Source of the DNA: Desulfobacca acetoxidans DSM 11109
Lineage (GTDB): Bacteria > Desulfobacterota > Desulfobaccia > Desulfobaccales > Desulfobaccaceae
Direction: 5' to 3'
Assembly (NCBI RefSeq): GCF_000195295.1
Contig: NC_015388.1
Location: 620,001 to 684,000, forward strand
DNA length: 64,000 nucleotides
Shown here: positions 1 to 64,000 of the stretch, piece by piece
Numbering within the stretch: the stretch's first letter is position 1
How the letters are laid out: every line of letters begins with the position of its first letter
The notes under the pieces: generated by a model
Database searches by the model: none
Seen by the model: only the letters and a program-made list of their open reading frames with translations
Told to the model about the DNA's origin: nothing
Made by a program: the position numbers and the translations under genes

Positions 1-2
1 TG

Positions 3-686
3 AATCGCGTCCCCACCTCCGGGGGACCCATGGAGGGCGTTTTTCTCTCCGATGACCGCGATCCCCAGGTGCCGATTACTATCGCTGCCGATAAGGCCCT
101 GCTGCTCTTCGATCTGAAGTCGGAACGTCTGATCATGCAGTTGTTTCAGGGTCGGGTCCTGCGGCTGTCAGAAGATGCCACCTCATTTCATAGCATCGAA
201 TTTGAAACATACCAGGTGCCTCTGGAATTGTTTAAGTTCGTCCCCAAACCGAAATCCGAAGATGAGATGTTCCTCGGCGAACTCCGTCAGGCCCTAGCGC
301 AGCACAAACCCGGAACCCTGGATTACAACAAACTGCTCGTTGAACTCAACCGCCGGTTTTCCCTGCCCGTGGGGGCCTGCATCATGATCCTGATCGCCAT
401 GCCGTTAGGCATCTCAACTCAAATCAAGGGTCGGGCGGTGGGGCTCATCATGGGGCTGGTCATCTTTCTGCTCTACTATCTGTTGCTCACCGCAGCCTGG
501 CGGTTGGGCCAGCACGCCATTATTCCCCCCGGATTGGCCCCCTGGCTGCCGGACTTTATTTTTCTATTTCTGGCTTGGGGGTTATGGCGGCGATCGCGGC
601 GGGACATTCCCATCGGCGCTGGCGCCTTTGAGGTGAAACGTTGGATTAAACGAAAATTTATGAAAACAGTGGACGGTGGGCAGTGA
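3..686 (+). CDS. lptF: LptF/LptG-type permease, C-terminal part
   Basis: This is the C-terminal part of a YjgP/YjgQ-family permease, an inner-membrane subunit of the ABC machine that extracts lipopolysaccharide and moves it across the periplasm. The frame is open to the left window edge, so the N-terminal membrane segments are missing. What is visible is the end of the periplasmic beta-jellyroll-like domain (about residues 1-80 of the visible part), a charged linker, then hydrophobic segments containing LPVG and MPLGI and a PDFIFLFLAWGL end, in the family's usual order. The choice of lptF over lptG is not firm. The last codons lie in a dispersed repeat (660-759), so the extreme C-terminus may have been acquired from that repeat. 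Confidence 0.85.
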   Translation, partial: NRVPTSGGPMEGVFLSDDRDPQVPITIAADKALLLFDLKSERLIMQLFQGRVLRLSEDATSFHSIEFETYQVPLELFKFVPKPKSEDEMFLGELRQALAQHKPGTLDYNKLLVELNRRFSLPVGACIMILIAMPLGISTQIKGRAVGLIMGLVIFLLYYLLLTAAWRLGQHAIIPPGLAPWLPDFIFLFLAWGLWRRSRRDIPIGAGAFEVKRWIKRKFMKTVDGGQ

Positions 687-759
687 GCCGAAAAAGCATT
701 ATTGTGAGCAGCAGCCACGGTTCTGTTTTTATGCTTCGTTGGGTTCCTCGGAACATGAG
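660..759 (+). repeat. Dispersed repeat A, copy 1
   Basis: About 100 bases beginning TGAAAACAGTG, with the core AAAAAGCATTATTGTGAGCA and then CCACGGTTCTGTTTT, ATGCTTCGT and GAACATG. The same blocks in the same order occur at 15452-15548 and, inverted, at 31621-31709. This copy overlaps the last codons and stop of the permease gene. Confidence 0.8.
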
Positions 760-773
760 GATTTTATAAATTG

Positions 774-1577
774 CTACCGGCGTTTAAGATCAAACTGCAA
801 GGCCTTCGATCCGCAGACTTCGCCGGCAATTTCCTGCACCAACTGCATTTCCTTGGGGGTGTGGATGACTCCGGAGACGATGATGGCGCCGCCGTCATCA
901 AGGCGGACCTTCAAGGTAGGCGCCAATATCCGTGAATCAGTAGCCAGACGCGCTTTGAGGCGGCAGGCCAGGGCCAGGTCAGCCAGCCGATCCCTCGCAC
1001 CAGGAGTTGCCAGGCTCTCTTTTTCGGCCAGCGCCGCGAGCAACAGCTCCACCGTCTGATCATAGCCCAACCTGCCGGTGTTAAGGACCAGGTCGTAATT
1101 GCCCGCGTCATTCCAAACCTTGCTGTAATTGGTCTGCAGGTAGCAGGCGCGGTCCTGATCCACCCGGGTTATGAGTTGTGCCGCCGCCTCCCGGTCAAGA
1201 CTCTCCTCTAACATGACGCGTTCCACCCGGACTTCCAGCGGTGCGGTCAAACGTACCTTCAGGCAGAAGGGAACCCCCTGGAGCAGTATGACGGCGCCCC
1301 GCCCGATGAGCACCACCCGGTCTTGGACGGCGTAGTCCAGGATCAGGGACTCCACCAGGGATATGTACCCTTGATACTGCCAATCATGGCGCTCCCAGAG
1401 GGTCGGGCAGACTTCGTCCAATTCTCGCGCCGCCCGCCCCCAGCGTTTCCCGCGGTGGTCTAAATCCTGAAACAGACGTTCTTTATCCACATATGCATAT
1501 CCCAGCCGCGCCGCCAGGCGCCGGCCGATCTCCCGACCGCCGCTGCCATACTCCCGGGAAACTGCCAGAATCGCCAT
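774..1577 (-). CDS. Cytidylate kinase-like protein with BON-like tail
   Basis: A P-loop protein of the cytidylate-kinase-like family. It opens with a variant nucleotide-binding loop (REYGSGGREIGRRLA) and carries the LIGRGA element near residue 95. The C-terminal 60 or so residues (VRLDDGGAIIVSGVI onward) resemble a BON domain. It is not the housekeeping Cmk, and its substrate cannot be told from sequence. A GTG at 1583 is in frame, but AGGAGG sits 7 bases before the ATG at 1577, so that start is chosen. It lies directly behind the TerC gene, whose stop is 2 bases upstream of this ATG, so the two are probably co-translated. Confidence 0.82.
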   Translation of the reverse strand: MAILAVSREYGSGGREIGRRLAARLGYAYVDKERLFQDLDHRGKRWGRAARELDEVCPTLWERHDWQYQGYISLVESLILDYAVQDRVVLIGRGAVILLQGVPFCLKVRLTAPLEVRVERVMLEESLDREAAAQLITRVDQDRACYLQTNYSKVWNDAGNYDLVLNTGRLGYDQTVELLLAALAEKESLATPGARDRLADLALACRLKARLATDSRILAPTLKVRLDDGGAIIVSGVIHTPKEMQLVQEIAGEVCGSKALQFDLKRR

Positions 1578-1579
1578 GC

Positions 1580-2335
1580 TCACTCCTCCTTTCCTGATTG
1601 TTCAACTGGAACACAGCCGTTAAGGACTACCGCCGCCTTCTCGGCCTTTCGAAAACTATACCAGAGCCATAGCTTGCCCACGACAATAACCCCCAAGGCA
1701 AAGAGCGCCTCCATGGCGTATCTGAACCAGGTCGGCGGCATCAACCAACTCTCGACTAAAGGATCGGTAAAAATCATTTCGGCCGCCACCCGGCCCAGGA
1801 TCGCCGCCCCGAGATAAATAATGATGGGATAGCGGTCCATAAGCATCGATAAGAGGTTGCTGGTAAAAACCACAAACGGGATCGAAAGGGCCAGGCCGAA
1901 GAGCAGCAGAAAGAGGTTGCCGTGCGAGGCGCCGGCTACCGCCAGAACGTTGTCGGTACTCATGGTGATATCCGCCACCACAATGAGCCACATGGCCTGA
2001 ATCAGGGTCTTGGCCTCCTTGTCAGCCTGTTCCGGCGCCCCCTCCACAAAGAGCTTGACGGCAATCCAGGCAATGAGCGCCCCGCCCGCCAGTTTGATGA
2101 ATTCAACCGTCAGGAGCTTGGCCACAAAGAAAGTCAGCACTACCCGCAACAGCACCGCCGCCCCGGCGCCCAGGATGATTCCCCATTGCCGCTGTCTCCG
2201 GGGCAGGGAACGCACCGCCATAGCAATCACCACGGCGTTGTCACCGGCCAGAATGATATCGATGATGACAATATTGAGGATGCCGGCAAAAAACTTCCAA
2301 TCCAATCTATCCAGGCCCCAGGCCGCTAAATCCAT
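1580..2335 (-). CDS. TerC family integral membrane protein
   Basis: A 251-residue polytopic membrane protein of the TerC/YjbE family. Family hallmarks are the acidic motifs in the first helix (IIDIILAGDNAVVIAMA) and again near residue 125 (VVADITMSTDNVLAVAG), thought to bind metal ions. Members are linked to tellurium resistance and to manganese or calcium export, and YjbE-type proteins to Mn2+ efflux. Several further hydrophobic stretches follow to the C-terminus. I looked upstream (2336-2440) for a yybP-ykoY manganese riboswitch, often found before such genes, and did not recognise one. It is the first gene of a two-gene unit with the kinase-like gene. Confidence 0.88.
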   Translation of the reverse strand: MDLAAWGLDRLDWKFFAGILNIVIIDIILAGDNAVVIAMAVRSLPRRQRQWGIILGAGAAVLLRVVLTFFVAKLLTVEFIKLAGGALIAWIAVKLFVEGAPEQADKEAKTLIQAMWLIVVADITMSTDNVLAVAGASHGNLFLLLFGLALSIPFVVFTSNLLSMLMDRYPIIIYLGAAILGRVAAEMIFTDPLVESWLMPPTWFRYAMEALFALGVIVVGKLWLWYSFRKAEKAAVVLNGCVPVEQSGKEE

Positions 2336-2436
2336 AGCAAGATTCCAACCCTTCTCATAATAAAGATATCTGTCATTATATCATGAAGATCAATCGTCCC
2401 CGGCTTTTTCCTACCACTTGCCAATTAGAACAATTT

Positions 2437-2468
2437 TTTACCGGTAGCACAGGCTTTCTAGCCGGTGC
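2437..2468. repeat. Short dispersed hairpin repeat E, copy 1
   Basis: TTTACCGGTAGCACAGGCTT followed by an imperfect hairpin, GCACAGGCT / AGCCGGTGC. The related copy at 15691-15722 shares the ACCGGTxGCAC block and hairpin. It lies between two minus-strand genes, beyond the radical SAM stop codon. Confidence 0.55.
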
Positions 2469-2537
2469 AGCGGAAGATACGGGGGAATACGAGATTCGCG
2501 CCTATAGGTAGAATCTACGGTTGGCGGCGAATCGGTA

Positions 2538-3548
2538 TTAATCCTCCGAACCGATGAGTTTGAGACAGTGACGGCAAGGTTCGGCCAGCACGCCGGCCTC
2601 AAAAGATCGGCGGAAGCTGGCATACGTCGGCTGGCGCCAGATCTCTCGAAAAGACACATCCTGCACATTGCCGAAGCACAAAGGCTGCAGGGGATATGGT
2701 CGACCATGCAGGTAATGCACGGCGCCGGTAGCCGGGATGTTGGTAAAGACGCACGGAGATACGTCCCCGGTTGCAGATATGACTGCCGCCCGCAGGACGT
2801 TTTCCGGGCAGGCCGCTTTCTGCACTCCAGCCGGGTGTCGGGGAAAATAGACCGGTAGACCGGTCTCGGCCACTTTCTGGAGGCGGGCAATGATATCGGC
2901 GGATTCCCGAGGCGAGAGGCCAGCTAACGATTCTTCCTCCAGCTCCGGGGATGGCACCAGGTCGAGGGTGCTGATGACCACCTGGCCGATATCCAGCCCC
3001 CGGAGCGCGGCGGGCAGTCTTTCCAGCTCCCCTAGGCCGGATCGGAGCAGGAGATAGGCGATATGGACGTGAGGAGTGCTCTTTCCTAAACGGCGCCTGC
3101 GATCCTGAAGCGCCGCGATCGCCTCCCGGACCTGCTGAAAACCGGCGCCCGCCCGCCAAAAATCATGAGCTTCTCCCACCCCGGCGAGTGAGAAGGCCAA
3201 CAGATCTATTCCTGACTCAACGACGCGATTGATGTTTTCCCCGGTCAGAAGCGTACCGTTAGTGGTAGCCCCCACCCGGCAGCCAGCCTCTTTGGCCAGA
3301 GAAACAAAGTGGAAAAAATCAGGATGCAGAAAAGGCTCTCCCCACCCCTGGAGAAAAACCAGATTTACTTTTTTCAGATCTGGCGCCAAATTCCGAAAGG
3401 TCGTTAAAGAAAGATGACGGCTAGTCCAGGTACTGCGAAAGACCGTATGGGGGCAGTAGGCGCACCGAGCATTGCAATGCGACGTCACCTCTACCTGGAG
3501 CCAGTCAAATCTCCTGGGGAACATCCGCCCCAGCCAAGCATACCACAT
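2538..3548 (-). CDS. Radical SAM protein with SPASM-like C-terminus
   Basis: A 336-residue radical SAM enzyme. The cluster-binding Cx3Cx2C motif is C25-x3-C29-x2-C32 (CNARCAYC), followed by the GWGEPFLHPD glycine-rich element and a TTNGT strand. The C-terminal third holds more cysteines (CPENV, SPCVFTN, CRHCLKL) in a pattern like the SPASM/twitch domains that bind extra [4Fe-4S] clusters. Relatives modify peptides or serve as anaerobic maturases; no substrate peptide gene was recognised nearby. GAGG lies 9 bases before the ATG. It stands alone, with spacers of 200 bases downstream and 370 or more upstream. Confidence 0.85.
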   Translation of the reverse strand: MWYAWLGRMFPRRFDWLQVEVTSHCNARCAYCPHTVFRSTWTSRHLSLTTFRNLAPDLKKVNLVFLQGWGEPFLHPDFFHFVSLAKEAGCRVGATTNGTLLTGENINRVVESGIDLLAFSLAGVGEAHDFWRAGAGFQQVREAIAALQDRRRRLGKSTPHVHIAYLLLRSGLGELERLPAALRGLDIGQVVISTLDLVPSPELEEESLAGLSPRESADIIARLQKVAETGLPVYFPRHPAGVQKAACPENVLRAAVISATGDVSPCVFTNIPATGAVHYLHGRPYPLQPLCFGNVQDVSFREIWRQPTYASFRRSFEAGVLAEPCRHCLKLIGSED

Positions 3549-3870
3549 GTTATGATCCTCAGATTCTTCGGTCGGAAACCAAAGCCGCTGGCAGACGCAA
3601 GTCCGCCTATTTTTATAGAGACAGGAAGGCCTTTCCCCAAATCATGAGATCGAGGCTCTGAGCTCAGATTATCATAACCGTTAAAATTTGTTTACTTTCT
3701 TATTCGAATCTATCAAAATTACCGATAATAATTTCAAGTTTCGGGTTTGGAGATGCGAGATTAAAAGGCCAGAAAATGTCCCTGTAGGGGTAAGCCCTGG
3801 GTTCACCCACATTCCGGGGCGAATACCAGATTCGGCGCTACAAGCGGTAAATCGACATTCTTTGAGACAA

Positions 3871-3907
3871 TATTAGTATCCCTTCTCAAAACTCGGGACT
3901 CGACACT
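3871..3907 (-). repeat. Dispersed repeat B
   Basis: Read on the minus strand it contains GTCGAGTCCCGAGTTTTGAG and then AAGGGATACTAATAT. It matches copies at 15567-15622, 47041-47085 and 57283-57329. The rest of 3549-3914 shows no gene that I can support. Confidence 0.6.
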
Positions 3908-3971
3908 CTTATACATATCACCAGGCGGCAGCCAGACAACGATCAAACAGGCTGAAATACAAAGAAAAAAT

Positions 3972-4164
3972 ATGGCCCAGGCTAGATTGGTCTACAATTC
4001 CCTGGAGGAGCGGGTGCAGGAGCGGACCGCGGAACTGGCCCAATACCTCAAAACCCGATTTTTTATATGATCCCTGCCTTTTGATGAAGCCACTGAACGG
4101 AACTTTAGCCCTCAATCGGGACCATGGAGCTGAATTTCATCTGGTCTTCAAGGTCAGTCCATAG
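3972..4164 (+). pseudogene. Remnant of a histidine kinase gene
   Basis: Two short reading frames preserve pieces of a sensor kinase with the middle deleted. At 3972-4070 the peptide contains LEERVQERTAELAQYL, the coiled-coil linker typical of PAS kinases, and then a stop. At 4081-4164, in another frame, the peptide reads LNGTLALNRDHGAEFHLVFK and then ends, which is the normal last strand of a HisKA_2-type ATPase domain. Catalytic histidine, N-box and G-boxes are absent. The next gene, 10 bases downstream, is an intact kinase of the same class, so the remnant is probably a decayed tandem paralogue. Confidence 0.7.
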
Positions 4165-4174
4165 GATATCTTAA

Positions 4175-6577
4175 ATGTCCGCGCCACGTCGCAAGAAAAA
4201 TTATTCTCTGACTCTGATGGCGGTATTCCTGATTTTTTCTCTGGCTATAGTCGGGGCGGGCTACGATTTTTACCGGAATCAGAAACGCCAACTGGAGAAA
4301 GTAAAAGTTGATGAATTGCAGGCTGTAGGCAATCTAAAGGTGGAGGAGATCGTCCGTTGGCGTCAAGAGCTTGAAAACGGCGCCCGGGTTTTCTCCGCCA
4401 GTCCATTTTTGAGGCAGCATTTGCAGCATTTGATCAGATTTCAGCAGCCCCTGCCGTGTCAGGCGGACGTTGTCAAGTGGCTGCTGGCCATTAAAGATGC
4501 CAACCATTGCCACAGCGTCGTCCTCCTGGACCATCGGGGCAAACCTCTTCTGGCGTCATCGGAAGAATCGGCTGATCTCTATCCATGCGATCGGGAACTG
4601 ATTGCCGAGGTAATTAAAAAACCACAGGTGCTCTTTTCCGACTTTTACTGGAACCCGGCAATTGAGTCTTTGGCTCTCAGTCTCCTGGCGCCCATCCTGG
4701 AGCGGCAGGGGGACCAGACCATCGTCCAAGGAATGATCCTTTTTCGCATAGATCCCAGCAAGTCTCTTTTTCCTATGATTCAGACCTGGCCCGTTCCCAG
4801 CACTTCGGCGGAGACACTGCTCTGCCGGTGGGAGGGTGATGACGTAGTTTTTCTCAATGAACCTCGGCACATCAAATTTGCCTCCTACTCCCTTTGGCTG
4901 CCGATCGGAGCCCCGGATTTTCCTGCCGGCCTGGCAGCGTCAGGTCGGGAGGGCGTTATCTGGGGCCGGGATTACCGCAATATCCCGGTATTGGCGGTAA
5001 TGCGGCGGATTCCCGGTTCTCCCTGGTTTTTGGTTGCCAAAGAAGACCGGCAGGAGATCTTCGCCGGATTGCATAACTATGCCTTGGGCAGCGCCAGTCT
5101 GGCGGGAGTCATGATCCTGGCCGCCGGCCTGGCTCTGGTCCTATTGTGGCGGCGACAACATCTGGAATTTCTACTCCAGACGGCCCTGCTGGAAGCCGAA
5201 CAGGCGCAGAAGCTGGATGCCATCCTCTCGGCTACCCCGGATCAGATCTATCGTTTCGACAAAGAGGGCCGATGTTTATATGCCAATCGAGCGGCGGGCA
5301 AGGCCTGGGGAATCGACCAAGAGTCTCTGGCAGTTGAAAAAATCCAGGAATCCCGGCTTTTGGCGGCAAACGGGCGGCGCCTGGCCCAGGGCATTGCCCA
5401 GGTCGGGCAAAGCGGACGCTCACGTGAGGGCGAAATCAGCTTATCCACCTTGCACGGCATGAAATATTATAACTATATCTTGACGCCGCTGACCAACCCG
5501 CATATCTCAGAAATTTCGGTCCTGGCCACCCTCAGAGATATCACCGACCGCAAAAGGGCGGAGGAGAACCTGCGCCAGACCGAGGAATTTTTGCATTCGA
5601 TTCTGAACCACGCTCCGGTCCCTATTTATGTCAAGAACAGGGACAGTGATTATATTATGGTCAACCCGGCCTGGGAGGCCTTTACCGGGAAAAGCTTGGC
5701 TGAGGTGAAGGGTCGCAACCTGCATGATGTCTATCCCCCAGCCATTGCCATACCTCTCAGAGAACATGACTGGAACGTTATCAGCAGTGGACAACCCAAA
5801 CAATCGGAAGAGGTATTCGTTATAGCAGGCGAAACCTATTCTTTTCAAACCATCAAGTTCCCCTTGCGCAATGACAGAGGGGAGATCACTGCAGTAGTCG
5901 GTATATCCATTGATATCACTGAAAAAAAGCTGGCTGAAAAGCGGCTCCGGGATTCACTGTGCGAAAAAGAAGTGCTGCTTAAAGAGATCCACCACCGGGT
6001 AAAAAATAATATGCAGATCATCTCCAGCCTGCTCCGACTGCAATCCGGCAAGGTCGTCAACCCCGAAGTGCAGAATGTTTTCCAGGAGAGCCAGAACCGC
6101 ATCCGCTCCATGGCTTTGGTGCATGAGATGCTCTATCAATCCCCCGACCTGGCCCGGATCAATTTTAGCTCCTACCTCGAGACCCTGATCCAGGGTCTGC
6201 GTCGGTCTTTCCAGATCGATCCGCAGCAGATAACCTTGCAGTTGGAGGCTGAGGAACTGAACTTAGAGGTGGACCAGGCTCTATCGTTCGGTCTGATTAT
6301 CAACGAACTGGTTTCCAATGCCCTTAAATACGCCTTTCCGGAAGGACGGAGGGGCGTGGTGTGTATCACCGTCCAAAAAACCTCTGATCAGGAGATTGAG
6401 CTCGTGGTACGGGACGACGGAGTGGGACTCCCCCCAGACCTGGACATTCGTAACACCACCTCTTTAGGACTCCGCTTAGTGCAATTATTAACGGGACAAC
6501 TTGAAGGGTTGGTTGGGCTGGATCAAACCAACGGAACCGAATTTTCCATCAGATGCAAGGCAAAAGACCATGGATAA
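4175..6577 (+). CDS. Membrane PAS sensor histidine kinase (HisKA_2)
   Basis: An 800-residue sensor kinase. A first membrane segment (about 13-32) and a second (about 303-325) bracket a periplasmic region of some 270 residues that looks Cache-like. Two PAS domains follow (about 348-460 and 472-590), each starting with an ILxxxP-type sequence. The phosphoacceptor region EIHHRVKNNMQ (histidine near 605) belongs to the HisKA_2/HWE-like class, and the ATPase domain has NELVSNALKYAF and DDGVGLP boxes. Its last 8 bases overlap the start of the hybrid kinase downstream, which opens with a receiver domain, so the two probably form one pathway. The signal is unknown. Confidence 0.92.
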   Translation: MSAPRRKKNYSLTLMAVFLIFSLAIVGAGYDFYRNQKRQLEKVKVDELQAVGNLKVEEIVRWRQELENGARVFSASPFLRQHLQHLIRFQQPLPCQADVVKWLLAIKDANHCHSVVLLDHRGKPLLASSEESADLYPCDRELIAEVIKKPQVLFSDFYWNPAIESLALSLLAPILERQGDQTIVQGMILFRIDPSKSLFPMIQTWPVPSTSAETLLCRWEGDDVVFLNEPRHIKFASYSLWLPIGAPDFPAGLAASGREGVIWGRDYRNIPVLAVMRRIPGSPWFLVAKEDRQEIFAGLHNYALGSASLAGVMILAAGLALVLLWRRQHLEFLLQTALLEAEQAQKLDAILSATPDQIYRFDKEGRCLYANRAAGKAWGIDQESLAVEKIQESRLLAANGRRLAQGIAQVGQSGRSREGEISLSTLHGMKYYNYILTPLTNPHISEISVLATLRDITDRKRAEENLRQTEEFLHSILNHAPVPIYVKNRDSDYIMVNPAWEAFTGKSLAEVKGRNLHDVYPPAIAIPLREHDWNVISSGQPKQSEEVFVIAGETYSFQTIKFPLRNDRGEITAVVGISIDITEKKLAEKRLRDSLCEKEVLLKEIHHRVKNNMQIISSLLRLQSGKVVNPEVQNVFQESQNRIRSMALVHEMLYQSPDLARINFSSYLETLIQGLRRSFQIDPQQITLQLEAEELNLEVDQALSFGLIINELVSNALKYAFPEGRRGVVCITVQKTSDQEIELVVRDDGVGLPPDLDIRNTTSLGLRLVQLLTGQLEGLVGLDQTNGTEFSIRCKAKDHG

Positions 6578-9038
6578 AAAGAGAATCCTCATCGCCGAAG
6601 ATGAGGCCATCGTCGCCGAGGATATCCGCCGGACCCTCGAGAAATTCGGCTACCAGGTTGTGGGCATGGTCTCCTCCGGAGCAGAGGTATTGGCCAAGAC
6701 CGCTGAGTTTAACCCCGACCTGGTGCTGATGGATATTGTTTTGCAGGGAAAGATGAACGGTATTGAAGCCGCAGAAGTCATCCAGACCCGCCACCAGACC
6801 CCCGTAATCTTTCTTACCGCCTATGCCGATGCAGCTACCCTCGAGCGGGCCAAGGTCACCGAACCTTTCGGCTACATCCTCAAGCCTTTTGAGGATCAGA
6901 GTCTACATACAGCCATAGAAATCGCCCTCTATAAGAGCCAGGCCCAGAAACGCATCGCCCACCTCAACGCCGTCTTGCGCGCCGTGCGCAACGTCAACCA
7001 GTTGATCGTCCGGGAACAGGACCTGGACCGGCTTATCCAACAGGCCTGCCGTCTGCTGGTAGAAACCCGGGGCTATCACCAGGCCTGGATTTTTCTCTTA
7101 GACTCCGATCTTGAGATTTTCAAAACCGCTACCGCCGGATCCGCAGAACGCGACCGAGAGATGCTGGAACTTCTGGAACAGCGACTGAGGCCGGGGTGTA
7201 TCGGGTTCTTTCACCAACCAGGGTTAACGATTTTGTCAGTTCTAGCTGACTCCTGTCCGACCTGTCCACTGCGTCAATACTATGAGAAAGAAGGGGCTTT
7301 TATTACCCGATTGGAAATAGCCGGCGAACCATACGGCCTTATGGGAGTGGCGTTGCCCCAAGCTATGCTCGGGGATGTGGAGGAGCAATCATTGTTCCAA
7401 GAAGTGGCCGGAGACCTTGCCTTTGCTATTCACGGCATCTATCTGACCGAAAAGAATCGGCTGGCAGAGGAAGAACGGCGCCAGACCGAGGCCAGGCTGC
7501 ATGCCATCTTTAGCTACGCGCCCAACGTCGCCATCCAGGGGTTCGATCGCCAAGGCAGGATGTTGTTCTGGAACAAGGCGGCCGAAGCCATCTTTGGCCG
7601 CCCTGAAATAAACGGCGTGGCTGATATCTTCGATGATCTCCTGACCGATAAAAACGGCAGACAGAATCTGAAGATGATCTTAGCGGAGGTGGACCGGACC
7701 GGCCTGCCCTACGGCCCCCAAGAGTTTGTTTTTCATAATCCCGCGGGACACCAGGGCATTGCCAAAGCTACCATCTTTTCTATACCGGTTGAGCAGGGTT
7801 CCAAAGAATTTATCTGCATGAGCGTCGACATCACTGATCTCAAACAGGAAGAGGAAAACCGGGTCAAACTTGAAGCACAGTTGCGACAGACTCAAAAGAT
7901 GGAGGCCATCGGCACCCTGGCCGGCGGCATCGCCCATGATTTTAATAATATCCTGGCGGCCTTATTAGGGTATACGGAATTGAGCCTGCTTGGCCTGGAT
8001 TTAGAACCCGATCAGGAACAGATTAGGAAAAACCTGGAGGCGGTCATCCAGGCGGGTAACCGGGCCCGCGACCTGGTGCGGCAGATTCTCACCTTCAGCC
8101 GCCAGAGCGAGGAGAAGCAAAAACCCGTGCAAGTTTCCCTCGTGGTTCAGGAAGCACTCAAATTCCTGCGCCCTTCGATTCCTACAACGATCGAGATACA
8201 GGCTCATTTGGATGCTAAAAATGGCGATGATATGGTATGGGCCGACCCGGCCCAGATTTATCAGGTGGTCATGAACCTGTGTACCAACGCCTACCAGGCC
8301 ATGCAGGAGCGTGGCGGTATTTTGCGGGTGTCTTTAACCAACATCCTACTCAGGAACGAACCCATCCAGACAATTCCCCAGTTGCAGGAAGGTTCCTATG
8401 TCAAGCTCACCGTCCGGGACACGGGGCAAGGCATGGATGCCTGGGTCAAGGACAGAATCTTCGAACCATACTTCACCACCAAGAAACCAGGGGAAGGCAC
8501 CGGTCTGGGACTTTCAGTGATTCATGGCATCGTCATGCACCTGAACGGGGCCATTGTAGTGTATTCCGAGCCGGGTCGGGGATCGACCTTTCAGATCTAT
8601 CTTCCCCACTGGAAAGGCACTAGCGTCCCCAGGCTGGATTACGCCGCAAGCATCCCCCGAGGTCAGGAACGGATTCTAGTCGTCGATGATGAGCCGCCGA
8701 TCGCCGATCTGGTGCAGCAGCTTCTCCAGCGGTTAGGATATCAGGTTACCGCCGTTACTAACAGTCAGGAGGCCCTGAAGATTTTTCAAGCCAACCCTGA
8801 CGCTTTCGACCTGGTGATCACCGACCTGACCATGCCCCATTTAACCGGACTGGAATTATCGCGCAAAATCTTGCAACGGCGGGCTGATCTGCCTATAATT
8901 TTGTGCAGCGGCTACAGCGATATCACCGTAGCGGCCGAAATGAGAAAAATCGGCATCAAAGAGTATCTCATGAAACCGATCAGCGCCAGAACCTATGGCG
9001 AGACCATAAGACGCATCCTGGCTACCTCTAAAGAGTAA
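6570..9038 (+). CDS. Hybrid kinase: REC-GAF-PAS-HisKA-HATPase-REC
   Basis: A soluble protein of 822 residues without membrane segments. The order is receiver (AEDEA acidic pocket, phospho-acceptor D near 54 in LVLMDI, LKPF lysine), a GAF-like domain (about 140-287), PAS (about 307-420), HisKA with GGIAHDFNN (H near 454), HATPase_c with [10 protein letters not shown] and DTGQGMD, and a second receiver (DDEPP, acceptor D near 750 in LVITDLTMP). The ATG at 6570 overlaps the stop of the upstream kinase; a longer in-frame start at 6501 lies inside that gene and is less likely. The first receiver is a plausible target of the upstream kinase. No DNA-binding output is present. Confidence 0.9.
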
Positions 9039-9197
9039 ACAACCGGCCTTAAGGCAATTATGGCGCAAATTGCCAGCATCAAGGTCAGGCTACGGCAATT
9101 GATCGTCAACCTGCCCCGATATCCTTACGAAGAATATCGTCCGGTCGAAAAAGTATTGTCAAATTTTTAAATCCTGGTAAATTCATAGAAAATATAG

Positions 9198-9223
9198 GGC
9201 GGGAAAGCCAAGCGCCTCCCGCC
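9198..9223. repeat. GGCGGGA hairpin repeat, copy 1
   Basis: GGCGGGA (9198-9204) pairs with TCCCGCC (9217-9223) around AAGCCAAGCGCC. A similar arrangement with a longer loop is at 13530-13576. It sits between the hybrid kinase and purF and could help terminate transcription, though no T-run follows. Confidence 0.5.
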
Positions 9224-9297
9224 TTCCGATTTGGGAGACGAGCACATCCCGTCCGCCACAGAGCCGGGGGCGGGAAGGTGAATTATTCACAGCAATT

Positions 9298-10737
9298 ATG
9301 AACTTATTTCAGCCAACCCCACTATTTCCTCCGGATAAAAGCCGGATTAAAGAATACTGTGGTATTTTCGGCATCTATGGCCACCCGGAAGCGGCGCGTC
9401 TGGCGTATTTCGGCCTCTACGCCCTGCAGCACCGCGGGCAGGAATCCTGTGGCATCGTCTCCGGCGACGGTTTCCGGGTGCGGTTTCACCAAGGATTGGG
9501 TTTGGCGCCGGAAGTCTTTAACCAAACGGTACTGGACACCCTAAAGGGGCACCTGGCCATCGGTCATGTGCGCTATTCTACCACCGGCTCTACCCTCTTG
9601 AGGAACGCGCAACCGTTCGTGGTGCACCATGGGGGTGAAACCCTCGCTATCGGTCACAATGGCAATTTAGTGAATGCCACGGAGATCCGCCGCCGCCTTG
9701 AGAAAGAAGGTTCCATCTTTCAGTCCACCATGGATACCGAGGTCATTGTTCACCTCATGGCGCGGCATTTTCAGAAAGGCTTGGTGGAGGCCCTGACCGA
9801 GGCCCTGAAAGAAGTGCGCGGCGCCTATTCCCTGATCCTGGCCACAAAAGACAAGGTCATCGGCGTCCGCGACCCCCATGGTTTCCGACCCCTCTGCCTC
9901 GGCCAACTCAACGGCGCCCTGGTGCTGGCCTCGGAAACCTGCGCCCTGGATCTAGTGCAGGCCGAATATCTGCGGGATGTGGAGCCGGGAGAAATCGTCG
10001 TCTTTGATGAAAACGGCCTCACCTCCTTTAAAAATCTGCCGCCGGCCCCCAAGAAATTCTGCATCTTCGAGTTTATCTATTTCGCCAGGCCGGACAGCCT
10101 CATTTTTGGCCACAACGTCTATCAGATCAGAAAACGTTTAGGACTCCGATTGGCTCAAGAACATCCGCTGGCTGCCGATCTGGCAATGCCTTTTCCGGAT
10201 TCAGGCACCTATGCCGGTTTGGGCTATGCCGAGGGCCTGGGCATTCCGTTCGAAATGGGGGTGATCCGCAATCATTACGTCGGCCGCACCTTTATCCAGC
10301 CCTCTCAAAGTATGCGGGACTTTTCGGTGCGGGTAAAGCTCAATCCGGTGCGGGAGTTGCTTCAGGGGAAACGCGTTGTGGTTGTAGAGGATTCCATTAT
10401 CCGGGGTACTACCTCCCGTATCCGGGTCAAGACCCTGCGGGAGGCTGGGGCCAAAGCAGTGAGTATGGTGGTGAGCTGCCCCCCTACTCGCTACCCCTGT
10501 TATTACGGCATTGATTTTTCCAGCAAAGGCGAACTCATCGCCGCCCATAAAACGGTAGCGGAGATCCGCGATTATCTGGGGCTGGATTATCTCGGGTATA
10601 TAAGCCTGCCGGGAATGGCGGCGGCCACCCGGGTGAACGAAGAGAACTTCTGCCTTGCCTGTTTCAATGGAGACTATGCCGTCAAATTATCGGGAGATTT
10701 CTCCAAGACCTGCTTCGAAAGCTGCCTGGCCCGCTAG
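9298..10737 (+). CDS. purF: Amidophosphoribosyltransferase
   Basis: First enzyme of purine synthesis: it makes phosphoribosylamine from PRPP and glutamine. The 479-residue protein has a 20-residue propeptide ending before C21 in CGIFGIYG, the N-terminal nucleophile of the glutaminase domain, with RYSTTG and HNGNL glutamine-site elements. The phosphoribosyltransferase half carries the PRPP loop VVVEDSIIRGTTS. Cysteines in CPPTRYPC and FCLACF match the iron-sulfur-containing Bacillus-type enzyme. It stands apart from other purine genes and converges with the biotin operon. No purine riboswitch was recognised in the 259 bases upstream. Confidence 0.96.
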   Translation: MNLFQPTPLFPPDKSRIKEYCGIFGIYGHPEAARLAYFGLYALQHRGQESCGIVSGDGFRVRFHQGLGLAPEVFNQTVLDTLKGHLAIGHVRYSTTGSTLLRNAQPFVVHHGGETLAIGHNGNLVNATEIRRRLEKEGSIFQSTMDTEVIVHLMARHFQKGLVEALTEALKEVRGAYSLILATKDKVIGVRDPHGFRPLCLGQLNGALVLASETCALDLVQAEYLRDVEPGEIVVFDENGLTSFKNLPPAPKKFCIFEFIYFARPDSLIFGHNVYQIRKRLGLRLAQEHPLAADLAMPFPDSGTYAGLGYAEGLGIPFEMGVIRNHYVGRTFIQPSQSMRDFSVRVKLNPVRELLQGKRVVVVEDSIIRGTTSRIRVKTLREAGAKAVSMVVSCPPTRYPCYYGIDFSSKGELIAAHKTVAEIRDYLGLDYLGYISLPGMAAATRVNEENFCLACFNGDYAVKLSGDFSKTCFESCLAR

Positions 10738-10804
10738 ACTGCGGGTAATCGACGCCCTGAGCCGTATAGTGGAAGGAATAAACCTGACCGGCTCTCCCTT
10801 TCTC

Positions 10805-11602
10805 CTAATTTTTCACTCCCTGCACCCGGATGACCTCATAAGACGCCGGAATACAGCCATTGCGGCGATAATTGCGCTCATAATACTCTTCCGCCGCAGT
10901 AAGTAAGCGCTTCGGGATAAAAGTCGGCCGGGTAGAGGTCGCCCCCATCCCCTGAATGGCCCGGAGCAGGTTCCAAAAGTCGGGGTGGTATTCCAGCCGG
11001 AGCTCTTCGTGGACGACAATCTGTTCAAAACCGGCTTGTGCCATACAATTGCGCCAGTTAGGGGCGGCGGCGAAGGTCTGCGCCGAAACCTCCGGCAGCC
11101 TTAATCCGGGAAACTTCTGGCTGGCTCGGACCAGGCTGGCAGCCAGTTCGCTAAAAGTCCGCGGCCCCAGCGTCGTAAAGGCCAGGCATCCACCTGGCTG
11201 CAAGCTCTGCCAATACAACCGACAGGCCCGGTCGGGTTGGGAGAGCCACTGGAAGACCGAATTGGCGGTAATGAGGTCAAACCTGCCTCTCACTATCTCC
11301 TCGCCGTCGGCCATCAGCCACTCGATGTTTTTCTCCGCCGCCAATCTCTGCCGGGCAACTTGAATGGCGGCCGGGGCCAGGTCAACGGCGGTGATCAGGG
11401 CCTCCGGGAAGGCGCGCCGCAGCATCTGGGTATAGTGGCCGACGCCGCAGCCGATCTCCAGGATGCGGCTATACTGCCGCCCGTATTGCTTCAAGTCCGC
11501 CAGCAACTGCTCGGCCATAACGCCCTGCACCAGGGCATAGCGATGGTATCCGGCGGCCCGGCGGCCAAAGTTGTGTCCTAAACGATGCTTGTCAAGACTC
11601 AT
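10805..11602 (-). CDS. bioC: Malonyl-ACP O-methyltransferase BioC
   Basis: A 265-residue class I SAM methyltransferase. Motif I is ILEIGCGVGHYTQ, followed by ITAVDL and the FDLITANSVFQWL stretch typical of BioC. BioC methylates the free carboxyl of malonyl-ACP so that fatty acid synthesis can build the pimeloyl moiety of biotin. It is the last gene of the biotin operon, and its ATG overlaps the stop of the bioH-like gene by four bases (ATGA). Operon context makes this call firm; sequence alone would allow other methyltransferases. Confidence 0.92.
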   Translation of the reverse strand: MSLDKHRLGHNFGRRAAGYHRYALVQGVMAEQLLADLKQYGRQYSRILEIGCGVGHYTQMLRRAFPEALITAVDLAPAAIQVARQRLAAEKNIEWLMADGEEIVRGRFDLITANSVFQWLSQPDRACRLYWQSLQPGGCLAFTTLGPRTFSELAASLVRASQKFPGLRLPEVSAQTFAAAPNWRNCMAQAGFEQIVVHEELRLEYHPDFWNLLRAIQGMGATSTRPTFIPKRLLTAAEEYYERNYRRNGCIPASYEVIRVQGVKN

Positions 11603-12288
11603 AAAAATTCCATTATTAAATCATTGACTACCTGAGACTGTGTCACTAAAGGAATGTGGCCGGCCGACGGCAGGATGATGAGGCGGGCCGACGGCAGTTG
11701 CTCGGCCAGAACGTAAGCCTGGCTCACCGGGGTAATCCGATCCCGAAAACCGTGTACGATAACGAACTCCTCCGCCTTCGCCTCGGATAATATAGAACGC
11801 AGGTCTTTCCGGCGGAGATAATCCAGTCCCTGGGCCAGCCAGGCGCCATTGAAGCGTTCGGGCAACAACGCCGGCACGGTCTCTTGCCAATTCCTTTCTC
11901 CCAAGGATAACAACCGGCTATGGAAATCCCGTATAACCTGTTCCGGCTCGGTTGTGAGTCTCTGCCGCATCGCTCGCAGCACCGCCGCCGGGACGCCCAG
12001 ACCATAGTCCGGCCGGCGGCAAAAGCTGGCGCAAGCAGCGATGGTGACTACCGCGCGCGGTCTGAAACCCGCAGCGCAGACCTCCAGGGCCAGCATACCT
12101 CCCAGGGACCAGCCGACCAGGATGGTTTGGCCGGGGTCATGAGCCTCCAACCGTTGCAGCAGCCAGTCCGCTTCCCAGACCGGGAGGTCCGGCGCCCACA
12201 GGTTGACCCGGTCTTGAAAAACGGCCTGCTGTCTGCCCCAGATACGGCCATCCGCCGCCCAGCCATGTAAGAGAATCAGGTCGGTCAG
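11599..12288 (-). CDS. bioH: BioH-like pimeloyl-ACP methyl ester esterase
   Basis: An alpha/beta hydrolase of about 229 residues. It has the oxyanion strand LILLHGWAADGRIW at its start, the nucleophile elbow GWSLGG, a late aspartate in VIVHGFRDRITP and a histidine in SAGHIPL. It would hydrolyse pimeloyl-ACP methyl ester to end the BioC cycle. The frame is open upstream but contains no ATG, GTG or TTG until codons inside the conserved fold. The best start is the CTG at 12288-12286, which overlaps the bioF stop as CTGA and has AAGAGG 8 bases before it. BioG or another esterase type is possible; the fold and neighbours favour BioH. Confidence 0.85.
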   Translation of the reverse strand: MTDLILLHGWAADGRIWGRQQAVFQDRVNLWAPDLPVWEADWLLQRLEAHDPGQTILVGWSLGGMLALEVCAAGFRPRAVVTIAACASFCRRPDYGLGVPAAVLRAMRQRLTTEPEQVIRDFHSRLLSLGERNWQETVPALLPERFNGAWLAQGLDYLRRKDLRSILSEAKAEEFVIVHGFRDRITPVSQAYVLAEQLPSARLIILPSAGHIPLVTQSQVVNDLIMEFL

Positions 12289-13472
12289 GAGCAGGTCCTC
12301 TTGTTCAACCCCATCTCCCGCCCCGCCGCAATAATCTGCTCCGCCGCCCTTGCCAAATCCGCCGGCTGGTGGGCGGCCGAAAGGGAAAACCGCAGCCGGG
12401 CGCTTCCGGCGGCCACCGTGGGTGGCCGGATGGCCACGGCCATGAGTCCTATCTGCCGCAGCCGGGCGGCAAATTCCAGCGATCGCCGGTTATCTCCCAC
12501 CAGCACCGGGATGATCTGAGTCTCACTCTCCAGGGTATCCAGACCGGCGGCTTGCAGTCGTTGCCGAAAGAGCGTGGCCTGCTCCAGCAGATAGTCCCTG
12601 GGTTCCGGCTCCTGTCGGACGATGGCCAGGGCTGCCTGCATGGCGCCCAGGACCGGCGGCGGCAGGGCAGTGGAATAGATAAAAGCTCGGGCCCGGTTGT
12701 GCAGCATGTCGATCAAAGGCGCGGATCCGGCCACATAGGCCCCGAAGCTCCCCAGGGCCTTGGAAAAGGTGCCCATATGGATCTCGATGCCGGCAGACAA
12801 TCCCAAAGCTTCGGCCAGACCGGCGCCCGTCGCCCCCAAGACTCCGGTGGCATGGGCTTCGTCGATCATCAACCAGGCTCCGTAGCGCTCTTTCAGCCTG
12901 ACCAGGTCGGCCAGGGGAGCCAGATCGCCGTCCACCGAGAAGACACTGTCGGTGACGATAAGCAGACGCCTAACTGCGCAGTATTTCTTCAGCAAATCTT
13001 CCAGGCGGTTTAGGTCCCGATGGGGATAGCGGTAAAAACCGGCTTCCGAAAGCCGCATGCCGTCGATGATGCTGGCGTGGTTGAGCCGGTCCGAGAGGAT
13101 GACGTCGCCTTTACCCATCAGGGCGGAGATAACACCTACATTGGCCATGTAGCCGGTATTAAAGATAATGGCCCGGTCCGTGCCCTTAAAATCGGCAACC
13201 TCGGTTTCCACCTGCTGGTGCAGGGCCAGGGTACCCGTAATCAGGCGGGAGGCGGTGCTGCCTGCCCCCCAACGCCCCGCCGCAGCCTGCGCCGCCGCGA
13301 TCAGACGCGGGTCAAGGGCCAACCCTAAATAATCATTGGAAGACAGGTTGAGAAATTCCCGCCCTCCAACTATGACCTTGCCGCCCGGCAGCACCTGATC
13401 GATGACCTGGAGACGCCGCCGCAAATGTTGCGCCTCCAGGGCCTCGAGTTCTGGTTGTAAATCAAACCCCAA
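12285..13472 (-). CDS. bioF: 8-amino-7-oxononanoate synthase
   Basis: A PLP enzyme of 395 residues that condenses pimeloyl-ACP (or CoA) with alanine. Features include NYLGL-like SSNDYLGLA, the GSTASRLITGT stretch, MIDEAHATGVLG (PLP aspartate and histidine) and the PLP lysine in TFSKALGS. Translation appears to start at TTG 13472, preceded by GAGAGGAAGAGAT. The stop overlaps the proposed CTG start of the bioH-like gene. A 135-base spacer carrying two repeats separates it from bioD. Confidence 0.95.
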   Translation of the reverse strand: MGFDLQPELEALEAQHLRRRLQVIDQVLPGGKVIVGGREFLNLSSNDYLGLALDPRLIAAAQAAAGRWGAGSTASRLITGTLALHQQVETEVADFKGTDRAIIFNTGYMANVGVISALMGKGDVILSDRLNHASIIDGMRLSEAGFYRYPHRDLNRLEDLLKKYCAVRRLLIVTDSVFSVDGDLAPLADLVRLKERYGAWLMIDEAHATGVLGATGAGLAEALGLSAGIEIHMGTFSKALGSFGAYVAGSAPLIDMLHNRARAFIYSTALPPPVLGAMQAALAIVRQEPEPRDYLLEQATLFRQRLQAAGLDTLESETQIIPVLVGDNRRSLEFAARLRQIGLMAVAIRPPTVAAGSARLRFSLSAAHQPADLARAAEQIIAAGREMGLNKRTCS

Positions 13473-13529
13473 TAATCTCTTCCTCTCCCATCAATCCCCT
13501 GTTACTCTCAACAGTTGGCTCCAATGGAG

Positions 13530-13576
13530 GGCGGGAATCGCAGATCGGCGTAAGCCAAAGCGAAGCGCATCCCGCC
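13530..13576. repeat. GGCGGGA hairpin repeat, copy 2
   Basis: GGCGGGA (13530-13536) faces TCCCGCC (13570-13576), with GCCAAAGCGAAGCGC between them. It is related to the copy at 9198-9223. Its place inside the biotin operon, between bioD and bioF, could partly shield or attenuate the transcript. Confidence 0.5.
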
Positions 13577-13583
13577 TTCAAGC

Positions 13584-13617
13584 CTCCGAAAACCAGAAAC
13601 CGGAAACTTATTTTCTG
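13584..13617 (-). repeat. Dispersed repeat C, copy 1
   Basis: On the minus strand it includes ATCAGAAAATAAGTTTCCGG and then a TTCTGG block. It overlaps the bioD stop codon. A near match lies at 58569-58600, just beyond pstB. Confidence 0.5.
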
Positions 13618-14369
13618 ATTACCGGTCCGCCAAATCGCCTCCAAGTCGGGGCCGCCAAGACATCCGCCAACGATTCTATCAGGACAGTCTTCCCGGCCTC
13701 ACTCTGCAAATCACTAATCAGCGGTATTTTCCCTAAAATCGGCCGACCACTCAGGGCCTCGATGATCTCCGGGTTGGTGCGCCCCGCCAGGTTCGGGTGC
13801 TCCGGATACTGATTGATAATGACGCCCGCCACCGACAACCCGGCGTGCAAGGCGGCCTTGACGGTCATGACGGTGTGGTTGATAGTGCCGAGACCCGGAC
13901 GGGCCACGATCACCAGCGGGAGTCTCAGCCAGCGGGCCAAATCCAGCACCAGGAAGTCATAGTCAATCAATGGCACATATAATCCCCCGGCTCCCTCCAC
14001 CACCAGAAAATCGTAGCGCCCGGCCAACTCCCGGTAAGCCGCGGCAATGACCTCCAAGTCGATGGTAACTCCGGCCTGGGCCGCGGCCACGGCTGGCGCC
14101 AGGGGAAGTTTGAGAGTGATCGGGGTGAGCCGGGAAAGCGGTTCGCCTAATCCAGCCAGGGTTTGGGCAAAGCGGGCGTCGGTCGCGATGAGTTGGCCAT
14201 CTTCTTCCCGGCAGCCGCTTTGTACCGGCTTAAAGTAGACTGCCCGAACCTGGCGGGAGCGCAACGCCGCAGTCAAACCGGCAGCGATCACCGTTTTGCC
14301 CACATCCGTATCGGTGCCGGTGACAAACACCCCTCGCACCCCTGGAACTACAGGCCAAGATTGAGTCAT
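13608..14369 (-). CDS. bioD: Dethiobiotin synthetase
   Basis: An ATP-dependent carboxylase that closes the ureido ring of dethiobiotin. The P-loop is GTDTDVGKTVIAAGL, followed by VYFKPVQSG, which contacts substrate, and VVEGAGGLYVPL. The length of 253 residues is slightly above the usual 220-240. Its start overlaps the bioB stop by four bases (ATGA). Repeat C begins at the 3' end of this gene, so the last codons are shared with the repeat. Confidence 0.95.
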   Translation of the reverse strand: MTQSWPVVPGVRGVFVTGTDTDVGKTVIAAGLTAALRSRQVRAVYFKPVQSGCREEDGQLIATDARFAQTLAGLGEPLSRLTPITLKLPLAPAVAAAQAGVTIDLEVIAAAYRELAGRYDFLVVEGAGGLYVPLIDYDFLVLDLARWLRLPLVIVARPGLGTINHTVMTVKAALHAGLSVAGVIINQYPEHPNLAGRTNPEIIEALSGRPILGKIPLISDLQSEAGKTVLIESLADVLAAPTWRRFGGPVIRK

Positions 14370-15304
14370 ACAACCTCCTGGACCGCATGCAAACCCAAGT
14401 CCTGCAACATCCCGAGGTCCTGAGATGGCAGTTGGCCTTTAGTGGTTAGGTAATCTCCGGTCATCAGGGCATCGGCCCCGGCCGCAAACATCAGGGGCGC
14501 CAGGCTTCTCAGAGCAAATTCCCGGCCTCCGGCAATGATCAGACGCTTGTGCGGGAAAAAGAGCCGAAAAGCGGCAATGGTCTGGAGGGCCTCCAGGGGC
14601 GCCATCGGCTGGCGATGCTCTAAAGGCGTACCGGGGATGGGCAGCAAAAAATTCAGGGGAATGGAATCGACCTCTAGTTCTCGGATCGTTTGCGCCATCT
14701 CCCAACGCTGGGCGGAACTTTCCCCCAGCCCGAAGATACCGCCGACACAGACCGGCAGTCCTGCTGCTTTGGCTCGGCGAATCGTCGCCAGGCGTTCGGC
14801 ATAGGTGTGAGCCGTGCAGATCTGGGGGAAGAACGAGGCCGCCGTCTCCACATTATGGTGATAGCGATGTACGCCGGCTGCCGCTAAGGCCTTAAGAAAA
14901 TCCTGCTCCACAATGCCCAGGGAAACACAGACTTTAAGAGGGGTAGAGGCGCGAATAGCACCGACAGCCTGGAGAATAGTCTCCTGTTCCTGTGGACTCC
15001 CCACCCCCCGCCCCGAAGTGACGATGCTGAAGCGAGCCGCCCCCTGGGCTGCGGCCTGCTGCGCCGCCCTAACCAACTCTTCCGAGGTAAGCAGGGGATA
15101 CTTCCGAATAGACGCCCGTGAAATACGGGATTGGGCACAATAGGCGCAATCCTGACCGCACTGCCCGGACTTGGCGTTGATAATAACGCAGAGACTGACC
15201 CCCTTGCCGCATCGATCTTCCCGCAGACGGGCGGTTTGAGAAAATATGGCCCAAATGCCGGTTAAATCAAGACAAAAAATGTCCTGCCATTCGGATAACT
15301 GCAT
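14366..15304 (-). CDS. bioB: Biotin synthase
   Basis: A radical SAM enzyme that inserts sulfur into dethiobiotin. The cluster motif is C49-x3-C53-x2-C56 in GQCGQDCAYC. It carries VTSGRG, the LGIVEQ stretch, YHHNVETA and the arginine-containing C-terminal strands expected of BioB. At 312 residues it has normal length. AAGG lies before the ATG at 15304. As the first gene of the five-gene unit, its promoter should lie in 15305-15420. I saw no clear BirA operator there. Confidence 0.96.
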   Translation of the reverse strand: MQLSEWQDIFCLDLTGIWAIFSQTARLREDRCGKGVSLCVIINAKSGQCGQDCAYCAQSRISRASIRKYPLLTSEELVRAAQQAAAQGAARFSIVTSGRGVGSPQEQETILQAVGAIRASTPLKVCVSLGIVEQDFLKALAAAGVHRYHHNVETAASFFPQICTAHTYAERLATIRRAKAAGLPVCVGGIFGLGESSAQRWEMAQTIRELEVDSIPLNFLLPIPGTPLEHRQPMAPLEALQTIAAFRLFFPHKRLIIAGGREFALRSLAPLMFAAGADALMTGDYLTTKGQLPSQDLGMLQDLGLHAVQEVV

Positions 15305-15451
15305 ATTCTGGCCTTACATAAAAACAGTGCTCTTAAAGACGGCAGGCGCGGCCCGCCCTATGAGTAAAATGCCAATAAATTATCGATAATGGAATAGGGA
15401 GGCCCATGGCCGCCGGTTATGTTTAACATGGTCGATGAGAAAAAGATTGTA

Positions 15452-15548
15452 TGAAAACAGTGAGCAGTGATCGGTTAGCAGAAAAAGCATTATTGTGAGC
15501 AGCTACCACGGTTCTGTTTTCGTGCTTCGTGGTGATCACCAGAACATG
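15452..15548 (+). repeat. Dispersed repeat A, copy 2
   Basis: Begins TGAAAACAGTGAGCAGTG, then GAAAAAGCATTATTGTGAGC, CCACGGTTCTGTTTTC, GTGCTTCGT and AGAACATG. The blocks and their spacing match copy 1 (660-759) and the inverted copy 3 (31621-31709). The ends, GAAAACAG and CTGTTTTC, are complementary. Confidence 0.8.
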
Positions 15549-15566
15549 CCAATTTTGTATGAGCTT

Positions 15567-15622
15567 CAAGTTGCGGACTTCAAGTTTTGAATTATGAATT
15601 TTGAGAAGAGATATTGATAATT
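15567..15622 (+). repeat. Dispersed repeat B
   Basis: An AT-richer, diverged copy: TTCAAGTTTTGAATTATGAA followed by TTTTGAGAAGAGATATTGAT. The closest copy is at 57283-57329. Confidence 0.5.
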
Positions 15623-15690
15623 AAATCTATCGCAGCCTTTTCCCAATCTAATTGTCATTATTCTAAATCAACCACAAACCAGGGAAATTA

Positions 15691-15722
15691 TTTACCGGTG
15701 GCACCGGCTTCCAGCCTGTGCC
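15691..15722. repeat. Short dispersed hairpin repeat E, copy 2
   Basis: TTTACCGGT followed by the hairpin GGCACCGGCT-TCC-AGCCTGTGCC (15700-15722). It resembles 2437-2468. The 15305-15950 spacer holds no gene that I can support; it contains this repeat, repeats A and B, and an inverted repeat. Confidence 0.55.
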
Positions 15723-15799
15723 AAAATTATTTTCCATGAAACGCGAAACTCCGAAGGTTGATCCGTATCTGCCAGCCGACCGCCATCAATTGTATCAAG

Positions 15800-15834
15800 A
15801 TTGTCAACTTTAGCAAGCCTGCAAAGTTGACAAT
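15800..15834. promoter_or_regulatory. Perfect 12-bp inverted repeat upstream of slp-like gene
   Basis: ATTGTCAACTTT (15800-15811) and AAAGTTGACAAT (15823-15834) are exact complements around an 11-base loop. A TTGACA lies in the right arm. There is no T-run, so an operator or a stable 5' hairpin is more likely than a terminator. The slp-like start is 117 bases downstream. Confidence 0.5.
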
Positions 15835-15950
15835 AATATGATTGCTCTTGTTAACTTTCGGTATTTCGGTTAAAAAAACATTATACTCTCCCGGTCCCAG
15901 ATTGCGACGTGCGGACCGGATGCCTTCATTTCACCCAGGGAGCTACAGCC

Positions 15951-16520
15951 ATGATTTGGTGTATGAAATCAATTCCTTGCAGACGCGGCGGGTGCGGGGT
16001 CGCTTCGGTTGTCATGATGCTCTTCTTGGTCAGCTCCTGCGCTCCGGTCATCTCCAAACAACTCCGGCAGCAGGTGGACAAAAGCCTCAGTTTCGGACTA
16101 TTGAGCGCCGATCCGGAGAATTACAAAGGCAAAATTGTCATTCTCGGCGGGGTCATCATCCAGACGACCCCGAAACCGGGAGAGACAGAGGTAGAAATCG
16201 TCCAAAAGAACCTGGATTTCTTTAACGAGCCGGAAAATGAGGACAAATCCGACGGAAGATTCCTGGTCCGAGCCGACGGGTTCCTGGATCCGGAGATTTA
16301 TAAGAAAGACCGCAAAATCACGGTGGCAGGAGAAGTGATCGGCAGCGAGACCCGGAAACTGGATGAATTAGACTATCGCTACCCGGTCGTTAAAGCTATG
16401 GAGATGAAACTGTGGCCCAAACCCCGGCCGATGCCGCCGCCCTATTATTGGGGGTATCCTTATTATTGGGGGCCGTATTATTGGGGTCCTTGGGGAACCG
16501 GTCCATTATTGCTCCCCTGA
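15951..16520 (+). CDS. Slp-family outer membrane lipoprotein
   Basis: A 189-residue lipoprotein. The signal peptide ends in a lipobox-like VSSC near residue 31, and what follows matches the Slp/YeaY family: KGKIVILGGVIIQT, GRFLVRADGFLDPEIY and KITVAGEVIG with GETEVEIVQ. Slp proteins sit on the inner face of the outer membrane and are induced by starvation or acid in enterics; their biochemical role is not settled. The C-terminus is unusual, with repeats of YYWG and proline (PYYWGYPYYWGPYYWGPWG). The start is the ATG with GGGAG 8 bases upstream. Confidence 0.85.
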   Translation: MIWCMKSIPCRRGGCGVASVVMMLFLVSSCAPVISKQLRQQVDKSLSFGLLSADPENYKGKIVILGGVIIQTTPKPGETEVEIVQKNLDFFNEPENEDKSDGRFLVRADGFLDPEIYKKDRKITVAGEVIGSETRKLDELDYRYPVVKAMEMKLWPKPRPMPPPYYWGYPYYWGPYYWGPWGTGPLLLP

Positions 16521-16660
16521 TACTAATTCGTTAGCAAAACTGGATGGTTAGTCGAATCTTGCCGATAAGTACTCGGTAAATTCAGTGTATTGGCAACGAT
16601 TGGCTGGATAACTTATGGCTATGACCTCCAACTTCGGTTCATGTCATGCAAGGAGGGTTT

Positions 16661-17173
16661 ATGCCCCTGTCACCCTGTCGGGAGTGTCGCCGTGAAGTCA
16701 GCGCCGAAGCCGTTTCCTGTCCACATTGCGGCGCCCCCCGGCCCGCCGACCAGCAGTGGCGCGGTACCGGCTATGAATGGCGGTCAGAGCGGACTGTCTG
16801 GGGCTACCCCCTAGTTCATGTCGCCTTTGGCAAAGACGCCCGAGGCAAGCGCCGTGTAGCCAAAGGCATCATCGCCATCGGTCAGTTCGCCGTGGGAGTG
16901 ATCACCGTGGCTCAATTCGGGGTTGGCCTGCTCTTCGGATTCGGCCAGTTTATTTTCGGCTTCACCGCCCTGGCCCAATTTGCCGTAGCCCTGGCAGCCG
17001 GTGTCGGCCAGTTTGCCAGCGGTTACGTTGCTATCGGGCAGTTGGTGCTGGCCTACTACGGTCTGGGGCAATTAGGGCTGGCCTATTTTTTGTGGAGCCC
17101 GGACCGGCACGACCCGAACGCCATCGCCTTTTTTCAAAACCTCTGGGCCGACCTGCGCCAAGGACTGTTTTGA
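16661..17173 (+). CDS. Zinc-ribbon membrane protein with GQF repeats
   Basis: A 170-residue protein in two parts. The N-terminus is a zinc ribbon (C6-x2-C9, C20-x2-C23: CRECRR and CPHCGA). After a polar linker comes a hydrophobic stretch (about 72-150) made of about seven degenerate 10-11 residue units built on [IVL][GA]QFxxG, such as IGQFAVGVIT, VAQFGVGLLF, LAQFAVALAA and VGQFASGYVA. The glutamine-glycine periodicity in a membrane segment suggests closely packed helices or a small-solute path, which is inference. I do not recognise a named function. AAGGAGG 5 bases before the ATG fixes the start. Confidence 0.7.
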   Translation: MPLSPCRECRREVSAEAVSCPHCGAPRPADQQWRGTGYEWRSERTVWGYPLVHVAFGKDARGKRRVAKGIIAIGQFAVGVITVAQFGVGLLFGFGQFIFGFTALAQFAVALAAGVGQFASGYVAIGQLVLAYYGLGQLGLAYFLWSPDRHDPNAIAFFQNLWADLRQGLF

Positions 17174-17393
17174 TATTAACAGTAGCCCTAATGTCTAATT
17201 TCTTGGGGTAGGGGAGCGTAAAAACCCTAAGAAATAAATTGACAAGATTTTCAATCGCTATTGAACCTAAAATATTTGACACCAAATAAGACGCCGTCGG
17301 GGATGGGGCGGCTAGCCGCGGGACCGCCAGGGAGGGGAGAAGGCCGGACTGCCTGGATAGGAGGCCGGTGCGGCTTCTATCGTTTGGGTTGAG

Positions 17394-17834
17394 CTATTTG
17401 AGCAGTTTGAGCAGGGTGACGACGAAGGCGGCCTGGCCCAGGATCAGTGGGATAAACCATTTAAGCAGGTCGAATTTAACCCGGTCGATTTTGGCTTCCA
17501 GGGCGGTAAACTTGATCTCATGACGGGCTTCCAAGGCTTTCATCTCGGCTCTGAGGAAGGCAATATCCTCTTTCAATTCGGCTCTGAGGGAGACAATATC
17601 CTCTTTCAATTCAGCTCTGAGGGAGGCGATGTCCTCTTTCATCTCGGCTCTGAGGGAGCCGATATCCTCTTTCAGTTCAGTTTTCAAGGCGCCAATGTCG
17701 GCTTTGCCAGCCACCTCGGCGAGGCGGGTTTCTTGAAGCTCCTGGACGATGGTAACCAAGGCCCGGGCTTGGCGGTCGGGCATGTCGGCCGCGGTGAGGG
17801 CTTCGTAGGCCTTAAGGGTGTCGACAGTGGGCAT
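17394..17834 (-). CDS. DUF1640-like coiled-coil membrane-anchored protein
   Basis: A 146-residue protein with an N-terminal helical region (VDTLKAYEAL), a long charged coiled coil and a C-terminal hydrophobic anchor (about 126-145, FIPLILGQAAFVVTLLKLL). The layout is like DUF1640/CCDC90-type proteins. The coil contains four near-perfect 11-residue units (LKEDIxSLRAE), a hendecad repeat. The matching DNA is a 33-base tandem repeat (17547-17678), so copy number may vary. Function is unknown. It is followed upstream by a smaller coil-plus-anchor gene on the same strand. Confidence 0.7.
   Translation of the reverse strand: MPTVDTLKAYEALTAADMPDRQARALVTIVQELQETRLAEVAGKADIGALKTELKEDIGSLRAEMKEDIASLRAELKEDIVSLRAELKEDIAFLRAEMKALEARHEIKFTALEAKIDRVKFDLLKWFIPLILGQAAFVVTLLKLLK
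17547..17678. repeat. 33-bp tandem repeat inside coiled-coil gene
   Basis: Four units starting near 17547, 17580, 17613 and 17646, each containing GCTCTGAGG and ATxTCCTCTTTCA. Units differ at a few bases. They encode the 11-residue coil units of the DUF1640-like protein. Confidence 0.85.
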
Positions 17835-17872
17835 GATGTTAATATACGAGGGAAATTTTAAAAAGTCAATTT

Positions 17873-18055
17873 CTAAAGCAGTTTGACGAGGGCGGCGACG
17901 ATGCCGATGCCTGCCACCAGCATACTGCCCAGGCGCAGGGTGAGGTCGTGTTTCAGGCGGAGTTCTAGTTCTTGCATGTTGCGGTGCAACCCAGCGACTT
18001 TTTCATCGATGTTCCGTTGCAACCGGGCATTTGGTTCACGGTTGTCACGTTGCAA
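17873..18055 (-). CDS. Small coiled-coil protein with C-terminal anchor
   Basis: About 60 residues: a charged helical segment (LQRNIDEKVAGLHRNMQELELRLKHDL) and a hydrophobic C-terminus (LGSMLVAGIGIVAALVKLL). It looks like a short relative of the DUF1640-like neighbour. The only usual start in the frame is TTG at 18055, with no convincing ribosome site, and the frame is stopped at 18086-18088, next to the mobile element's left end. It was probably directly downstream of tRNA-Leu before the element inserted, so it may have lost its promoter or be a remnant. Confidence 0.4.
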   Translation of the reverse strand: MQRDNREPNARLQRNIDEKVAGLHRNMQELELRLKHDLTLRLGSMLVAGIGIVAALVKLL

Positions 18056-18088
18056 CAGGGTGATATCTTCTTTTTTCCCTAATAATCA

Positions 18089-18146
18089 TTGGTGCCTGGG
18101 GCCGGATTTGAACCGGCACGGGGATGAACCCCGAGGGATTTTAAGT
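18089..18146. repeat. attL: displaced tRNA-Leu 3' end
   Basis: 58 bases identical to 26588-26645, corresponding to the 3' half of tRNA-Leu(UAA) from CCA back through the variable arm to the anticodon-stem side. The sequence then diverges (GTGTCAA instead of GTCCCTTG), so no tRNA can be made from this copy. Confidence 0.93.
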
Positions 18147-18265
18147 GTCAATTTTACCTTTTACCCTGAGTAAGCGCAAGTGATATTTACTTAGCAGTAT
18201 TAATATGATAGGTTTTATTAAATTGTGCCTGAGTAAGCCTGAAATAGCCTGTTTTGTGGGGTGAA

Positions 18266-18285
18266 TATTCACCTATATATTCACC
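18266..18285. promoter_or_regulatory. Candidate integrase arm-type site, left end
   Basis: TATTCACCTATATATTCACC, a doublet of TATTCACC spaced 12 bases. The identical 20-mer lies at 26511-26530 beside the right end, and a looser doublet is at 23910-23929. Identical doublets near both ends fit arm sites bound by integrase or excisionase. Two copies of CCTGAGTAAGC also flank this area (about 18165 and 18227). The rest of 18147-18420 has no supported gene. Confidence 0.6.
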
Positions 18286-18420
18286 AAAATAATAAGCGAA
18301 TGTCCATAACATTATCTAAGATTTTGCTCCCCTAACCGCGGCGTCATGAACCGGGGGACAGGGTGACTTCCTTATCACCTTGGGGGGCTATTCATAAAGG
18401 ACCACTAAAGGAGGTGGAAC

Positions 18421-19290
18421 TTGGAAGAAGATGCAAAAGCCCTGGCGCGATGCAAGGCAAAGAAAAAAATTTTACCCCAAAAAACCCCAAAAAGGGGCAT
18501 GAAAAAACACCAGGAAGAGGCCCACAAGGATTTAGTACGGCGAAACCTTTATAGATGGGAGGCCCTAAGAAGATCGGAAGCATACCGGGGGGCGTATCAG
18601 GCAGCTTTTGAAGCTATGGAGGCCAGACTCAAAAGGGAAATGGTTTTCTCTTCTGATGATTATGATGGGGAAACCGACCGGAATAACATCTATGCCATGA
18701 TCCTCGACCCATCATGGCGAGACCGAAAATTTCATGAGCAATGGACTCCGGAAAGGTTAGAAGGTGAATTTATAACTTCCCCTGAAGGGCGGTCCCTGGC
18801 GGTGAAGTGCGGCTTAGTGATGCCTTTCCCCCCTCATAATCCCCCATGGGTTAGTAAATTCGCTAAAGATCAACCTATTTTTTATGATACCTTCCCCGTT
18901 ATTGCTACCAGTATCGAACAACCGCGGGTTGACCCCAAAACCAATAGCATGATATGGCCTTCTTCTCACTTAGAGAATAAGAGATATTTAAATCTCAAGA
19001 TTGATCTGACCTGCCCAAAAGAGCAGGTAATGGTTTTTGTTGAAAGATGGGTTAACAAATATCGCCATGAGGTAAGTGGGGATTCCAAAGGCAAAAGGGC
19101 AATTGCTCATGATGATGAAATTAATCCTTTTCTTGTCTGGGATATGGTTCAAAACGAGCACAAAACAAAATGGCAGGTGGCAAAAGAATTAATTCCACAA
19201 CAGGAAATAAGATCAGCTTATGACAAAATAAGGCAGCTTTATAAGAAAGCACAGAAATTAATAGGAGAACAAGGAAAGTTGCTACAATAA
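18421..19290 (+). CDS. Unknown protein of the mobile element
   Basis: A 289-residue protein that I do not recognise. It begins at TTG with AAAGGAGGTGG just upstream, which makes this start convincing. The N-terminus is very lysine-rich (CKAKKKILPQKTPKRGMKKH), followed by LYRWEALRRSEAYRGAYQAA, which faintly resembles the N-terminal segment of small regulators on integrated elements of other proteobacteria. The C-terminal half has mixed strand and helix character (LNLKIDLTCPKEQVM) and ends in a helical segment with IRSAYDKIRQLYKKAQKL, possibly a helix-turn-helix. It is the first gene after the left end, a common place for a regulator. Confidence 0.75.
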   Translation: MEEDAKALARCKAKKKILPQKTPKRGMKKHQEEAHKDLVRRNLYRWEALRRSEAYRGAYQAAFEAMEARLKREMVFSSDDYDGETDRNNIYAMILDPSWRDRKFHEQWTPERLEGEFITSPEGRSLAVKCGLVMPFPPHNPPWVSKFAKDQPIFYDTFPVIATSIEQPRVDPKTNSMIWPSSHLENKRYLNLKIDLTCPKEQVMVFVERWVNKYRHEVSGDSKGKRAIAHDDEINPFLVWDMVQNEHKTKWQVAKELIPQQEIRSAYDKIRQLYKKAQKLIGEQGKLLQ

Positions 19291-19296
19291 TCTGCT

Positions 19297-19350
19297 GTAC
19301 TGAAATATAATCTCCCCCTCATTTTACAGTACTGAAATATAAACCTCCCC
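19297..19350. promoter_or_regulatory. Direct repeat pair upstream of excisionase gene
   Basis: GTACTGAAATATAATCTCCC (19297) and GTACTGAAATATAAACCTCC (19329) are near-identical blocks 32 bases apart, about three helical turns. They lie between the first gene and the excisionase gene. A regulator-binding pair is likely. Confidence 0.55.
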
Positions 19351-19379
19351 TCTTTCTTCAGTTTTTCCCTTGCGCCTTA

Positions 19380-19416
19380 TTGCTTACCATAAAGAAAAAA
19401 CAGATGAGGTAAGCAA
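19380..19416 (+). promoter_or_regulatory. Inverted repeat covering the excisionase ribosome site
   Basis: TTGCTTACC (19380-19388) and GGTAAGCAA (19408-19416) are exact complements. The right arm holds the GAGG-type ribosome site and ends immediately before the ATG. As DNA it could be an operator; as RNA it would hide the start. Confidence 0.6.
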
Positions 19417-19614
19417 ATGGAGCATCTTTTAAACAATCAACAAGCGGCTGAATTTTTAAACATTTCCCCTCATTCTTTGCGTGGGTATGTATCCCGCGGT
19501 ATGGTGCCATACGTGAAGATCGGGCGGCGGACCCTGTTTGACTTGGCAGATTTGCGCGATTATGTGCAGTCCCGGAAGGTGGCGGCCAAACCCCGGCGGG
19601 AAGCTGGCAAATGA
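19417..19614 (+). CDS. Excisionase / AlpA-like helix-turn-helix protein
   Basis: A 65-residue MerR-like winged-helix protein of the excisionase DNA-binding family: LLNNQQAAEFLNISPHSLRGYV (helix-turn-helix), RGMVPYVKIGRRTLFDLADLRDYV. Such proteins direct excision of integrated elements or switch their lysis-lysogeny type control; AlpA plays this role in P4-like satellites. The stop overlaps the next small gene (ATGA). An inverted repeat overlies its ribosome site, suggesting autoregulation. Confidence 0.85.
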   Translation: MEHLLNNQQAAEFLNISPHSLRGYVSRGMVPYVKIGRRTLFDLADLRDYVQSRKVAAKPRREAGK

Positions 19615-19760
19615 CCGCGGCGGAAATTGCTAAGAACCTTCATTATGTTCTGCGGCTTGCCCTGTTATCCTATTTGATTGACTTCTCTTATTTCGACCGT
19701 GGGCTGTCCTTGGCAATCGACCGGCTAATCGTGACCCTGGAAGAGGGCGGCAATGGCTGA
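19611..19760 (+). CDS. Small 49-residue coupled protein
   Basis: A short frame starting at an ATG that overlaps the excisionase stop (ATGA) and ending inside the start of the RepA-like gene (ATGGCTGA). The peptide begins MTAAEIAKNLHYVLRLALL, probably helical. Tight coupling on both sides suggests that it is translated. I recognise no family. Confidence 0.5.
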   Translation: MTAAEIAKNLHYVLRLALLSYLIDFSYFDRGLSLAIDRLIVTLEEGGNG

Positions 19761-20751
19761 CAAAATTATCAATATCGCTGATGAGGCCAGGCAAAGAATA
19801 AAGGCCGAGAAATTACAGAATGAGCACGGGATTAAAACTATCACCGGGGCCGACCTGGCCGGCAAAGTGTTCCCACCAATACGGTGGGCCGTCCCTGGAC
19901 TACTGCCGGAAGGATACGGGATACTCGGGGGCCGTCCAAAGATCGGGAAGTCATGGCTTGCTTTTGACATTGCCTTGGCGGTTGCCAGCGGCGGCTATGC
20001 TATCGGCAGTAACGAATATCCGGTTGACCCGGGAACGGCTCTTTATCTTGCCTTGGAAGATCACGAGCGCCGACTTCAAGAGCGCCAAGCGGTTTTACTC
20101 AATGGGCAGGCCGGGGGGCCGGAACGGTTGCACCTTACAACGGAATGGAAGCGGTTGCACGAGGGCGGCATAGAGGCCCTGGAAGCATATCTCACAGCTT
20201 ACAACGACTGCCGACTTGTCACAGTGGATACCTTGGCAAGAGTGAAACCCAGGCTTAAACGTGGGGCCGATGCCTATGAAAATGATATGGAGATCGGCGG
20301 GAAATTACAGGCCATTGCCCACAAATATCATGTATGCCTCTTGGCCGTCCACCATACCAGGAAAAGCAAGTCTGAAACCGGGGATTTTATAGACGAACTG
20401 GCAGGAAGCACCGGGATAACCGGAGCACCGGACTTTGTTGCACAGCTTTCTAGGGGGCGGCGGGAAAATACCGGGATACTCGAAATTACCGGGAAGGATA
20501 TTCCAGAGATCGAGCTTGCACTTAAATTTGAAAACTGCCTTTGGACATATTTAGGCAATGCTAAGGAAGTAAGAATTAGTCAAAACCAGGAAACTATTTT
20601 AAATTGCTTGAAAAATTCGAGCGAACCATTGAAACCGAAAGAAATTTCTCAAATGACAGACATAGGCGAAAACTACGTGAAAAACATTCTAAAAATACTG
20701 TTAGATACTGAATTAATTAAGAAAACAGGATACGGAAAATACTGTATATAA
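19753..20751 (+). CDS. RepA-like AAA ATPase / helicase
   Basis: A 332-residue RecA-fold ATPase of the plasmid RepA (AAA_25) type, probably the replicative helicase or its loader. Walker A is GGRPKIGKSW near residue 57, LYLALEDHERRLQER follows, Walker B is RLVTVDTLARV, and VHHTRKSKSETGDF plus the ELAGSTGITGAPD loop match RepA-like proteins. The C-terminal 70 residues (LKNSSEPLKPKEISQMTDIG) form a likely winged helix. It lies directly before the 9-bp repeat array and the primase gene, forming a replication block. Confidence 0.88.
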   Translation: MADKIINIADEARQRIKAEKLQNEHGIKTITGADLAGKVFPPIRWAVPGLLPEGYGILGGRPKIGKSWLAFDIALAVASGGYAIGSNEYPVDPGTALYLALEDHERRLQERQAVLLNGQAGGPERLHLTTEWKRLHEGGIEALEAYLTAYNDCRLVTVDTLARVKPRLKRGADAYENDMEIGGKLQAIAHKYHVCLLAVHHTRKSKSETGDFIDELAGSTGITGAPDFVAQLSRGRRENTGILEITGKDIPEIELALKFENCLWTYLGNAKEVRISQNQETILNCLKNSSEPLKPKEISQMTDIGENYVKNILKILLDTELIKKTGYGKYCI

Positions 20752-20763
20752 ATATAATAAATA

Positions 20764-20943
20764 TATTACTCTTATTACTCTTATTACTATTATGTCTCTT
20801 GTGTTTCTTGTGTCTCTTGGCTTAAAGAGTCACAAAGAGTCACATTCTATATTCTATCAAATGTGTCTCTTGGGATTTTTTATATTGTTGAATTTATTAG
20901 AGATACAAGACAAGAGTCACAGAGTCACAAGAGTAATAAGAGT
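20764..20943. other. Candidate replication origin: 9-bp repeat arrays
   Basis: An AT-rich spacer between the RepA-like and primase genes. Six 9-base units run without gaps at 20764-20817 (TATTACTCT twice, then TATTACTAT, TATGTCTCT, TGTGTTTCT and TGTGTCTCT). Inverted units AGAGTCACA lie at 20826-20834 and 20836-20844, TGTGTCTCT recurs near 20862, and a second inverted array, AGAGTCAC-AGAGTCACA-AGAGTAATA, runs at 20913-20938. The centre (20865-20900) is very A+T-rich. Opposed iterons around an AT-rich core, placed in a replication block, fit an origin. Confidence 0.65.
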
Positions 20944-20952
20944 TTATAGAAA

Positions 20953-22017
20953 ATGAATTTACTTTCTCTTTGTCAGGCAGATACAGAACTGAAAAAGGTG
21001 GCGACCACCAAGGGCGTCGAATATGCCGGGGCATGTCCGTGGTGCGGCGGGAATGACAGGTTTAGGGTATGGCCGGAAACCGGGCGGTATTGGTGCCGGG
21101 GCTGTGGCAAAAAAGGGGACGTTATTCAATATCTCAGGGATAAGCGGGGGCTGTCATTTCCGGATGCCTGCCGAGTAGCTGGCCGGGAAGATAAGTTGAA
21201 CGGCGGGAGAGCTGGGGGCCGGGGGCCGTCCACCGGGGCGAGATCGGCGGCGAGGCCCACAGAGGGGCCGGGGCCGTGGAAACCTAAGACCTCTTCTTTG
21301 CCGGGTGAACAATGGCAGGAGCAGGCCGGGAAACTGGTAGAGTATGCGGCGGGCAAGCTGAACAGCGATACATGGGCATATCTAAACGGGCGGGGGCTGG
21401 CCGATGATACCATACAGGCCCGGCGGTTGGGGCTGTTACCGGCTGAGAAATACGTCAAGCGGGGGCCGTGGGGGTTGCCGAAACAGCTAACCCAGCATGA
21501 CAGAGAAAAAGATCTCTGGCTTCCTGCCGGGGTAGTCATTCCCTATTTCATCGGCGGCAAGGTGGCCCGGGTACGGATACGGCGGCAAGAGGCCGTGGAA
21601 GATCGGTATTGGAATGTGTCAGGTTCTTACATGGGGCCGATGGTATTAGGGCCGGAAGGGGATGTTATCATAGTGGTGGAAAGCGAACTTGATGGCTTTC
21701 TTCTTGCCCAGGACTGCGGCGACATGGCCGGGGTAGTTGCTCTTGGCAATGCTCAGAGTAAACCGGACACCGGGTCGGCGGCTATTCTGGCAAAAAGCAA
21801 GTTGATACTTGTGGCCCTGGACGCTGACCAGGCCGGGGCCGTGGCAAGCTGGCAGTGGTGGCTAAAGACCTTCACCCAGGCCCGGCGGTGGCCGCCTGTG
21901 GGCGGTAAAGACCCCGGCGAAATGTGGCAGGCATGGGTTGACCTCAAGGCATGGGTAGGGGCAGGCATTGACGAATATAAAACTATAAACCGTATTATAT
22001 CGAATAGTTATAAATAA
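20953..22017 (+). CDS. Toprim primase
   Basis: A 354-residue DNA primase of the plasmid/phage type. The N-terminal zinc finger is C28-x2-C31 and C48-x2-C51 (CPWCGGNDRF, YWCRGCGKKGD). A linker rich in glycine and proline follows, then a partial catalytic region (LNGRGL) and a Toprim domain with VVESELDGFLLA (acidic residue) and VALDADQAG. No helicase domain is fused, in keeping with a separate RepA-like ATPase next door. It begins 9 bases after the repeat array. Confidence 0.87.
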   Translation: MNLLSLCQADTELKKVATTKGVEYAGACPWCGGNDRFRVWPETGRYWCRGCGKKGDVIQYLRDKRGLSFPDACRVAGREDKLNGGRAGGRGPSTGARSAARPTEGPGPWKPKTSSLPGEQWQEQAGKLVEYAAGKLNSDTWAYLNGRGLADDTIQARRLGLLPAEKYVKRGPWGLPKQLTQHDREKDLWLPAGVVIPYFIGGKVARVRIRRQEAVEDRYWNVSGSYMGPMVLGPEGDVIIVVESELDGFLLAQDCGDMAGVVALGNAQSKPDTGSAAILAKSKLILVALDADQAGAVASWQWWLKTFTQARRWPPVGGKDPGEMWQAWVDLKAWVGAGIDEYKTINRIISNSYK

Positions 22018-22029
22018 GCAGGAGGTGGT

Positions 22030-22509
22030 ATGAAACCATTAGATTTAGAGCCAATTAAAGAACGCGTGGCTAAAGCTACACCGGGGCCATGGGCGTGGCG
22101 TGAGAATGATTTCAGGCCGAAATATATGGAAAAGATGCGTAACGGGAAATGGCGAGCAAGGCCGGGGGCAAAGGCAGACCAGGCATGGGTGATGCTGTTG
22201 GCCGGGCCACCGAGCAAACATGCTGCTGAACTAACCCCGTTTAATATTTTATGTGGGGATGTAGATGAATATGATTTTCCCCATATCATTGGGTTGAGGT
22301 GGGCGCAGGTTAAGGGAAAGGCTCTATTGGGCGTGGTGCCATTACCTGCTGATGCCGAGCTTATTGCCAACGCTCCTACTGATATCAAGGCTTTAATTGA
22401 AGAGGTTGAACGGCTTAGAGACTTGCTCAAGCAGCGGTCAGACGTGAGCCATGACGGCGACGATAGTGACGGTAGTGACGATAAATTTTCATCTCAGAAA
22501 AAAAGCTGA
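22030..22509 (+). CDS. Phage-type small protein with ATPGPW motif
   Basis: A 159-residue protein. It has an ATPGPW motif near residue 20 and, towards the end, the block DAELIANAPTDIKALIEEVERLR. That pair of motifs is common in small phage and plasmid proteins of unknown role (ead/Ea22-like context). The tail is aspartate/serine-rich (DGDDSDGSDD). AGGAGG precedes the ATG, 12 bases after the primase stop. Confidence 0.7.
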   Translation: MKPLDLEPIKERVAKATPGPWAWRENDFRPKYMEKMRNGKWRARPGAKADQAWVMLLAGPPSKHAAELTPFNILCGDVDEYDFPHIIGLRWAQVKGKALLGVVPLPADAELIANAPTDIKALIEEVERLRDLLKQRSDVSHDGDDSDGSDDKFSSQKKS

Positions 22510-22545
22510 CGGAAAAAAAAACACACTTTCTGACGGGGGTGATCT

Positions 22546-22854
22546 ATGAAACCCGGTGCAGCAATCATGAAGCTTACGGCAATGGGTTTTCGCTTCAAGA
22601 TGAATGGTGACAAGATTCGCTATGACTGGTGCGGCAAGGGCAAACCGGACATGGAAGCGGTGGCGCCATTATTTGAAGCCATCAAGGCCGAGCGGGACGC
22701 CGCCATTCTGTTTTTGCGGGTGTACTGCCCAAGATGCGGCGGCTGCGTGTTCTACTCCGACCACACTGGCGAGCAGCACTGCGCCAAGTGCGAACCGCCG
22801 GACTGGAATTGCATTGAGAAGCTATTCCCGTATACGGCAGGCGTGTGTCATTAA
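22546..22854 (+). CDS. Small zinc-ribbon protein, unknown
   Basis: 102 residues. The N-terminal half (LTAMGFRFKMNGDKIRYDW) looks like a small nucleic-acid-related module also found at the start of some phage proteins. The C-terminal half has a zinc ribbon, YCPRCGGCVFY and HCAKCEPP. No function is recognised. It lies in the same direction as its neighbours, with no overlap. Confidence 0.6.
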   Translation: MKPGAAIMKLTAMGFRFKMNGDKIRYDWCGKGKPDMEAVAPLFEAIKAERDAAILFLRVYCPRCGGCVFYSDHTGEQHCAKCEPPDWNCIEKLFPYTAGVCH

Positions 22855-22930
22855 AAAAACGAATACTAACCCATGGGTTGCCACATAAACTTGCCGTGTG
22901 GGGCATCCTGGCGATCCAGAAAGAGGGAAA

Positions 22931-23218
22931 ATGACTTTCGAAATGGTCTTGAAGCAGATGCAGGCGGTTCACGAAGCCAAGAACGCCGACTATGGCAATT
23001 CTTTTGAACTGGCGGCAGACCTCTTAGGGCGGCCCGTGGTGGAAGTGTTGCTCAGCAGGATGATCGACAAGGTAAGCCGGGCTGCTAACCTGGTGCGCAG
23101 CGGACAGGCGGCGGTGGCCGATGAGAGTCTTGCTGACACTCTTCTTGATCTGGCAAATTACTCAGTGCTGGCGATGCTGGCTCTGCGAGATCGGGGTGCG
23201 GTTGAATATTCTCGTTGA
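22931..23218 (+). CDS. DUF1599 (nucleotide-modification-associated) protein
   Basis: 95 residues. The block MQAVHEAKNADYGNSFE matches the DUF1599 family, which Pfam links to nucleotide modification in phages; the evidence for that role is comparative. GAGGGAAA lies before the ATG at 22931, a better start than an in-frame upstream codon at 22898. Its end overlaps the start of the ERCC4 gene. Confidence 0.72.
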   Translation: MTFEMVLKQMQAVHEAKNADYGNSFELAADLLGRPVVEVLLSRMIDKVSRAANLVRSGQAAVADESLADTLLDLANYSVLAMLALRDRGAVEYSR

Positions 23219-23687
23219 CACCAGGGAACAGGTGCCTTTCTCTTTTGGCGGCTATGACGTGGCTGTGGAACCGGCGGCCCTGCCAGTGGGGGATTACTCT
23301 TTGCCCGGTTTTGTGGACCGTGTGGCTATTGAACGTAAGGAGTTAAACGACCTGATTGCCTGTTTGATGGATAAAAACCGGGACCGGTTTGAAAGGGAAC
23401 TCGCGAAAGGAAAAAGCTATGAGCTTTTTGCCGTGGTAGTGGAAGCGGCCCTTGAGGACGTGAGGCGGGGGGACTATCGCAGTGCCATGAAACCCCACGC
23501 AGCCCTACAGAGCCTGTGTGCTTTTCAAGTGCGCTACCGGGTGCCGTTCGTATGGGCGGGGGACCGGCAGGGGGCTGAGTATATGACCTTTTCCCTCTTG
23601 GCGAAATATCTGAGGGAAATTGAGGAACGCTATAAACAGGCCGTGAAAGGCGGGAATTATGGAAAAACCCTTGGTAACAGTGAATAA
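23196..23687 (+). CDS. ERCC4-type nuclease domain protein
   Basis: About 163 residues forming a lone ERCC4 (XPF-like) nuclease. The catalytic pattern is visible: ILVDTREQVPF, VGDYSLPG, and VAIERKELNDL with DRFERELA, corresponding to the GDxnERKxxxD core. XPF nucleases cut branched DNA; stand-alone versions are common in phages and could process replication or recombination intermediates. The start is probably GTG 23196 (or TTG 23202), since the longer frame reads through DUF1599 coding sequence. Confidence 0.85.
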   Translation: MRLNILVDTREQVPFSFGGYDVAVEPAALPVGDYSLPGFVDRVAIERKELNDLIACLMDKNRDRFERELAKGKSYELFAVVVEAALEDVRRGDYRSAMKPHAALQSLCAFQVRYRVPFVWAGDRQGAEYMTFSLLAKYLREIEERYKQAVKGGNYGKTLGNSE

Positions 23688-23898
23688 GAACACAAAAGAA
23701 CGATACCATTTTAGCATCAGGGAGTATCAAGGCCACAAGTTCGTTGACGTGCGGCTGCACTTCCTGGCCGATGATGAGCAGAGTTGGCACCCCACAAAAA
23801 AGGGGATTACTGTATTACCTTCTCTTTGGCGTGATTTCAGGGCGGCCCTAGACCAGGTCGAGGCTGAACTCGTTAGGAGGAAGTTGATTGAGCGGTGA
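23659..23898 (+). CDS. PC4/YdbC-like ssDNA-binding protein
   Basis: 79 residues with the PC4 coactivator pattern: YHFSIREYQGHKFVDVRLHF, then PTKKGITVLPSLWRDF and a terminal helix. The PC4 fold binds single-stranded DNA; in phages such proteins can act as SSB-like or transcription factors. Its ATG lies inside the 3' end of the ERCC4 gene, so the two are translationally linked and probably act on the same DNA. Confidence 0.83.
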   Translation: MEKPLVTVNKNTKERYHFSIREYQGHKFVDVRLHFLADDEQSWHPTKKGITVLPSLWRDFRAALDQVEAELVRRKLIER

Positions 23899-23909
23899 AA
23901 AAAATCGGA

Positions 23910-23929
23910 TATTCACCCCTGTATTCACT
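23910..23929. promoter_or_regulatory. Internal TATTCACC doublet
   Basis: TATTCACCCCTGTATTCACT, a looser version of the terminal doublets at 18266 and 26511 with the same 12-base spacing. The surrounding 23899-24096 holds no gene that I can support. Confidence 0.4.
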
Positions 23930-24096
23930 GGGATGACAGCGGCCAAAATAAGTGATTTGAATCGGTTAGTTGCAGCGATGGCCGTCGCATTACATATGCG
24001 AGGTAGAGGCCGTTGCGTAGGTGAAAATTATAAGAATATCTATTGATATCACGAAGATAGGCGATATTAGTACGCAAAGAAGCTGGAGGTGATGAT

Positions 24097-24327
24097 ATGC
24101 GAATCCAAAGACGACTTGAGCGATTGGAGAAATTACTCTCCGGCAACCAGATTACTGTAGAGGGGGAGGAGGCGATCGCCGAGGCGTTTAGAATTTTCGG
24201 GAAGCGCGTGGACGGCGCAGAAGTTTCGGCTGAGGAGTTGGATTTCGAAAGGCAGGTATACGGAACGCCGGTTTTGGTCACTCACATGACTCATCTCTTG
24301 TTGGAAGCAAGACTGAGATTGGACTGA
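24097..24327 (+). CDS. Small unknown protein
   Basis: 76 residues. GGAGGTGAT before the ATG is a strong ribosome site. The peptide begins MRIQRRLERLEKLL, a helical start common among small phage proteins, and is rich in glutamate. No family is recognised. Confidence 0.6.
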   Translation: MRIQRRLERLEKLLSGNQITVEGEEAIAEAFRIFGKRVDGAEVSAEELDFERQVYGTPVLVTHMTHLLLEARLRLD

Positions 24328-24417
24328 ATTGGCCGGAAATAGGCGGCTAACACTCCTTTTTGGCGTGCTAAATGCAGCTATTATGATAATATGCTAATAA
24401 AATCAAGGGGGTATATT

Positions 24418-24648
24418 ATGCCAAGAAGACGCCTAAATACATCACAGGATTGTCGGCGGTATCTGGCGAACGTCATCAACCGTTTGGAAGCCGGGACGCT
24501 TGATCCGAACATAGCTGGACGTTTGGCGTATATCACAAACATCATTATCCGGGCAATCGAAACCAGTGAGCTTGAGACCAGGCTAAATGCCTTAGAGGAG
24601 CGATTTAGTGAAAATCCCAAAAGCAGACTACTACGCCTGGCTCGTTGA
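24418..24648 (+). CDS. Small unknown helical protein
   Basis: 76 residues from the ATG at 24418, which has AAGGGGG upstream; the longer frame from 24391 has no ribosome site. The middle, LANVINRLEAGTLDPNIAGRLAYIT with SELETRLNALEERF, is a pattern seen in small helical phage proteins. Function unknown. Confidence 0.58.
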   Translation: MPRRRLNTSQDCRRYLANVINRLEAGTLDPNIAGRLAYITNIIIRAIETSELETRLNALEERFSENPKSRLLRLAR

Positions 24649-24778
24649 TAACAGCGGGTTATTGAAGTATATAACCTTCTCTATCCATGATGTAGTGCAG
24701 GAGGTTGCGCAGGAGTTTGAGCGGCAGGGGGAAACATGGGTGGAAAGCGGAATTGTGGGGATTAAGGTGAGGGTGTAG
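24608..24778 (+). CDS. Possible 56-residue protein
   Basis: A GTG-started frame overlapping the previous gene by 41 bases. The peptide begins MKIPKADYYAWLVDNSGLL and has balanced composition. No family is known and the ribosome site is weak (GAGGAGCGATTTA is somewhat far), so this is tentative. Confidence 0.35.
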   Translation: MKIPKADYYAWLVDNSGLLKYITFSIHDVVQEVAQEFERQGETWVESGIVGIKVRV

Positions 24779-24951
24779 TGTACTTAAAAAACAAAGAACT
24801 GCTTCAGGATCGGAGCGCACCCGATACGACTTCTTCCGGCGAAAAGCCCCCCTTCGCTCGCTCTCCTGAAAATGCTACCGGTCAGGGAGCGCCCGACGCT
24901 CAAGGCCGAAGCAAACTTGATGATCAAAATATACCCACTCCCGGCGAATAA
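24778..24951 (+). CDS. Possible 57-residue proline/serine-rich protein
   Basis: A frame that starts GTG directly on the stop of the previous one (TAGTG). The peptide is polar and likely disordered (TTSSGEKPPFARSPENATG). Evidence is limited to position and spacing. Confidence 0.3.
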   Translation: MYLKNKELLQDRSAPDTTSSGEKPPFARSPENATGQGAPDAQGRSKLDDQNIPTPGE

Positions 24952-24971
24952 ATCAACATGGATACTTTTTC

Positions 24972-25000
24972 TTGACAGGCCGGGGGAAGTGTGCTCTAAT
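24972..25000 (+). promoter_or_regulatory. Strong sigma-70-type promoter
   Basis: TTGACA (24972-24977), a 17-base spacer, and TCTAAT (24995-25000). It is one of the cleanest consensus matches in the window. It points towards a terminator and then the 25155 and integrase genes. Confidence 0.65.
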
Positions 25001-25028
25001 CCTAATGTCAAAACACCACTACCGGAGA

Positions 25029-25053
25029 CCTCACCGTTATGAGGATTTTTTTT
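25029..25053 (+). terminator. Terminator close behind the promoter
   Basis: CCTCA-CCGTTA-TGAGG followed by A and eight T. It lies about 30-45 bases after the expected start site, so it could act as a leader terminator or end a very short RNA. Confidence 0.6.
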
Positions 25054-25069
25054 CCACCGAAAATAAAGT

Positions 25070-25138
25070 TGCCTGGCATCCCGACTCCGTAAGGACCGGG
25101 GGGAGTGTAGTGCTCCCTGACAATGCCAGGCATTTTTC
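25070..25138 (+). ncRNA. Structured leader candidate
   Basis: TGCCTGGCAT (25070-25079) pairs exactly with ATGCCAGGCA (25123-25132), followed by TTTTTC. Inside, GGGAG-TGTAGTG-CTCCC forms a second hairpin, and ACTCC can pair instead with GGAGT. The structure ends 16 bases before the start codon of the next gene. A structured attenuator or small RNA is possible. No known RNA family is recognised. Confidence 0.4.
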
Positions 25139-25154
25139 TTTTTGGAGGCAGGCA

Positions 25155-25418
25155 ATGGAAGAGGTAAAAGAATATTTATATCATGCCGAACGTATATTAT
25201 ATGGTTCGTATGGTGCAGGTGCGTTATGCCTTGCCGATGTGATTGAAATATTAATGCTGCTCCCTGAAGGTGAAAAACGTGAATTTGAAGTAGTTGTCAA
25301 ACGGTATCATAATACCGCATGTGCCATAAAATACAGACGAGAAAAAGAAAATCGGTTAGCGCTGAATCGGCGCAAACGAAAAAAGAAGTTGGTATTGATA
25401 AATGGGCGGTGCAAATAA
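25155..25418 (+). CDS. Small unknown protein before the integrase
   Basis: 87 residues from the ATG at 25155, with GGAGG 8 bases upstream; the longer frame from 24972 would run through the promoter and terminator and is rejected. The peptide begins MEEVKEYLYHAERILYG and ends very basic (RREKENRLALNRRKRKKKL), which suggests nucleic-acid binding. The stop overlaps the integrase start (TAATG). Confidence 0.6.
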   Translation: MEEVKEYLYHAERILYGSYGAGALCLADVIEILMLLPEGEKREFEVVVKRYHNTACAIKYRREKENRLALNRRKRKKKLVLINGRCK

Positions 25419-26506
25419 TGGCCTTGTTAATCGAATGTCCACAATGTAAGCGGCGTAACCCCGCAAAAGAGAAAGCCTGTAAGGGTTGTGGTTTCCTCTT
25501 GGCGAAGCACAGCGGGCGGATTTGGTGGATTGAGTATTACGATCATGAGCGACGGCTGCGGCGGGAGCGGATCGGCCCCAACAAGGCGGCGGCGGAGCAG
25601 CGGTATCGGGAAGTGAGGAGCTTACTGGCTGAGGGGAGGTTTGTCAGGAAATGCCCTGATGCGAAGACCACATTCAAAACCCTGGCTGACTGGTATTTAA
25701 ACCTCCCGGAAGTTAAGGCCAAGCGGAGTTATAGCCGGGATGAAAGGAGCTTGAAAAAACTTCTCCCGGTTTTTGGCGACAAACTCTTGAAGGATATAAC
25801 CCCGGCAATGGTCGAGAAATACCGGCAGGATAGGTTATCCGAACTATCTTACCGGGGAAACCCCACAAAACCGGCCACCGTAAACCGGGAAATGGCATTA
25901 CTGAAAATTATCTTCAACAAGGCTATAGCCAACGAAAAAGCCGAAAAAACTCCCGTTAAAGGCTTGAAGATGCTCAAAGAAAATAATGCCAGGGACCGGG
26001 TTTTATCGGAAGCGGAGTATTTAAATTTAATAAATCAATGCCCTGGATACCTCAGGCCGATTGTCAAGGTTGCCTATCATACCGGCATGAGACAGGGGGA
26101 AATTCTTTCTTTGACGTGGGGACAGATAGATTTGAAGGAGGGATTTATCACCTTGCGGCCCGAAGATACCAAAACTAACGAAGCCCGGCTAATTCCCCTC
26201 AATTCAGAACTTATGGATTTATTTAAGGGCATACCCAGGGGGTTGCCACAGTTGAGGGTCTTCCTGAAAAACGGGAACCCCATAACGTCAATTCGTGAAA
26301 GCTTTCAATCGGCTTGTCGAAAAGCAAACATTACCGACTTTACTTTCCACGATCTCCGGCATACTTTCACGACTAACATGAGGCGGGCGGGTATTCATGA
26401 TTCTGTGATTATGGCAATTACCGGCCACAAGACCACGGCCATGTTTTTGAGATATAACACCGTGGGCAGGGATGAACTCAGGGCCCTGGTGAGGGAGAAA
26501 ATTTGA
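25418..26506 (+). CDS. int: Tyrosine integrase with N-terminal zinc ribbon
   Basis: A 362-residue site-specific recombinase. An unusual N-terminal zinc ribbon (C7-x2-C10, C21-x2-C24) precedes an arm-binding region (IWWIEYYDHERRLRRERIG), a core-binding SAM-like domain (about 90-190) and the catalytic domain with arginine in TGMRQGEI, HDLRH and the tyrosine in MFLRYNTVG. It should recombine the 58-bp att repeats. The ATG at 25418 overlaps the stop of the previous gene; an upstream in-frame start lies inside that gene. The gene ends 81 bases from attR. Confidence 0.94.
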   Translation: MALLIECPQCKRRNPAKEKACKGCGFLLAKHSGRIWWIEYYDHERRLRRERIGPNKAAAEQRYREVRSLLAEGRFVRKCPDAKTTFKTLADWYLNLPEVKAKRSYSRDERSLKKLLPVFGDKLLKDITPAMVEKYRQDRLSELSYRGNPTKPATVNREMALLKIIFNKAIANEKAEKTPVKGLKMLKENNARDRVLSEAEYLNLINQCPGYLRPIVKVAYHTGMRQGEILSLTWGQIDLKEGFITLRPEDTKTNEARLIPLNSELMDLFKGIPRGLPQLRVFLKNGNPITSIRESFQSACRKANITDFTFHDLRHTFTTNMRRAGIHDSVIMAITGHKTTAMFLRYNTVGRDELRALVREKI

Positions 26507-26510
26507 TTGG

Positions 26511-26530
26511 TATTCACCTATATATTCACC
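26511..26530. promoter_or_regulatory. Candidate integrase arm-type site, right end
   Basis: The same 20 bases, TATTCACCTATATATTCACC, as at 18266-18285, here four bases after the integrase stop and 58 bases from attR. Confidence 0.6.
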
Positions 26531-26546
26531 AAGGATTTGTCAGACA

Positions 26547-26580
26547 ATAAAAGAGGGGTTGGCGAAATTGCTAACCTCTT
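26547..26580 (-). terminator. Terminator behind tRNA-Leu
   Basis: Read on the minus strand: AAGAGGTT, a 12-base loop, then AACCCCTCTT with TTATT after it. It lies in the mobile element, 8 bases beyond the tRNA's CCA, so the element supplies the tRNA's terminator. Confidence 0.6.
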
Positions 26581-26587
26581 AATATTC

Positions 26588-26645
26588 TTGGTGCCTGGGG
26601 CCGGATTTGAACCGGCACGGGGATGAACCCCGAGGGATTTTAAGT
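26588..26645. repeat. attR: tRNA-Leu 3' half
   Basis: 58 bases identical to attL at 18089-18146. Here the sequence continues into the intact 5' half of tRNA-Leu, so this junction keeps the tRNA functional. Confidence 0.93.
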
Positions 26646-26676
26646 CCCTTGCGTCTACCCATTCCGCCACCCAGGC
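26589..26676 (-). tRNA. tRNA-Leu (UAA)
   Basis: 88 bases including an encoded CCA. The acceptor stem GCCTGGG/CCCAGGC, the anticodon loop CTTAAAA with anticodon TAA, a long variable arm (CGGGGTTCATCCCCG) and the T-loop GGTTCAAATCC identify a class II leucine tRNA. It is the integration target of the mobile element. Confidence 0.95.
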
Positions 26677-26744
26677 AATGCGGTGAGAGCCGCCACCACT
26701 GCCCATCATGAGCACGTTAAGCAGCAGCACCTTGGAAAGGAACC

Positions 26745-26761
26745 GAGCCTGAATCAGGCTC
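26745..26761. other. Hairpin in the tRNA upstream region
   Basis: GAGCCTG-AAT-CAGGCTC with TTT after it on the plus strand. It lies between the tRNA and the oxidoreductase gene; 26677-27023 otherwise shows no supported gene. It may be a terminator remnant or transcript end. Confidence 0.35.
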
Positions 26762-27023
26762 TTTGCGGCGTTATTGTACCCTAGCCTCCCCGGATTGGCA
26801 AGGAATTGTTCAGTCCAGGCAGTGGAGATTCCGGGTTTTAGCGGGTGCGGAAAATGAAAAATATGGTCTAAAACCGGAAATTCTTACCGGGCGGTAGCCA
26901 AGTTATGAATCATATGTTAATATATAACACTTTTCTATCGTCGGCGAAGAGGTCATAAGTCTGCCGGGGAAAAAGCCGTCGCCAGCGAGAGGTTGACGGA
27001 TATTTTGTTTGAGGAGATGTGGC

Positions 27024-30000
27024 ATGGAATCCAGGATTAATTTATTGACTCTCCAGATGAATCTGCCCTACTACAACCTGAAGGAGAAGTTGGGTCGTAA
27101 GGTAGAGATCGATTGGCAAGCCGAGTGGGAACGTTTTGACGCCAAGCAATTGTTCGATTTTGATCTGGCGACAATCCCCGAATCGCAACTGGAGTCCATG
27201 CGAAAACGCCGGGATGTATTGATGGATGGCAACCAGGGAGCGATCTCTATCCTGACCCGGCTGGTCGATGGCTTATGCGGCTATCCGATTACCCCGTCTA
27301 CGCCAATTGCCGAGACGTTTGCGCGGGCCTCGTCCCAGGGTGCCAGTAATATTTTCGGGCACGAATTGATGTATTTCCAGCCCAGCGATGAATTGTCGGC
27401 TATCTCCGCCGTGGAGGCCATGGCCTGTCAGGGGGGGCGTTACGCCGACAACACCTCGTCGCAGGGATTGTTGCTCAAGACCAAAAATCTGTTCTCGGTT
27501 GCCGGGAAGCGGCTGCCGGTAGTGATGACGGTGATGGCCCGGGAGGTGAATAAAGGCTCTTTAAGCATTCACTGCGGCCATACGGATTTCTACGCGGTGC
27601 GCAACGCCGGTTGGGCCCAGTTGGTGGCCGGAGATAACCAGGAATTGCATGAGCTCCTGCCGGTAGCCTTTAAGGTTTCCGAAATGCGGCAGGTGATGCT
27701 GCCGTGCATGGTGATTGGCGACGGTTTTATTAAAAGCCACGCCATTGAAAATATCAAGGAGTTATCGGATGAGTTCCTGCGCTATTTTGTCGGACCGCCC
27801 AACCGGTTCTATCAGCCGAATTTTTCTTATCCCATCCTGACGGGTACGTTTACGGATACCGATCTGACCATGGAAGGGCAGATCGGCCAGGATTTTGCCT
27901 ACCATTTTATGCGCAAGGCCTATATCGCTGCCATGAATGCCGCCAATAAGATTCTGGGGTCTAATCTCAAGGTGGTGGAGTGCTATCGCACCGAGGATGC
28001 CGACATGGTGGTCATAGTGATGGGATCGGCGGCCGGGGTGGTGAAAGACGTGGTAGATTACTACCGCGACGCCAAGGGCTACAAGATCGGGGTGGTGCGG
28101 CCGGTGTTGTTTAATCCTCCCTGTTATGAGGAGTTGGCCTACGGGGTGCGCAATGCCAGGGTTATTACGGTCTTGGAGCGGACCGGGACTACTCACAACC
28201 AGTTGATGTTGGCAGACCTGCAGGCGGCCTTGCAAATCTCCTTGCGGGCGGGGCGGGAAGGCAAGCCGGAACACCAGGTTTACGGCCGGACCTCCATGCC
28301 GACGTTGCTGCACGGGGTGTATGGTCTGGGCAGCAAAGACTTCAATAAATACGATGCTGCCGCGGTAGTGGAAAACATGGCGGCCTGCTTTGAGAAAAAG
28401 CGGGGCGGCTTTTTGCGGGATTTTTCCGCCGGAATCGAAGGTCCCTACACCTTGAAGCCGGCGCCGCTGCCCGGTTTTCCGGAGCGGGAACTGGGCATGA
28501 CTTTTATCGGCATCGGTGCCGAAGGCGTCAAGACCGCCCTGGAATCAGCGGCGCTGATCTATGCCGAGGAAAGCGGTGGACACACCAATTACATCCAGAC
28601 CGGGGCCCGCTATGGCGCCGCCCGCAAGGGGTCGCCGGTATTTATGAACCTGCGCATCAGTCCGTTGCCCATCCGCAACAGTTCGGAATTGACCGAACGG
28701 GACGTGCTGGCCTTCTTCAATGAGAAATTTTTAGAAGGCCAGATTCTGCGGGAATATGTGGGAGGACTGAAAGAAAATGGCCTGCTGGTGGTCAATACCC
28801 TAAAGGACCCGGAAGAAATTATGGCGGGATTTCCGCCTCAGGTGCAGACCCTGATTCAATATCGCAAGATTCGCTTAAAGGCTATTGACGCCACGTGGGC
28901 TGCACTTAAGCAGATGAAGAAAAACCTTCCCGGCGCGCCTATTCTGGGCCTGATCAACAAGGAAATGGGCATCCTGCCGGAAAAGGAATTCGAGGCGCGC
29001 TTTATCCGCATTCTGGAACGGAAATTAGGAAAGAAAGGTAAGGCGGTGTTGGACACCAACATCTCCCTCTTGCGATACGGGATCGAGAAAGCGGGAACGA
29101 GGGGGTTAGAAGGACTTAACGGCCTGGCGGCGATCGAAGCCTGCGGGGTGGGCTACAAACCGCCCCTAGCCGAGGACTTCGGCCTGACGCCTGGCTCCGC
29201 CGGGCTACCGGTGCAGGTCAAAGAAAAGGATGAACTGGGTGCCATTAAGCCCGTAAACCTCATTCCTAACTACCAGGAGATCTTTTATCTGGAGATGGTG
29301 CACCCGCTGATTGAAGGGCGCCGGATCAGTTGGGATCATTTCCTGCCGGTGGTGCCCGCCGCCACTACGAGATACCGGGACGTCAGCTTTATCGGAACGC
29401 AACTGCCGGTTTGGGACGCGGCCAAATGCACCGCCTGCGGTACGTGTACGGCGTCCTGCCCGGATTCGGCGCTCTTTTGTACCGTGACGGAACGGCCTAT
29501 TCCGGAGGAATACGAACGTTTCTTCAAGGTATTTAAAAAACCGCCTAAGGGCGTGCCCTGGGAGCGGTTCGCCATGAATATCGATGCCGTTCCCAGCGCC
29601 TGCAAAGGTTGCGGGGTGTGTGCCGCCGTCTGCCCCACCAACGCCTTGCGCATGGTGGATAAGACCAAACTGACTGAACGCGATTTTCTGCCTGAACCCT
29701 GCAAGGACTATGATAATACCTATGGCCTGGCCCCGCACGTGCATCAGATGACCTTGATGCATCAGGCGCTGTTTGTTTTTTCCAAGATGTATCCCGGGAA
29801 ACACACGCTATGTCCGGGGTGCAGTGAGCCGACCATCAACCTGCTGACTTTTTTTGCGGCAGAATCGCTGCGCAACAACCCTGAGGGGATTGCCACCTTC
29901 TACCAGGGGATCAAGATTCTTTCCGATAAAACCCAGCGGGCCATAGAGCATATGCTGGACTATGGGTTCAACATCTACACTATTAACGCCACGGGCTGCA

Positions 30001-30902
30001 ACCAGGTTTCGGAGTTGGGGAATCCCTTCAACACCCGGATCTATCAGAGCGGGCATTATGGCTTCGGCACTGCCTCCGCGGCGGCGTTGGGCGCCAAGTT
30101 CAGCCTGGATCAAGCCTATGAGAACCGTTACAATAACGTCCTCACCAAGGTTATCGTCTTCGCCGGCGACGGTGCCATCTATGACATCGGCAACGGACCG
30201 TTTAACCACGCCCTCGGGGAAAACTTCGATATTACCTGGATTATCTATAACAACGAAGGTTATATGAATACCGGCATGCAGAAATCCGGGGCCACCCGAT
30301 TCGGCAGCGACCGTTCCACTTCACCCTTCGGGGCTAAATTTGCCGGTAAGACAACCCTGCACCGCCGGGTTATCAGCCAGGCTATGGCCATTTCCCATGT
30401 CTACGCTGCCAAGTTGACTATTGACAATCCCATGTATGCTATTAAAATCTTGAAGGAGGCCATTGCCTATAACGGGCCGTCTATGGTCGAATTTTTCTCC
30501 TTCTGCCCGCAGGGTCATCAGAGCCACGACTGGGCCGGACCGCTCGTGTCCCGAATGATGGTAGAATCCCGGAAATGGCAGATAGCGGTGCGTCGGCCTT
30601 TCCAACGGGTTGATATCTCGGGCAACCCGGAACCGGAACAGATCTATCCCTCTGAAGGCAAGTCTTTCAAGAAGGGCATCAAACGGGAAGCCGCCACCTT
30701 CTATGATGTGGTAAGTATGCTGGGACAATATAACCAGCATATTAAGACCCAGGAGAGCGGCGTTATCCCGGAAATCGTCCGCATCAACGAAACCGTCAGC
30801 CTCTTCCGGTGGCTGCGGAACCAATACATGGCCGGCTACCGCGACACCATGCCCACCGAAGAGGAAGTGGAGCGTATCGTGGAAGAGCGCTACCAGTTGT
30901 AA
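27024..30902 (+). CDS. Fused 2-oxoacid:ferredoxin oxidoreductase (PFOR-like)
   Basis: A 1292-residue enzyme joining all modules of a CoA-acylating 2-oxoacid:ferredoxin oxidoreductase in one chain. In order: alpha/pyrimidine-binding region (LCGYPITPSTPIAE, near residue 90), the middle alpha region, a gamma-type domain (MTFIGIGAEGVKTALESAA, near 495), two [4Fe-4S] motifs (CTACGTCTASCP near 805 and CKGCGVCAAVCP near 870), and the beta/TPP domain (CPGCSEP, GDGAIYDIG, NNEGYMNTG). The module order is as in NifJ-type PFOR, but several motifs differ, so pyruvate is likely but not certain. GAGGAG lies before the ATG at 27024. It probably supplies reduced ferredoxin. Confidence 0.86.
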   Translation: MESRINLLTLQMNLPYYNLKEKLGRKVEIDWQAEWERFDAKQLFDFDLATIPESQLESMRKRRDVLMDGNQGAISILTRLVDGLCGYPITPSTPIAETFARASSQGASNIFGHELMYFQPSDELSAISAVEAMACQGGRYADNTSSQGLLLKTKNLFSVAGKRLPVVMTVMAREVNKGSLSIHCGHTDFYAVRNAGWAQLVAGDNQELHELLPVAFKVSEMRQVMLPCMVIGDGFIKSHAIENIKELSDEFLRYFVGPPNRFYQPNFSYPILTGTFTDTDLTMEGQIGQDFAYHFMRKAYIAAMNAANKILGSNLKVVECYRTEDADMVVIVMGSAAGVVKDVVDYYRDAKGYKIGVVRPVLFNPPCYEELAYGVRNARVITVLERTGTTHNQLMLADLQAALQISLRAGREGKPEHQVYGRTSMPTLLHGVYGLGSKDFNKYDAAAVVENMAACFEKKRGGFLRDFSAGIEGPYTLKPAPLPGFPERELGMTFIGIGAEGVKTALESAALIYAEESGGHTNYIQTGARYGAARKGSPVFMNLRISPLPIRNSSELTERDVLAFFNEKFLEGQILREYVGGLKENGLLVVNTLKDPEEIMAGFPPQVQTLIQYRKIRLKAIDATWAALKQMKKNLPGAPILGLINKEMGILPEKEFEARFIRILERKLGKKGKAVLDTNISLLRYGIEKAGTRGLEGLNGLAAIEACGVGYKPPLAEDFGLTPGSAGLPVQVKEKDELGAIKPVNLIPNYQEIFYLEMVHPLIEGRRISWDHFLPVVPAATTRYRDVSFIGTQLPVWDAAKCTACGTCTASCPDSALFCTVTERPIPEEYERFFKVFKKPPKGVPWERFAMNIDAVPSACKGCGVCAAVCPTNALRMVDKTKLTERDFLPEPCKDYDNTYGLAPHVHQMTLMHQALFVFSKMYPGKHTLCPGCSEPTINLLTFFAAESLRNNPEGIATFYQGIKILSDKTQRAIEHMLDYGFNIYTINATGCNQVSELGNPFNTRIYQSGHYGFGTASAAALGAKFSLDQAYENRYNNVLTKVIVFAGDGAIYDIGNGPFNHALGENFDITWIIYNNEGYMNTGMQKSGATRFGSDRSTSPFGAKFAGKTTLHRRVISQAMAISHVYAAKLTIDNPMYAIKILKEAIAYNGPSMVEFFSFCPQGHQSHDWAGPLVSRMMVESRKWQIAVRRPFQRVDISGNPEPEQIYPSEGKSFKKGIKREAATFYDVVSMLGQYNQHIKTQESGVIPEIVRINETVSLFRWLRNQYMAGYRDTMPTEEEVERIVEERYQL

Positions 30903-31013
30903 ATCCTAAAGGCGGGATGCACTTCTCCTTCCCACTTTGCGGCCTCTGGACTCAATGGGGGAGAGAAACACTATCTTTCCCCTTAATATTTTCTACCGAC
31001 AGGAGGATGTCTC

Positions 31014-31454
31014 ATGCAATTGCCTGATTATGTTCCTATTGTCGAAGTACAACGGATATGTCAGGAGCTTGGCATCCGGGACTGGACCCAGCTCCCTGAT
31101 CCCCCTCAGGTGCTGCCGGACGAGGCGGAAAAAATTCTGCAGGTTGTTAATGTCGAAAAAATGGATATACCTTTGGAGGATTTTATCACCGGTTTGGAAG
31201 TGGAATTAGAACATGGAACGCGATTCAAGGATGCCAACGTCACCAACAACCACCCCATATTGACCGGCAAGATTGTCCTGGCTCACCTGAAGGAGACCAT
31301 GGATTATTATCAACGGTTAGATATCGCGGAGCTCGAAGGCGATCTACTCAAGGCCATGGTCGCAAAAAAGTTCGATAAGGCTGAAAAGAAGTATCGGGCC
31401 CTCTTGAAGGCCCGGGCTGCCCTGGCGGTCTTGGAAGCCAAGGCATTTGCCTGA
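31014..31454 (+). CDS. DUF5661 family protein
   Basis: 146 residues. The core LEDFITGLEVELEHG, DANVTNNHP, GKIVLAHLKETMDYYQRL matches DUF5661, a widespread family of unknown function that often resembles metal-binding helical proteins because of its conserved E and H residues. AGGAGGATGTCTC precedes the ATG. It follows the oxidoreductase by 111 bases, and co-transcription is possible. Confidence 0.75.
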   Translation: MQLPDYVPIVEVQRICQELGIRDWTQLPDPPQVLPDEAEKILQVVNVEKMDIPLEDFITGLEVELEHGTRFKDANVTNNHPILTGKIVLAHLKETMDYYQRLDIAELEGDLLKAMVAKKFDKAEKKYRALLKARAALAVLEAKAFA

Positions 31455-31620
31455 GAGAGCCCAGACGCCAAAATGCGGGCGATACCCTGACAACCTCATT
31501 ATACGGCAGGACTTTCGGGTCTGGCCGGGACGGCCCGGCATCGAAATTTTAAGCCCCGGTAAAACTTGACAGGGGTCTCTTTTTCATTATAATAAATATT
31601 TTATGTTCATATAAGCCATC

Positions 31621-31709
31621 ATGTTCTGACAAACACAACGAAGCATGAAAACAGAACCGTGGAAGCTGCTCACAATAATGCTTTTTTCTGCTCACGGCGC
31701 ACTGTTTTT
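31621..31709 (-). repeat. Dispersed repeat A, copy 3
   Basis: On the minus strand: AAAACAGTG, then AAAAAAGCATTATTGTGAGC, CCACGGTTCTGTTTTC, ATGCTTCGTTG and AGAACAT. It is inverted relative to copies 1 and 2. The spacer 31455-31756 holds no other supported feature. Confidence 0.8.
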
Positions 31710-31756
31710 ATATAAGCGACTGTGACCCAACCAGGCAAGCCAGTCACTACTACACC

Positions 31757-32308
31757 ATGAAAAAAAAATCATCGTTCATCGTTTCCATTGAGCAGATAAC
31801 CTGGGAGGGGATAGATCTACCGGTGTCGTTGGGACAGGAATGGTTTGCCCGGTGGCTTCAGGAGGCCCCGGACCTTGAGTTTTCTCTGGGGAAGCCTCTT
31901 ACGGGTGTTGTCCATCTGGAAAAGCACGACGATGCCATTTTGCTGCGCGGCAATCTCCAGGGGGAGCTCATCTACACCTGCAGCCGCTGTTTGGACGTCT
32001 TTGCCGAACCTCTGAATTTAGCCTTTGAAATTTTTCTTAAGGGTTCCCAGACGGCAGTGCCGGATGAGGAAAGGGAACTCACCGGCGAGGAATTAAACGA
32101 GGACTATATCAGCGGTGAAGAATTAGATCTCGATATTTATCTGCGCGAGCAGATTCTCTTAGCCCTGCCCCTGAAGCCGCTGTGCCGGCCAGAGTGTGCC
32201 GGTTTATGTTGGCGCTGCGGAGCAAACTTGAATCGAGAGAGCTGTTCCTGCCGCTCTTCCGGTTTTAACCCCGCTTTTGCCGGGTTAGAGAAATTAAAAC
32301 AGGATTGA
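31757..32308 (+). CDS. YceD / DUF177 family protein
   Basis: 183 residues. CSRCLD near residue 78 and a C-terminal cysteine set (CRPECAGLCWRCGANLN) fit the DUF177 family, which in E. coli (YceD) and in plants is linked to 23S rRNA accumulation. Its position 25 bases before rpmF is the classical yceD-rpmF pairing and confirms the call. The start has no clear ribosome site. Confidence 0.85.
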   Translation: MKKKSSFIVSIEQITWEGIDLPVSLGQEWFARWLQEAPDLEFSLGKPLTGVVHLEKHDDAILLRGNLQGELIYTCSRCLDVFAEPLNLAFEIFLKGSQTAVPDEERELTGEELNEDYISGEELDLDIYLREQILLALPLKPLCRPECAGLCWRCGANLNRESCSCRSSGFNPAFAGLEKLKQD

Positions 32309-32333
32309 TTAACGAATTAAAGGAGTTTAAACC

Positions 32334-32516
32334 GTGGCCCTACCGAAACATCGCACTTCTAAATCCAAACGGAACATGCGGCGCTCTCACGACCACCTCA
32401 CCCTTCCTCAAGTCGCCGTTTGCCCTCAGTGCGGCGAACCCCGGTTGCCGCATCACGCCTGCCCGCATTGCGGCGTTTATAAAGGCCGGTTGGTTATCCC
32501 CAAATCCGAGGAATAA
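32334..32516 (+). CDS. rpmF: Ribosomal protein bL32
   Basis: 60 residues starting at GTG. The start ALPKHRTSKSKRNMRRSHD is typical of bL32, and four cysteines (CPQCGE, CPHCGV) form a zinc site, so this is the zinc-containing form. It is part of the large ribosomal subunit. It is cotranscribed with yceD upstream. Confidence 0.95.
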   Translation: MALPKHRTSKSKRNMRRSHDHLTLPQVAVCPQCGEPRLPHHACPHCGVYKGRLVIPKSEE

Positions 32517-32528
32517 TGAGGTCAGGCC

Positions 32529-33686
32529 ATGGATTACTTGCTGACGGAAGAACAGCAGATGCTCCAGGAGTTGGCCCTCCAGATCGCGCATGACCGCATC
32601 AAGCCGGTGCGGGCGGAGCTGGACGAACATGAAATTTTTCCGACTGAACTCATGCGGGATCTGGCCCAGGCCGATCTTTTTGGGGTGATTATTCCGGAGC
32701 AGTATGGCGGTTTAGGGTTGGGCTGCATGGAAAACTGTCTGGTATTGGAGGCTCTCAGCACCGGTTGTGTCGGGATTGCCACCACTTTTGCGGCCACCTT
32801 TCTGGGCGCCTACCCCTTCCTGCTGTATGGCTCGGAAGACCAAAAAAAGCGTTATCTGCCGCCCTTAGCCAAGGGAGACCATTTAGCCGCCTTTGCCTTA
32901 ACCGAATCGCAGGCGGGCAGCGACGCCGGTGCTATCCAGACCATTGCGGTACGGGATGGCGACAGCTATATCCTCAATGGTACGAAACAGTGGATCACCA
33001 ATGCCGGCGAGGCGGGTATCTATACGGTGATCGCCCTGAGCGACCGCAGCAAAGGAGCCCGCGGGGCCAGTGCCTTTATTGTCGAAGCCGATGATCCTGG
33101 CATCTCCTTTGGCAAAAAAGAACAGAAAATGGGCATCCGGGCCTCGGTAACGCGGGAGATTGTCTTCCAAAACTGCCGGATTCCGGCCAATCGCCTTATT
33201 GCCAAAGAAGGCTTCGGTTTTGTCATCGCCCTCAAGACCCTGGACTTTTCTCGTCCGGGGGTGGGCGCCCTGGCCCTGGGTCTGGCCCAGGCCGCTCTGG
33301 AGGAGGCGGTGATCTTTGCCCGAGAGCGCCAGCAGTTCGGACACCCGATCATCTCTTTTCAGGCGGTGCAGCATATGCTGGCGAATATGGCCACCCAGCT
33401 TGAGGCGGCCCGGGCACTGGTCTATGCCGTAGCTCGGGCTATTGATCATGATCCCAAAGAGTTTTCCAAAGAATCTGCCATGGCCAAACTATTTCCTACC
33501 GATATGGCCATGCAGGTAACCACCGATGCAGTCCAGATCCTTGGCGGCCATGGGTATATGCGCGAATACCCGGTGGAGAAGATGATGCGGGATGCCAAAA
33601 TCTTGCAGATTTTTGAGGGTACCAACCAGATCTTGCGCAATGTCATCGGTCAGGCCCTTAATAAGGAATTCAGCAAAAAACGCTAA
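32529..33686 (+). CDS. Acyl-CoA dehydrogenase
   Basis: A 385-residue flavoenzyme of the short-chain acyl-CoA dehydrogenase type. It has the FAD-binding AFALTESQAGSDA and WITNAGEAGIY blocks, and the catalytic glutamate in IFEGTNQI near residue 365. The two ETF genes directly downstream make it the likely electron donor. The exact chain length is unresolved; butyryl-CoA or a related acyl-CoA is plausible. It begins 12 bases after rpmF. Confidence 0.93.
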   Translation: MDYLLTEEQQMLQELALQIAHDRIKPVRAELDEHEIFPTELMRDLAQADLFGVIIPEQYGGLGLGCMENCLVLEALSTGCVGIATTFAATFLGAYPFLLYGSEDQKKRYLPPLAKGDHLAAFALTESQAGSDAGAIQTIAVRDGDSYILNGTKQWITNAGEAGIYTVIALSDRSKGARGASAFIVEADDPGISFGKKEQKMGIRASVTREIVFQNCRIPANRLIAKEGFGFVIALKTLDFSRPGVGALALGLAQAALEEAVIFARERQQFGHPIISFQAVQHMLANMATQLEAARALVYAVARAIDHDPKEFSKESAMAKLFPTDMAMQVTTDAVQILGGHGYMREYPVEKMMRDAKILQIFEGTNQILRNVIGQALNKEFSKKR

Positions 33687-33749
33687 GGTGATGCGATTCA
33701 TGGCCTTGCCGCTTTTGGTAACCTCGTAGCCGAGGCACCGCCAGCAATT

Positions 33750-34535
33750 ATGAAGATTATTGTCTGTCTGAAACAGGTTCCCGAGAGCCAGGATGTACGC
33801 CTGGATCCGGCGACTCACAACCTGCAACGCGAGGGAGTCAAAAGTATCATCAACCCTTTTGACCTCTATGCCCTTGAAGAAGGTTTGCGGGTGCGGGAGC
33901 AGCAGGGCGGTGAAGTTATTGTATTAAGCATGGGTCCCCCCCAGGCCGAAGCGGCGCTGCGGGAGGCGCTTTCCTATGGTGCCGATCAAGCCTTTCTGTT
34001 ATCTGACCGGGCGTTTGCCGGGGCTGATACGTGGGCCACTGCCTTCACCCTGGCCGCTGCCGTGCGCCGTCTGGGTGGCGCCGACCTGATCTTTTGCGGC
34101 AAACAGGCCATCGACGGCGATACGGCCCAGGTCGGGCCGGAAATGGCCGCTTTCCTGGATATTCCACATGTAGCCTGGGCCCGTAAACTGGTTTTTGTCA
34201 GGCCGGAGCTGCTACAGGTAGAGCGGTTGCTAGACCACGGCTATGACCGCGTCGAGGTTCAATTACCGGCCCTGATCACGATAGTCAAAGAAATCAATGA
34301 GCCCCGCCTCCCTTCTTTTAAAGCCAAGTTGCGGGCTAAATCTGCTACCATTCCGGTTTATGGCCTGGCCGATCTGTCGCTTGGCGAAGAACAGGTTGGT
34401 TTTAAAGGCTCTTTTACGAGGGTGGTGAAGGTTTTTCCCCCGCCGCCGCGCGGACAGCGGGAGATCTTAGCCGGTACCGCTACAGAGATGGCCGCAACTC
34501 TCTGGTCCCGGTTGCAGCAGTTGCAGCGGCGGTAG
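33750..34535 (+). CDS. etfB: Electron transfer flavoprotein beta subunit
   Basis: 261 residues. MKIIVCLKQVPES at the start, VLSMGPPQAEAALREALSYGAD and the adenine-nucleotide loop CGKQAIDGDTAQVGPEMA are ETF-beta hallmarks. It should pair with the ferredoxin-fused EtfA encoded 44 bases downstream. No clear ribosome site precedes its ATG. Confidence 0.93.
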   Translation: MKIIVCLKQVPESQDVRLDPATHNLQREGVKSIINPFDLYALEEGLRVREQQGGEVIVLSMGPPQAEAALREALSYGADQAFLLSDRAFAGADTWATAFTLAAAVRRLGGADLIFCGKQAIDGDTAQVGPEMAAFLDIPHVAWARKLVFVRPELLQVERLLDHGYDRVEVQLPALITIVKEINEPRLPSFKAKLRAKSATIPVYGLADLSLGEEQVGFKGSFTRVVKVFPPPPRGQREILAGTATEMAATLWSRLQQLQRR

Positions 34536-34579
34536 ATAGATTGATAACTACTTGTTATTATAGTAACTATTAAGAGTTA

Positions 34580-35770
34580 ATGTCTGTCATTATCAATCTC
34601 GAAAGGTGTACCGGGTGTGGGCAATGCCTGGATGCCTGTCCGTTTGGCCTGTTGTATCTGCTTGATGGCAGGCTTATGGTCGATGACGGCTGTACGCTCT
34701 GCGGCGCTTGTGTAGAGGTCTGTGAATACGGCGCTCTGAGCCTCCCTGCCACTGAGGCGGGGTCTTCGGAAGTTTATCGCCCTCATGGGGGCATCTGGAT
34801 TTTTGCTGAGCAACGGGGTGGCCGCATGGCTCCGGTATCCCTGGAGCTTTTGGGGGAAGCGCGCCGTTTGGCGGCTAGGATGCAGGTTCCCGTAGCGGCA
34901 GTGCTTTTCGGCCACCAGGTCCAGGAGCTAACCGCCGGGTTGATTGCCGGCGGGGCCGATAAGGTCTATCTGGTGGATCATCCCCGCCTGGCGGATTTCG
35001 TTGAGGAACCCTATGCTGCCGCCCTGACGGCTTTGGCCAGGCGCGAGCAGCCTGAGATCATCCTGGCCGGGGCCACCTATTTGGGGCGGGCCTTCATTCC
35101 CAGGGTCGCTGCTCTGCTAGATACCGGCCTTACCGCTGACTGCACCGCCTTTGACCTCGAGACGGAGACCAACCTACTGCTGCAAACCAGGCCGGCCTTC
35201 GGCGGCAACATCATGGCCACCATCCTCACACCCCGGTCATATCCCCAGATGGCCACCGTGCGGCCTCGCGTCATGAAAAAACTTGCTCTGCAATCGGATC
35301 GGGAGGGAACCGTCATCCCGGTCAGATTGGAGGAGTTGGAACAGCCTTTCCGCTCTCGCTTTTTAGAGACGGTTTCCGAAATCACCGAAGCCATCCCCTT
35401 GGGCGAAGCCGAGGTTATTGTCGCCGGGGGGCGGGGACTGCAGGATGGCAAGAACTTCCAACTCCTTGAAGAACTGGCTGACCTCTTGGGAGGGGCGGTA
35501 GGAGCTACCCGGGCCGCAGTTGACGCTGGCTGGATTTCTTATCAGCATCAGATCGGCCAGACCGGGAAAACCGTGGCCCCGCGGCTCTATTTCGCCTGTG
35601 GTATTTCAGGCGCGGCGCAACACCTGGTGGGAATGCAGTCGTCGGATTTTATTGTCGCCATCAACAGTGATCCTCAGGCACCTATCTTTCAGATTGCCGA
35701 CATCGGTCTAGTGGGGGATATGTTTGAGATCATTCCGGCTCTGATTCAACAGATCAAGGCCAGCCGCTGA
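34580..35770 (+). CDS. etfA: EtfA fused to a 2[4Fe-4S] ferredoxin
   Basis: 396 residues. The first 65 carry two cluster motifs (CTGCGQCLDACP, CTLCGACVEVCE) fused to an ETF alpha subunit with GGRGLQDGKNFQLLEELA and the FAD-binding VAPRLYFACGISGAAQH and AINSDPQAPIFQIADIG. This fusion is found in anaerobes, for example in the caffeyl-CoA reductase complex, where it passes electrons to or from ferredoxin. With the adjacent acyl-CoA dehydrogenase it suggests a ferredoxin-linked, perhaps bifurcating, reaction; that is inference. Confidence 0.93.
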   Translation: MSVIINLERCTGCGQCLDACPFGLLYLLDGRLMVDDGCTLCGACVEVCEYGALSLPATEAGSSEVYRPHGGIWIFAEQRGGRMAPVSLELLGEARRLAARMQVPVAAVLFGHQVQELTAGLIAGGADKVYLVDHPRLADFVEEPYAAALTALARREQPEIILAGATYLGRAFIPRVAALLDTGLTADCTAFDLETETNLLLQTRPAFGGNIMATILTPRSYPQMATVRPRVMKKLALQSDREGTVIPVRLEELEQPFRSRFLETVSEITEAIPLGEAEVIVAGGRGLQDGKNFQLLEELADLLGGAVGATRAAVDAGWISYQHQIGQTGKTVAPRLYFACGISGAAQHLVGMQSSDFIVAINSDPQAPIFQIADIGLVGDMFEIIPALIQQIKASR

Positions 35771-35912
35771 GGCGGGAGCGCCACGGTGAGTTTACATTGG
35801 AATTCAAACAATTAGTTGGCAGGATAGGGTTGATTAATATATGCTACGATAGTCGGTTCAATGGATGTTTTTTCCCTTTGTCAGCTAAACAGCCGCTTAT
35901 GAAGGAGCAGCC

Positions 35913-36659
35913 TTGAGTGATATACATCGCGTTGCACTGGTGACTGGCGCTTCACGAGGTATCGGGCGGGCTTGTGTCATCGCCCTGGCCCAACCTAAGA
36001 TGATGCTCTACGTGAACGACGTGGCCAATTTTGATCAGGCGGCTGAGACCTGTGAACAGGCGCGGGCCCAAGGCGCCCAAGCCGAGGTGCTCGGTTTCAA
36101 TGTTGCCGATCCTGCCGATGTTACCGCCGCCGTCGACACCATCGTTAAGAGTCAAGGCCGCCTCGATATTCTGGTCAACAACGCCGGTATTGCCAGAGAC
36201 AATCTAATTGCCCGACTGAAAGAGCAGGACTGGGACCAGGTGCTGAACGTTAATCTGAAGGGCGCCTTCAATTGCATCAAGGCTGCCACCCGCCCCATGA
36301 TGAAACAGCGGTGGGGCCGCATTATCAGCCTCTCCTCGGTGGTGGCCTTTATGGGCAATCCTGGGCAGGCCAATTATGCCGCCTCAAAGGCCGGGTTGGT
36401 GGGTTTAACCAAGGCCGCAGCCCGGGAGTTGGCCTCTCGCCAGATAACGGTCAATGCCATTGCCCCAGGTTTTATTGCTACCGACATGACCGCCGGGCTA
36501 CCCGAAAAGATTCAAGCCGACATGTTGGCTCAGATTCCGCTCAACCGGTTCGGTGCTCCAGAAGAAGTTGCCGCGCTGGTTGCTTTCCTGGCTTCCGAAG
36601 CGGCCGGATATATCACCGGCGAAGTCATTCACATCAACGGCGGCTTGATTATGGCATAA
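35913..36659 (+). CDS. fabG: 3-oxoacyl-ACP reductase
   Basis: A 248-residue short-chain dehydrogenase of fatty acid synthesis. It has the cofactor loop GASRGIG, NNAG, and the catalytic S-YxxxK in SSVVAFMGNPGQANYAASKAG. Translation probably starts at TTG, with GAAGGAG 5 bases upstream. acpP and fabF follow in the same direction after a 263-base spacer. Confidence 0.93.
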   Translation: MSDIHRVALVTGASRGIGRACVIALAQPKMMLYVNDVANFDQAAETCEQARAQGAQAEVLGFNVADPADVTAAVDTIVKSQGRLDILVNNAGIARDNLIARLKEQDWDQVLNVNLKGAFNCIKAATRPMMKQRWGRIISLSSVVAFMGNPGQANYAASKAGLVGLTKAAARELASRQITVNAIAPGFIATDMTAGLPEKIQADMLAQIPLNRFGAPEEVAALVAFLASEAAGYITGEVIHINGGLIMA

Positions 36660-36922
36660 GTTGTCAACCACCGGCGGAAGGGTTTTTATAAGCACTAAAG
36701 GCTGTTGCAGAATTCATTTTTCTTGCCGCGATCATTATGGCCTGGTGAAGAATATAACATTACTGCAAAGTCCGGATGCTTCACTAGGTGCAGGATGACA
36801 GAACCGGCTGGCTTGCAAGACCAGCAGGAGATTATACGTTCGAAGGTGCAATCAGCAATAATTTTCAAAAATATTATTTCACTGTGACGATTCAATCAGC
36901 TTAAAGAGGGAGGTAAAGACTG

Positions 36923-37156
36923 ATGTCAGACATGGAAGAGCGAGTAATAAATATCATTGCAGACCGGTTGGGGGTTGATAAATCTGAAGTCGTACCCGAA
37001 GCTGCTTTTATTGATGACCTGGGGGCTGATTCTCTTGACCTGGTAGAATTAATTATGGCCATGGAAGAGGAGTTTGACTTGGAGATTGCCGATGAAGAAG
37101 CCGAAAAACTGAGGACTGTCCAGGATGTAATCAATTACATCAAAGCTCACTCATAA
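36923..37156 (+). CDS. acpP: Acyl carrier protein
   Basis: 77 residues with the phosphopantetheine serine in [10 protein letters not shown]. The acidic composition and length match AcpP. It carries growing fatty acyl chains, and the C-terminal VQDVINYI helix is typical. GGGAGG lies before the ATG. It is followed by fabF after 50 bases. Confidence 0.97.
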
Positions 37157-37206
37157 GCAGTTATTTTAACATGAACTGTGTCGTTTTAGGAGGATAAGGA
37201 GAGGAT

Positions 37207-38454
37207 TTGGCAGCGCGCGCACGGGTCGTGGTCACCGGCCTGGGAATGATAACGCCATTGGGAATCGGGGTTAAGCCGACCTGGAGCGGTTTAATCGCCG
37301 GCAAATCCGGCATTGGACCGATCACTAGTTTCGACGCCACCGGCTTTGACACTACCATTGCCGGGGAAGTCAAAGACTTCCGCCCCGAGGAGTTTATCTC
37401 AACAAAATTGATTAAGCGGATGGACCGCTTTACGCAATTAGCGGTAGCGTCCGCAGTACAAGCGATGACGGATGCCGGTTTGGAGATTACCCCGGCTTTG
37501 CAGCCCCTGATCGGCGTTATCGTGGGCGTTGGTCTGGGGGGATTGGCCACCATTGAGAAATATCATTCCGTTTTACTGGAAAAAGGCCCTAAAAAGATCA
37601 GCCCCTTCTTCATTCCGATGCTCATCGCCAATATGGCACCGGGTATGGTGGCCATGCACTTTGGGGCCCAGGGGCCGAACACCTCCACGGTAACCGCCTG
37701 TGCTTCGGGAGCCCACGCTATTGGCGATGCCTTTAAGACCATCCAGCGGGGCGCGGCCCAGGCCATGATTGCCGGCGGCGTTGAATCGGTCATCACCCCC
37801 CTGGCGGTAGGGGGATTTAACGCCCTCAAAGCCCTCTCCACTCGCAACCACGAGCCTGAACGGGCTTCCCGTCCCTTTGATCGGGATCGGGACGGCTTTG
37901 TCATGGCCGAAGGCGGTGGTATCCTGATCCTGGAAGAATTGGAGTTTGCTCGCGCCCGCGGTGCTAGAATCTATGCGGAGATTGTCGGTTACGGGCTGTC
38001 CGGTGATGCCTATCACATGACCGCTCCCTCTCCCGATGGCGCCGGTGCTATTTTGAGTATCCAACATGCCCTAACCGATGCCGGCCTCACCCCGGAAGAC
38101 GTAGATCATATCAACGCCCATGGCACCTCCACGGGGTTGAACGACGCTTCCGAGACTATGGCTATTAAAAGGGTCTTTGGGAAACGCGCCTACAATATTC
38201 CCATCAGTGCCACTAAATCCATGACCGGCCATCTCCTGGGGGGAGCCGGGGCCATAGAGGCGGTTATCTCGGTTCTGAGCCTGTTGCATGGTATCGCGCC
38301 GCCCACCATTAACTATGAAACCCCTGATCCAGACTGTGATCTTGACTACGTTCCCAATCGGGCCCGCTCCTTACCCATGCGGGTGATTATGTCCAATTCC
38401 TTCGGCTTCGGCGGTGCCAATGCCGTGCTAATATTTAGACAATTTAACGGATAG
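37207..38454 (+). CDS. fabF: Beta-ketoacyl-ACP synthase II
   Basis: 415 residues. The nucleophile is the cysteine in VTACASGAHAIGDA. Active-site histidines are in HGTSTGLND and SMTGHLLGGAG. The start is TTG with AAGGAGAGG upstream. It extends fatty acyl-ACP chains. It is separated from rpiB by only 5 bases, so the fatty acid genes may be cotranscribed with the one-carbon genes that follow. Confidence 0.95.
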   Translation: MAARARVVVTGLGMITPLGIGVKPTWSGLIAGKSGIGPITSFDATGFDTTIAGEVKDFRPEEFISTKLIKRMDRFTQLAVASAVQAMTDAGLEITPALQPLIGVIVGVGLGGLATIEKYHSVLLEKGPKKISPFFIPMLIANMAPGMVAMHFGAQGPNTSTVTACASGAHAIGDAFKTIQRGAAQAMIAGGVESVITPLAVGGFNALKALSTRNHEPERASRPFDRDRDGFVMAEGGGILILEELEFARARGARIYAEIVGYGLSGDAYHMTAPSPDGAGAILSIQHALTDAGLTPEDVDHINAHGTSTGLNDASETMAIKRVFGKRAYNIPISATKSMTGHLLGGAGAIEAVISVLSLLHGIAPPTINYETPDPDCDLDYVPNRARSLPMRVIMSNSFGFGGANAVLIFRQFNG

Positions 38455-38459
38455 CGGTT

Positions 38460-38921
38460 ATGGCAAACATCTTTTTAGGCTCGGATCACGCCGGCTTCGG
38501 GTTAAAAAAAGAGATCATCGATCTTTTGCAGAATATGTCCCTGTTCGTCCTGGATATGGGTTGCGATAGCGAAACCATTTCGGTTGACTATCCCCTCTAT
38601 GCCAGAAAAGTGGTTGAGGCGGTTTTGGCGAATCCGGAGAATCGCGGCATTCTCATCTGCGGCACCGGGTTGGGCATGTCTGTTGCTGCAAATCGTTTCC
38701 CCGGCATTCGCGCCGCCCTCTGCCAAGAGCTCTATACTGCCAAGATGAGCCGTCTCCATAACGACGCCAATATTCTCGTGATGGGGGGGCGCATCGTCGG
38801 CAGCGGTTTAGGACGCGAGATCGTACGCGTCTGGCTCAGCACTCCTTTCGAGGGAGGACGCCATCAGGAGCGTCTCAATATCATCGATTCCTGGCACCCC
38901 GATCCCAAAGATCATTTGTAA
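38460..38921 (+). CDS. rpiB: Ribose-5-phosphate isomerase B
   Basis: 153 residues of the RpiB/LacAB family: SDHAGFGLKKEI at the start and ICGTGLGMSVAAN with the catalytic cysteine. It interconverts ribose 5-phosphate and ribulose 5-phosphate. It is followed 11 bases later by glyA, a common pairing in bacteria. Confidence 0.94.
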   Translation: MANIFLGSDHAGFGLKKEIIDLLQNMSLFVLDMGCDSETISVDYPLYARKVVEAVLANPENRGILICGTGLGMSVAANRFPGIRAALCQELYTAKMSRLHNDANILVMGGRIVGSGLGREIVRVWLSTPFEGGRHQERLNIIDSWHPDPKDHL

Positions 38922-38932
38922 GGTGAATATAC

Positions 38933-40222
38933 ATGAGTTCCTTGGCTCAGATCGACCCCGAGATCTATGCTGCCATTCAACAAGAAGAACAGCGCCAGCT
39001 TACCAAATTAGAGCTTATTGCTTCAGAGAATTTTGTCAGCCCGGCGGTACTGGAGGCCCAAGGTTCTATCCTGACCCATAAGTACGCTGAAGGCTATCCC
39101 GGACGCCGTTATTACGGCGGCTGTGAGCATGTGGACACGGCCGAAACCCTGGCGATCAACCGGGCCAAACAACTGTTCGGGGTCGAATATGTCAACGTCC
39201 AGCCCCACTCCGGCACCCAGGCCAACATGGCTATCTATTTTGCCTTTTTAAAGCCCGGAGACGCTATTTTGGGGATGGATCTGGCCCACGGCGGGCATCT
39301 CTCCCACGGTGCCGCAGTCAACTTTTCCGGTCAGCTCTATAGATCATTATCCTATGGCGTAAAGAAAGATTCAGGGGAGATTGATTTTGAGGGCATCGAG
39401 GCCTGTTTAAAAAAACACCGGCCCAGAATGCTGGTAGCCGGTGCCAGCGCTTACCCCCGGACCCTGGACTTTGAACGCTTCGCACAACTGGCCAGGCACT
39501 ATGGCGCCCTTCTCATGGTGGACATCGCCCACATTGCCGGTCTGGTAGCAGCCGGACTGCATCCCTCGCCGACACCGTCGGCCGATTTCATTACCTCTAC
39601 CACTCATAAAACCTTGCGCGGCCCCCGGGGGGGGCTGATTTTGGCCCAAAATCGGGAGATCGAGCTTCAGGGAAAACAAGAGTTTTATGCCCAGAGATTG
39701 GATTTCTACCTCTTCCCCGGTATTCAGGGCGGTCCTTTAATGCATACCATCGCCGCTAAGGCGGTGGCCTTTCAAGAAGCCCTGCGTCCCGCCTTTAAAC
39801 GGTATCAGCAGCAGATTCTGCTCAACGCCCGCACCATGGCTGAAGAATTTCTCCAGCGGGGCTATAAGCTGGTAACCGGCGGCACCGACAATCACCTGCT
39901 CCTCATCGATCTGAGCAAGACCGGCCTCACCGGACAACAGGCCGAAATAGCGCTGGATCAGGCCGGTATTACGGTGAACAAGAATCGCATCCCCTTTGAC
40001 CCGAGGCCGGCCAAAGTCACCAGCGGCATCCGTATCGGCACCCCAGCCCTCACCACCCGGGGGATGAAAGCGCCGGAAATGCGCCAGGTCGTTGATTTTA
40101 TTCATCGGGCCCTCTCGGCACCCACCGATGTCAGCAGCCTGGAACATCTGCAGAAAGAGGTAAAAGACTTCTGCCGCACCTATCCCCTTTTCTCACCGGA
40201 ATGGTATTGTGAGGTGCAGTGA
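38933..40222 (+). CDS. glyA: Serine hydroxymethyltransferase
   Basis: 429 residues. A PLP enzyme that moves a one-carbon unit between serine and tetrahydrofolate. PLP lysine in [22 protein letters not shown] and the ASENF start are conserved. It is the second gene in rpiB-glyA-nrdR. A CCCCTCACCC-type repeat lies just after the stop (about 40254-40292). Confidence 0.96.
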
Positions 40223-40318
40223 TCCGAGGACTGCGACGGGATATAGCATTTTACCCCTCACCCTGACCCGCTTCTCTCAAGGGGCGAGGGAAAATTAAAG
40301 GGAAGACCGTCTGACCAC

Positions 40319-40798
40319 GTGCGTTGCCCTTATTGCCATAGCCTCAGGACCCGCGTCGCCAATTCCCGGCTCACCAAAGAGGCCAATGCCATCCGCCGGC
40401 GCCGGGAATGTCTGGATTGCAAACGACGCTTCACCACCTACGAAAAGGTGGAAGATATTACCCCTCTGGTCATCAAGAAAGACGGGCGGCGGGAGGCCTT
40501 CAACCGGAGCAAGATTTACGAGGGCATAAAAAAGGCCTGCGAGAAACGTCCCATCAGCATCGATGACATTGAGCAGTTCCTCGACGGCCTGGAGCGGGAG
40601 CTCCAGGAATCAGGCCAGAAAGAAGTTCCGTCCACGCTCATCGGCGAAAAAGTCATGGCCCAGCTCCGGCAGTGGGATGACGTCGCCTATGTCCGCTTTG
40701 CCTCGGTATACCGCCATTTCAGCGACATCACCGCCTTTATGGAAGAAATCAAGAAGCTGGCGGCCTCCAAGAACACCAAAGAAGGCAATCATTCCTGA
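40319..40798 (+). CDS. nrdR: Transcriptional repressor NrdR
   Basis: 159 residues, starting GTG. Zinc ribbon CPYCHS with CLDCKRRFTTYE, then an ATP-cone domain (VIKKDGRREAFNRSKI). It represses ribonucleotide reductase genes in response to ATP/dATP. The next native gene is probably ribD, as in many genomes; here three other genes intervene. Its last 10 bases overlap the convergent HEPN gene. Confidence 0.94.
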   Translation: MRCPYCHSLRTRVANSRLTKEANAIRRRRECLDCKRRFTTYEKVEDITPLVIKKDGRREAFNRSKIYEGIKKACEKRPISIDDIEQFLDGLERELQESGQKEVPSTLIGEKVMAQLRQWDDVAYVRFASVYRHFSDITAFMEEIKKLAASKNTKEGNHS

Positions 40799-41220
40799 GT
40801 TTTTGTCCCTTCCACCCCCACGCCGCCTTCCAACACGTCAGTCAAATAGATCTCGGTCTCCGTCACGAAGGCCTCGGCCTCTTGAAGGGCTCGTTGGCTT
40901 GATTCCGCTTCGGCGTAGGCAAATAACTCGTAATCGCAGGTTTCCCGGTTATCCTTCAAGTCGGTCAAATATTTTCCGAACTTTTTGTCCATTTTTCCGG
41001 TTTTGACAAATAACAGGCTAAACAGAGTAATGACACCTTTATGTGATTCTGCTTTCTGCCCTTCGGAAAGGAGCAGAGCCTGGGCGGCATGAAAAACGGC
41101 ATAATAGGCTCGTGACACTGAATCTTCAAACTCGCCGAGATCCAGTAATTTTTTGGCCACCTCTAATTTTTTCCGGGCCTTCTCAAGATATGCCTGAATC
41201 AGTTCGCGCACTGCCTGCAA
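40789..41220 (-). CDS. HEPN-domain protein (toxin-type partner)
   Basis: 143 residues, an all-helical HEPN protein (ARKKLEVAKKLLDLGEFEDSVSRAYYAVFHAAQALL). HEPN proteins of two-gene HEPN/MNT modules are often RNases. Near residue 93 there is DNRETCDYE, similar to the Rx4Y variant of the HEPN active site. It starts at TTG with AAGGA 7 bases before it, overlapping the nucleotidyltransferase gene by 38 bases, so the two are translated together. Whether this pair is an active toxin-antitoxin system cannot be said from sequence. Confidence 0.82.
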   Translation of the reverse strand: MQAVRELIQAYLEKARKKLEVAKKLLDLGEFEDSVSRAYYAVFHAAQALLLSEGQKAESHKGVITLFSLLFVKTGKMDKKFGKYLTDLKDNRETCDYELFAYAEAESSQRALQEAEAFVTETEIYLTDVLEGGVGVEGTKTQE

Positions 41221-41530
41221 GTTTAATTCCTTCAGTCGTCACCCTTTGCATAAAGGGGGTGGGAATCGCCCTGAGCCGGTTAAATTCCTGGACGGTGAAA
41301 ATTTTTAAGGAGATCAACCTGCCGGTGTCCAACAGGATATCTATCACTGCATCATAGAAAATACTGATAATCTCCCGTTCTTTCCGATCCAGGACGATTA
41401 ACAGATCATAATCGGAATCCGGCCGCCAATCGTCCCGCGAGCGGGAGCCGAATAAATACATCTCCCGGATTTGGCCCCAGACACTGGCAGTTTGAAGCAT
41501 TTTTTGAAAGCGTCCCAGGATGGGGTCCAT
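41183..41530 (-). CDS. MNT-type nucleotidyltransferase (antitoxin-type partner)
   Basis: 115 residues. The nucleotidyltransferase signature YLFGSRSRDDWRPDSDYDLLIVL holds the GSxxx and DxD metal residues. In HEPN/MNT pairs this protein neutralises HEPN, in some cases by AMPylating it. It is the first gene of the pair and the HEPN gene overlaps its 3' end. The layout is divergent from the DNA methyltransferase. Confidence 0.85.
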   Translation of the reverse strand: MDPILGRFQKMLQTASVWGQIREMYLFGSRSRDDWRPDSDYDLLIVLDRKEREIISIFYDAVIDILLDTGRLISLKIFTVQEFNRLRAIPTPFMQRVTTEGIKLAGSARTDSGIS

Positions 41531-41592
41531 ATCTCAAACAATCACCTTGGCTTATTTAATCAGGATAATACCTCGAAATGAGTTGATCTGTC

Positions 41593-41646
41593 AACCATAC
41601 GACCGAGTCATGGTATTTCTCCTCCGGTTCCTTGAAATGTATGGTT
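41593..41646. promoter_or_regulatory. Inverted 8-bp repeat between divergent genes
   Basis: AACCATAC (41593-41600) and GTATGGTT (41639-41646) are exact complements, 38 bases apart, in the spacer between the MNT gene and the methyltransferase. This may be a regulator-binding site for either gene. Confidence 0.35.
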
Positions 41647-41699
41647 AGGGTGAAGCTACAATATTGACAATCGCCCCTCACCCATGGGAAAATGTATGC

Positions 41700-42596
41700 A
41701 TGGTGCAGACTGCAATTCTTTTCAAGGAAGCTAAAGCGGGTGAGGTCATCTGTGGGGATGCCCTGAGCGTACTCCGCAACCTTGAATCTGGCATCTGTCG
41801 CTGCTGCATTACCTCTCCGCCTTATTGGGGATTAAGAGATTACGGTGTTCCCACCGACCATCAGATAGGGGCGGAGACTCATCTTGTAGACTACATAAAA
41901 AATCTGGTAGAGATTTTCACTGAGATACACCGGGTATTAACTCCCGATGGAACACTATGGCTAAATCTCGGAGACTCTTATACTAGTGGCAACCGCACCT
42001 GGCGAGACATCGATAAAAAAAATCCCGCCCGTTATATGCGGTACCGCCCACCCACCCCAAAAGGTCTTAAGCCCAAGGATCTTATTGGAACACCATGGAG
42101 GGTTGCCATTGCCCTGCAAGAACAAGGTTGGTATCTCCGCAGTGATATCATCTGGTTTAAACCCAATTGTCAGCCGGAATCCGTGAAGGACCGGCCTACC
42201 CGCTCTCATGAGTATATCTTTCTCTTCTCCAAGACTGAAAAATATTATTATAACTATGAGGCAATCTTAGAAACCTCAAACTCTCACGGCAAACGCAATA
42301 GGCGAACAGTTTGGTCTATCAATACCGGAGCTTTCAAGGGGGCTCATTTTGCCACCTTTCCCTCCAAGTTAGTGGCACTGTGTCTGCTTGCCGGTTCTGA
42401 GTTCGGGGATACGGTATTAGATCCCTGCTTTGGTTCCGGTACAGTTGGGGAAGTATGCCTGAAGCTTGGCCGGAAGTTTATCGGTATCGAAATTAATGAA
42501 AATTATGTTGTTTTGGCCAGAGAGAGACTCAAATGGAGTGGTTATGCCTTCATAGGAAAATGCAATAGTAATGTCTGTTACGATCCTAAATACTGA
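41700..42596 (+). CDS. Stand-alone DNA methyltransferase
   Basis: About 298 residues from the ATG at 41700; an earlier TTG (41664) is in frame. Motif IV TSPPYWG precedes the SAM-binding motif I, DPCFGSGTVGE, near the end, the order of a beta-class amino methyltransferase of the N4-cytosine/N6-adenine group. A DNA-recognition region lies between. No restriction endonuclease gene is next to it, so it may be an orphan. Its end overlaps ribD by 26 bases. Confidence 0.87.
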   Translation: MVQTAILFKEAKAGEVICGDALSVLRNLESGICRCCITSPPYWGLRDYGVPTDHQIGAETHLVDYIKNLVEIFTEIHRVLTPDGTLWLNLGDSYTSGNRTWRDIDKKNPARYMRYRPPTPKGLKPKDLIGTPWRVAIALQEQGWYLRSDIIWFKPNCQPESVKDRPTRSHEYIFLFSKTEKYYYNYEAILETSNSHGKRNRRTVWSINTGAFKGAHFATFPSKLVALCLLAGSEFGDTVLDPCFGSGTVGEVCLKLGRKFIGIEINENYVVLARERLKWSGYAFIGKCNSNVCYDPKY

Positions 42597-43698
42597 AGAC
42601 CAACGATATATGGCATTGGCCCTGAAGCTTGCCGCCCGGGGGGTCGGTTGCACCTCTCCCAATCCTATGGTGGGGGCGGTGGTAGTCAGAGACGGGTACA
42701 TCGTTGGCCGGGGGTATCACCGCCGCTACGGCGGCCCCCATGCCGAAGTGGAGGCCTTGCGCCAGGCGGGTTCTCAGGCTGACGGGGCTACCCTGTATGT
42801 CACCCTGGAGCCCTGTAACCACTACGGCCAGACCCCGCCCTGCACCGAAGCTATCCTGGCCGCCGGTATCCGTCGGGTGGTTATCGCCAATTCCGACCCA
42901 AATCCCCATGTTGCCGGAGGCGGCGCCGCCTACCTGCAATCCAAAGGCCTGCTCGTCCAAAGCGGTCTCCTGGCGAAAGCCGGAAGTCGACTTAACGAAG
43001 CTTTTTTTAAGGCCATGACCATCGGCCAGCCTTTCGTCATTGCAAAGGCGGCCGCCTCTCTGGACGGCAAGATCGCCACCCGGACGAACGACTCGCAATG
43101 GATTACCGGAGCTCCGGCCCGAACCTGGGTACACCGCCTGCGCCACCAGGTGGATGCTATCCTTGTCGGGGTGGGAACTGTTATGGCCGACGATCCTCAG
43201 CTCACCACCCGGCTGCCTAGAGGACAGGGCAAAGACCCCATCCGACTCGTGCTTGACAGCCGTCTACGCCTGCCACTTAACGCCAAGGTGCTGACGCAAA
43301 TCTCTGCTGCCCCTACCTGGATGGTTTGCACCCCCTCGGCGCCTTCAGAAAAAATCACCGCTATCCAGGAACTGGGGGCGGAGGTTATAATCACTCCCGC
43401 CATCGAGAACCGGGTCGAGCTTCGAACCTTGCTGAAAATTTTAGGGGAGCGCCGCATTCAGAGCCTTTTAGTGGAAGGCGGCGCCGAGGTTCAGGGCGCC
43501 TTCTTTGACGCCGGCCTGGTGGATAAATTCCACCTCTTCCTGGCCCCGAAATTTATCGGTGGCCGCCAGGCCCCTGGTATTCTGGGCGGCCTGGGTGCCT
43601 CCCGCCTGGCCGAAGCCCAGCTAGCCCACGATCTTTCCATACGTCGGATCGGCGAAGATATCCTCATTAGCGGCTACCTTACCACCCCTGCAGGATAA
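42571..43698 (+). CDS. ribD: Riboflavin biosynthesis deaminase/reductase
   Basis: 375 residues. The N-terminal deaminase has HAEVEAL and EPCNHYGQTPPC zinc residues, and the C-terminal reductase has the SLDGKIATRTNDSQWI and LLVEGGAEVQGAF segments. Both steps convert GTP-derived pyrimidine to the ribityl intermediate. The start overlaps the methyltransferase; a later ATG at 42610 is possible. No FMN riboswitch is evident upstream. The remaining riboflavin genes are not in the window. Confidence 0.95.
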   Translation: MSVTILNTEDQRYMALALKLAARGVGCTSPNPMVGAVVVRDGYIVGRGYHRRYGGPHAEVEALRQAGSQADGATLYVTLEPCNHYGQTPPCTEAILAAGIRRVVIANSDPNPHVAGGGAAYLQSKGLLVQSGLLAKAGSRLNEAFFKAMTIGQPFVIAKAAASLDGKIATRTNDSQWITGAPARTWVHRLRHQVDAILVGVGTVMADDPQLTTRLPRGQGKDPIRLVLDSRLRLPLNAKVLTQISAAPTWMVCTPSAPSEKITAIQELGAEVIITPAIENRVELRTLLKILGERRIQSLLVEGGAEVQGAFFDAGLVDKFHLFLAPKFIGGRQAPGILGGLGASRLAEAQLAHDLSIRRIGEDILISGYLTTPAG

Positions 43699-43705
43699 AA
43701 GGGAT

Positions 43706-43722
43706 GGTGGGCGGTGCCCACC
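43706..43722. repeat. Perfect hairpin REP-like repeat
   Basis: GGTGGGC-GGT-GCCCACC, with CCTACAC after it. A short palindromic intergenic repeat of a kind common in many bacterial genomes. It lies between ribD and hisS. Confidence 0.6.
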
Positions 43723-43844
43723 CTACACTATTTGGGCATCTGCAGGAACTCAACCTGATATTGCTCGTCCGGCATATAATTCTTGCATCTCATAGAATAA
43801 GTGTTAAAATATTAATTTTTTATGATTTTATCGGGAGTGAACCT

Positions 43845-45113
43845 ATGATCAAAGCGGTTCGGGGTATGAAAGACCTGCTGCCCCCGGAAACAGCCCGCTG
43901 GCATTACCTTGAAACCGTGGCCCGCGCCGTCTTTGTCTCGTATGGGTTTCAGGAGATTCGCCTGCCTTTGTTGGAGCGCACCGAGCTCTTCAGCCGTTCT
44001 ATCGGTGCCAGCACCGATATCGTGGAAAAGGAAATGTATACCTTCCTTGACCGGCGGGGCGAGTCTATGACCTTGCGGCCGGAGGCTACCGCTTCGGTAG
44101 TGAGGGCCTTTATTGAGAACCGGCTTGACCAGGGTGCCGAGGTGAAGAAGTATTTCACCATGGGCCCGATGTTTCGTTATGAGCGGCCTCAAAAAGGTCG
44201 CTATCGTCAGTTTCACCAGATCAACTGCGAGGCCATCGGAGGAGAGGCGCCGGAGCTGGACGCTGAACTGATTCTTTTGCTTATGGAAATCTTTCGCCGT
44301 CTTAAGGTAACCGGTCTCGAACTGGTGGTGAATTCCTTGGGCTGTCCTCAATGTCGTCCGGCCTATCTTATGGAGCTCACTGCGTTGTTTGCCCGGGGTC
44401 TGCGCGACCTCTGTCCGGACTGCCAACGCCGGAGCGCCGCCAACCCTCTCCGGGTTTTCGATTGCAAGTCCAAGACGTGCCAGGAACTTTTGGCTCAGGT
44501 GCCAACTATCTCCGATAAACTCTGTGACAATTGCCAGCGCCATGAGGCTCGCGTCCTGGAACTTTTAGACCGCTTTCAGGTTCCCTATCGGCGCAATCCC
44601 CGGTTGGTACGCGGTTTGGATTATTACACCCGCACCGCCTTTGAGGTAGTCACGACGCAATTGGGGGCGCAGGACGCGGTGGCCGGCGGCGGCAGGTATA
44701 ATGGTCTGATCAAAGATCTGGGCGGCCCCGACCTTCCCGCTATCGGTTTCGCCATCGGTCAGGAACGGTTGGCTACTCTCTTAAGTCAGCAAGACGCCGA
44801 CTTGTTGCAGCAACCGCTTCTCTTCGTGGCCGTTCTGGGTGAGGCGGCTCGGGATCGGGCCTTCGAATTGGTCCAGGCTCTCAGGCATCAGGGCTACGTC
44901 GCAGACCTGGACTTCACCAACCGCTCTCTCAAGGCTCAAATGACTATGGCCAATCGACGGGGCGCCGCCTGGGTGTTAATCCTGGGGGATCAGGAACTTG
45001 CCGACGGCCGGGCGCCGTTGAAAGACATGCGCCGCGGCGAACAGCATCTGGTCTCGCTGGATACTCTGCCTCAAATCCTGGCCGACCTGCAGCCGGAGCT
45101 AAAAGGAGTCTAA
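43845..45113 (+). CDS. hisS: Histidyl-tRNA synthetase
   Basis: 422 residues from the ATG at 43845 (GGGAGTGAACCT before it). Class II motifs: motif 2 is [17 protein letters not shown], the histidine-A signature is [15 protein letters not shown], and motif 3 is GFAIGQERL. The N-terminal extension of the longer frame is not supported. Its stop is 2 bases before aspS. Confidence 0.96.
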
Positions 45114-45114
45114 T

Positions 45115-46896
45115 GTGTTGGATTCACTGGACGGCATGCAGCGCACGCATTCATGCGGCGGGCTGCGCCTCGATGATTTAAATAAAGAAGTGATTCTCAT
45201 GGGCTGGGTGCAGCGCCGCCGGGATCACGGCGGCCTGATTTTCGTGGACTTGCGCGACCGGGAAGGCCTTACCCAGGTGGTCTTCAACCCTGAAGTCAAC
45301 GATCTGGCCCATGCCAAAGCCGATATTCTGCGGAGCGAATTTGTCATTGCTATCCGGGGCGTGGTTATCGCCCGACCCGAGGGCATGGCTAACCCCAGTC
45401 TGCCAACCGGTGAGATAGAGGTAGCGGCGTCGGAACTGCGCCTGCTGAACACTTCTCTGACGCCGCCCTATGAGCTGGAAGACTTTAAACTCGATACCTC
45501 CGAGGCCATTCGCTTGCGCTACCGTTATCTGGATCTGAGGCGACCCGGCCTGATGCGCAATCTCAGGCTGCGCCACCGAGCCGCCCAGGTGGTGCGCAAC
45601 TATCTGAACCAGCAGGGTTTCATCGAAGTTGAGACGCCGGTATTAACCCGCAGCACCCCGGAGGGAGCGCGAGACTACCTGGTACCGAGCCGCACCAACC
45701 CCGGTCGGTTTTTCGCTCTGCCTCAGTCCCCCCAGCTCTTCAAGCAGCTTTTGATGATGGCCGGCCTGGAGCGTTACTATCAGCTCTGCCGTTGTTTCCG
45801 GGATGAAGACCTGCGTGCCGACCGGCAGCCGGAATTCACCCAGATTGATATGGAAATGTCCTTCATTTCCGAAGAGGATATTTATGATGTGGTTGAAGGG
45901 ATGATGGCCATCCTCTTTAAAGAGATTTTAGGCCGGGAAGTTACTCTTCCCTTCCCTCGACTCACGTATGCCGAATGTATCTCGCGCTTTGGCGTGGATC
46001 GACCCGACCGGCGTTTCGGCCTGGAGCTGGTGGAGGTCACCGACCTGGTGGCCGGGTCCGATTTTCGCACGTTTGCGGATGTCGCCGCCCGCGGAGGCGT
46101 AGTGAAGGCCATTAACGGCAAAGGCCTGGCCCGCCTGCCCCGCAAGGAGCTGGACGAACTGACCGGCTTTGTAGGCATCTACGGGGCGAAAGGATTAGCC
46201 TGGATCAAGTTGACTCCCACGGGATGGCAGTCCCCTCTGACCAAATTTTTCACCCCTGAGCAGCAGGCTGCCATAAACGACCGCCTCCAAGCCCGACAGG
46301 GAGACCTCTTGATGTTTGTTGCCGATATTCCCCAGATCGTCCATACCGCCTTGGGCCAACTCCGTCTTCACCTGGGGAAGAAAGAACATCTAATCCTGCC
46401 CGAGACCTATGACTTCTGCTGGGTAACCCACTTTCCGCTGCTGGAATACGATGCCGAGGAAAAACGCTATGTCGCCATGCACCATCCTTTCACCTCTCCT
46501 TTGGAGCAGGACCTCCCACTGCTGCAGACCGATCCTGGTGCAGTGCGGGCCCGCGCCTATGACCTGGTTCTCAACGGCAACGAAGTCGGAGGGGGTAGCA
46601 TCCGCATTCACCAACGCCAGGTCCAGGAGAAGGTCTTCGACACCTTAAAGATATCTCCGGAAGAGGCCCAACAGAAGTTCGGCTTCCTGTTAGAGGCCCT
46701 GGAATACGGCGCTCCTCCTCATGGCGGCGTGGCCTTTGGATTTGACCGCCTGGTTATGATTCTGGCAGGGGCCAAGTCTATCCGAGAGGTTATCGCCTTT
46801 CCCAAAACGCAGAAGGCCACCTGTTTATTGACCCAGGCCCCCTCGGAGGTAGATGTAGCACAACTGCTGGAGTTGGGCATCCGCCTGGATCGCTAA
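45115..46896 (+). CDS. aspS: Aspartyl-tRNA synthetase
   Basis: 593 residues, a bacterial-length class II enzyme. N-terminal anticodon-binding OB domain ([23 protein letters not shown]), class II motif 2 ([21 protein letters not shown]), GAD insertion and motif 3 ([11 protein letters not shown]). Starts GTG 45115, with AAAGGAG upstream, or ATG 45136. Whether it is strictly aspartate-specific or also charges tRNA-Asn is not visible. It forms a unit with hisS. Confidence 0.96.
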
Positions 46897-46982
46897 GCAC
46901 ATTCGGACGGCGAAGGGGGGGGCAACGCGGTCTCTGACATTGCTTTTCCCGTAAAACACTCTATATTGTCAATAACACCTAT

Positions 46983-47085
46983 AGTTTGGAGTTTCCAGTT
47001 TTGATATTAAAAGAAAAGGAAATATACTATAGACTTATCCCATAGATACGGATATTATTATTTCCTCTCGGAACTCGAAACTATA
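46983..47085. repeat. Two repeat-B-like elements head to head
   Basis: GTTTGGAGTTTCCAGTTTTG begins at 46985 (plus) and an inverted copy, with TTTCGAGTTCCGAGAG and ATATCCGTATC, lies at 47041-47085. The right copy shares ATATCCGTATC with the copy at 57283. Confidence 0.5.
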
Positions 47086-47111
47086 ATACTATTTCAAGCT
47101 GGAGTAAAAAC

Positions 47112-48941
47112 ATGGCTCGCTGGAACAAGGAGCGTCGACTCCTGGATCATGAACACACTACTATCTGGCAACATCGCCTCATAGATGTGGATCAGCCCAA
47201 TCTCATGCGGGAGATTTTTCCCTACGAAGAGATTGCCCGCATCGATTTCGATCATAAATTCGTCGTGCCCAGTCCCCCTAAACAGATGCTCATTACCGAT
47301 ACTACATTTCGGGATGGCCAACAGGCCCGCCCCCCGTATTCCGTACGACAGATTGTCGAAATCTTTGATATGTTGAATAAACTTTCTGGCCCCAGGGGGA
47401 TTATCCGGCAGAGTGAATTCTTTCTTTACAGCAATAAGGACAAGGAAGCGGTCCAAAGCTGTATGGAGCGGGGTTATATGTATCCCGAAATTACCGGCTG
47501 GATTCGGGCTAAAGCCGAAGACCTGCCCCTGGTGAAGGACCTGGGCCTCAAGGAAACCGGTATCCTTACCTCGGTCTCCGATTACCATATCTTCTTCAAA
47601 ATGGGCGGCAACCGACAGAAGATCATGGACCAATATTTAGGTATTGTCAAAGCCGCCCTGGATTTGGGGGTCATTCCCCGGTGCCACTTCGAAGACGTTA
47701 CCAGGGCTGATACTTATGGGTTTTGTATCCCTTTTGCTTTGGAACTGATGAAATTGCGTCAGGAATACGGCATTGACGTTAAGATCCGCCTCTGCGACAC
47801 CCTGGGCTACGGCGTCCCCTATGCCGGGGCCGCCCTGCCCCGGAGCGTCCCCCGCCTGATTCGGGCCTTCATTGAAGACGCCGGTGTTCCCGGCCATCTC
47901 CTGGAGTGGCATGGCCACAATGATTTTCACAAGGTCTTCATTAATGGCACTACTGCCTGGCTCTATGGCTGCGGCGCAGTCAACGGCGCCCTTTTGGGCT
48001 TTGGAGAAAGAACCGGCAACACCCCGATCGAGGCCTTGATTATTGAATATATCGCCTTCCGGGGGCAGAATGATGGCATCGATACGACGGTCATCACCGA
48101 CATCGGCCGGTATTTTGAAAAGGAATTAAACTATCAGATACCGCATAACTATCCTTTTGTAGGCAAGGACTTCAACGCTACCAGCGCTGGCATCCACGCC
48201 GACGGCGTCCTGAAAAATCCGGAAATTTATAATATCTTCGATACCGAAAAGATTTTGAAACGTCCCCTGACGATCACCATCACCGACAAAACCGGCCGGG
48301 CCGGGGTGGTCCATTGGCTCAATTCCCGCTTGAATCTGGCCGGCGAAGCCAGAGTTGACAAACGCCATCCCGCCGTTGTCAAGATCAATAATAAAATTAA
48401 TGATATGTATGAAGCTGGCCGTATTACCTCCATTTCCAATGAGGAGATGGAGAGCTTAGCCCGCAAGTATCTGCCGGAATACTTTGTCTCCGAATTCGAT
48501 CTCTTAAAGGCCAAAGCCGAACACCTGGCCGCCGCCCTGGCCGAAGAACTGGCCGAGCATGAAGCAATTCGTTCCATGGATCCGATACGCCAGGAACCGG
48601 TCATGCAGGCCACCCTTGATGCCAATCCCTTCATCCAGTTTATGTATATCACCAACCTGGACGGACAGAAGACAACGCGCAACATTACTCACATAACTGA
48701 TCGGGCCAAATATGAGACAGCTCATATGGACGAAGATCTGTCCAACCGCGATTGGTTTATCAATCCCTTGAAAAGCGGCAAGGTATTTGTCTCCGATTTT
48801 TACACCTCGCGCTTTACCGGAGCGCTTTGCATTACTGTCAGCGTTCCTATCCGCAATGAAGAAGATGAAATGCAGGGCGTCCTGGGTCTGGATATCCGTT
48901 TTAAAGACCTGGCCAAGATGGAAAGAGATGGGGAGATTTAG
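47112..48941 (+). CDS. DRE-TIM condensing enzyme fused to Cache-like domain
   Basis: 609 residues in two parts. The first 450 or so are an HMGL-like acyl-CoA lyase/condensing enzyme of the isopropylmalate, homocitrate or Re-citrate synthase type: TTFRDGQQARP (near 59), CHFEDVTRAD, HGHND (metal), GFGERTGNTP, and SAGIHADG. The C-terminal 125 residues (FIQFMYITNLDGQKTTRNI, RDWFINPLKSGKVFVSDFY) look like a Cache/PDC sensor domain and the family's usual LeuA regulatory domain is absent. Substrate is unknown. Re-citrate synthase would suit an anaerobe, but isopropylmalate or citramalate synthesis is not excluded. No membrane segment is present, so the sensor domain is cytoplasmic. Confidence 0.85.
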   Translation: MARWNKERRLLDHEHTTIWQHRLIDVDQPNLMREIFPYEEIARIDFDHKFVVPSPPKQMLITDTTFRDGQQARPPYSVRQIVEIFDMLNKLSGPRGIIRQSEFFLYSNKDKEAVQSCMERGYMYPEITGWIRAKAEDLPLVKDLGLKETGILTSVSDYHIFFKMGGNRQKIMDQYLGIVKAALDLGVIPRCHFEDVTRADTYGFCIPFALELMKLRQEYGIDVKIRLCDTLGYGVPYAGAALPRSVPRLIRAFIEDAGVPGHLLEWHGHNDFHKVFINGTTAWLYGCGAVNGALLGFGERTGNTPIEALIIEYIAFRGQNDGIDTTVITDIGRYFEKELNYQIPHNYPFVGKDFNATSAGIHADGVLKNPEIYNIFDTEKILKRPLTITITDKTGRAGVVHWLNSRLNLAGEARVDKRHPAVVKINNKINDMYEAGRITSISNEEMESLARKYLPEYFVSEFDLLKAKAEHLAAALAEELAEHEAIRSMDPIRQEPVMQATLDANPFIQFMYITNLDGQKTTRNITHITDRAKYETAHMDEDLSNRDWFINPLKSGKVFVSDFYTSRFTGALCITVSVPIRNEEDEMQGVLGLDIRFKDLAKMERDGEI

Positions 48942-48973
48942 GGAACAGTAAGTTAAGTATTTGGTGCACGATT

Positions 48974-49001
48974 GGGCGCTCCGGGAGGGGCGCCCTCTTT
49001 G
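48974..49001 (+). terminator. Terminator after condensing enzyme gene
   Basis: GGGCGCTCC and GGGGCGCCC pair around a GGGA loop, and TCTTTGTGT follows. The spacer lies between convergent genes. Confidence 0.6.
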
Positions 49002-49032
49002 TGTACCGGGCAGATGATCGGATGCCCCGGGG

Positions 49033-49983
49033 CTATCTGAAGTAGCCAATGATATAATTGAGAGCCAGATAAAGCAGAATAGCCGCCAATAGTAGCTTAA
49101 TCAATTTTGCCGGGACAAACTTCTGGGTGCGGGCTCCTAAATACATACCAGCTATTCCTCCCAACCCGAAAAGGATACCCAATAGCCAGTCAGGAGAAAC
49201 GGCCTGTTGTGGATACCAGGGAGCGATGAACATATAAAAGCCTACCCCCGCTATCGAGGTGATGAAGGTTCCCATCAGGGCAGCGCCAGCCACGGTATAA
49301 ACCGGCAGTCCGAAAACGGCCACAAAAAAGGGGGCAATGATGGCCCCGCCGCCGATGCCGTATGTCCCCCCCACAATCCCCACGATAAAACTCAAGGCAA
49401 AAATCCCCCACGTGGAAAACTCAAAACATTCTCCGTAGAATTCATAAGCAATGCGAGTCGCAGTAAACTTCTTGGTGCATACTACTGCTTCGGGAGGCAA
49501 TCCGGCGGCGACCCGGCTTCGGGAAGCCTGTTTCATGGCAGCAACCCGTTCGCTAAATTTTGCCTCCAGGGCCTTCATGCTGGGACGGGGGCGCCAAAGG
49601 TCGTTCATGAGGCGAAGACCGATATAGAGCAGGACACATCCGGCAAACAGCTTAAAGGCTTTTGGGTCCGGCAGGTACTGGATGCGGAGAAAGGCCCCGA
49701 TAAATACTCCCGGCAGCGTCGCCGCGATTACTACCCAGGTTAAAGGCCAGGCCATCCGGCCTTCTCGGATATAGCGATAGACGCCGCTCGGGATGGCGAC
49801 AACATTGAAGACCAGGTTGGTGGGGCTGACCGCCGGGCTGGTAAAACCTAGAACACTTACCTGAAATGGCAGGAGCAAAAAAGCTCCGGAAACACCGCCC
49901 ATAGAGGTGAAGAAAGAGACAACCAGGGCGACCAGAAAAGGCACGGCAGGATTGGTTTCAACGCCGCTGACAGGAAAAATCAT
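49033..49983 (-). CDS. TauE/SafE-family membrane permease
   Basis: 316 residues with about eight hydrophobic segments. The family's repeated GGxxGxxGG-type elements are SMGGVSGAFLLLP and GGTYGIGGGAII. TauE/SafE proteins export sulfite and related organosulfonates; in sulfate reducers several copies are common, so the substrate is only suggested. A soluble insertion (about 135-180, with EAKFSERVAAMKQ) separates the halves. AAAGGA lies 6 bases before the ATG. It stands alone. Confidence 0.85.
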   Translation of the reverse strand: MIFPVSGVETNPAVPFLVALVVSFFTSMGGVSGAFLLLPFQVSVLGFTSPAVSPTNLVFNVVAIPSGVYRYIREGRMAWPLTWVVIAATLPGVFIGAFLRIQYLPDPKAFKLFAGCVLLYIGLRLMNDLWRPRPSMKALEAKFSERVAAMKQASRSRVAAGLPPEAVVCTKKFTATRIAYEFYGECFEFSTWGIFALSFIVGIVGGTYGIGGGAIIAPFFVAVFGLPVYTVAGAALMGTFITSIAGVGFYMFIAPWYPQQAVSPDWLLGILFGLGGIAGMYLGARTQKFVPAKLIKLLLAAILLYLALNYIIGYFR

Positions 49984-50258
49984 GGCAAATCCTTTGTTAC
50001 AAAGAAAGCAAGTTTCGCCTAGGCCAGGAAATCATATCGCTTTACCAAACGGCGGCTGCGGTACCAAAAGATCGGTAGCGCAGAACTCCAGGTCTGCGTC
50101 ATGCGATGAGGAATGAGCTACATGGAAAAAACTTCGGGACAATATAACAAGCCTCTGCTAGCAACAAAACATTTTTATAAGGCGCAAATGCTTTTTGATA
50201 GAATAAGAATTAGTTAGCGGCTCTTAGGTCTGGAATGCCGCAAAATCACACTACAGTG

Positions 50259-51026
50259 CTAGGGATTGTCCAGCTGGAAATATTTCCTTACCGCTCGAAA
50301 GAGGGCAGCGGCTATTTTCTTCTGATAAGCTGGATTTCTTAATTGCACTTCCGCCTCTCTGTTCTTGATGATGCCGCATTCAAATAATACGGCGGGCATG
50401 GCTGCTTTTTTAAGCACGATGAGGTTGTTGTATTTATAAATGCCACGGGAGCGGTCGATCAGGTCCTTGTCGCCGCCGGTAAATTTCTCGGCGTGATGTA
50501 GAGTGGGGCAGAAGCCGGCGTTTAACATCTCCGTACCCAGGATAATGGCAAAGGTCAGGCTATCGTTCGGACAGACGTTCTTTTCAGAATAAAAGATGGA
50601 GTGTCCGGTAAATTTGTCGCAATAGGGCATGATTTCCCCCTGGAAACACCAGAGGGATAGATCTTTGGGTTCCACGGAATCGTGATGAATAGAGACAAGC
50701 AGATTGGCCGCCCGGCTGTTTGCGAGGGCAGCTCTGCCGGCCAGGGAGATGTCAGACCCGGTTTCGTTGATGATAAATGACTTTTCAAAACGCTGGTCAC
50801 CTCGGAGCATCGTATACACCAGGGCGGCGATGGTCTTATTGAAGAGGTATTCCGCACGTCCTCTGGCGCTGATAGCGCCGGGACGTTCAGGAGTATGCCC
50901 GATATCGATGGCAACGACGGCATCCTTGGCCCAGCAGTCGCCGCTGAGCCAGATCAAGCCTCCCAAACCCCAGAGGCACCGTAGTATCAGAAAAAAAACC
51001 GGCGGCCAGCTCTTATTAAGTTGCAT
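50259..51026 (-). CDS. N-acetylmuramoyl-L-alanine amidase, secreted
   Basis: 255 residues. A signal peptide (about 1-34) precedes an Amidase_3-type domain with zinc ligands in AIDIGHTP, the glutamate in ARGRAEYLFNK, the histidines in LVSIHHDSV, and the catalytic glutamate in VLFECGIIKN. It cuts the bond between muramic acid and the stem peptide. The insertion between the histidines and the end (GEIMPYCDKFTGHSIF) is longer than in AmiA-type enzymes, so its substrate may differ. AGGA lies before the ATG. Confidence 0.85.
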   Translation of the reverse strand: MQLNKSWPPVFFLILRCLWGLGGLIWLSGDCWAKDAVVAIDIGHTPERPGAISARGRAEYLFNKTIAALVYTMLRGDQRFEKSFIINETGSDISLAGRAALANSRAANLLVSIHHDSVEPKDLSLWCFQGEIMPYCDKFTGHSIFYSEKNVCPNDSLTFAIILGTEMLNAGFCPTLHHAEKFTGGDKDLIDRSRGIYKYNNLIVLKKAAMPAVLFECGIIKNREAEVQLRNPAYQKKIAAALFRAVRKYFQLDNP

Positions 51027-51255
51027 TATTATTTCCTAATCCCCTGGTATCTGTTGCCTTCACGCCTGTCTCAGGGTGCGCATAAGGTTATCGGGTTGCA
51101 CGGGCTCGGGTAAACTTGGAAAATAACCCAAAAATGCCCTTGCGTATACGGATTACGTTAGCAGAAAACCCTAAACCTTTCAATCTGATCGACAGGTTCA
51201 AGGTTCCCTGCCAACACTATCAAGCTCTAAACAGCCTTTTTTAAAGCTCTTGGGG

Positions 51256-51283
51256 TTGACATAGCAAGGGAAACTTTTATAAG
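51256..51283 (+). promoter_or_regulatory. Candidate promoter in a gene-free spacer
   Basis: TTGACA (51256-51261), 16 bases, TATAAG (51278-51283). It reads rightward to a hairpin at 51393-51415. The spacer 51027-51584 has no other supported gene. Confidence 0.45.
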
Positions 51284-51392
51284 ATATCATAGTTGAACGA
51301 TTTAGGTTTTCAGCATAGATATTGCACTCAATTTGACGACCCCGAATATCTTCTTCCTAGATTGAAATAATCATTTGATATTCAAGATGGCT

Positions 51393-51415
51393 GAAACCGC
51401 CTGTCGGTTTCTTTC
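51393..51415 (+). terminator. Candidate terminator in the same spacer
   Basis: GAAACCG-CCTGT-CGGTTTC followed by TTTC. With the promoter at 51256 it would delimit a transcript of about 120 bases without a reading frame. Confidence 0.45.
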
Positions 51416-51584
51416 CCGGATTCGTAAGTTAATATTATTACCTTGAATAGACAGGTTATGAATGGAAAATATTTTACTAGCGAAGATGGGTTTTTCATTC
51501 ATAAACATCCGGAATCCGTAGTCATTTCTAATGGTTGAAATGTTTCAACGGTATTCCCCATTATTCCAAAAGGAGGTATTGCAT

Positions 51585-51800
51585 ATGAAACGATTGGTGT
51601 TGCTCCTGGGTATGGTCTTTCTCATGGCAACGTTAGCGCTGGCCTGTGGCAAGGCCGAAGAACCTGCCAAGGCTCCGAAACCGGCAGCAGAACAGAAGGT
51701 AGCCCCGGCTCAGCCGGCGCCGGTCCAGAAAGAAGCAACGGAAGCGCCAAAACCGGCTGAAACCAAACCGGCGGAGACCAAGCCGGCTGAAACCAAGTAA
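51585..51800 (+). CDS. Small Ala/Pro/Lys-rich lipoprotein
   Basis: 71 residues. A signal peptide ends in a lipobox (LALAC, near residue 21), and the rest is disordered: KAPKPAAEQKVAPAQPAP and then PAETK repeated three to four times at the end. Such short lipoproteins often span or tether the envelope; the function is unknown. AAAGGAGG precedes the ATG at 51585, which decides the start against a longer frame from 51531. Confidence 0.75.
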   Translation: MKRLVLLLGMVFLMATLALACGKAEEPAKAPKPAAEQKVAPAQPAPVQKEATEAPKPAETKPAETKPAETK

Positions 51801-51816
51801 TTAAGATTAGAATATC

Positions 51817-51858
51817 CGGGGTCAGGTCAGGCTAAAAGTAAACCGGGACCTGACCCCG
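51817..51858 (+). terminator. Hairpin after lipoprotein gene
   Basis: CGGGGTCAGGTC (51817-51828) pairs exactly with GACCTGACCCCG (51847-51858). No T-run follows. It is either a terminator of weak form or one of the common GGGGTCAGGTC repeats. The rest of 51801-52181 shows no gene that I can support. Confidence 0.5.
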
Positions 51859-52181
51859 CGTCCGAAAATGTGCATTGCATTAGCAGCCAAGCTTTTCTTC
51901 AATCCATCTCCGCAACGATAAATTTTGCGTTTTTTCCCCTGTGGAACCGGCCGTACAGCTATTACTAATCAAGAATTTCTTTACTCCTCCAAACTTTCTT
52001 GTTTTCTCGCCTTCCAACTTTAGCTATATTGGTATCTGGGTAGTCTCAGCCACTGCGCCGATTTAACTGAGATTGCCGCCACCCGCCGGCCATTCCCGGT
52101 TTCCGGGAAGGGATGTCGGGATCATTGCCAAAAACCTTGAGGATGAGTATGCGCCGCTCATCCGGGAGAGGGAGGATGTAG

Positions 52182-53849
52182 ATGTCAGCCTTGGAACGCA
52201 TTAAAACGGCGAAAGCCAAATACGAGGAGAAAGTCGCCAAGACCTTGCAGAAAATGTCCGAACGCAAGGACCAGTTTGTCAATACTTCGGGCATTCCGGT
52301 GGAGCGGGTGTACACCCCGTTAGACCTGGAGGATTTCGACTATCTGGAAAAATTGGGAATGCCGGGTCAATTTCCCTATACGAGAGCCGTGCAACCCACT
52401 GCTTATCGCGGCCGCTACTGGACCATGCGGCAGTATGCCGGCTTCGGTTCCGCTGAGGAGACTAACCAGCGCTACCATTATCTCTTAAATGCCGGCCAGA
52501 CCGGGCTGTCCGTGGCCTTTGACCTGCCCACTCAGATCGGCTTCGACTCCGACCACGAATTGGCTCGGGGTGAAGTAGGTAAGGTGGGTGTAGCCATCGA
52601 CTCTCTGTGGGATATGGAAAACCTGTTCAAGGGAATCCCCTTAGATAAAGTCAGCACTTCTATGACCATCAACTCACCTGCCGCCATTCTTATGGCCATG
52701 TATCTGGTGTTGGCTGAACAGCAGAACATCGGCTTTGATAAACTGCGGGGTACCATCCAGAACGATATTTTGAAAGAATATTCTTCGCGGGGAACCTATA
52801 TCTTCCCGCCCCGGCCATCGATGAAAATCATTACCGATATCTTTGCCTACTGTTCCAAAGAAGTGCCGCAGTGGAACACCATCAGCATCAGCGGCTATCA
52901 CATCCGGGAAGCCGGAGCCACCGCAGTGCAGGAGGTTGCCTTTACCCTGGCCAACGGGTTTGCCTATGTTGAGGCCGCCGTCAAAGCCGGCCTGGAAGTA
53001 GATGTCTTCGGACCCCGTCTGTCTTTCTTCTTCAATTCTCACCTTGACTTCCTGGAGGAGGTGGCCAAATTCCGGGCGGCCCGCCGCCTCTGGGCCAAGA
53101 CGATGAAAGAGCGCTTCGGTGCCAAAGACCCCCGCACTTTGATGCTGCGGTTCCATACCCAGACTGCCGGCTGTACCCTCACCGCGGTTCAACCCATGAA
53201 CAATATCGTCCGGGTGGCCTTCCAGGCCATGAGCGCCGTCCTGGGCGGGACTCAATCCCTACATACCAACTCCATGGATGAGGCCTTGGCCCTGCCCTCT
53301 GAGCAGGCGGTGCAGGTGGCCCTGCGCACCCAGCAGGTCATTGCCTATGAGACCGGCGTCGCCGATACCGTAGACCCCCTGGCCGGTTCTTATTATATCG
53401 AAAAGCTTACCGACGAGATTGAAGCCCGAGCCCAGGCATATATCGACACCATCGAAAAGATGGGCGGGCCCGTCGCTGCGGTTGAGAAAGGCTATATTCA
53501 GAAGGAAATTCAGGAGAGCGCCTATCGCTATCAGAAAGAGATCGAAGCCAACGACCGTATTATTGTCGGCCTGAACAAATTTCAGGTCCAGGAAGAAAAA
53601 CCCAAAGAGCTCCTGAAGGTTGATCCCAGCGTGCGAGATCAACAGGTTGAACGCCTGCAAAAACTCAAAGGCCAGCGCAATCAACAGCAGGTGCAGGAAA
53701 CCCTTGCCAAAGTCAAAGATGCGGCCCGGACCGGCGCCAATCTGATGCCGCCGATTTTGGAGGCGGTGCGCTCTCTGGCCACCCTCGGGGAAATCTGCGA
53801 CACCCTGCGAGGGGTCTTTGGAGAGTATGAGGCCGCGCCGTTTGTATAA
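52182..53849 (+). CDS. Acyl-CoA mutase catalytic subunit (methylmalonyl-CoA type)
   Basis: 555 residues: the TIM-barrel part of a B12-dependent acyl-CoA mutase, with [49 protein letters not shown] and the C-terminal [11 protein letters not shown]. The cobalamin-binding domain is a separate gene 45 bases downstream, the split form seen in archaea and many Desulfobacterota. Methylmalonyl-CoA is the most likely substrate, and the ETF and oxidoreductase genes suit propionate or acetate metabolism. The PTAY sequence has alanine where a PTMY pattern is common; other substrates such as isobutyryl-CoA are not excluded. Confidence 0.9.
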
Positions 53850-53894
53850 GATCGCCCGTTTATCACCCTAACGCCTTGCGGAAGGAGAATATAT

Positions 53895-54296
53895 ATGCCT
53901 GAAAGAAAAATTCGCGTGTTGGCCGCCAAACCCGGTCTCGATGGCCACGACCGGGGTATCAAGGTCATCTGCGCCGCCCTCAGAGACGCGGGCATGGAAG
54001 TTATCTACACCGGGTTGCGTCAGACCCCGGAACAGATCGTCAGCGCCGCCATCCAGGAAGACGTGGACGTCATCGCGATGAGTTGCCTCTCCGGCGCCCA
54101 TGACTACCTCTTCCCTCGAGTCACTGAACTTTTGAAAGAGAAAAACGTTGAAGATATCCTGGTTCTGGGCGGGGGTATTATCCCGGAAGAAGACGTTCCT
54201 TCTTTGAAAGCGGCGGGTATCGCCGATATCTTCACCCCCGGCGCCACCACGAGCGAGATTATTAATTTCATTAAGGCCAATATCAAGAGAAATTAG
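53895..54296 (+). CDS. B12-binding subunit of the acyl-CoA mutase
   Basis: 133 residues with the cobalamin-binding DxHxxG signature as [11 protein letters not shown] near residue 17, then [11 protein letters not shown] and [11 protein letters not shown]. This is the small subunit that carries adenosylcobalamin and works with the upstream catalytic chain. AAGGAG lies before its ATG. Confidence 0.93.
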
Positions 54297-54317
54297 CCGC
54301 CCTCCTCATGTATGTAA

Positions 54318-54367
54318 AGGGACAGATAGATCTTTTTATCGGAAAGAATGTCTGTCCCTATCTTTTT
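54318..54367 (+). terminator. Terminator between convergent mutase and pyk genes
   Basis: AGGGACAGA pairs with TCTGTCCCT, and ATCTTTTT follows on the plus strand. It overlaps the end of pyk. Confidence 0.6.
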
Positions 54368-55788
54368 GACAGATCAAATAACTCCATGCGGTTGTTAACC
54401 TGCGGGTGTTTGGAAGACGGGCCTTCGGTCAGCAACACGATATCGCCTGGCAGCTCAAACCGCTGTAGGTAGCCACGGATATAATCTTTCCAGTCTTCCG
54501 GGTGATCCGGTTCGTGAATCGGCCAGACTCCATAGGTGAACATCAATCGCTGGCAGGTGGTCTCCAGAGAGCTTAGGGCCATGATCCACACCGACGGCCG
54601 GAATCGGGAGATACTGCGGGCCGTGGCGCCGCTGCGGGTAGGAACAAATACCGCCGCCGGGGTGATCCGCTCCAGGGTTGCCTCTACACTCAGAGCGATG
54701 AGTTCCGAGAGATTAAGGTGTTTTTGAGTGGATATTTCCTTCAGGATGCCTCTAATATGGGACCCTGGCCGATGGGGTTCGATAGCTGCGGCGATCTTGG
54801 CCAGCATGGCCACGGCCTCTACCGGGTATTGTCCCATGGCCGACTCTTCCGAAAGCATGACGGCATCGGCGCCGTCCAGAATAGCATTGGCCACATCAGT
54901 GGCTTCGGCCCGGGTCGGCCGCCGGTTGGATACCATCGACTCCAGCATTTGGGTGGCGGTGATCACCGGTTTACCGGCCAGGTTGGCCTTGCGCATGATT
55001 CGCTTCTGGGTTCCGGCAATCTGCTCAATGGGAATTTCTACCCCCAAATCGCCACGGGCAATCATAATCCCGTCCGCCGCTTTGATGATCCCGTCCAGGT
55101 GGTCGAGGGCGTTGCGGCGTTCGATCTTGGCGATAATAAAAGGCTGCCAACCGATGTCCTGGGCCGCCTCCCGTACTGCCGTGATGTCCTGGGCAGACTC
55201 TACAAAAGACTGGCTCACGGCGTCTACTCCATGCTCCAGGGCGAATTCCAGGCACTGCCGGTCATATTCCGTAAAGGCGCTGATTCCGAGATGAATGCCG
55301 GGGAGATTCAGTCCCTTGCGGGAGCGCAACTCGCCCCCCACCTCTACCCGGCAGTGCACTACATTATTTATTACCTGCTCCACGGCAAGCTGGATCAGGC
55401 CATCGTTTAAAAATATGATATTCCCCGGCTTCACTGCTTGGGGCAGACCGGCAAAACTTACCGAGGCGCCAAACCGGTCCCCCACGATATCTTCGGTGGT
55501 CAGGAAATATGTTTCCCCTGATTTCAACTCTACCGGCTCCGGGTCGATCTGTCCCAGACGGATTTTGGGTCCGGGCAGGTCCGCCATGATGGCCAGACGG
55601 CTATTCGTGAGGTGAGCCGCCCGGCGAGCATTATGGATTAACCGTCTATGATAGTTGAAATCACCATGGGAAAAATTGATCCGGGCCACATTCATTCCCG
55701 CTTTAAGCAACAGTTGAATTCCTTCCAAGGATTCCGAAGCCGGGCCGATAGTGGCTACAATCTTGGTCTTGTGGTTGGGCAACCCCAT
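54358..55788 (-). CDS. pyk: Pyruvate kinase
   Basis: 476 residues from the ATG at 55788 (GGAG upstream). ATP-driven phosphoryl transfer from phosphoenolpyruvate, glycolysis. Motifs: TKIVATIGPAS, RINFSHGD, the ligand signature IIAKIERRNALDH, MIARGDLGVEIP and EATDVANAILDGADAVMLSEE. A longer in-frame start at 55851 lies in a terminator region and is less likely. Confidence 0.95.
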   Translation of the reverse strand: MGLPNHKTKIVATIGPASESLEGIQLLLKAGMNVARINFSHGDFNYHRRLIHNARRAAHLTNSRLAIMADLPGPKIRLGQIDPEPVELKSGETYFLTTEDIVGDRFGASVSFAGLPQAVKPGNIIFLNDGLIQLAVEQVINNVVHCRVEVGGELRSRKGLNLPGIHLGISAFTEYDRQCLEFALEHGVDAVSQSFVESAQDITAVREAAQDIGWQPFIIAKIERRNALDHLDGIIKAADGIMIARGDLGVEIPIEQIAGTQKRIMRKANLAGKPVITATQMLESMVSNRRPTRAEATDVANAILDGADAVMLSEESAMGQYPVEAVAMLAKIAAAIEPHRPGSHIRGILKEISTQKHLNLSELIALSVEATLERITPAAVFVPTRSGATARSISRFRPSVWIMALSSLETTCQRLMFTYGVWPIHEPDHPEDWKDYIRGYLQRFELPGDIVLLTEGPSSKHPQVNNRMELFDLSKR

Positions 55789-55830
55789 AGCAGACTCCGT
55801 CTCATCAAGGCTCCATGTTGATCGTGCATC

Positions 55831-55867
55831 AAAAAGAAAAACCGTACGCACTAAACATACGGTTTTC
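55831..55867 (-). terminator. Terminator upstream of pyk
   Basis: On the minus strand: AAAACCGTA, 11 bases, TACGGTTTT and then TTCTTTTT. It ends transcription from the minus-strand genes before pyk. Confidence 0.65.
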
Positions 55868-55893
55868 AGTACCTATCGATACTACACCAAAAA

Positions 55894-56175
55894 TCAAAAA
55901 ATCCGGCTGCCTTTTTTTTTCGGTGACCAAGCCTTGGTAAGCTCCCGCATCAGGGCAAGGTCAAGGCCATTGATAATGCCTTTATCAAAGGCGATGTGCA
56001 GGGCGACTTCCAGGCGGGCTTGATGGGATAACCCCACGTCAAATTTTTTATAGTAATTTTCAAACATCACTGCGGTCTCCAAGGTGTGGTGAAAGAGACG
56101 ATGACCGGGGCCGGTGTATCGCTTTGCCGCAGCATCCATAAAGATATGGATTTCTTTGAGAGGTTCCAAACCCAA
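55894..56175 (-). CDS. Unknown small protein
   Basis: About 93 residues. The histidine-rich stretch GPGHRLFHHTLETAVMFENY and then ARLEVALHIAFDKG give a compact helical protein that I do not recognise. The first start is TTG at 56175, but the frame is open to 56247 and has no better start codon, so the true 5' end is uncertain. It lies close downstream of the 56229-56546 gene, and both probably share a transcript ending at the 55831 terminator. Confidence 0.5.
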   Translation of the reverse strand: MGLEPLKEIHIFMDAAAKRYTGPGHRLFHHTLETAVMFENYYKKFDVGLSHQARLEVALHIAFDKGIINGLDLALMRELTKAWSPKKKGSRIF

Positions 56176-56228
56176 AAGATATCGGGTGGCCGCCAGGTGC
56201 TCCCTGAGGCCGGACCGGTCTTTTCTGA

Positions 56229-56546
56229 TCAGTCCCTTTTTACTAACTCACCCTCCGCCGAGTCAAAAAGTTCCTGAATTTCTTGTTCTCCATATTTTTC
56301 CTGGAGCATAGAGAACTTGTTGAGAACTCGGGAGTATGTGTCAGCCCAGACCTTCCATTTCTCGTTTATCGTCCTTACTTCGACTCCGGCTTTTTCTTCT
56401 TTTGCCATCTGAATCAGCGAGGTCATCTCTTTCTCCCCGATCAGGTTTGTCGGCTTCAAGTTGATCAGGGCCTGGATGTCCCTCTCCATGATCTCCTTTA
56501 AGGTCTGGCTCCTCAGTATCACGGTGCGCAGCATGTCTTCTTTCAT
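56229..56546 (-). CDS. Unknown helical protein
   Basis: 105 residues from an ATG with GAGG upstream. A long amphipathic helix (MLRTVILRSQTLKEIMERDIQALINL) and a terminal LNKFSMLQEKYGEQEIQELF give a coiled-coil-like protein. No family is recognised. An alternative frame from 56703 (starting MDKSYHYQASKLLPYKW) overlaps it; see findings. Confidence 0.5.
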   Translation of the reverse strand: MKEDMLRTVILRSQTLKEIMERDIQALINLKPTNLIGEKEMTSLIQMAKEEKAGVEVRTINEKWKVWADTYSRVLNKFSMLQEKYGEQEIQELFDSAEGELVKRD

Positions 56547-56703
56547 GTTGGACCTCTTCCTCATTGGACTGGTGAGATTCGGATGCTGATTTCCATGCAT
56601 AGGCAATCAAACAGGGCGGTTCAATTTTCTTGGTCAGATATTTTTTATCCAACCATTTGTATGGGAGTAGTTTGCTCGCCTGATAGTGGTAAGACTTGTC
56701 CAT

Positions 56704-57282
56704 AACCTGGATATTAGCCTATAAACTCGCATAAATCAAGACCCCTAAGTGAGGTCTAGCTCTAAAAAACTACCCCAGTATTTGAATTCCATAAAGCGAA
56801 ACAGATTCGCGGTCCAAAAGAATTGTAGACCAAACCACGCTGTATCTTGAATATTTATCGACAGCGCATCATCTCCAGGTCCGGCTTAGGCATTATCGGC
56901 CGTACCCGAGACATTGGTTTGAGGGTTCTTATTTTTAAGGATAATTATTTTTGCATTCATTTAAATTTTGTTTAAAATAACGGAAAAAATCTCAGCCGAA
57001 CCGGAGCTATGATGTTATAGGTAAATATATTAATAAGTTATAAACTATACACTGGATCTTGCGGATTTTTTGTATTTCCGGTCAATCAGGGACTGATCGA
57101 CAGTGAATTCGGCAGGCATGAAAAGTTGGGGAGAGATCGCCTCTGCCGCTGGTTCTGGACTGGGGAGTCCAGGAACAAAAATTGGGATGTTTCATTTGGC
57201 CAATCAACCCATTCTCGGAGTGCCGCAGGGGCGTTCGAGTCGCTTAATTTTTTGAAGTACTGATGCTGCTGGAGGGTAGGGG
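56704..57282. other. Gene-free stretch
   Basis: About 580 bases without a supported gene. The first part has a small hairpin, AGACC/GGTCT, near 56739, and an AT-rich tract near 56930-56990. A minus-strand frame at 57086-57364 is judged not to be a gene. Confidence 0.4.
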
Positions 57283-57329
57283 TTCGAGTTTCGAGTTTTG
57301 AGAAGGGATGTGATATCCGTATCCATTGG
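57283..57329 (+). repeat. Dispersed repeat B, best-kept copy
   Basis: TTCGAGTTTCGAGTTTTGAG, then AAGGGATGTGATATCCGTAT and CCATTGG. It shows the family's full length: a GAGTTT pair followed by GAGAAGGGAT and ATATCCGTATC. Confidence 0.65.
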
Positions 57330-57419
57330 ACAACACGATGCTTTTTCTCGAAATAATCTTGCAACGCGAAACTCTACGATAATAATCAGGTGTTTCTAAT
57401 CTTAAGGGGGGATGCGCAG

Positions 57420-58322
57420 ATGAGAAAGAGAATTATTTTAGGGTTGCTGATCGCCGCTTTGATGTTGCCGGCGCCGGCGGCAGGCACGGAATTGGGTCTG
57501 ACCTCTTATCCGGACGGTATAGAGAACTTTTTTGCCGGGGCTTTTCCGCCGCCAGGGTTTTATTACCAGAATTACTTGCTGTTCTATAAGGCCGATCAAT
57601 TCCGCGGGGGGCCGCCGAATCCCAAGGCCTTTATCTTCGCTGAGGTTTTGCGGTTTATCTACTCCAGCAAGATTAAAATCCTGGGCGCCAATTGGGGAAC
57701 CCATCTGGTGGTGCCTCTGGTCTATACCGACCTAAACTCGGAGGTCCCGGGTTTCATTATCGCCGATGACCGCCGCTTCGGATTCGCCAACACCGCCTTT
57801 GATCCCATCATCCTGGCCTGGCATTTCGAGGAGTTTCATGTGACCTCGGCCCTCGAAATTCAATTTCCCGGATCCTACAATCGCAATAATCCGGCCAGCC
57901 CGTCACGCAATTATTTCACCTTTGAACCAATTCTCGCCTTTGCCTGGATGCCCAAGTGGGGATTGGGGATAAACGTCAAAATGATGTATGACTTCCCGAC
58001 CCGCAATAATGAGCCTCTGACCATCACCGGCGCTCGGGATCATTATCATTCCGGGCAGGCCTTCCACTTTGACTACTGCGTTGACTACGCCGTCCTTCCC
58101 AACCTCCGCCTGGGGGCGGCCGGCTATTACTACACCCAAACCACCGGGGACACCGCCGATGGGGTGAAAATCGGCTTTCATGGCCGTGAGTTTGCTATCG
58201 GGCCGGCCATCAAATATGACTATGGCCGTTTCAGTTTCTGCGTCATTAATCAATTCGAGATGGCGGCCCTCAACCGTCCCGAAGGCGTCCGCAACTGGGT
58301 CAGAATCTGGTATGCTTTCTGA
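57420..58322 (+). CDS. Outer membrane transporter-like protein (SphA/MetA type)
   Basis: 300 residues from the ATG at 57420, behind GGGGGG at suitable spacing; an earlier codon at 57390 is less likely. A signal peptide (about 1-20, LLIAALMLPAPAAG) precedes a protein of alternating aromatic strands (NYLLFYKADQFR, SALEIQFPGSYN) that fits the Phenol_MetA_deg / SphA outer-membrane family. It ends in a terminal phenylalanine, a beta-barrel signal. Substrate unknown; members are linked to hydrophobic-compound uptake. Confidence 0.75.
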   Translation: MRKRIILGLLIAALMLPAPAAGTELGLTSYPDGIENFFAGAFPPPGFYYQNYLLFYKADQFRGGPPNPKAFIFAEVLRFIYSSKIKILGANWGTHLVVPLVYTDLNSEVPGFIIADDRRFGFANTAFDPIILAWHFEEFHVTSALEIQFPGSYNRNNPASPSRNYFTFEPILAFAWMPKWGLGINVKMMYDFPTRNNEPLTITGARDHYHSGQAFHFDYCVDYAVLPNLRLGAAGYYYTQTTGDTADGVKIGFHGREFAIGPAIKYDYGRFSFCVINQFEMAALNRPEGVRNWVRIWYAF

Positions 58323-58404
58323 GTATCACGGGAAGAAAGCAACTGTCCTGCTTTGACTACCCGCCTGTTAGGGGTGTGGGGGGGTAGCATCTGCCATAAA
58401 ACAA

Positions 58405-58432
58405 AGGCCCTCTGCTCTGTGAGAGAGGGCCT
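58405..58432 (-). terminator. Terminator behind the pst operon
   Basis: AGGCCCTCT (58405-58413) pairs exactly with AGAGGGCCT (58424-58432). On the minus strand TTTGTTTTAT follows. It lies about 200 bases after the pstB stop. Confidence 0.6.
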
Positions 58433-58568
58433 GGCTCGATCCGCTGCTCCCCTTTGTCGATTTATTCCAAACTAATTGGCATCATTCACAAATTACTCAC
58501 AAGCCATAAAAATGGTTTACTGGCGGAGCTGGCTTTCTAACCTGGACAGAGCTTAACTTTTGACCAAC

Positions 58569-58600
58569 AACCGGAAGCCGGAAACTTTATTTTCTGACTA
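58569..58600 (-). repeat. Dispersed repeat C, copy 2
   Basis: On the minus strand GTCAGAAAATAAAGTTTCCG and then GCTTCCGG. It matches 13584-13617. Both copies lie at the end of a minus-strand gene. Confidence 0.5.
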
Positions 58601-58633
58601 ATCCCTTTTCCCTCTTCCCTGATTCAGGCGAGA

Positions 58634-59413
58634 TTAAAACATTTCTGTCAGCAGGTCCTGCCACCGTTCGGGTTGTTGGAATTCGGCGGGTGACAGGGTG
58701 CTCATTAAAGAGCCGTTTTTGAGAACCAGGAGTTGATCGGCGAGACGGCGGGCCTGGTTCAGGCTGTGGGAAACGGCGACTATCTGGCATCGGGTTTTGA
58801 GTTCCAGCAGCAGTTCTTCAATTTTTTGGGCAATCCGAAAATCCAGGTTGGCGGTCGGCTCATCTAACAGCAAGAATTCCGGTTCCAGGGCCAGGGTCCG
58901 GGCCAAGCAGAGGCGCTGCTGCTGTCCCCCGGAGAGGACGGCGGCCGGGGTTCGTAAGCGATTCTTGACCTCGCTCCAGAGGTGAACCTGGCGTAGCGCC
59001 GATTCGACCCGGCCTTCTAGCTCCGATCGCGGGAGATTTAGGATGAGCTTCAGAAGTAAAGAGATATTCTTCTCCACACTGAAGGGCAAAATAGTGGGGT
59101 TCTGAAAGACCATCCCGACCCGCTGGCGCAGTTCGGCCAGATTGATCCCGTCCTGGTAAATATCTTGCCAGCCATCCTGAAAGTGCAGTTTAAGGGTGCC
59201 TGAGCTGGCACAAGCAGGATAATGTTCATTCAAGCGGTTGAAGGTGCGTAAAAGGGTCGTTTTCCCAGAGCCGGAGCGCCCGATGATGACGGTAAGCTGA
59301 CCTGGGTGCAGTTCGAGGTGCACTCCATGTAAAACCCGGCGGCCAACAAAGTCAACTGTGAGGTTTTTCGCTACCGCGGACAGGATAAGATTATTGCTAG
59401 GTTGTGTTGCCAT
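58634..59413 (-). CDS. pstB: Phosphate ABC transporter ATP-binding protein
   Basis: 259 residues. Walker A GRSGSGKTT, signature LSGGQQQRLCLARTLALEP, Walker B LLLDEPTANLD and a terminal AVSHSLNQA. PstB drives high-affinity phosphate uptake. Its start overlaps pstA by 17 bases. The order pstS-C-A-B runs from right to left. No phoU follows here. Confidence 0.9.
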   Translation of the reverse strand: MATQPSNNLILSAVAKNLTVDFVGRRVLHGVHLELHPGQLTVIIGRSGSGKTTLLRTFNRLNEHYPACASSGTLKLHFQDGWQDIYQDGINLAELRQRVGMVFQNPTILPFSVEKNISLLLKLILNLPRSELEGRVESALRQVHLWSEVKNRLRTPAAVLSGGQQQRLCLARTLALEPEFLLLDEPTANLDFRIAQKIEELLLELKTRCQIVAVSHSLNQARRLADQLLVLKNGSLMSTLSPAEFQQPERWQDLLTEMF

Positions 59414-60275
59414 GTCGTGTGATAGTTCTATGCAGCAGATGAGCGCCCAGGAACAGGGCGCTGGTTAAAGCGAGAAGCACCAGAGCCGAGCCGAAGCCTC
59501 TATCAAGATCTGTCTGGGTCCGGTGTTCCGCTGCCAGGTAATAAATATTAAAAGGCAATGCCTCAAATTTGTCCGTCAGATGTCGGGGCAACCCGGCATT
59601 GGCCACTACCCCGGTAAGCAGGATCACCGCGGTATCTTCAGCGGCTCGGCCTACGGACAGAATCACCCCGCTTAAGATCCCGCGACTGGCGGCCGGCAAC
59701 AAGATAGCGCGGATGTTCTGCCAAGGAGTGAGGCCCAGGCCTACACCCGCCAGCTTGAGAGAATCCGGCACCCCTTCCAGACTGGTCTGGGTTGTAAGAA
59801 TAAGATAGGGTAGAATCAGTAAGGTGATACACCCGGCGGCCAGGAGCAGGCCGGTATTGGCGGCGGCCAACAGGGTTTGGCGCAGGAAGAGAATCAGGGC
59901 AAAACCGAACAGGCCCATGATAATTGAAGGGACTCCGGCTAATACTTCTACTCCCAGGCTGATGAGCCGTTTCGGGCGTCCGGCGGCATATTGCGCCAGG
60001 TAGATGCCGCTGCTGATGCCCAAGGGCAGGGCGATGAGAGAGGAGAGGCTGATGAGATAGAAAGTGCCCACGCAGGCCGGCCAGATACCGTCAAAAACTG
60101 GTGTCCCGGCTATGATAGCCGGCCAGAGCGGTGTTTCACCAAAAAAGAGTCTAATATTTAAGATGTGCCCACTCCGGTAGAGGAGGAAACCCACCAGGAG
60201 GATGACTGCGGCCAGGGTTGCCAGCACCGCCAGCCAGGAAAATCCCACGAAGAACCGGGCAAGGTTATTTTTCAT
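59397..60275 (-). CDS. pstA: Phosphate ABC transporter permease PstA
   Basis: 292 residues with six membrane segments and the permease EAA-like region (LKLAGVGLGLTPWQNIRAILLPAA). The ATG at 60275 overlaps the pstC stop; two earlier in-frame starts at 60290 and 60326 lie inside pstC. It forms the channel with PstC. Confidence 0.88.
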   Translation of the reverse strand: MKNNLARFFVGFSWLAVLATLAAVILLVGFLLYRSGHILNIRLFFGETPLWPAIIAGTPVFDGIWPACVGTFYLISLSSLIALPLGISSGIYLAQYAAGRPKRLISLGVEVLAGVPSIIMGLFGFALILFLRQTLLAAANTGLLLAAGCITLLILPYLILTTQTSLEGVPDSLKLAGVGLGLTPWQNIRAILLPAASRGILSGVILSVGRAAEDTAVILLTGVVANAGLPRHLTDKFEALPFNIYYLAAEHRTQTDLDRGFGSALVLLALTSALFLGAHLLHRTITRHGNTT

Positions 60276-61224
60276 GGGAGTCCGGTTCATGGGAGAGGGA
60301 TTGGGATTTAAGCCAGCGTAAAGCAAGATTTATGGCTACGGTGAGGGAGAAGATGATCAACCCGCTGGCAAAGATGGAATAATAGGCCATGCTCTGGCTG
60401 TCGGTGGCTATCACCAGGGCGATATGCGCCGTCAGGGTGCGGATCGCATCCAAAGGCGAATGCGGCACCTGCGGGGCGTTCCCGGACAGCATCAAGGCGA
60501 TCAGGGTGTCTCCGAGAGCCCGGCCAAACCCCAAAATTCCGGCAGCCAACATTCCCCGAAAACTTAAAGGGAGGATTACCCAGAGCAGTTCCTGCACGCG
60601 GGTGAGCCCCAAGGAGGCGGTGGCCAGACGCACATTGGCGTCTACCTGGGATAGTTGGCTGTGCATCAGTAAGACTATGGTGGGCAAGATCAACAGACTG
60701 AGAATAAGCCCGGCGGCCAGCCAGGAATATCCGGAGGTCCCGCTAAAACTTTCCCGCAGTAACGGGATCAACAGAAAAACGGCCACGAATCCGTAAACCA
60801 CGGTGGGAATGCTGGTCATAAATTGAACAACCGAGAAGACCAGGCGACCAATGGGCTGATGACTTTTGAGATAGACAAAACCACTTAAGCCCAGACCCAG
60901 GGGGAAGGCCAGTGCCAGGGCCGAGAACGAAAGACAGACAGAGCCGACCACCATCGGCAGGATGCCGAATTGCCCCTGAAAAGGCCGCCATTGCCAGGAA
61001 AGAATGTGAGGCAATTGTCCTCCCCCGAAAAGCGGTGCAGAAAAATATACCAAAAAACAGAAGATGACCAAAACTGACAGCGAGGCAATGGTGGCGGCGA
61101 TGGCCAAAAGGTTCTTGATCCAGAGCTCCCGGCGGAGGGCGCGGGCTAATGGCGGTGCCATCTGGTGGTCCAAGCCATGTTTGATGCCGGAAGTTGTTCC
61201 GCCCGCCTTTTTTCTCCGAACCAT
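60265..61224 (-). CDS. pstC: Phosphate ABC transporter permease PstC
   Basis: About 319 residues with six membrane segments and an EAA-like loop (LATASLGLTRVQELLWVILPLS). The periplasmic loop after the first segment is typical of PstC. It starts at ATG 61224, or GTG 61233. It is separated from pstS by 27 bases. Confidence 0.88.
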   Translation of the reverse strand: MVRRKKAGGTTSGIKHGLDHQMAPPLARALRRELWIKNLLAIAATIASLSVLVIFCFLVYFSAPLFGGGQLPHILSWQWRPFQGQFGILPMVVGSVCLSFSALALAFPLGLGLSGFVYLKSHQPIGRLVFSVVQFMTSIPTVVYGFVAVFLLIPLLRESFSGTSGYSWLAAGLILSLLILPTIVLLMHSQLSQVDANVRLATASLGLTRVQELLWVILPLSFRGMLAAGILGFGRALGDTLIALMLSGNAPQVPHSPLDAIRTLTAHIALVIATDSQSMAYYSIFASGLIIFSLTVAINLALRWLKSQSLSHEPDSHEK

Positions 61225-61251
61225 AAATGTCACAATATCTTTAACCTTTAG

Positions 61252-62091
61252 CTATTGCAAAGGGATATAACCGTGTTTCCGGCTGATCTGAGCGCCTTCG
61301 GGGCTCAGAATAAAGTCGATAAAGACCTGGGCCAGCGGGGTCGGGTCTCCCTTGGTATTCATATAGAGTTGACGAACCACCGGATAGACGCTGCTTTTGG
61401 CGTTTTCCTGGGTGGGTTCAACGCCGTTAAGCTTCACCGCCTTTACCGTTTTATCCACATGGCCGATTCCCAAATAGCCGATGGCGTTGACATCCTGGGC
61501 AATGGCAACTTTCATGGCCCCATTGGAGGGCACGACATTGGCCTTGACCGCTACGGGACCTTTTTTAAGAAGCTTTTTCCAAAAGACCTCCCGAGTGCCG
61601 CTGGCCTCATCCCGGGTGTAGAGGTTAATGGGAGCGTTCGGGCCGCCGAGGTCCTTCCAACTGGTGATGGCGCCGGCGTAGATAGCCTGCACTTTTTCCG
61701 GGGTCAGGTCACTTACCGGATTTTTTGGATGAACTGCCACCGCCACGCCGTCAATGGCAAAGGGAAAGGATTTTAATCCATATTTTTCGATTTCATCCTT
61801 AGAGGGGGCCCGCCCGGTGTTGCCGATGTTTACCAATCCTTCGCCGACCTTTTGGATTCCCACACCGGAGCCGCCGCCGGCCACGGTAATGCGGATGTTG
61901 GGATTGGCTTTCATGATGAGCATCGCTGCCTCTTTCATCACCGGGATATGGGCCGTGCCTCCAGCGATATCAAGGTTGCCTTGCAGACCTTGAAAGCGTT
62001 GTAAAGGATTGTCCTGAGCGGAGGCTGCAGCTAACAGAAAGACAAACAACGATGAAAATACGAAAACTGCACATGATTTTATCCCAAACAT
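61252..62091 (-). CDS. pstS: Phosphate-binding protein PstS
   Basis: 279 residues. Signal peptide (about 1-24, FVFLLAAASA), then AGGGSGVGIQKVGEG, the phosphate-loop region LYTRDEASGTREVFW and the NAIGYLGIG motif. The periplasmic receptor that hands phosphate to PstCA. It is the first gene of the operon, and its promoter should lie in 62092-62165. I did not see a clear Pho box there. Confidence 0.88.
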   Translation of the reverse strand: MFGIKSCAVFVFSSLFVFLLAAASAQDNPLQRFQGLQGNLDIAGGTAHIPVMKEAAMLIMKANPNIRITVAGGGSGVGIQKVGEGLVNIGNTGRAPSKDEIEKYGLKSFPFAIDGVAVAVHPKNPVSDLTPEKVQAIYAGAITSWKDLGGPNAPINLYTRDEASGTREVFWKKLLKKGPVAVKANVVPSNGAMKVAIAQDVNAIGYLGIGHVDKTVKAVKLNGVEPTQENAKSSVYPVVRQLYMNTKGDPTPLAQVFIDFILSPEGAQISRKHGYIPLQ

Positions 62092-62165
62092 AATTTTATC
62101 CCCTTTTGGTGTACTTGCAAGGTGGTCGAATGGTCCTTTTCCTATTGCCGAAGGCAGGAAAATAA

Positions 62166-63041
62166 TTACCCGAAGGATTCTTTCGTTTGTGTATCAGTCA
62201 AGTCAAAAAGAGTATTATTCTGGTTAAGCAGTCCGACGGCGTCGGCTCGGCAGCGAACGCAGTGGGTCATTTGAGGAACAAACTTCCCGGCCTGCCAACG
62301 AAGCTGCTGCACAAGGGCCGCTGATGGCGGCGGGATGTCGGCCAGCGGGGTCCCAGGTACCGGGATCAAAGGGATTAAATTCATGAGATCTACCCGATAG
62401 TCGGCTAGCCGAGCTGCGGTCAATGAAATATCGGCGTCATTGATTCCTGGAATGATCACCGTATTTACTTTCACCCGGAGGCCTTTTCTTTTCAAGAGGG
62501 AGATGGCCTGGAGTTGTAGCCGGGTTAATATGGTAACAGCCTCTGGGCCTTGAACAATACGGCCATGGTGGGAGATATAGTCGTAAATCCTGGTGCCGAT
62601 GGCAGGTGTCAAGGTGTTGATGGTAACGGTAACGAAATTCACCCGCAGTCTGGACAAATAATCCACATAATCCGGCAGATTGAGGCCATTGGTGGAGACG
62701 CAGAGGATGATATCAGGGTGGGCCGCGCGGATGCGAGCCAAGACCTCGAGGGTGACAGCCGGATTATGAAAAGCATCACCGGGACCAGCGATGCCTACTA
62801 CTGAAATTGTAGGATGATTTTTTAGGATAAATTCAACATGGTCAATTGCTTCCTGTGGTGTGAGCAACTGGCTGGTCACGCCCGGGCGGCTTTCATTGGG
62901 GCAATCGTATTTTCGGTCACAATAGCCGCACTGGATATTGCATCCCGCGGCCACCGGCAGGTGCAGGCGGCCGAAATAGTGGCGGGCATTAGCGTTAAAG
63001 CAAGGGTGTCTCAGGAGCTGGTCTGCCGTAGAATCGTTCAT
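62166..63041 (-). CDS. NifB-like radical SAM protein without NifX-type tail
   Basis: 291 residues from the ATG at 63041, which overlaps the upstream stop as ATGA. It resembles the radical SAM half of NifB: HPCFNANARHYFGRLHLPV, C34-x3-C38-x2-C41 (CNIQCGYC), RKYDCPNESRPGVTS and NTLTPAIG. In nitrogen fixers NifB makes the NifB-co precursor of FeMo-co. No nif genes are visible nearby, and the C-terminal NifX/NafY domain is absent. A related cofactor or complex iron-sulfur function is as likely as nitrogen fixation. Confidence 0.85.
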   Translation of the reverse strand: MNDSTADQLLRHPCFNANARHYFGRLHLPVAAGCNIQCGYCDRKYDCPNESRPGVTSQLLTPQEAIDHVEFILKNHPTISVVGIAGPGDAFHNPAVTLEVLARIRAAHPDIILCVSTNGLNLPDYVDYLSRLRVNFVTVTINTLTPAIGTRIYDYISHHGRIVQGPEAVTILTRLQLQAISLLKRKGLRVKVNTVIIPGINDADISLTAARLADYRVDLMNLIPLIPVPGTPLADIPPPSAALVQQLRWQAGKFVPQMTHCVRCRADAVGLLNQNNTLFDLTDTQTKESFG

Positions 63042-63832
63042 GGGGCTTGTTTCCTGCGGCCGATCTTGATGGCATCCCGGGGACAGGAATTCAGGCAATC
63101 GCCGCAGTTGGTACAGTTCGCTTCGCCCGGCAGGGTTTCCATATAACAGACCTCCCGACACCGGCCGCATAAGTTGCAGCGCCGGGTTTTATACACTTTA
63201 AACAGAGAGAAAGGCTTGATAACCTCCAAGAGGCCCCCCGTAGGGCAGACGTAGCGGCACCAGGCATTGGTTAACACCAGACCCAGGACCAAAAAGCTGA
63301 GAACGAAGGCGGTGCGAACTAGCCATGACAGGTCGGCGTGTTCGAAGGTCAGCCCGATGGAGGGGAAAAATCCGCCCACCCGGATGGGTATGTCTGACCT
63401 GGGCTGACCCAAGCCGAAATAGAGATAGAGACAGATGACGATAGCCAGATACTTTCCGTAAGGGGCGACTTTTTCCCAAAGACCGTTAGCTTGCGTGCGG
63501 TAGTTCGACAGCAGGCCGAAGAGTTGGGTGACCAGGCCGCCTGGACAAGCCCAGCCGCAAAAGGCCCGGCCGAAAATTAGGGCCGAAACCGGCAGCAGCA
63601 GCCAGAAACCCCAAAACATGGAAAAGATAGCCCCGTGGCAGGTGATGACCGGACAGTTTTGACAGCTTACGTAAGGAACTAAAAAAGGACAACGGAAGAT
63701 GCCATAAAAGGACCATTGGCCTAAGATCCCTAAAAAAACCACCTGGCTTAACCGCCGCCAGATTGTCAGCCTGGTTCCGGGGATGGCGCGGGTCTGAGGG
63801 GAGGAGGGCGCCGCGGTTATCGCTTCAGACAT
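63038..63832 (-). CDS. NapH/MauN-like membrane iron-sulfur protein
   Basis: 264 residues. Several membrane segments hold the CxxxCP motifs CGWACPGG and CRYVCPTGG, and the C-terminus has two ferredoxin motifs (CNLCGRCREVC and CTNCGDCLNSCP). Such proteins pass electrons from the quinone pool. It starts 5 bases into the end of the upstream substrate-binding-protein gene and overlaps the NifB-like gene by four bases at its own end. It may feed the NifB-like enzyme; this is inference from linkage. Confidence 0.85.
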   Translation of the reverse strand: MSEAITAAPSSPQTRAIPGTRLTIWRRLSQVVFLGILGQWSFYGIFRCPFLVPYVSCQNCPVITCHGAIFSMFWGFWLLLPVSALIFGRAFCGWACPGGLVTQLFGLLSNYRTQANGLWEKVAPYGKYLAIVICLYLYFGLGQPRSDIPIRVGGFFPSIGLTFEHADLSWLVRTAFVLSFLVLGLVLTNAWCRYVCPTGGLLEVIKPFSLFKVYKTRRCNLCGRCREVCYMETLPGEANCTNCGDCLNSCPRDAIKIGRRKQAP

Positions 63833-64000
63833 CTTTCACTCCTAATTTTTCGGTTAATTCTTGTCCCTGGGCTGATATGGCGGGAATAAACCCGAATTTT
63901 TCAAAAAAAGCCTGACCAACAGGAGAGGTAATGTAATCGACGTAATCATCGGCCAGGGTCCGGTCTTTGGCAGACTGCATGACGCCCACGGTGAAAGTCA
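63825..64000 (-). CDS. Periplasmic substrate-binding protein, C-terminal part
   Basis: Only the last 57 or so residues are in the window; the gene runs off the right edge. The visible peptide reads DYVDYITSPVGQAFFEKFGF and IPAIS, the normal C-terminal end of molybdate/sulfate-type (ModA-like) binding proteins. Its stop overlaps the next gene (ATGTCTGA), making one unit with the NapH-like and NifB-like genes. A molybdenum or tungsten oxyanion is a sensible guess for the ligand. Confidence 0.65.
   Translation of the reverse strand, partial: TFTVGVMQSAKDRTLADDYVDYITSPVGQAFFEKFGFIPAISAQGQELTEKLGVKDV

Follow-up and report, generated by a model that had tools for sequence, protein, structure and literature searches.

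A small integrated element in the genome of Desulfobacca acetoxidans DSM 11109 is probably a PICI-like phage satellite of Desulfobacterota, as its gene plan, the layout of its predicted replication origin and its relatives fit PICI-like satellites. The element covers 8,557 bp at positions 18089-26645 of the window, the whole stretch of 64,000 nucleotides that was analysed, and presumably depends on a helper phage. Phage satellites spread inside other viruses' particles and are known mostly from a few well-studied groups, including Enterobacterales, Bacillota and vibrios; equally, we know of few phages of Desulfobacterota. A literature search, with most subscription journals outside its coverage, returned no paper pairing 'phage satellites' with 'Desulfobacterota'. 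The original prediction had considered a satellite or a plasmid-like element, of which the satellite is best supported on the grounds given above and the plasmid ranks lower. The iteron origin, the arm-like repeats, the apparently empty sites in congeners and the family of related elements extend beyond that prediction.

The sequence shows that the element is inserted, with defined boundaries, at the tRNA-Leu(TAA) 3' end. Exact 58-bp direct repeats at 18089-18146 and 26588-26645, with a spacing of 8,499 bp and unrelated flanking DNA, delimit the element, the right copy being the 3' part of the intact tRNA gene. Integrase-arm-like repeats are located inside both ends, and the left-end DNA is conserved in other elements. 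All assigned genes reside on the plus strand, a single transcription direction, in the order protein A (289 aa), HTH_17, 49-aa ORF, RepA, origin, primase, 159-aa protein, 102-aa protein, DUF1599, ERCC4, PC4, small ORFs and integrase, the latter taken as the longest ORF of 395 aa. The features are:

18089..18146, no strand: attL, 58-bp copy of the tRNA-Leu(TAA) 3' part (exact direct repeat)
18266..18287, plus: left arm-type site with two TATTCACC boxes (22-bp exact repeat of 26511-26532)
18421..19290, plus: probable regulator (protein A) of 289 aa with a TTG start codon after AAGGAGGTGG (no family; same place in relatives)
19417..19614, plus: AlpA/Xis-like HTH_17 protein, 65 aa (PF12728, 44.3 bits; PHROG excisionase/regulator)
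19611..19760, plus: 49-aa ORF overlapping both neighbours by a few bases (ORF only, no family)
19753..20751, plus: RepA-type helicase initiator, a winged helix weakly indicated at the C-terminus (PF13481, AAA_25, 93.9 bits)
20752..20952, no strand: predicted replication origin, AT-rich core between two AAGAGWCACA iteron arrays of opposed orientation (repeat counts)
20953..22017, plus: DNA primase, zinc ribbon and Toprim (PF01807, Zn_ribbon_DnaG, 36.2 bits; PF08273, Zn_Ribbon_Prim, 37.1 bits)
22030..22509, plus: 159-aa phage-type protein (PHROG 722/1667, about 1e-6)
22546..22854, plus: protein G, 102 aa, zinc-ribbon protein common to sister elements (family comparison)
22898..23218, plus: DUF1599 (nucleotide modification associated domain 1) protein (PF07659, 46.2 bits)
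23121..23687, plus: ERCC4-type nuclease, domain from about 23196 (PF02732, 58.2 bits; PHROG ERCC4-type nuclease)
23659..23898, plus: PC4-like ssDNA-binding protein (PF02229, 48.6 bits)
24097..24327, plus: K, 76-aa ORF (no family)
24391..24648, plus: L, 85 aa, similar to DUF5681 proteins in their C-terminal half (sequence comparison)
24608..25418, plus: two small ORFs with little support as genes, M (56 aa) and N (up to 148 aa) (ORFs only)
25319..26506, plus: tyrosine integrase with N-terminal zinc ribbon (PF00589, Phage_integrase, 96.3 bits)
26511..26532, plus: right arm-type site (22-bp exact repeat of 18266-18287)
26588..26645, no strand: attR, 58-bp repeat (exact direct repeat)
26589..26676, minus: intact tRNA-Leu(TAA), integration target (ARAGORN)

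The att repeats, tRNA-Leu, integrase, regulator, RepA, primase, ERCC4, PC4 and DUF1599 genes described earlier are thereby upheld, the repeats being exact, the families matched by Pfam and the tRNA found by ARAGORN. Three congeners have an intact tRNA-Leu(TAA) adjoining the same gene on the right and no integrase within the 365-1046 bp available, and their integration site looks empty. As the left flank of the element is not conserved in these congeners, the seemingly empty site is deduced solely from the intact tRNA and the right-hand neighbour.

The predicted origin lies directly 3' of repA, between repA and the primase gene, with opposed iteron arrays flanking an AT-rich core. The motif AAGAGWCACA occurs in 11 copies within 175 bp, compared with at most two in other 201-bp windows and at most five across 1,000 shuffles, and similar repeat arrays follow rep in most relatives examined. 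In PICIs, the origin has been described as directly following the 3' end of rep, with an AT-rich region between two sets of iterons, and pri and rep as being fused in some cases (PMC6092414); the fused primase-RepA of two relatives, L016 and L164, equally favours the satellite reading. Comparison of RepA with the structure of RSF1010 RepA gave an E-value of 0.0088. The catalytic residues of the primase Toprim domain are conserved in the family alignment, and no tblastn match to the primase was obtained among INPHARED phages. A complete replicon of this kind, equipped with an initiator, an origin and a primase of its own, could also belong to an autonomous integrative plasmid, which would excise, replicate as a small cryptic plasmid and spread by chance through transformation or generalised transduction with no specialised helper. 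The RepA relative on the 8.3-kb plasmid pATHE01 (37% identity) and the lack of a recognised packaging gene in the element point in this direction; on the other hand, TerL and capsid genes are found in sister elements, the phage gene family that L resembles occurs near terminase, genes for partition or mobilization were not recognised in the element and no extrachromosomal elements have been reported for the strain (PMC3156406), so that we regard a plasmid as unlikely.

Among the element ORFs scanned, the families of terminase large subunit, capsid, portal and relaxase had no match, in agreement with the absence of terminase, capsid and relaxase genes noted originally; nor did the head, packaging and tail gene families of temperate prophages or the relaxase, mobilization and T4SS families. 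Elements without their own relaxase exist, and several ORFs are without assignment, which would accommodate a mobilizable island (IME) relying in trans on a conjugative element's relaxase. With no relaxase or mobilization family among the scanned ORFs and relatives that carry packaging genes instead, such an island is highly improbable. Weighing against the satellite itself, the element yielded no TerS, cos/pac site or capsid-remodelling gene, RepA has relatives on a plasmid, and the host genome contains no HK97-type capsid gene and no portal above the cut-off, its packaging genes consisting only of an orphan TerS-like/TerL pair. D. acetoxidans ASRB2 is a described type strain.

Protein A had been singled out as a place to look for helper interference. 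It has no match in Pfam, PHROG or NCBIfam, and its AlphaFold model has a mean pLDDT of 59. Its relatives occupy the matching leading position in four elements (L097, L120, L121 and L197), preceding the genes for HTH_17 and replication. This placement suits a regulator more than a helper-interference factor, an idea that the analysis does not support; protein A is a probable regulator. For the HTH_17 protein we infer an AlpA/Xis-type role.

The ERCC4, PC4 and L/DUF5681-like genes recur in sister elements, in line with the proposal of a different accessory set. This part of the proposal is restricted by ordinary phages also carrying ERCC4 and DUF5681 genes, so these seem to be genes of the packaging neighbourhood more than unique cargo. 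DUF5681 genes were located near terminase in both phages looked at, and the resemblance of L to them supports the satellite reading. PC4 was dropped as a family marker because PC4-like genes are present in nearly all genomes of the order. By eye, short ORFs similar to K were seen beside L homologues. The same genome contains, near 943 kb, a decayed relative whose DNA is similar to parts of the M/N region, and PADLOC recognised no defence gene among five window proteins tested.

Genome searches, ERCC4 scans and DNA similarity uncovered a family of such elements in the order and the wider phylum; several are att-bounded, 5-13 kb in size and inserted in different tRNA genes. Of the complete relatives, the closest is G018, a bounded element of 7.3 kb in another genus that shares the plan with no structural gene recognised, and a bounded 9.6-kb element in another family has the same structural-gene-free plan. 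Some sister elements possess TerS-like and TerL genes and others add an HK97 capsid gene, with HK97 capsid and TerL genes present in L016 and L025; no portal or tail gene was recognised in these terminase- or capsid-bearing sisters, and those with a capsid gene are only about 13 kb. Both G018 and the TerL genes with or without HK97 capsid speak for the satellite reading. The sister genes, together with the phage relatives of ERCC4, DUF1599, the 159-aa protein and L, could also be expected of the remnant of an ordinary prophage after loss of late genes; the intact replication and integration module, the exact att repeats, the recurrence of the structural-gene-free plan in bounded elements and the small size of capsid-bearing sisters devoid of recognised portal or tail genes make such a remnant quite improbable. 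The relatives are bounded small elements and not, as might have undone the original prediction, remnants of one ordinary prophage, and the best reading is that the element is no lone prophage remnant either. Peptide-pattern scans of genome and viral contigs with RepA, and of viral contigs with A and L, yielded no relatives. Proximity of ERCC4 and TerL is claimed only for L098, since the TerL candidate adjoining ERCC4 in L133 was unconfirmed by Pfam. L191, considered as the attP junction of a circular form, has an att fragment resembling tRNA-Cys and, to its left, an integrase tail that is a remnant; we interpret this contig as the left end of a further integrated element and not as proof of a circle.

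As a phage satellite, the element might be turned on by protein A and the HTH_17 protein when a phage enters. The integrase with the HTH_17 protein would excise it via the TATTCACC arm sites, leaving the tRNA intact; the winged helix of RepA would bind the iterons, the helicase open the AT-rich core and the primase start replication. ERCC4 and PC4 might process the multicopy element DNA, which the helper phage would package, with the DUF5681-like L as a candidate for steering packaging, and the integrase would re-insert the DNA in a new cell. Conceivable, if doubtful, is a satellite lineage of Desulfobacterota's own, in which related integrase-replication modules would extend from no packaging genes to TerS-like plus TerL and to TerS-like, capsid and TerL, with the ERCC4/PC4/DUF5681-type genes as a packaging-hijack module replacing terS. 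Graded packaging content in a family of sulfate reducers would provide a natural series for the origin of satellites by loss from phages versus gain of hijacking, and such a family would point to phages of Desulfobacterota.

P4-like satellites integrate into tRNA genes and combine a replication module with the absence of structural genes, as does the element. Unlike these satellites, which have been compared with PICIs (PMC6092414), it has no match to a P4 alpha-type fused primase-helicase, Sid, Psu or Delta. In Caldicellulosiruptor bescii, plasmid pATHE01 (NC_012036) shares the RepA-like ATPase over 82% of the query, but is a free plasmid with no integrase in its gene table and otherwise different genes. 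With PICMI (PMC10803314), the element has in common a minimal gene set without packaging genes, an integrase, a PF12728-type AlpA and a primase, whereas it is larger, uses tRNA-Leu instead of fis and encodes a CHC2/Toprim rather than a DUF3987/DUF5906-type primase. L016 and L025, with HK97 capsid and TerL and no recognised tail genes, resemble capsid-forming PICIs (cf-PICI; PMC11389934, PMC10803314); the element differs by having no capsid or packaging genes of its own, and the sisters by having no recognised portal or protease. The element differs from the Gram-negative PICIs (Fillol-Salom et al. 2018, PMC6092414) by separate rep and primase genes on either side of the origin, the absence of TerS, an ERCC4-PC4-L block, an integrase at the right end beside the tRNA and a host from Desulfobacterota. 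PICIs are also defined by att sites that temperate prophages of the species leave unused, by genes exclusive to PICIs, and by phage-dependent induction, interference and packaging into phage particles, which for the element are presumed; similarity to PICI genes is at the domain level only, and phages, too, possess ERCC4 and DUF5681-like genes. What the element does share with these PICIs is a size near 9.5 kb, its own site-specific tyrosine integrase with att repeats, an AlpA-type regulator with primase and Rep in one transcription direction, and an origin that adjoins the 3' side of rep and encloses an AT-rich region between two iteron sets.

The original prediction placed 58-bp att repeats at the ends of the element and one of them within an intact tRNA-Leu, and both claims hold. 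The repeats are identical over their length, lie 8,499 bp apart with flanks unlike each other, and the right copy constitutes the 3' part of tRNA-Leu(TAA) (26589-26676, minus strand). With both cores counted the element spans 8,557 bp, the G+C content of its interior being 48.8% versus 53.5% in the window, and resides in a host genome of one contig of 3,282,536 bp, the published size for D. acetoxidans DSM 11109 (PMC3156406). In the three congeners (G001, G002 and G003) tRNA-Leu(TAA) adjoins the same oxidoreductase gene as in the host, with no integrase beyond the tRNA gene in 365-1046 bp of adjoining sequence. Left of the element, 33-bp tandem repeats (17504-17705) are found within a coiled-coil (CCDC90-like) gene. 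Just inside each element end there is one copy of a 22-bp repeat, and each copy contains two TATTCACC boxes:

18266-18287, first copy of the 22-bp repeat
26511-26532, second copy of the 22-bp repeat

In the window, TATTCACC occurs 8 times, with about 1.7 copies expected, and 6 of the 8 fall within the element. Sequence resembling the left or the right end, mainly in the vicinity of the boxes, is found again in G002, G007, G008, G011, G013, G018, G023 and G026, behind related integrases or ahead of genes similar to the leading gene, which encodes the 289-aa protein A. We infer that the box repeats are arm sites of the integrase. The host chromosome (G000:C1) harbours two decayed relatives:

1005.5-1005.8 kb (L188), integrase tail and arm region beside tRNA-Arg(ACG)
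about 943.3-944.4 kb (L187), fragments of the small-ORF region and arm region beside tRNA-Arg(TCT)

L187 also has, close to this second remnant, a short gene similar to the CCDC90-like one.

The claimed gene set is backed by Pfam, with matches to HTH_17, AAA_25 (RepA), DUF1599, ERCC4, PC4, phage integrase and primase zinc ribbons. When the primase is aligned with its family (ten relatives), the cysteines of the zinc ribbon and the acidic residues of the Toprim domain prove to be retained. RepA resembles the RSF1010 RepA structure weakly in sequence (E 0.0088), and its C-terminal end gives weak matches to winged-helix families. The PC4-like gene (23659-23898) is the only copy found in the host, although almost every genome of the order has genes of this type. 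No terminase large subunit, capsid, portal, tail or relaxase match was obtained among the scanned element ORFs; the HTH_17 protein matches a TerS PHROG (6e-6) over the shared HTH, ranking below the excisionase/regulator match.

The stretch that separates repA from the primase gene has 11 copies of AAGAGTCACA (at most 2 mismatches) clustered in 175 bp, against no more than 2 copies in the other 201-bp windows tested and no more than 5 when the region was dinucleotide-shuffled 1,000 times. The copies are mostly in minus orientation left of a core of 26% G+C and in plus orientation right of it. For PICIs, the origin is described as the stretch directly downstream (3') of the gene for replication initiation, with an AT-rich region that always has one iteron set on either side (PMC6092414). 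Relatives possess short-repeat arrays directly after the rep gene, differing in sequence between relatives; the best 7-mer count is reached by 0 of 500 shuffles in L017, L023, L098 and L025 and by 17 of 500 in L015 and L016, is not significant by this test in L085 and L086, and arrays are visible by eye in L164, L160 and L157. The element is an integrated, bounded and complete replicon with an origin.

Its plan without structural genes recurs, and relatives carry packaging genes. Integrases about 61-66% identical are encoded in G002, G007, G011, G013, G018, G023 and G026 and adjoin tRNA-Cys or tRNA-Arg genes wherever a tRNA was found. The bounded relatives comprise:

L197 (G018), 7.3 kb, 45-bp att in tRNA-Cys, closest complete relative
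L164 (Desulfobacteraceae bacterium CSMAG_2745), about 9.6 kb, 45-bp att pair in tRNA-Leu(GAG)
L116 (G015), 8.6 kb, TerS-like and TerL
L098 (G016), 13.2 kb, split TerS-like, PC4, ERCC4 (68%), TerL
L016 (G019), 13.4 kb, primase-RepA, TerS-like, HK97 capsid, TerL, type IV restriction enzyme
L139 (G042), 5 kb, tRNA-Leu(TAA), homologue of the 85-aa protein L

L197 reads A-like, HTH_17, Prim-Pol, a 555-aa protein with no Pfam match, a protein like the 102-aa zinc-ribbon one, 175 aa, DUF5681, a small ORF like the 76-aa one, HTH and integrase, with no structural gene recognised. In L164, primase and RepA are fused into one protein, and the other products are an HTH protein, an AlpA-like one, ERCC4 and an integrase (39% identical). 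Genes are labelled TerS-like for their place before TerL or capsid, a judgement that no family supports. TerL passes PF03237 in L098 and PF03354 in L025, the capsids of L025, L085 and L016 pass PF05065, and the part of the ORFs of these elements that was scanned includes no recognisable portal or tail gene. The 11-kb contig L086 combines RepA, primase, ERCC4, PC4 and a ParA-like protein with a recombinase, a prohead protease (PF04586) and two genes resembling a toxin-antitoxin pair; inspection by eye revealed no capsid gene. Two genomes share a conserved protein, about 1,500 aa long, whose gene follows a RepA-type element (L017:507-5054, L100:11041-15564); it is likely defence cargo, because the L017 copy matches the PADLOC MkoA/MkoC models. 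Another contig (L024, G009) opens with a RepA gene of which the N-terminal portion is present; further along (6310-14346) it displays what by eye look like CRISPR repeats and effector genes of type III kind.

ERCC4 relatives up to 71% identical occur in viral contigs, one of which (L133) also has portal and capsid families, and a single small gene separates ERCC4 from the downstream TerL in L098. Protein L matches the C-terminal half of proteins with DUF5681 as their N-terminal half. Because DUF5681 genes precede terminase in Kosakonia phage Kc259 (large terminase two genes after the DUF5681-like gene) and Pseudomonas phage PS24 (annotated terminase gene about 1.6 kb after the DUF5681 gene), a packaging role of protein L is plausible at most.

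A phage would induce the element, which would then excise and replicate, and a helper would package its DNA for transfer to a new cell. No helper is evident in the host genome by the two protein families searched, with no capsid (PF05065) and no portal above the PF04860 cut-off. At G000:C1:1462048-1463974 (L154/L155) the chromosome has an orphan gene like TerL (PF03237, 40 bits) adjoining a small HTH (TerS-like) gene; the surrounding 40 kb, about 20 kb to either side, is free of further phage genes. Satellites may occur in genomes without a mobilising helper (PMC11389934).

No paper naming both 'phage satellites' and 'Desulfobacterota' was found in the literature searched; this counts as weak evidence, since few subscription papers fell within the search and the older name 'Deltaproteobacteria' was barely covered. 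The layout of the element is that of a known kind, the PICI-like satellites, from which it differs in the split rep and primase genes with the origin in between, in the ERCC4-PC4-L block and in its phylum, Desulfobacterota.
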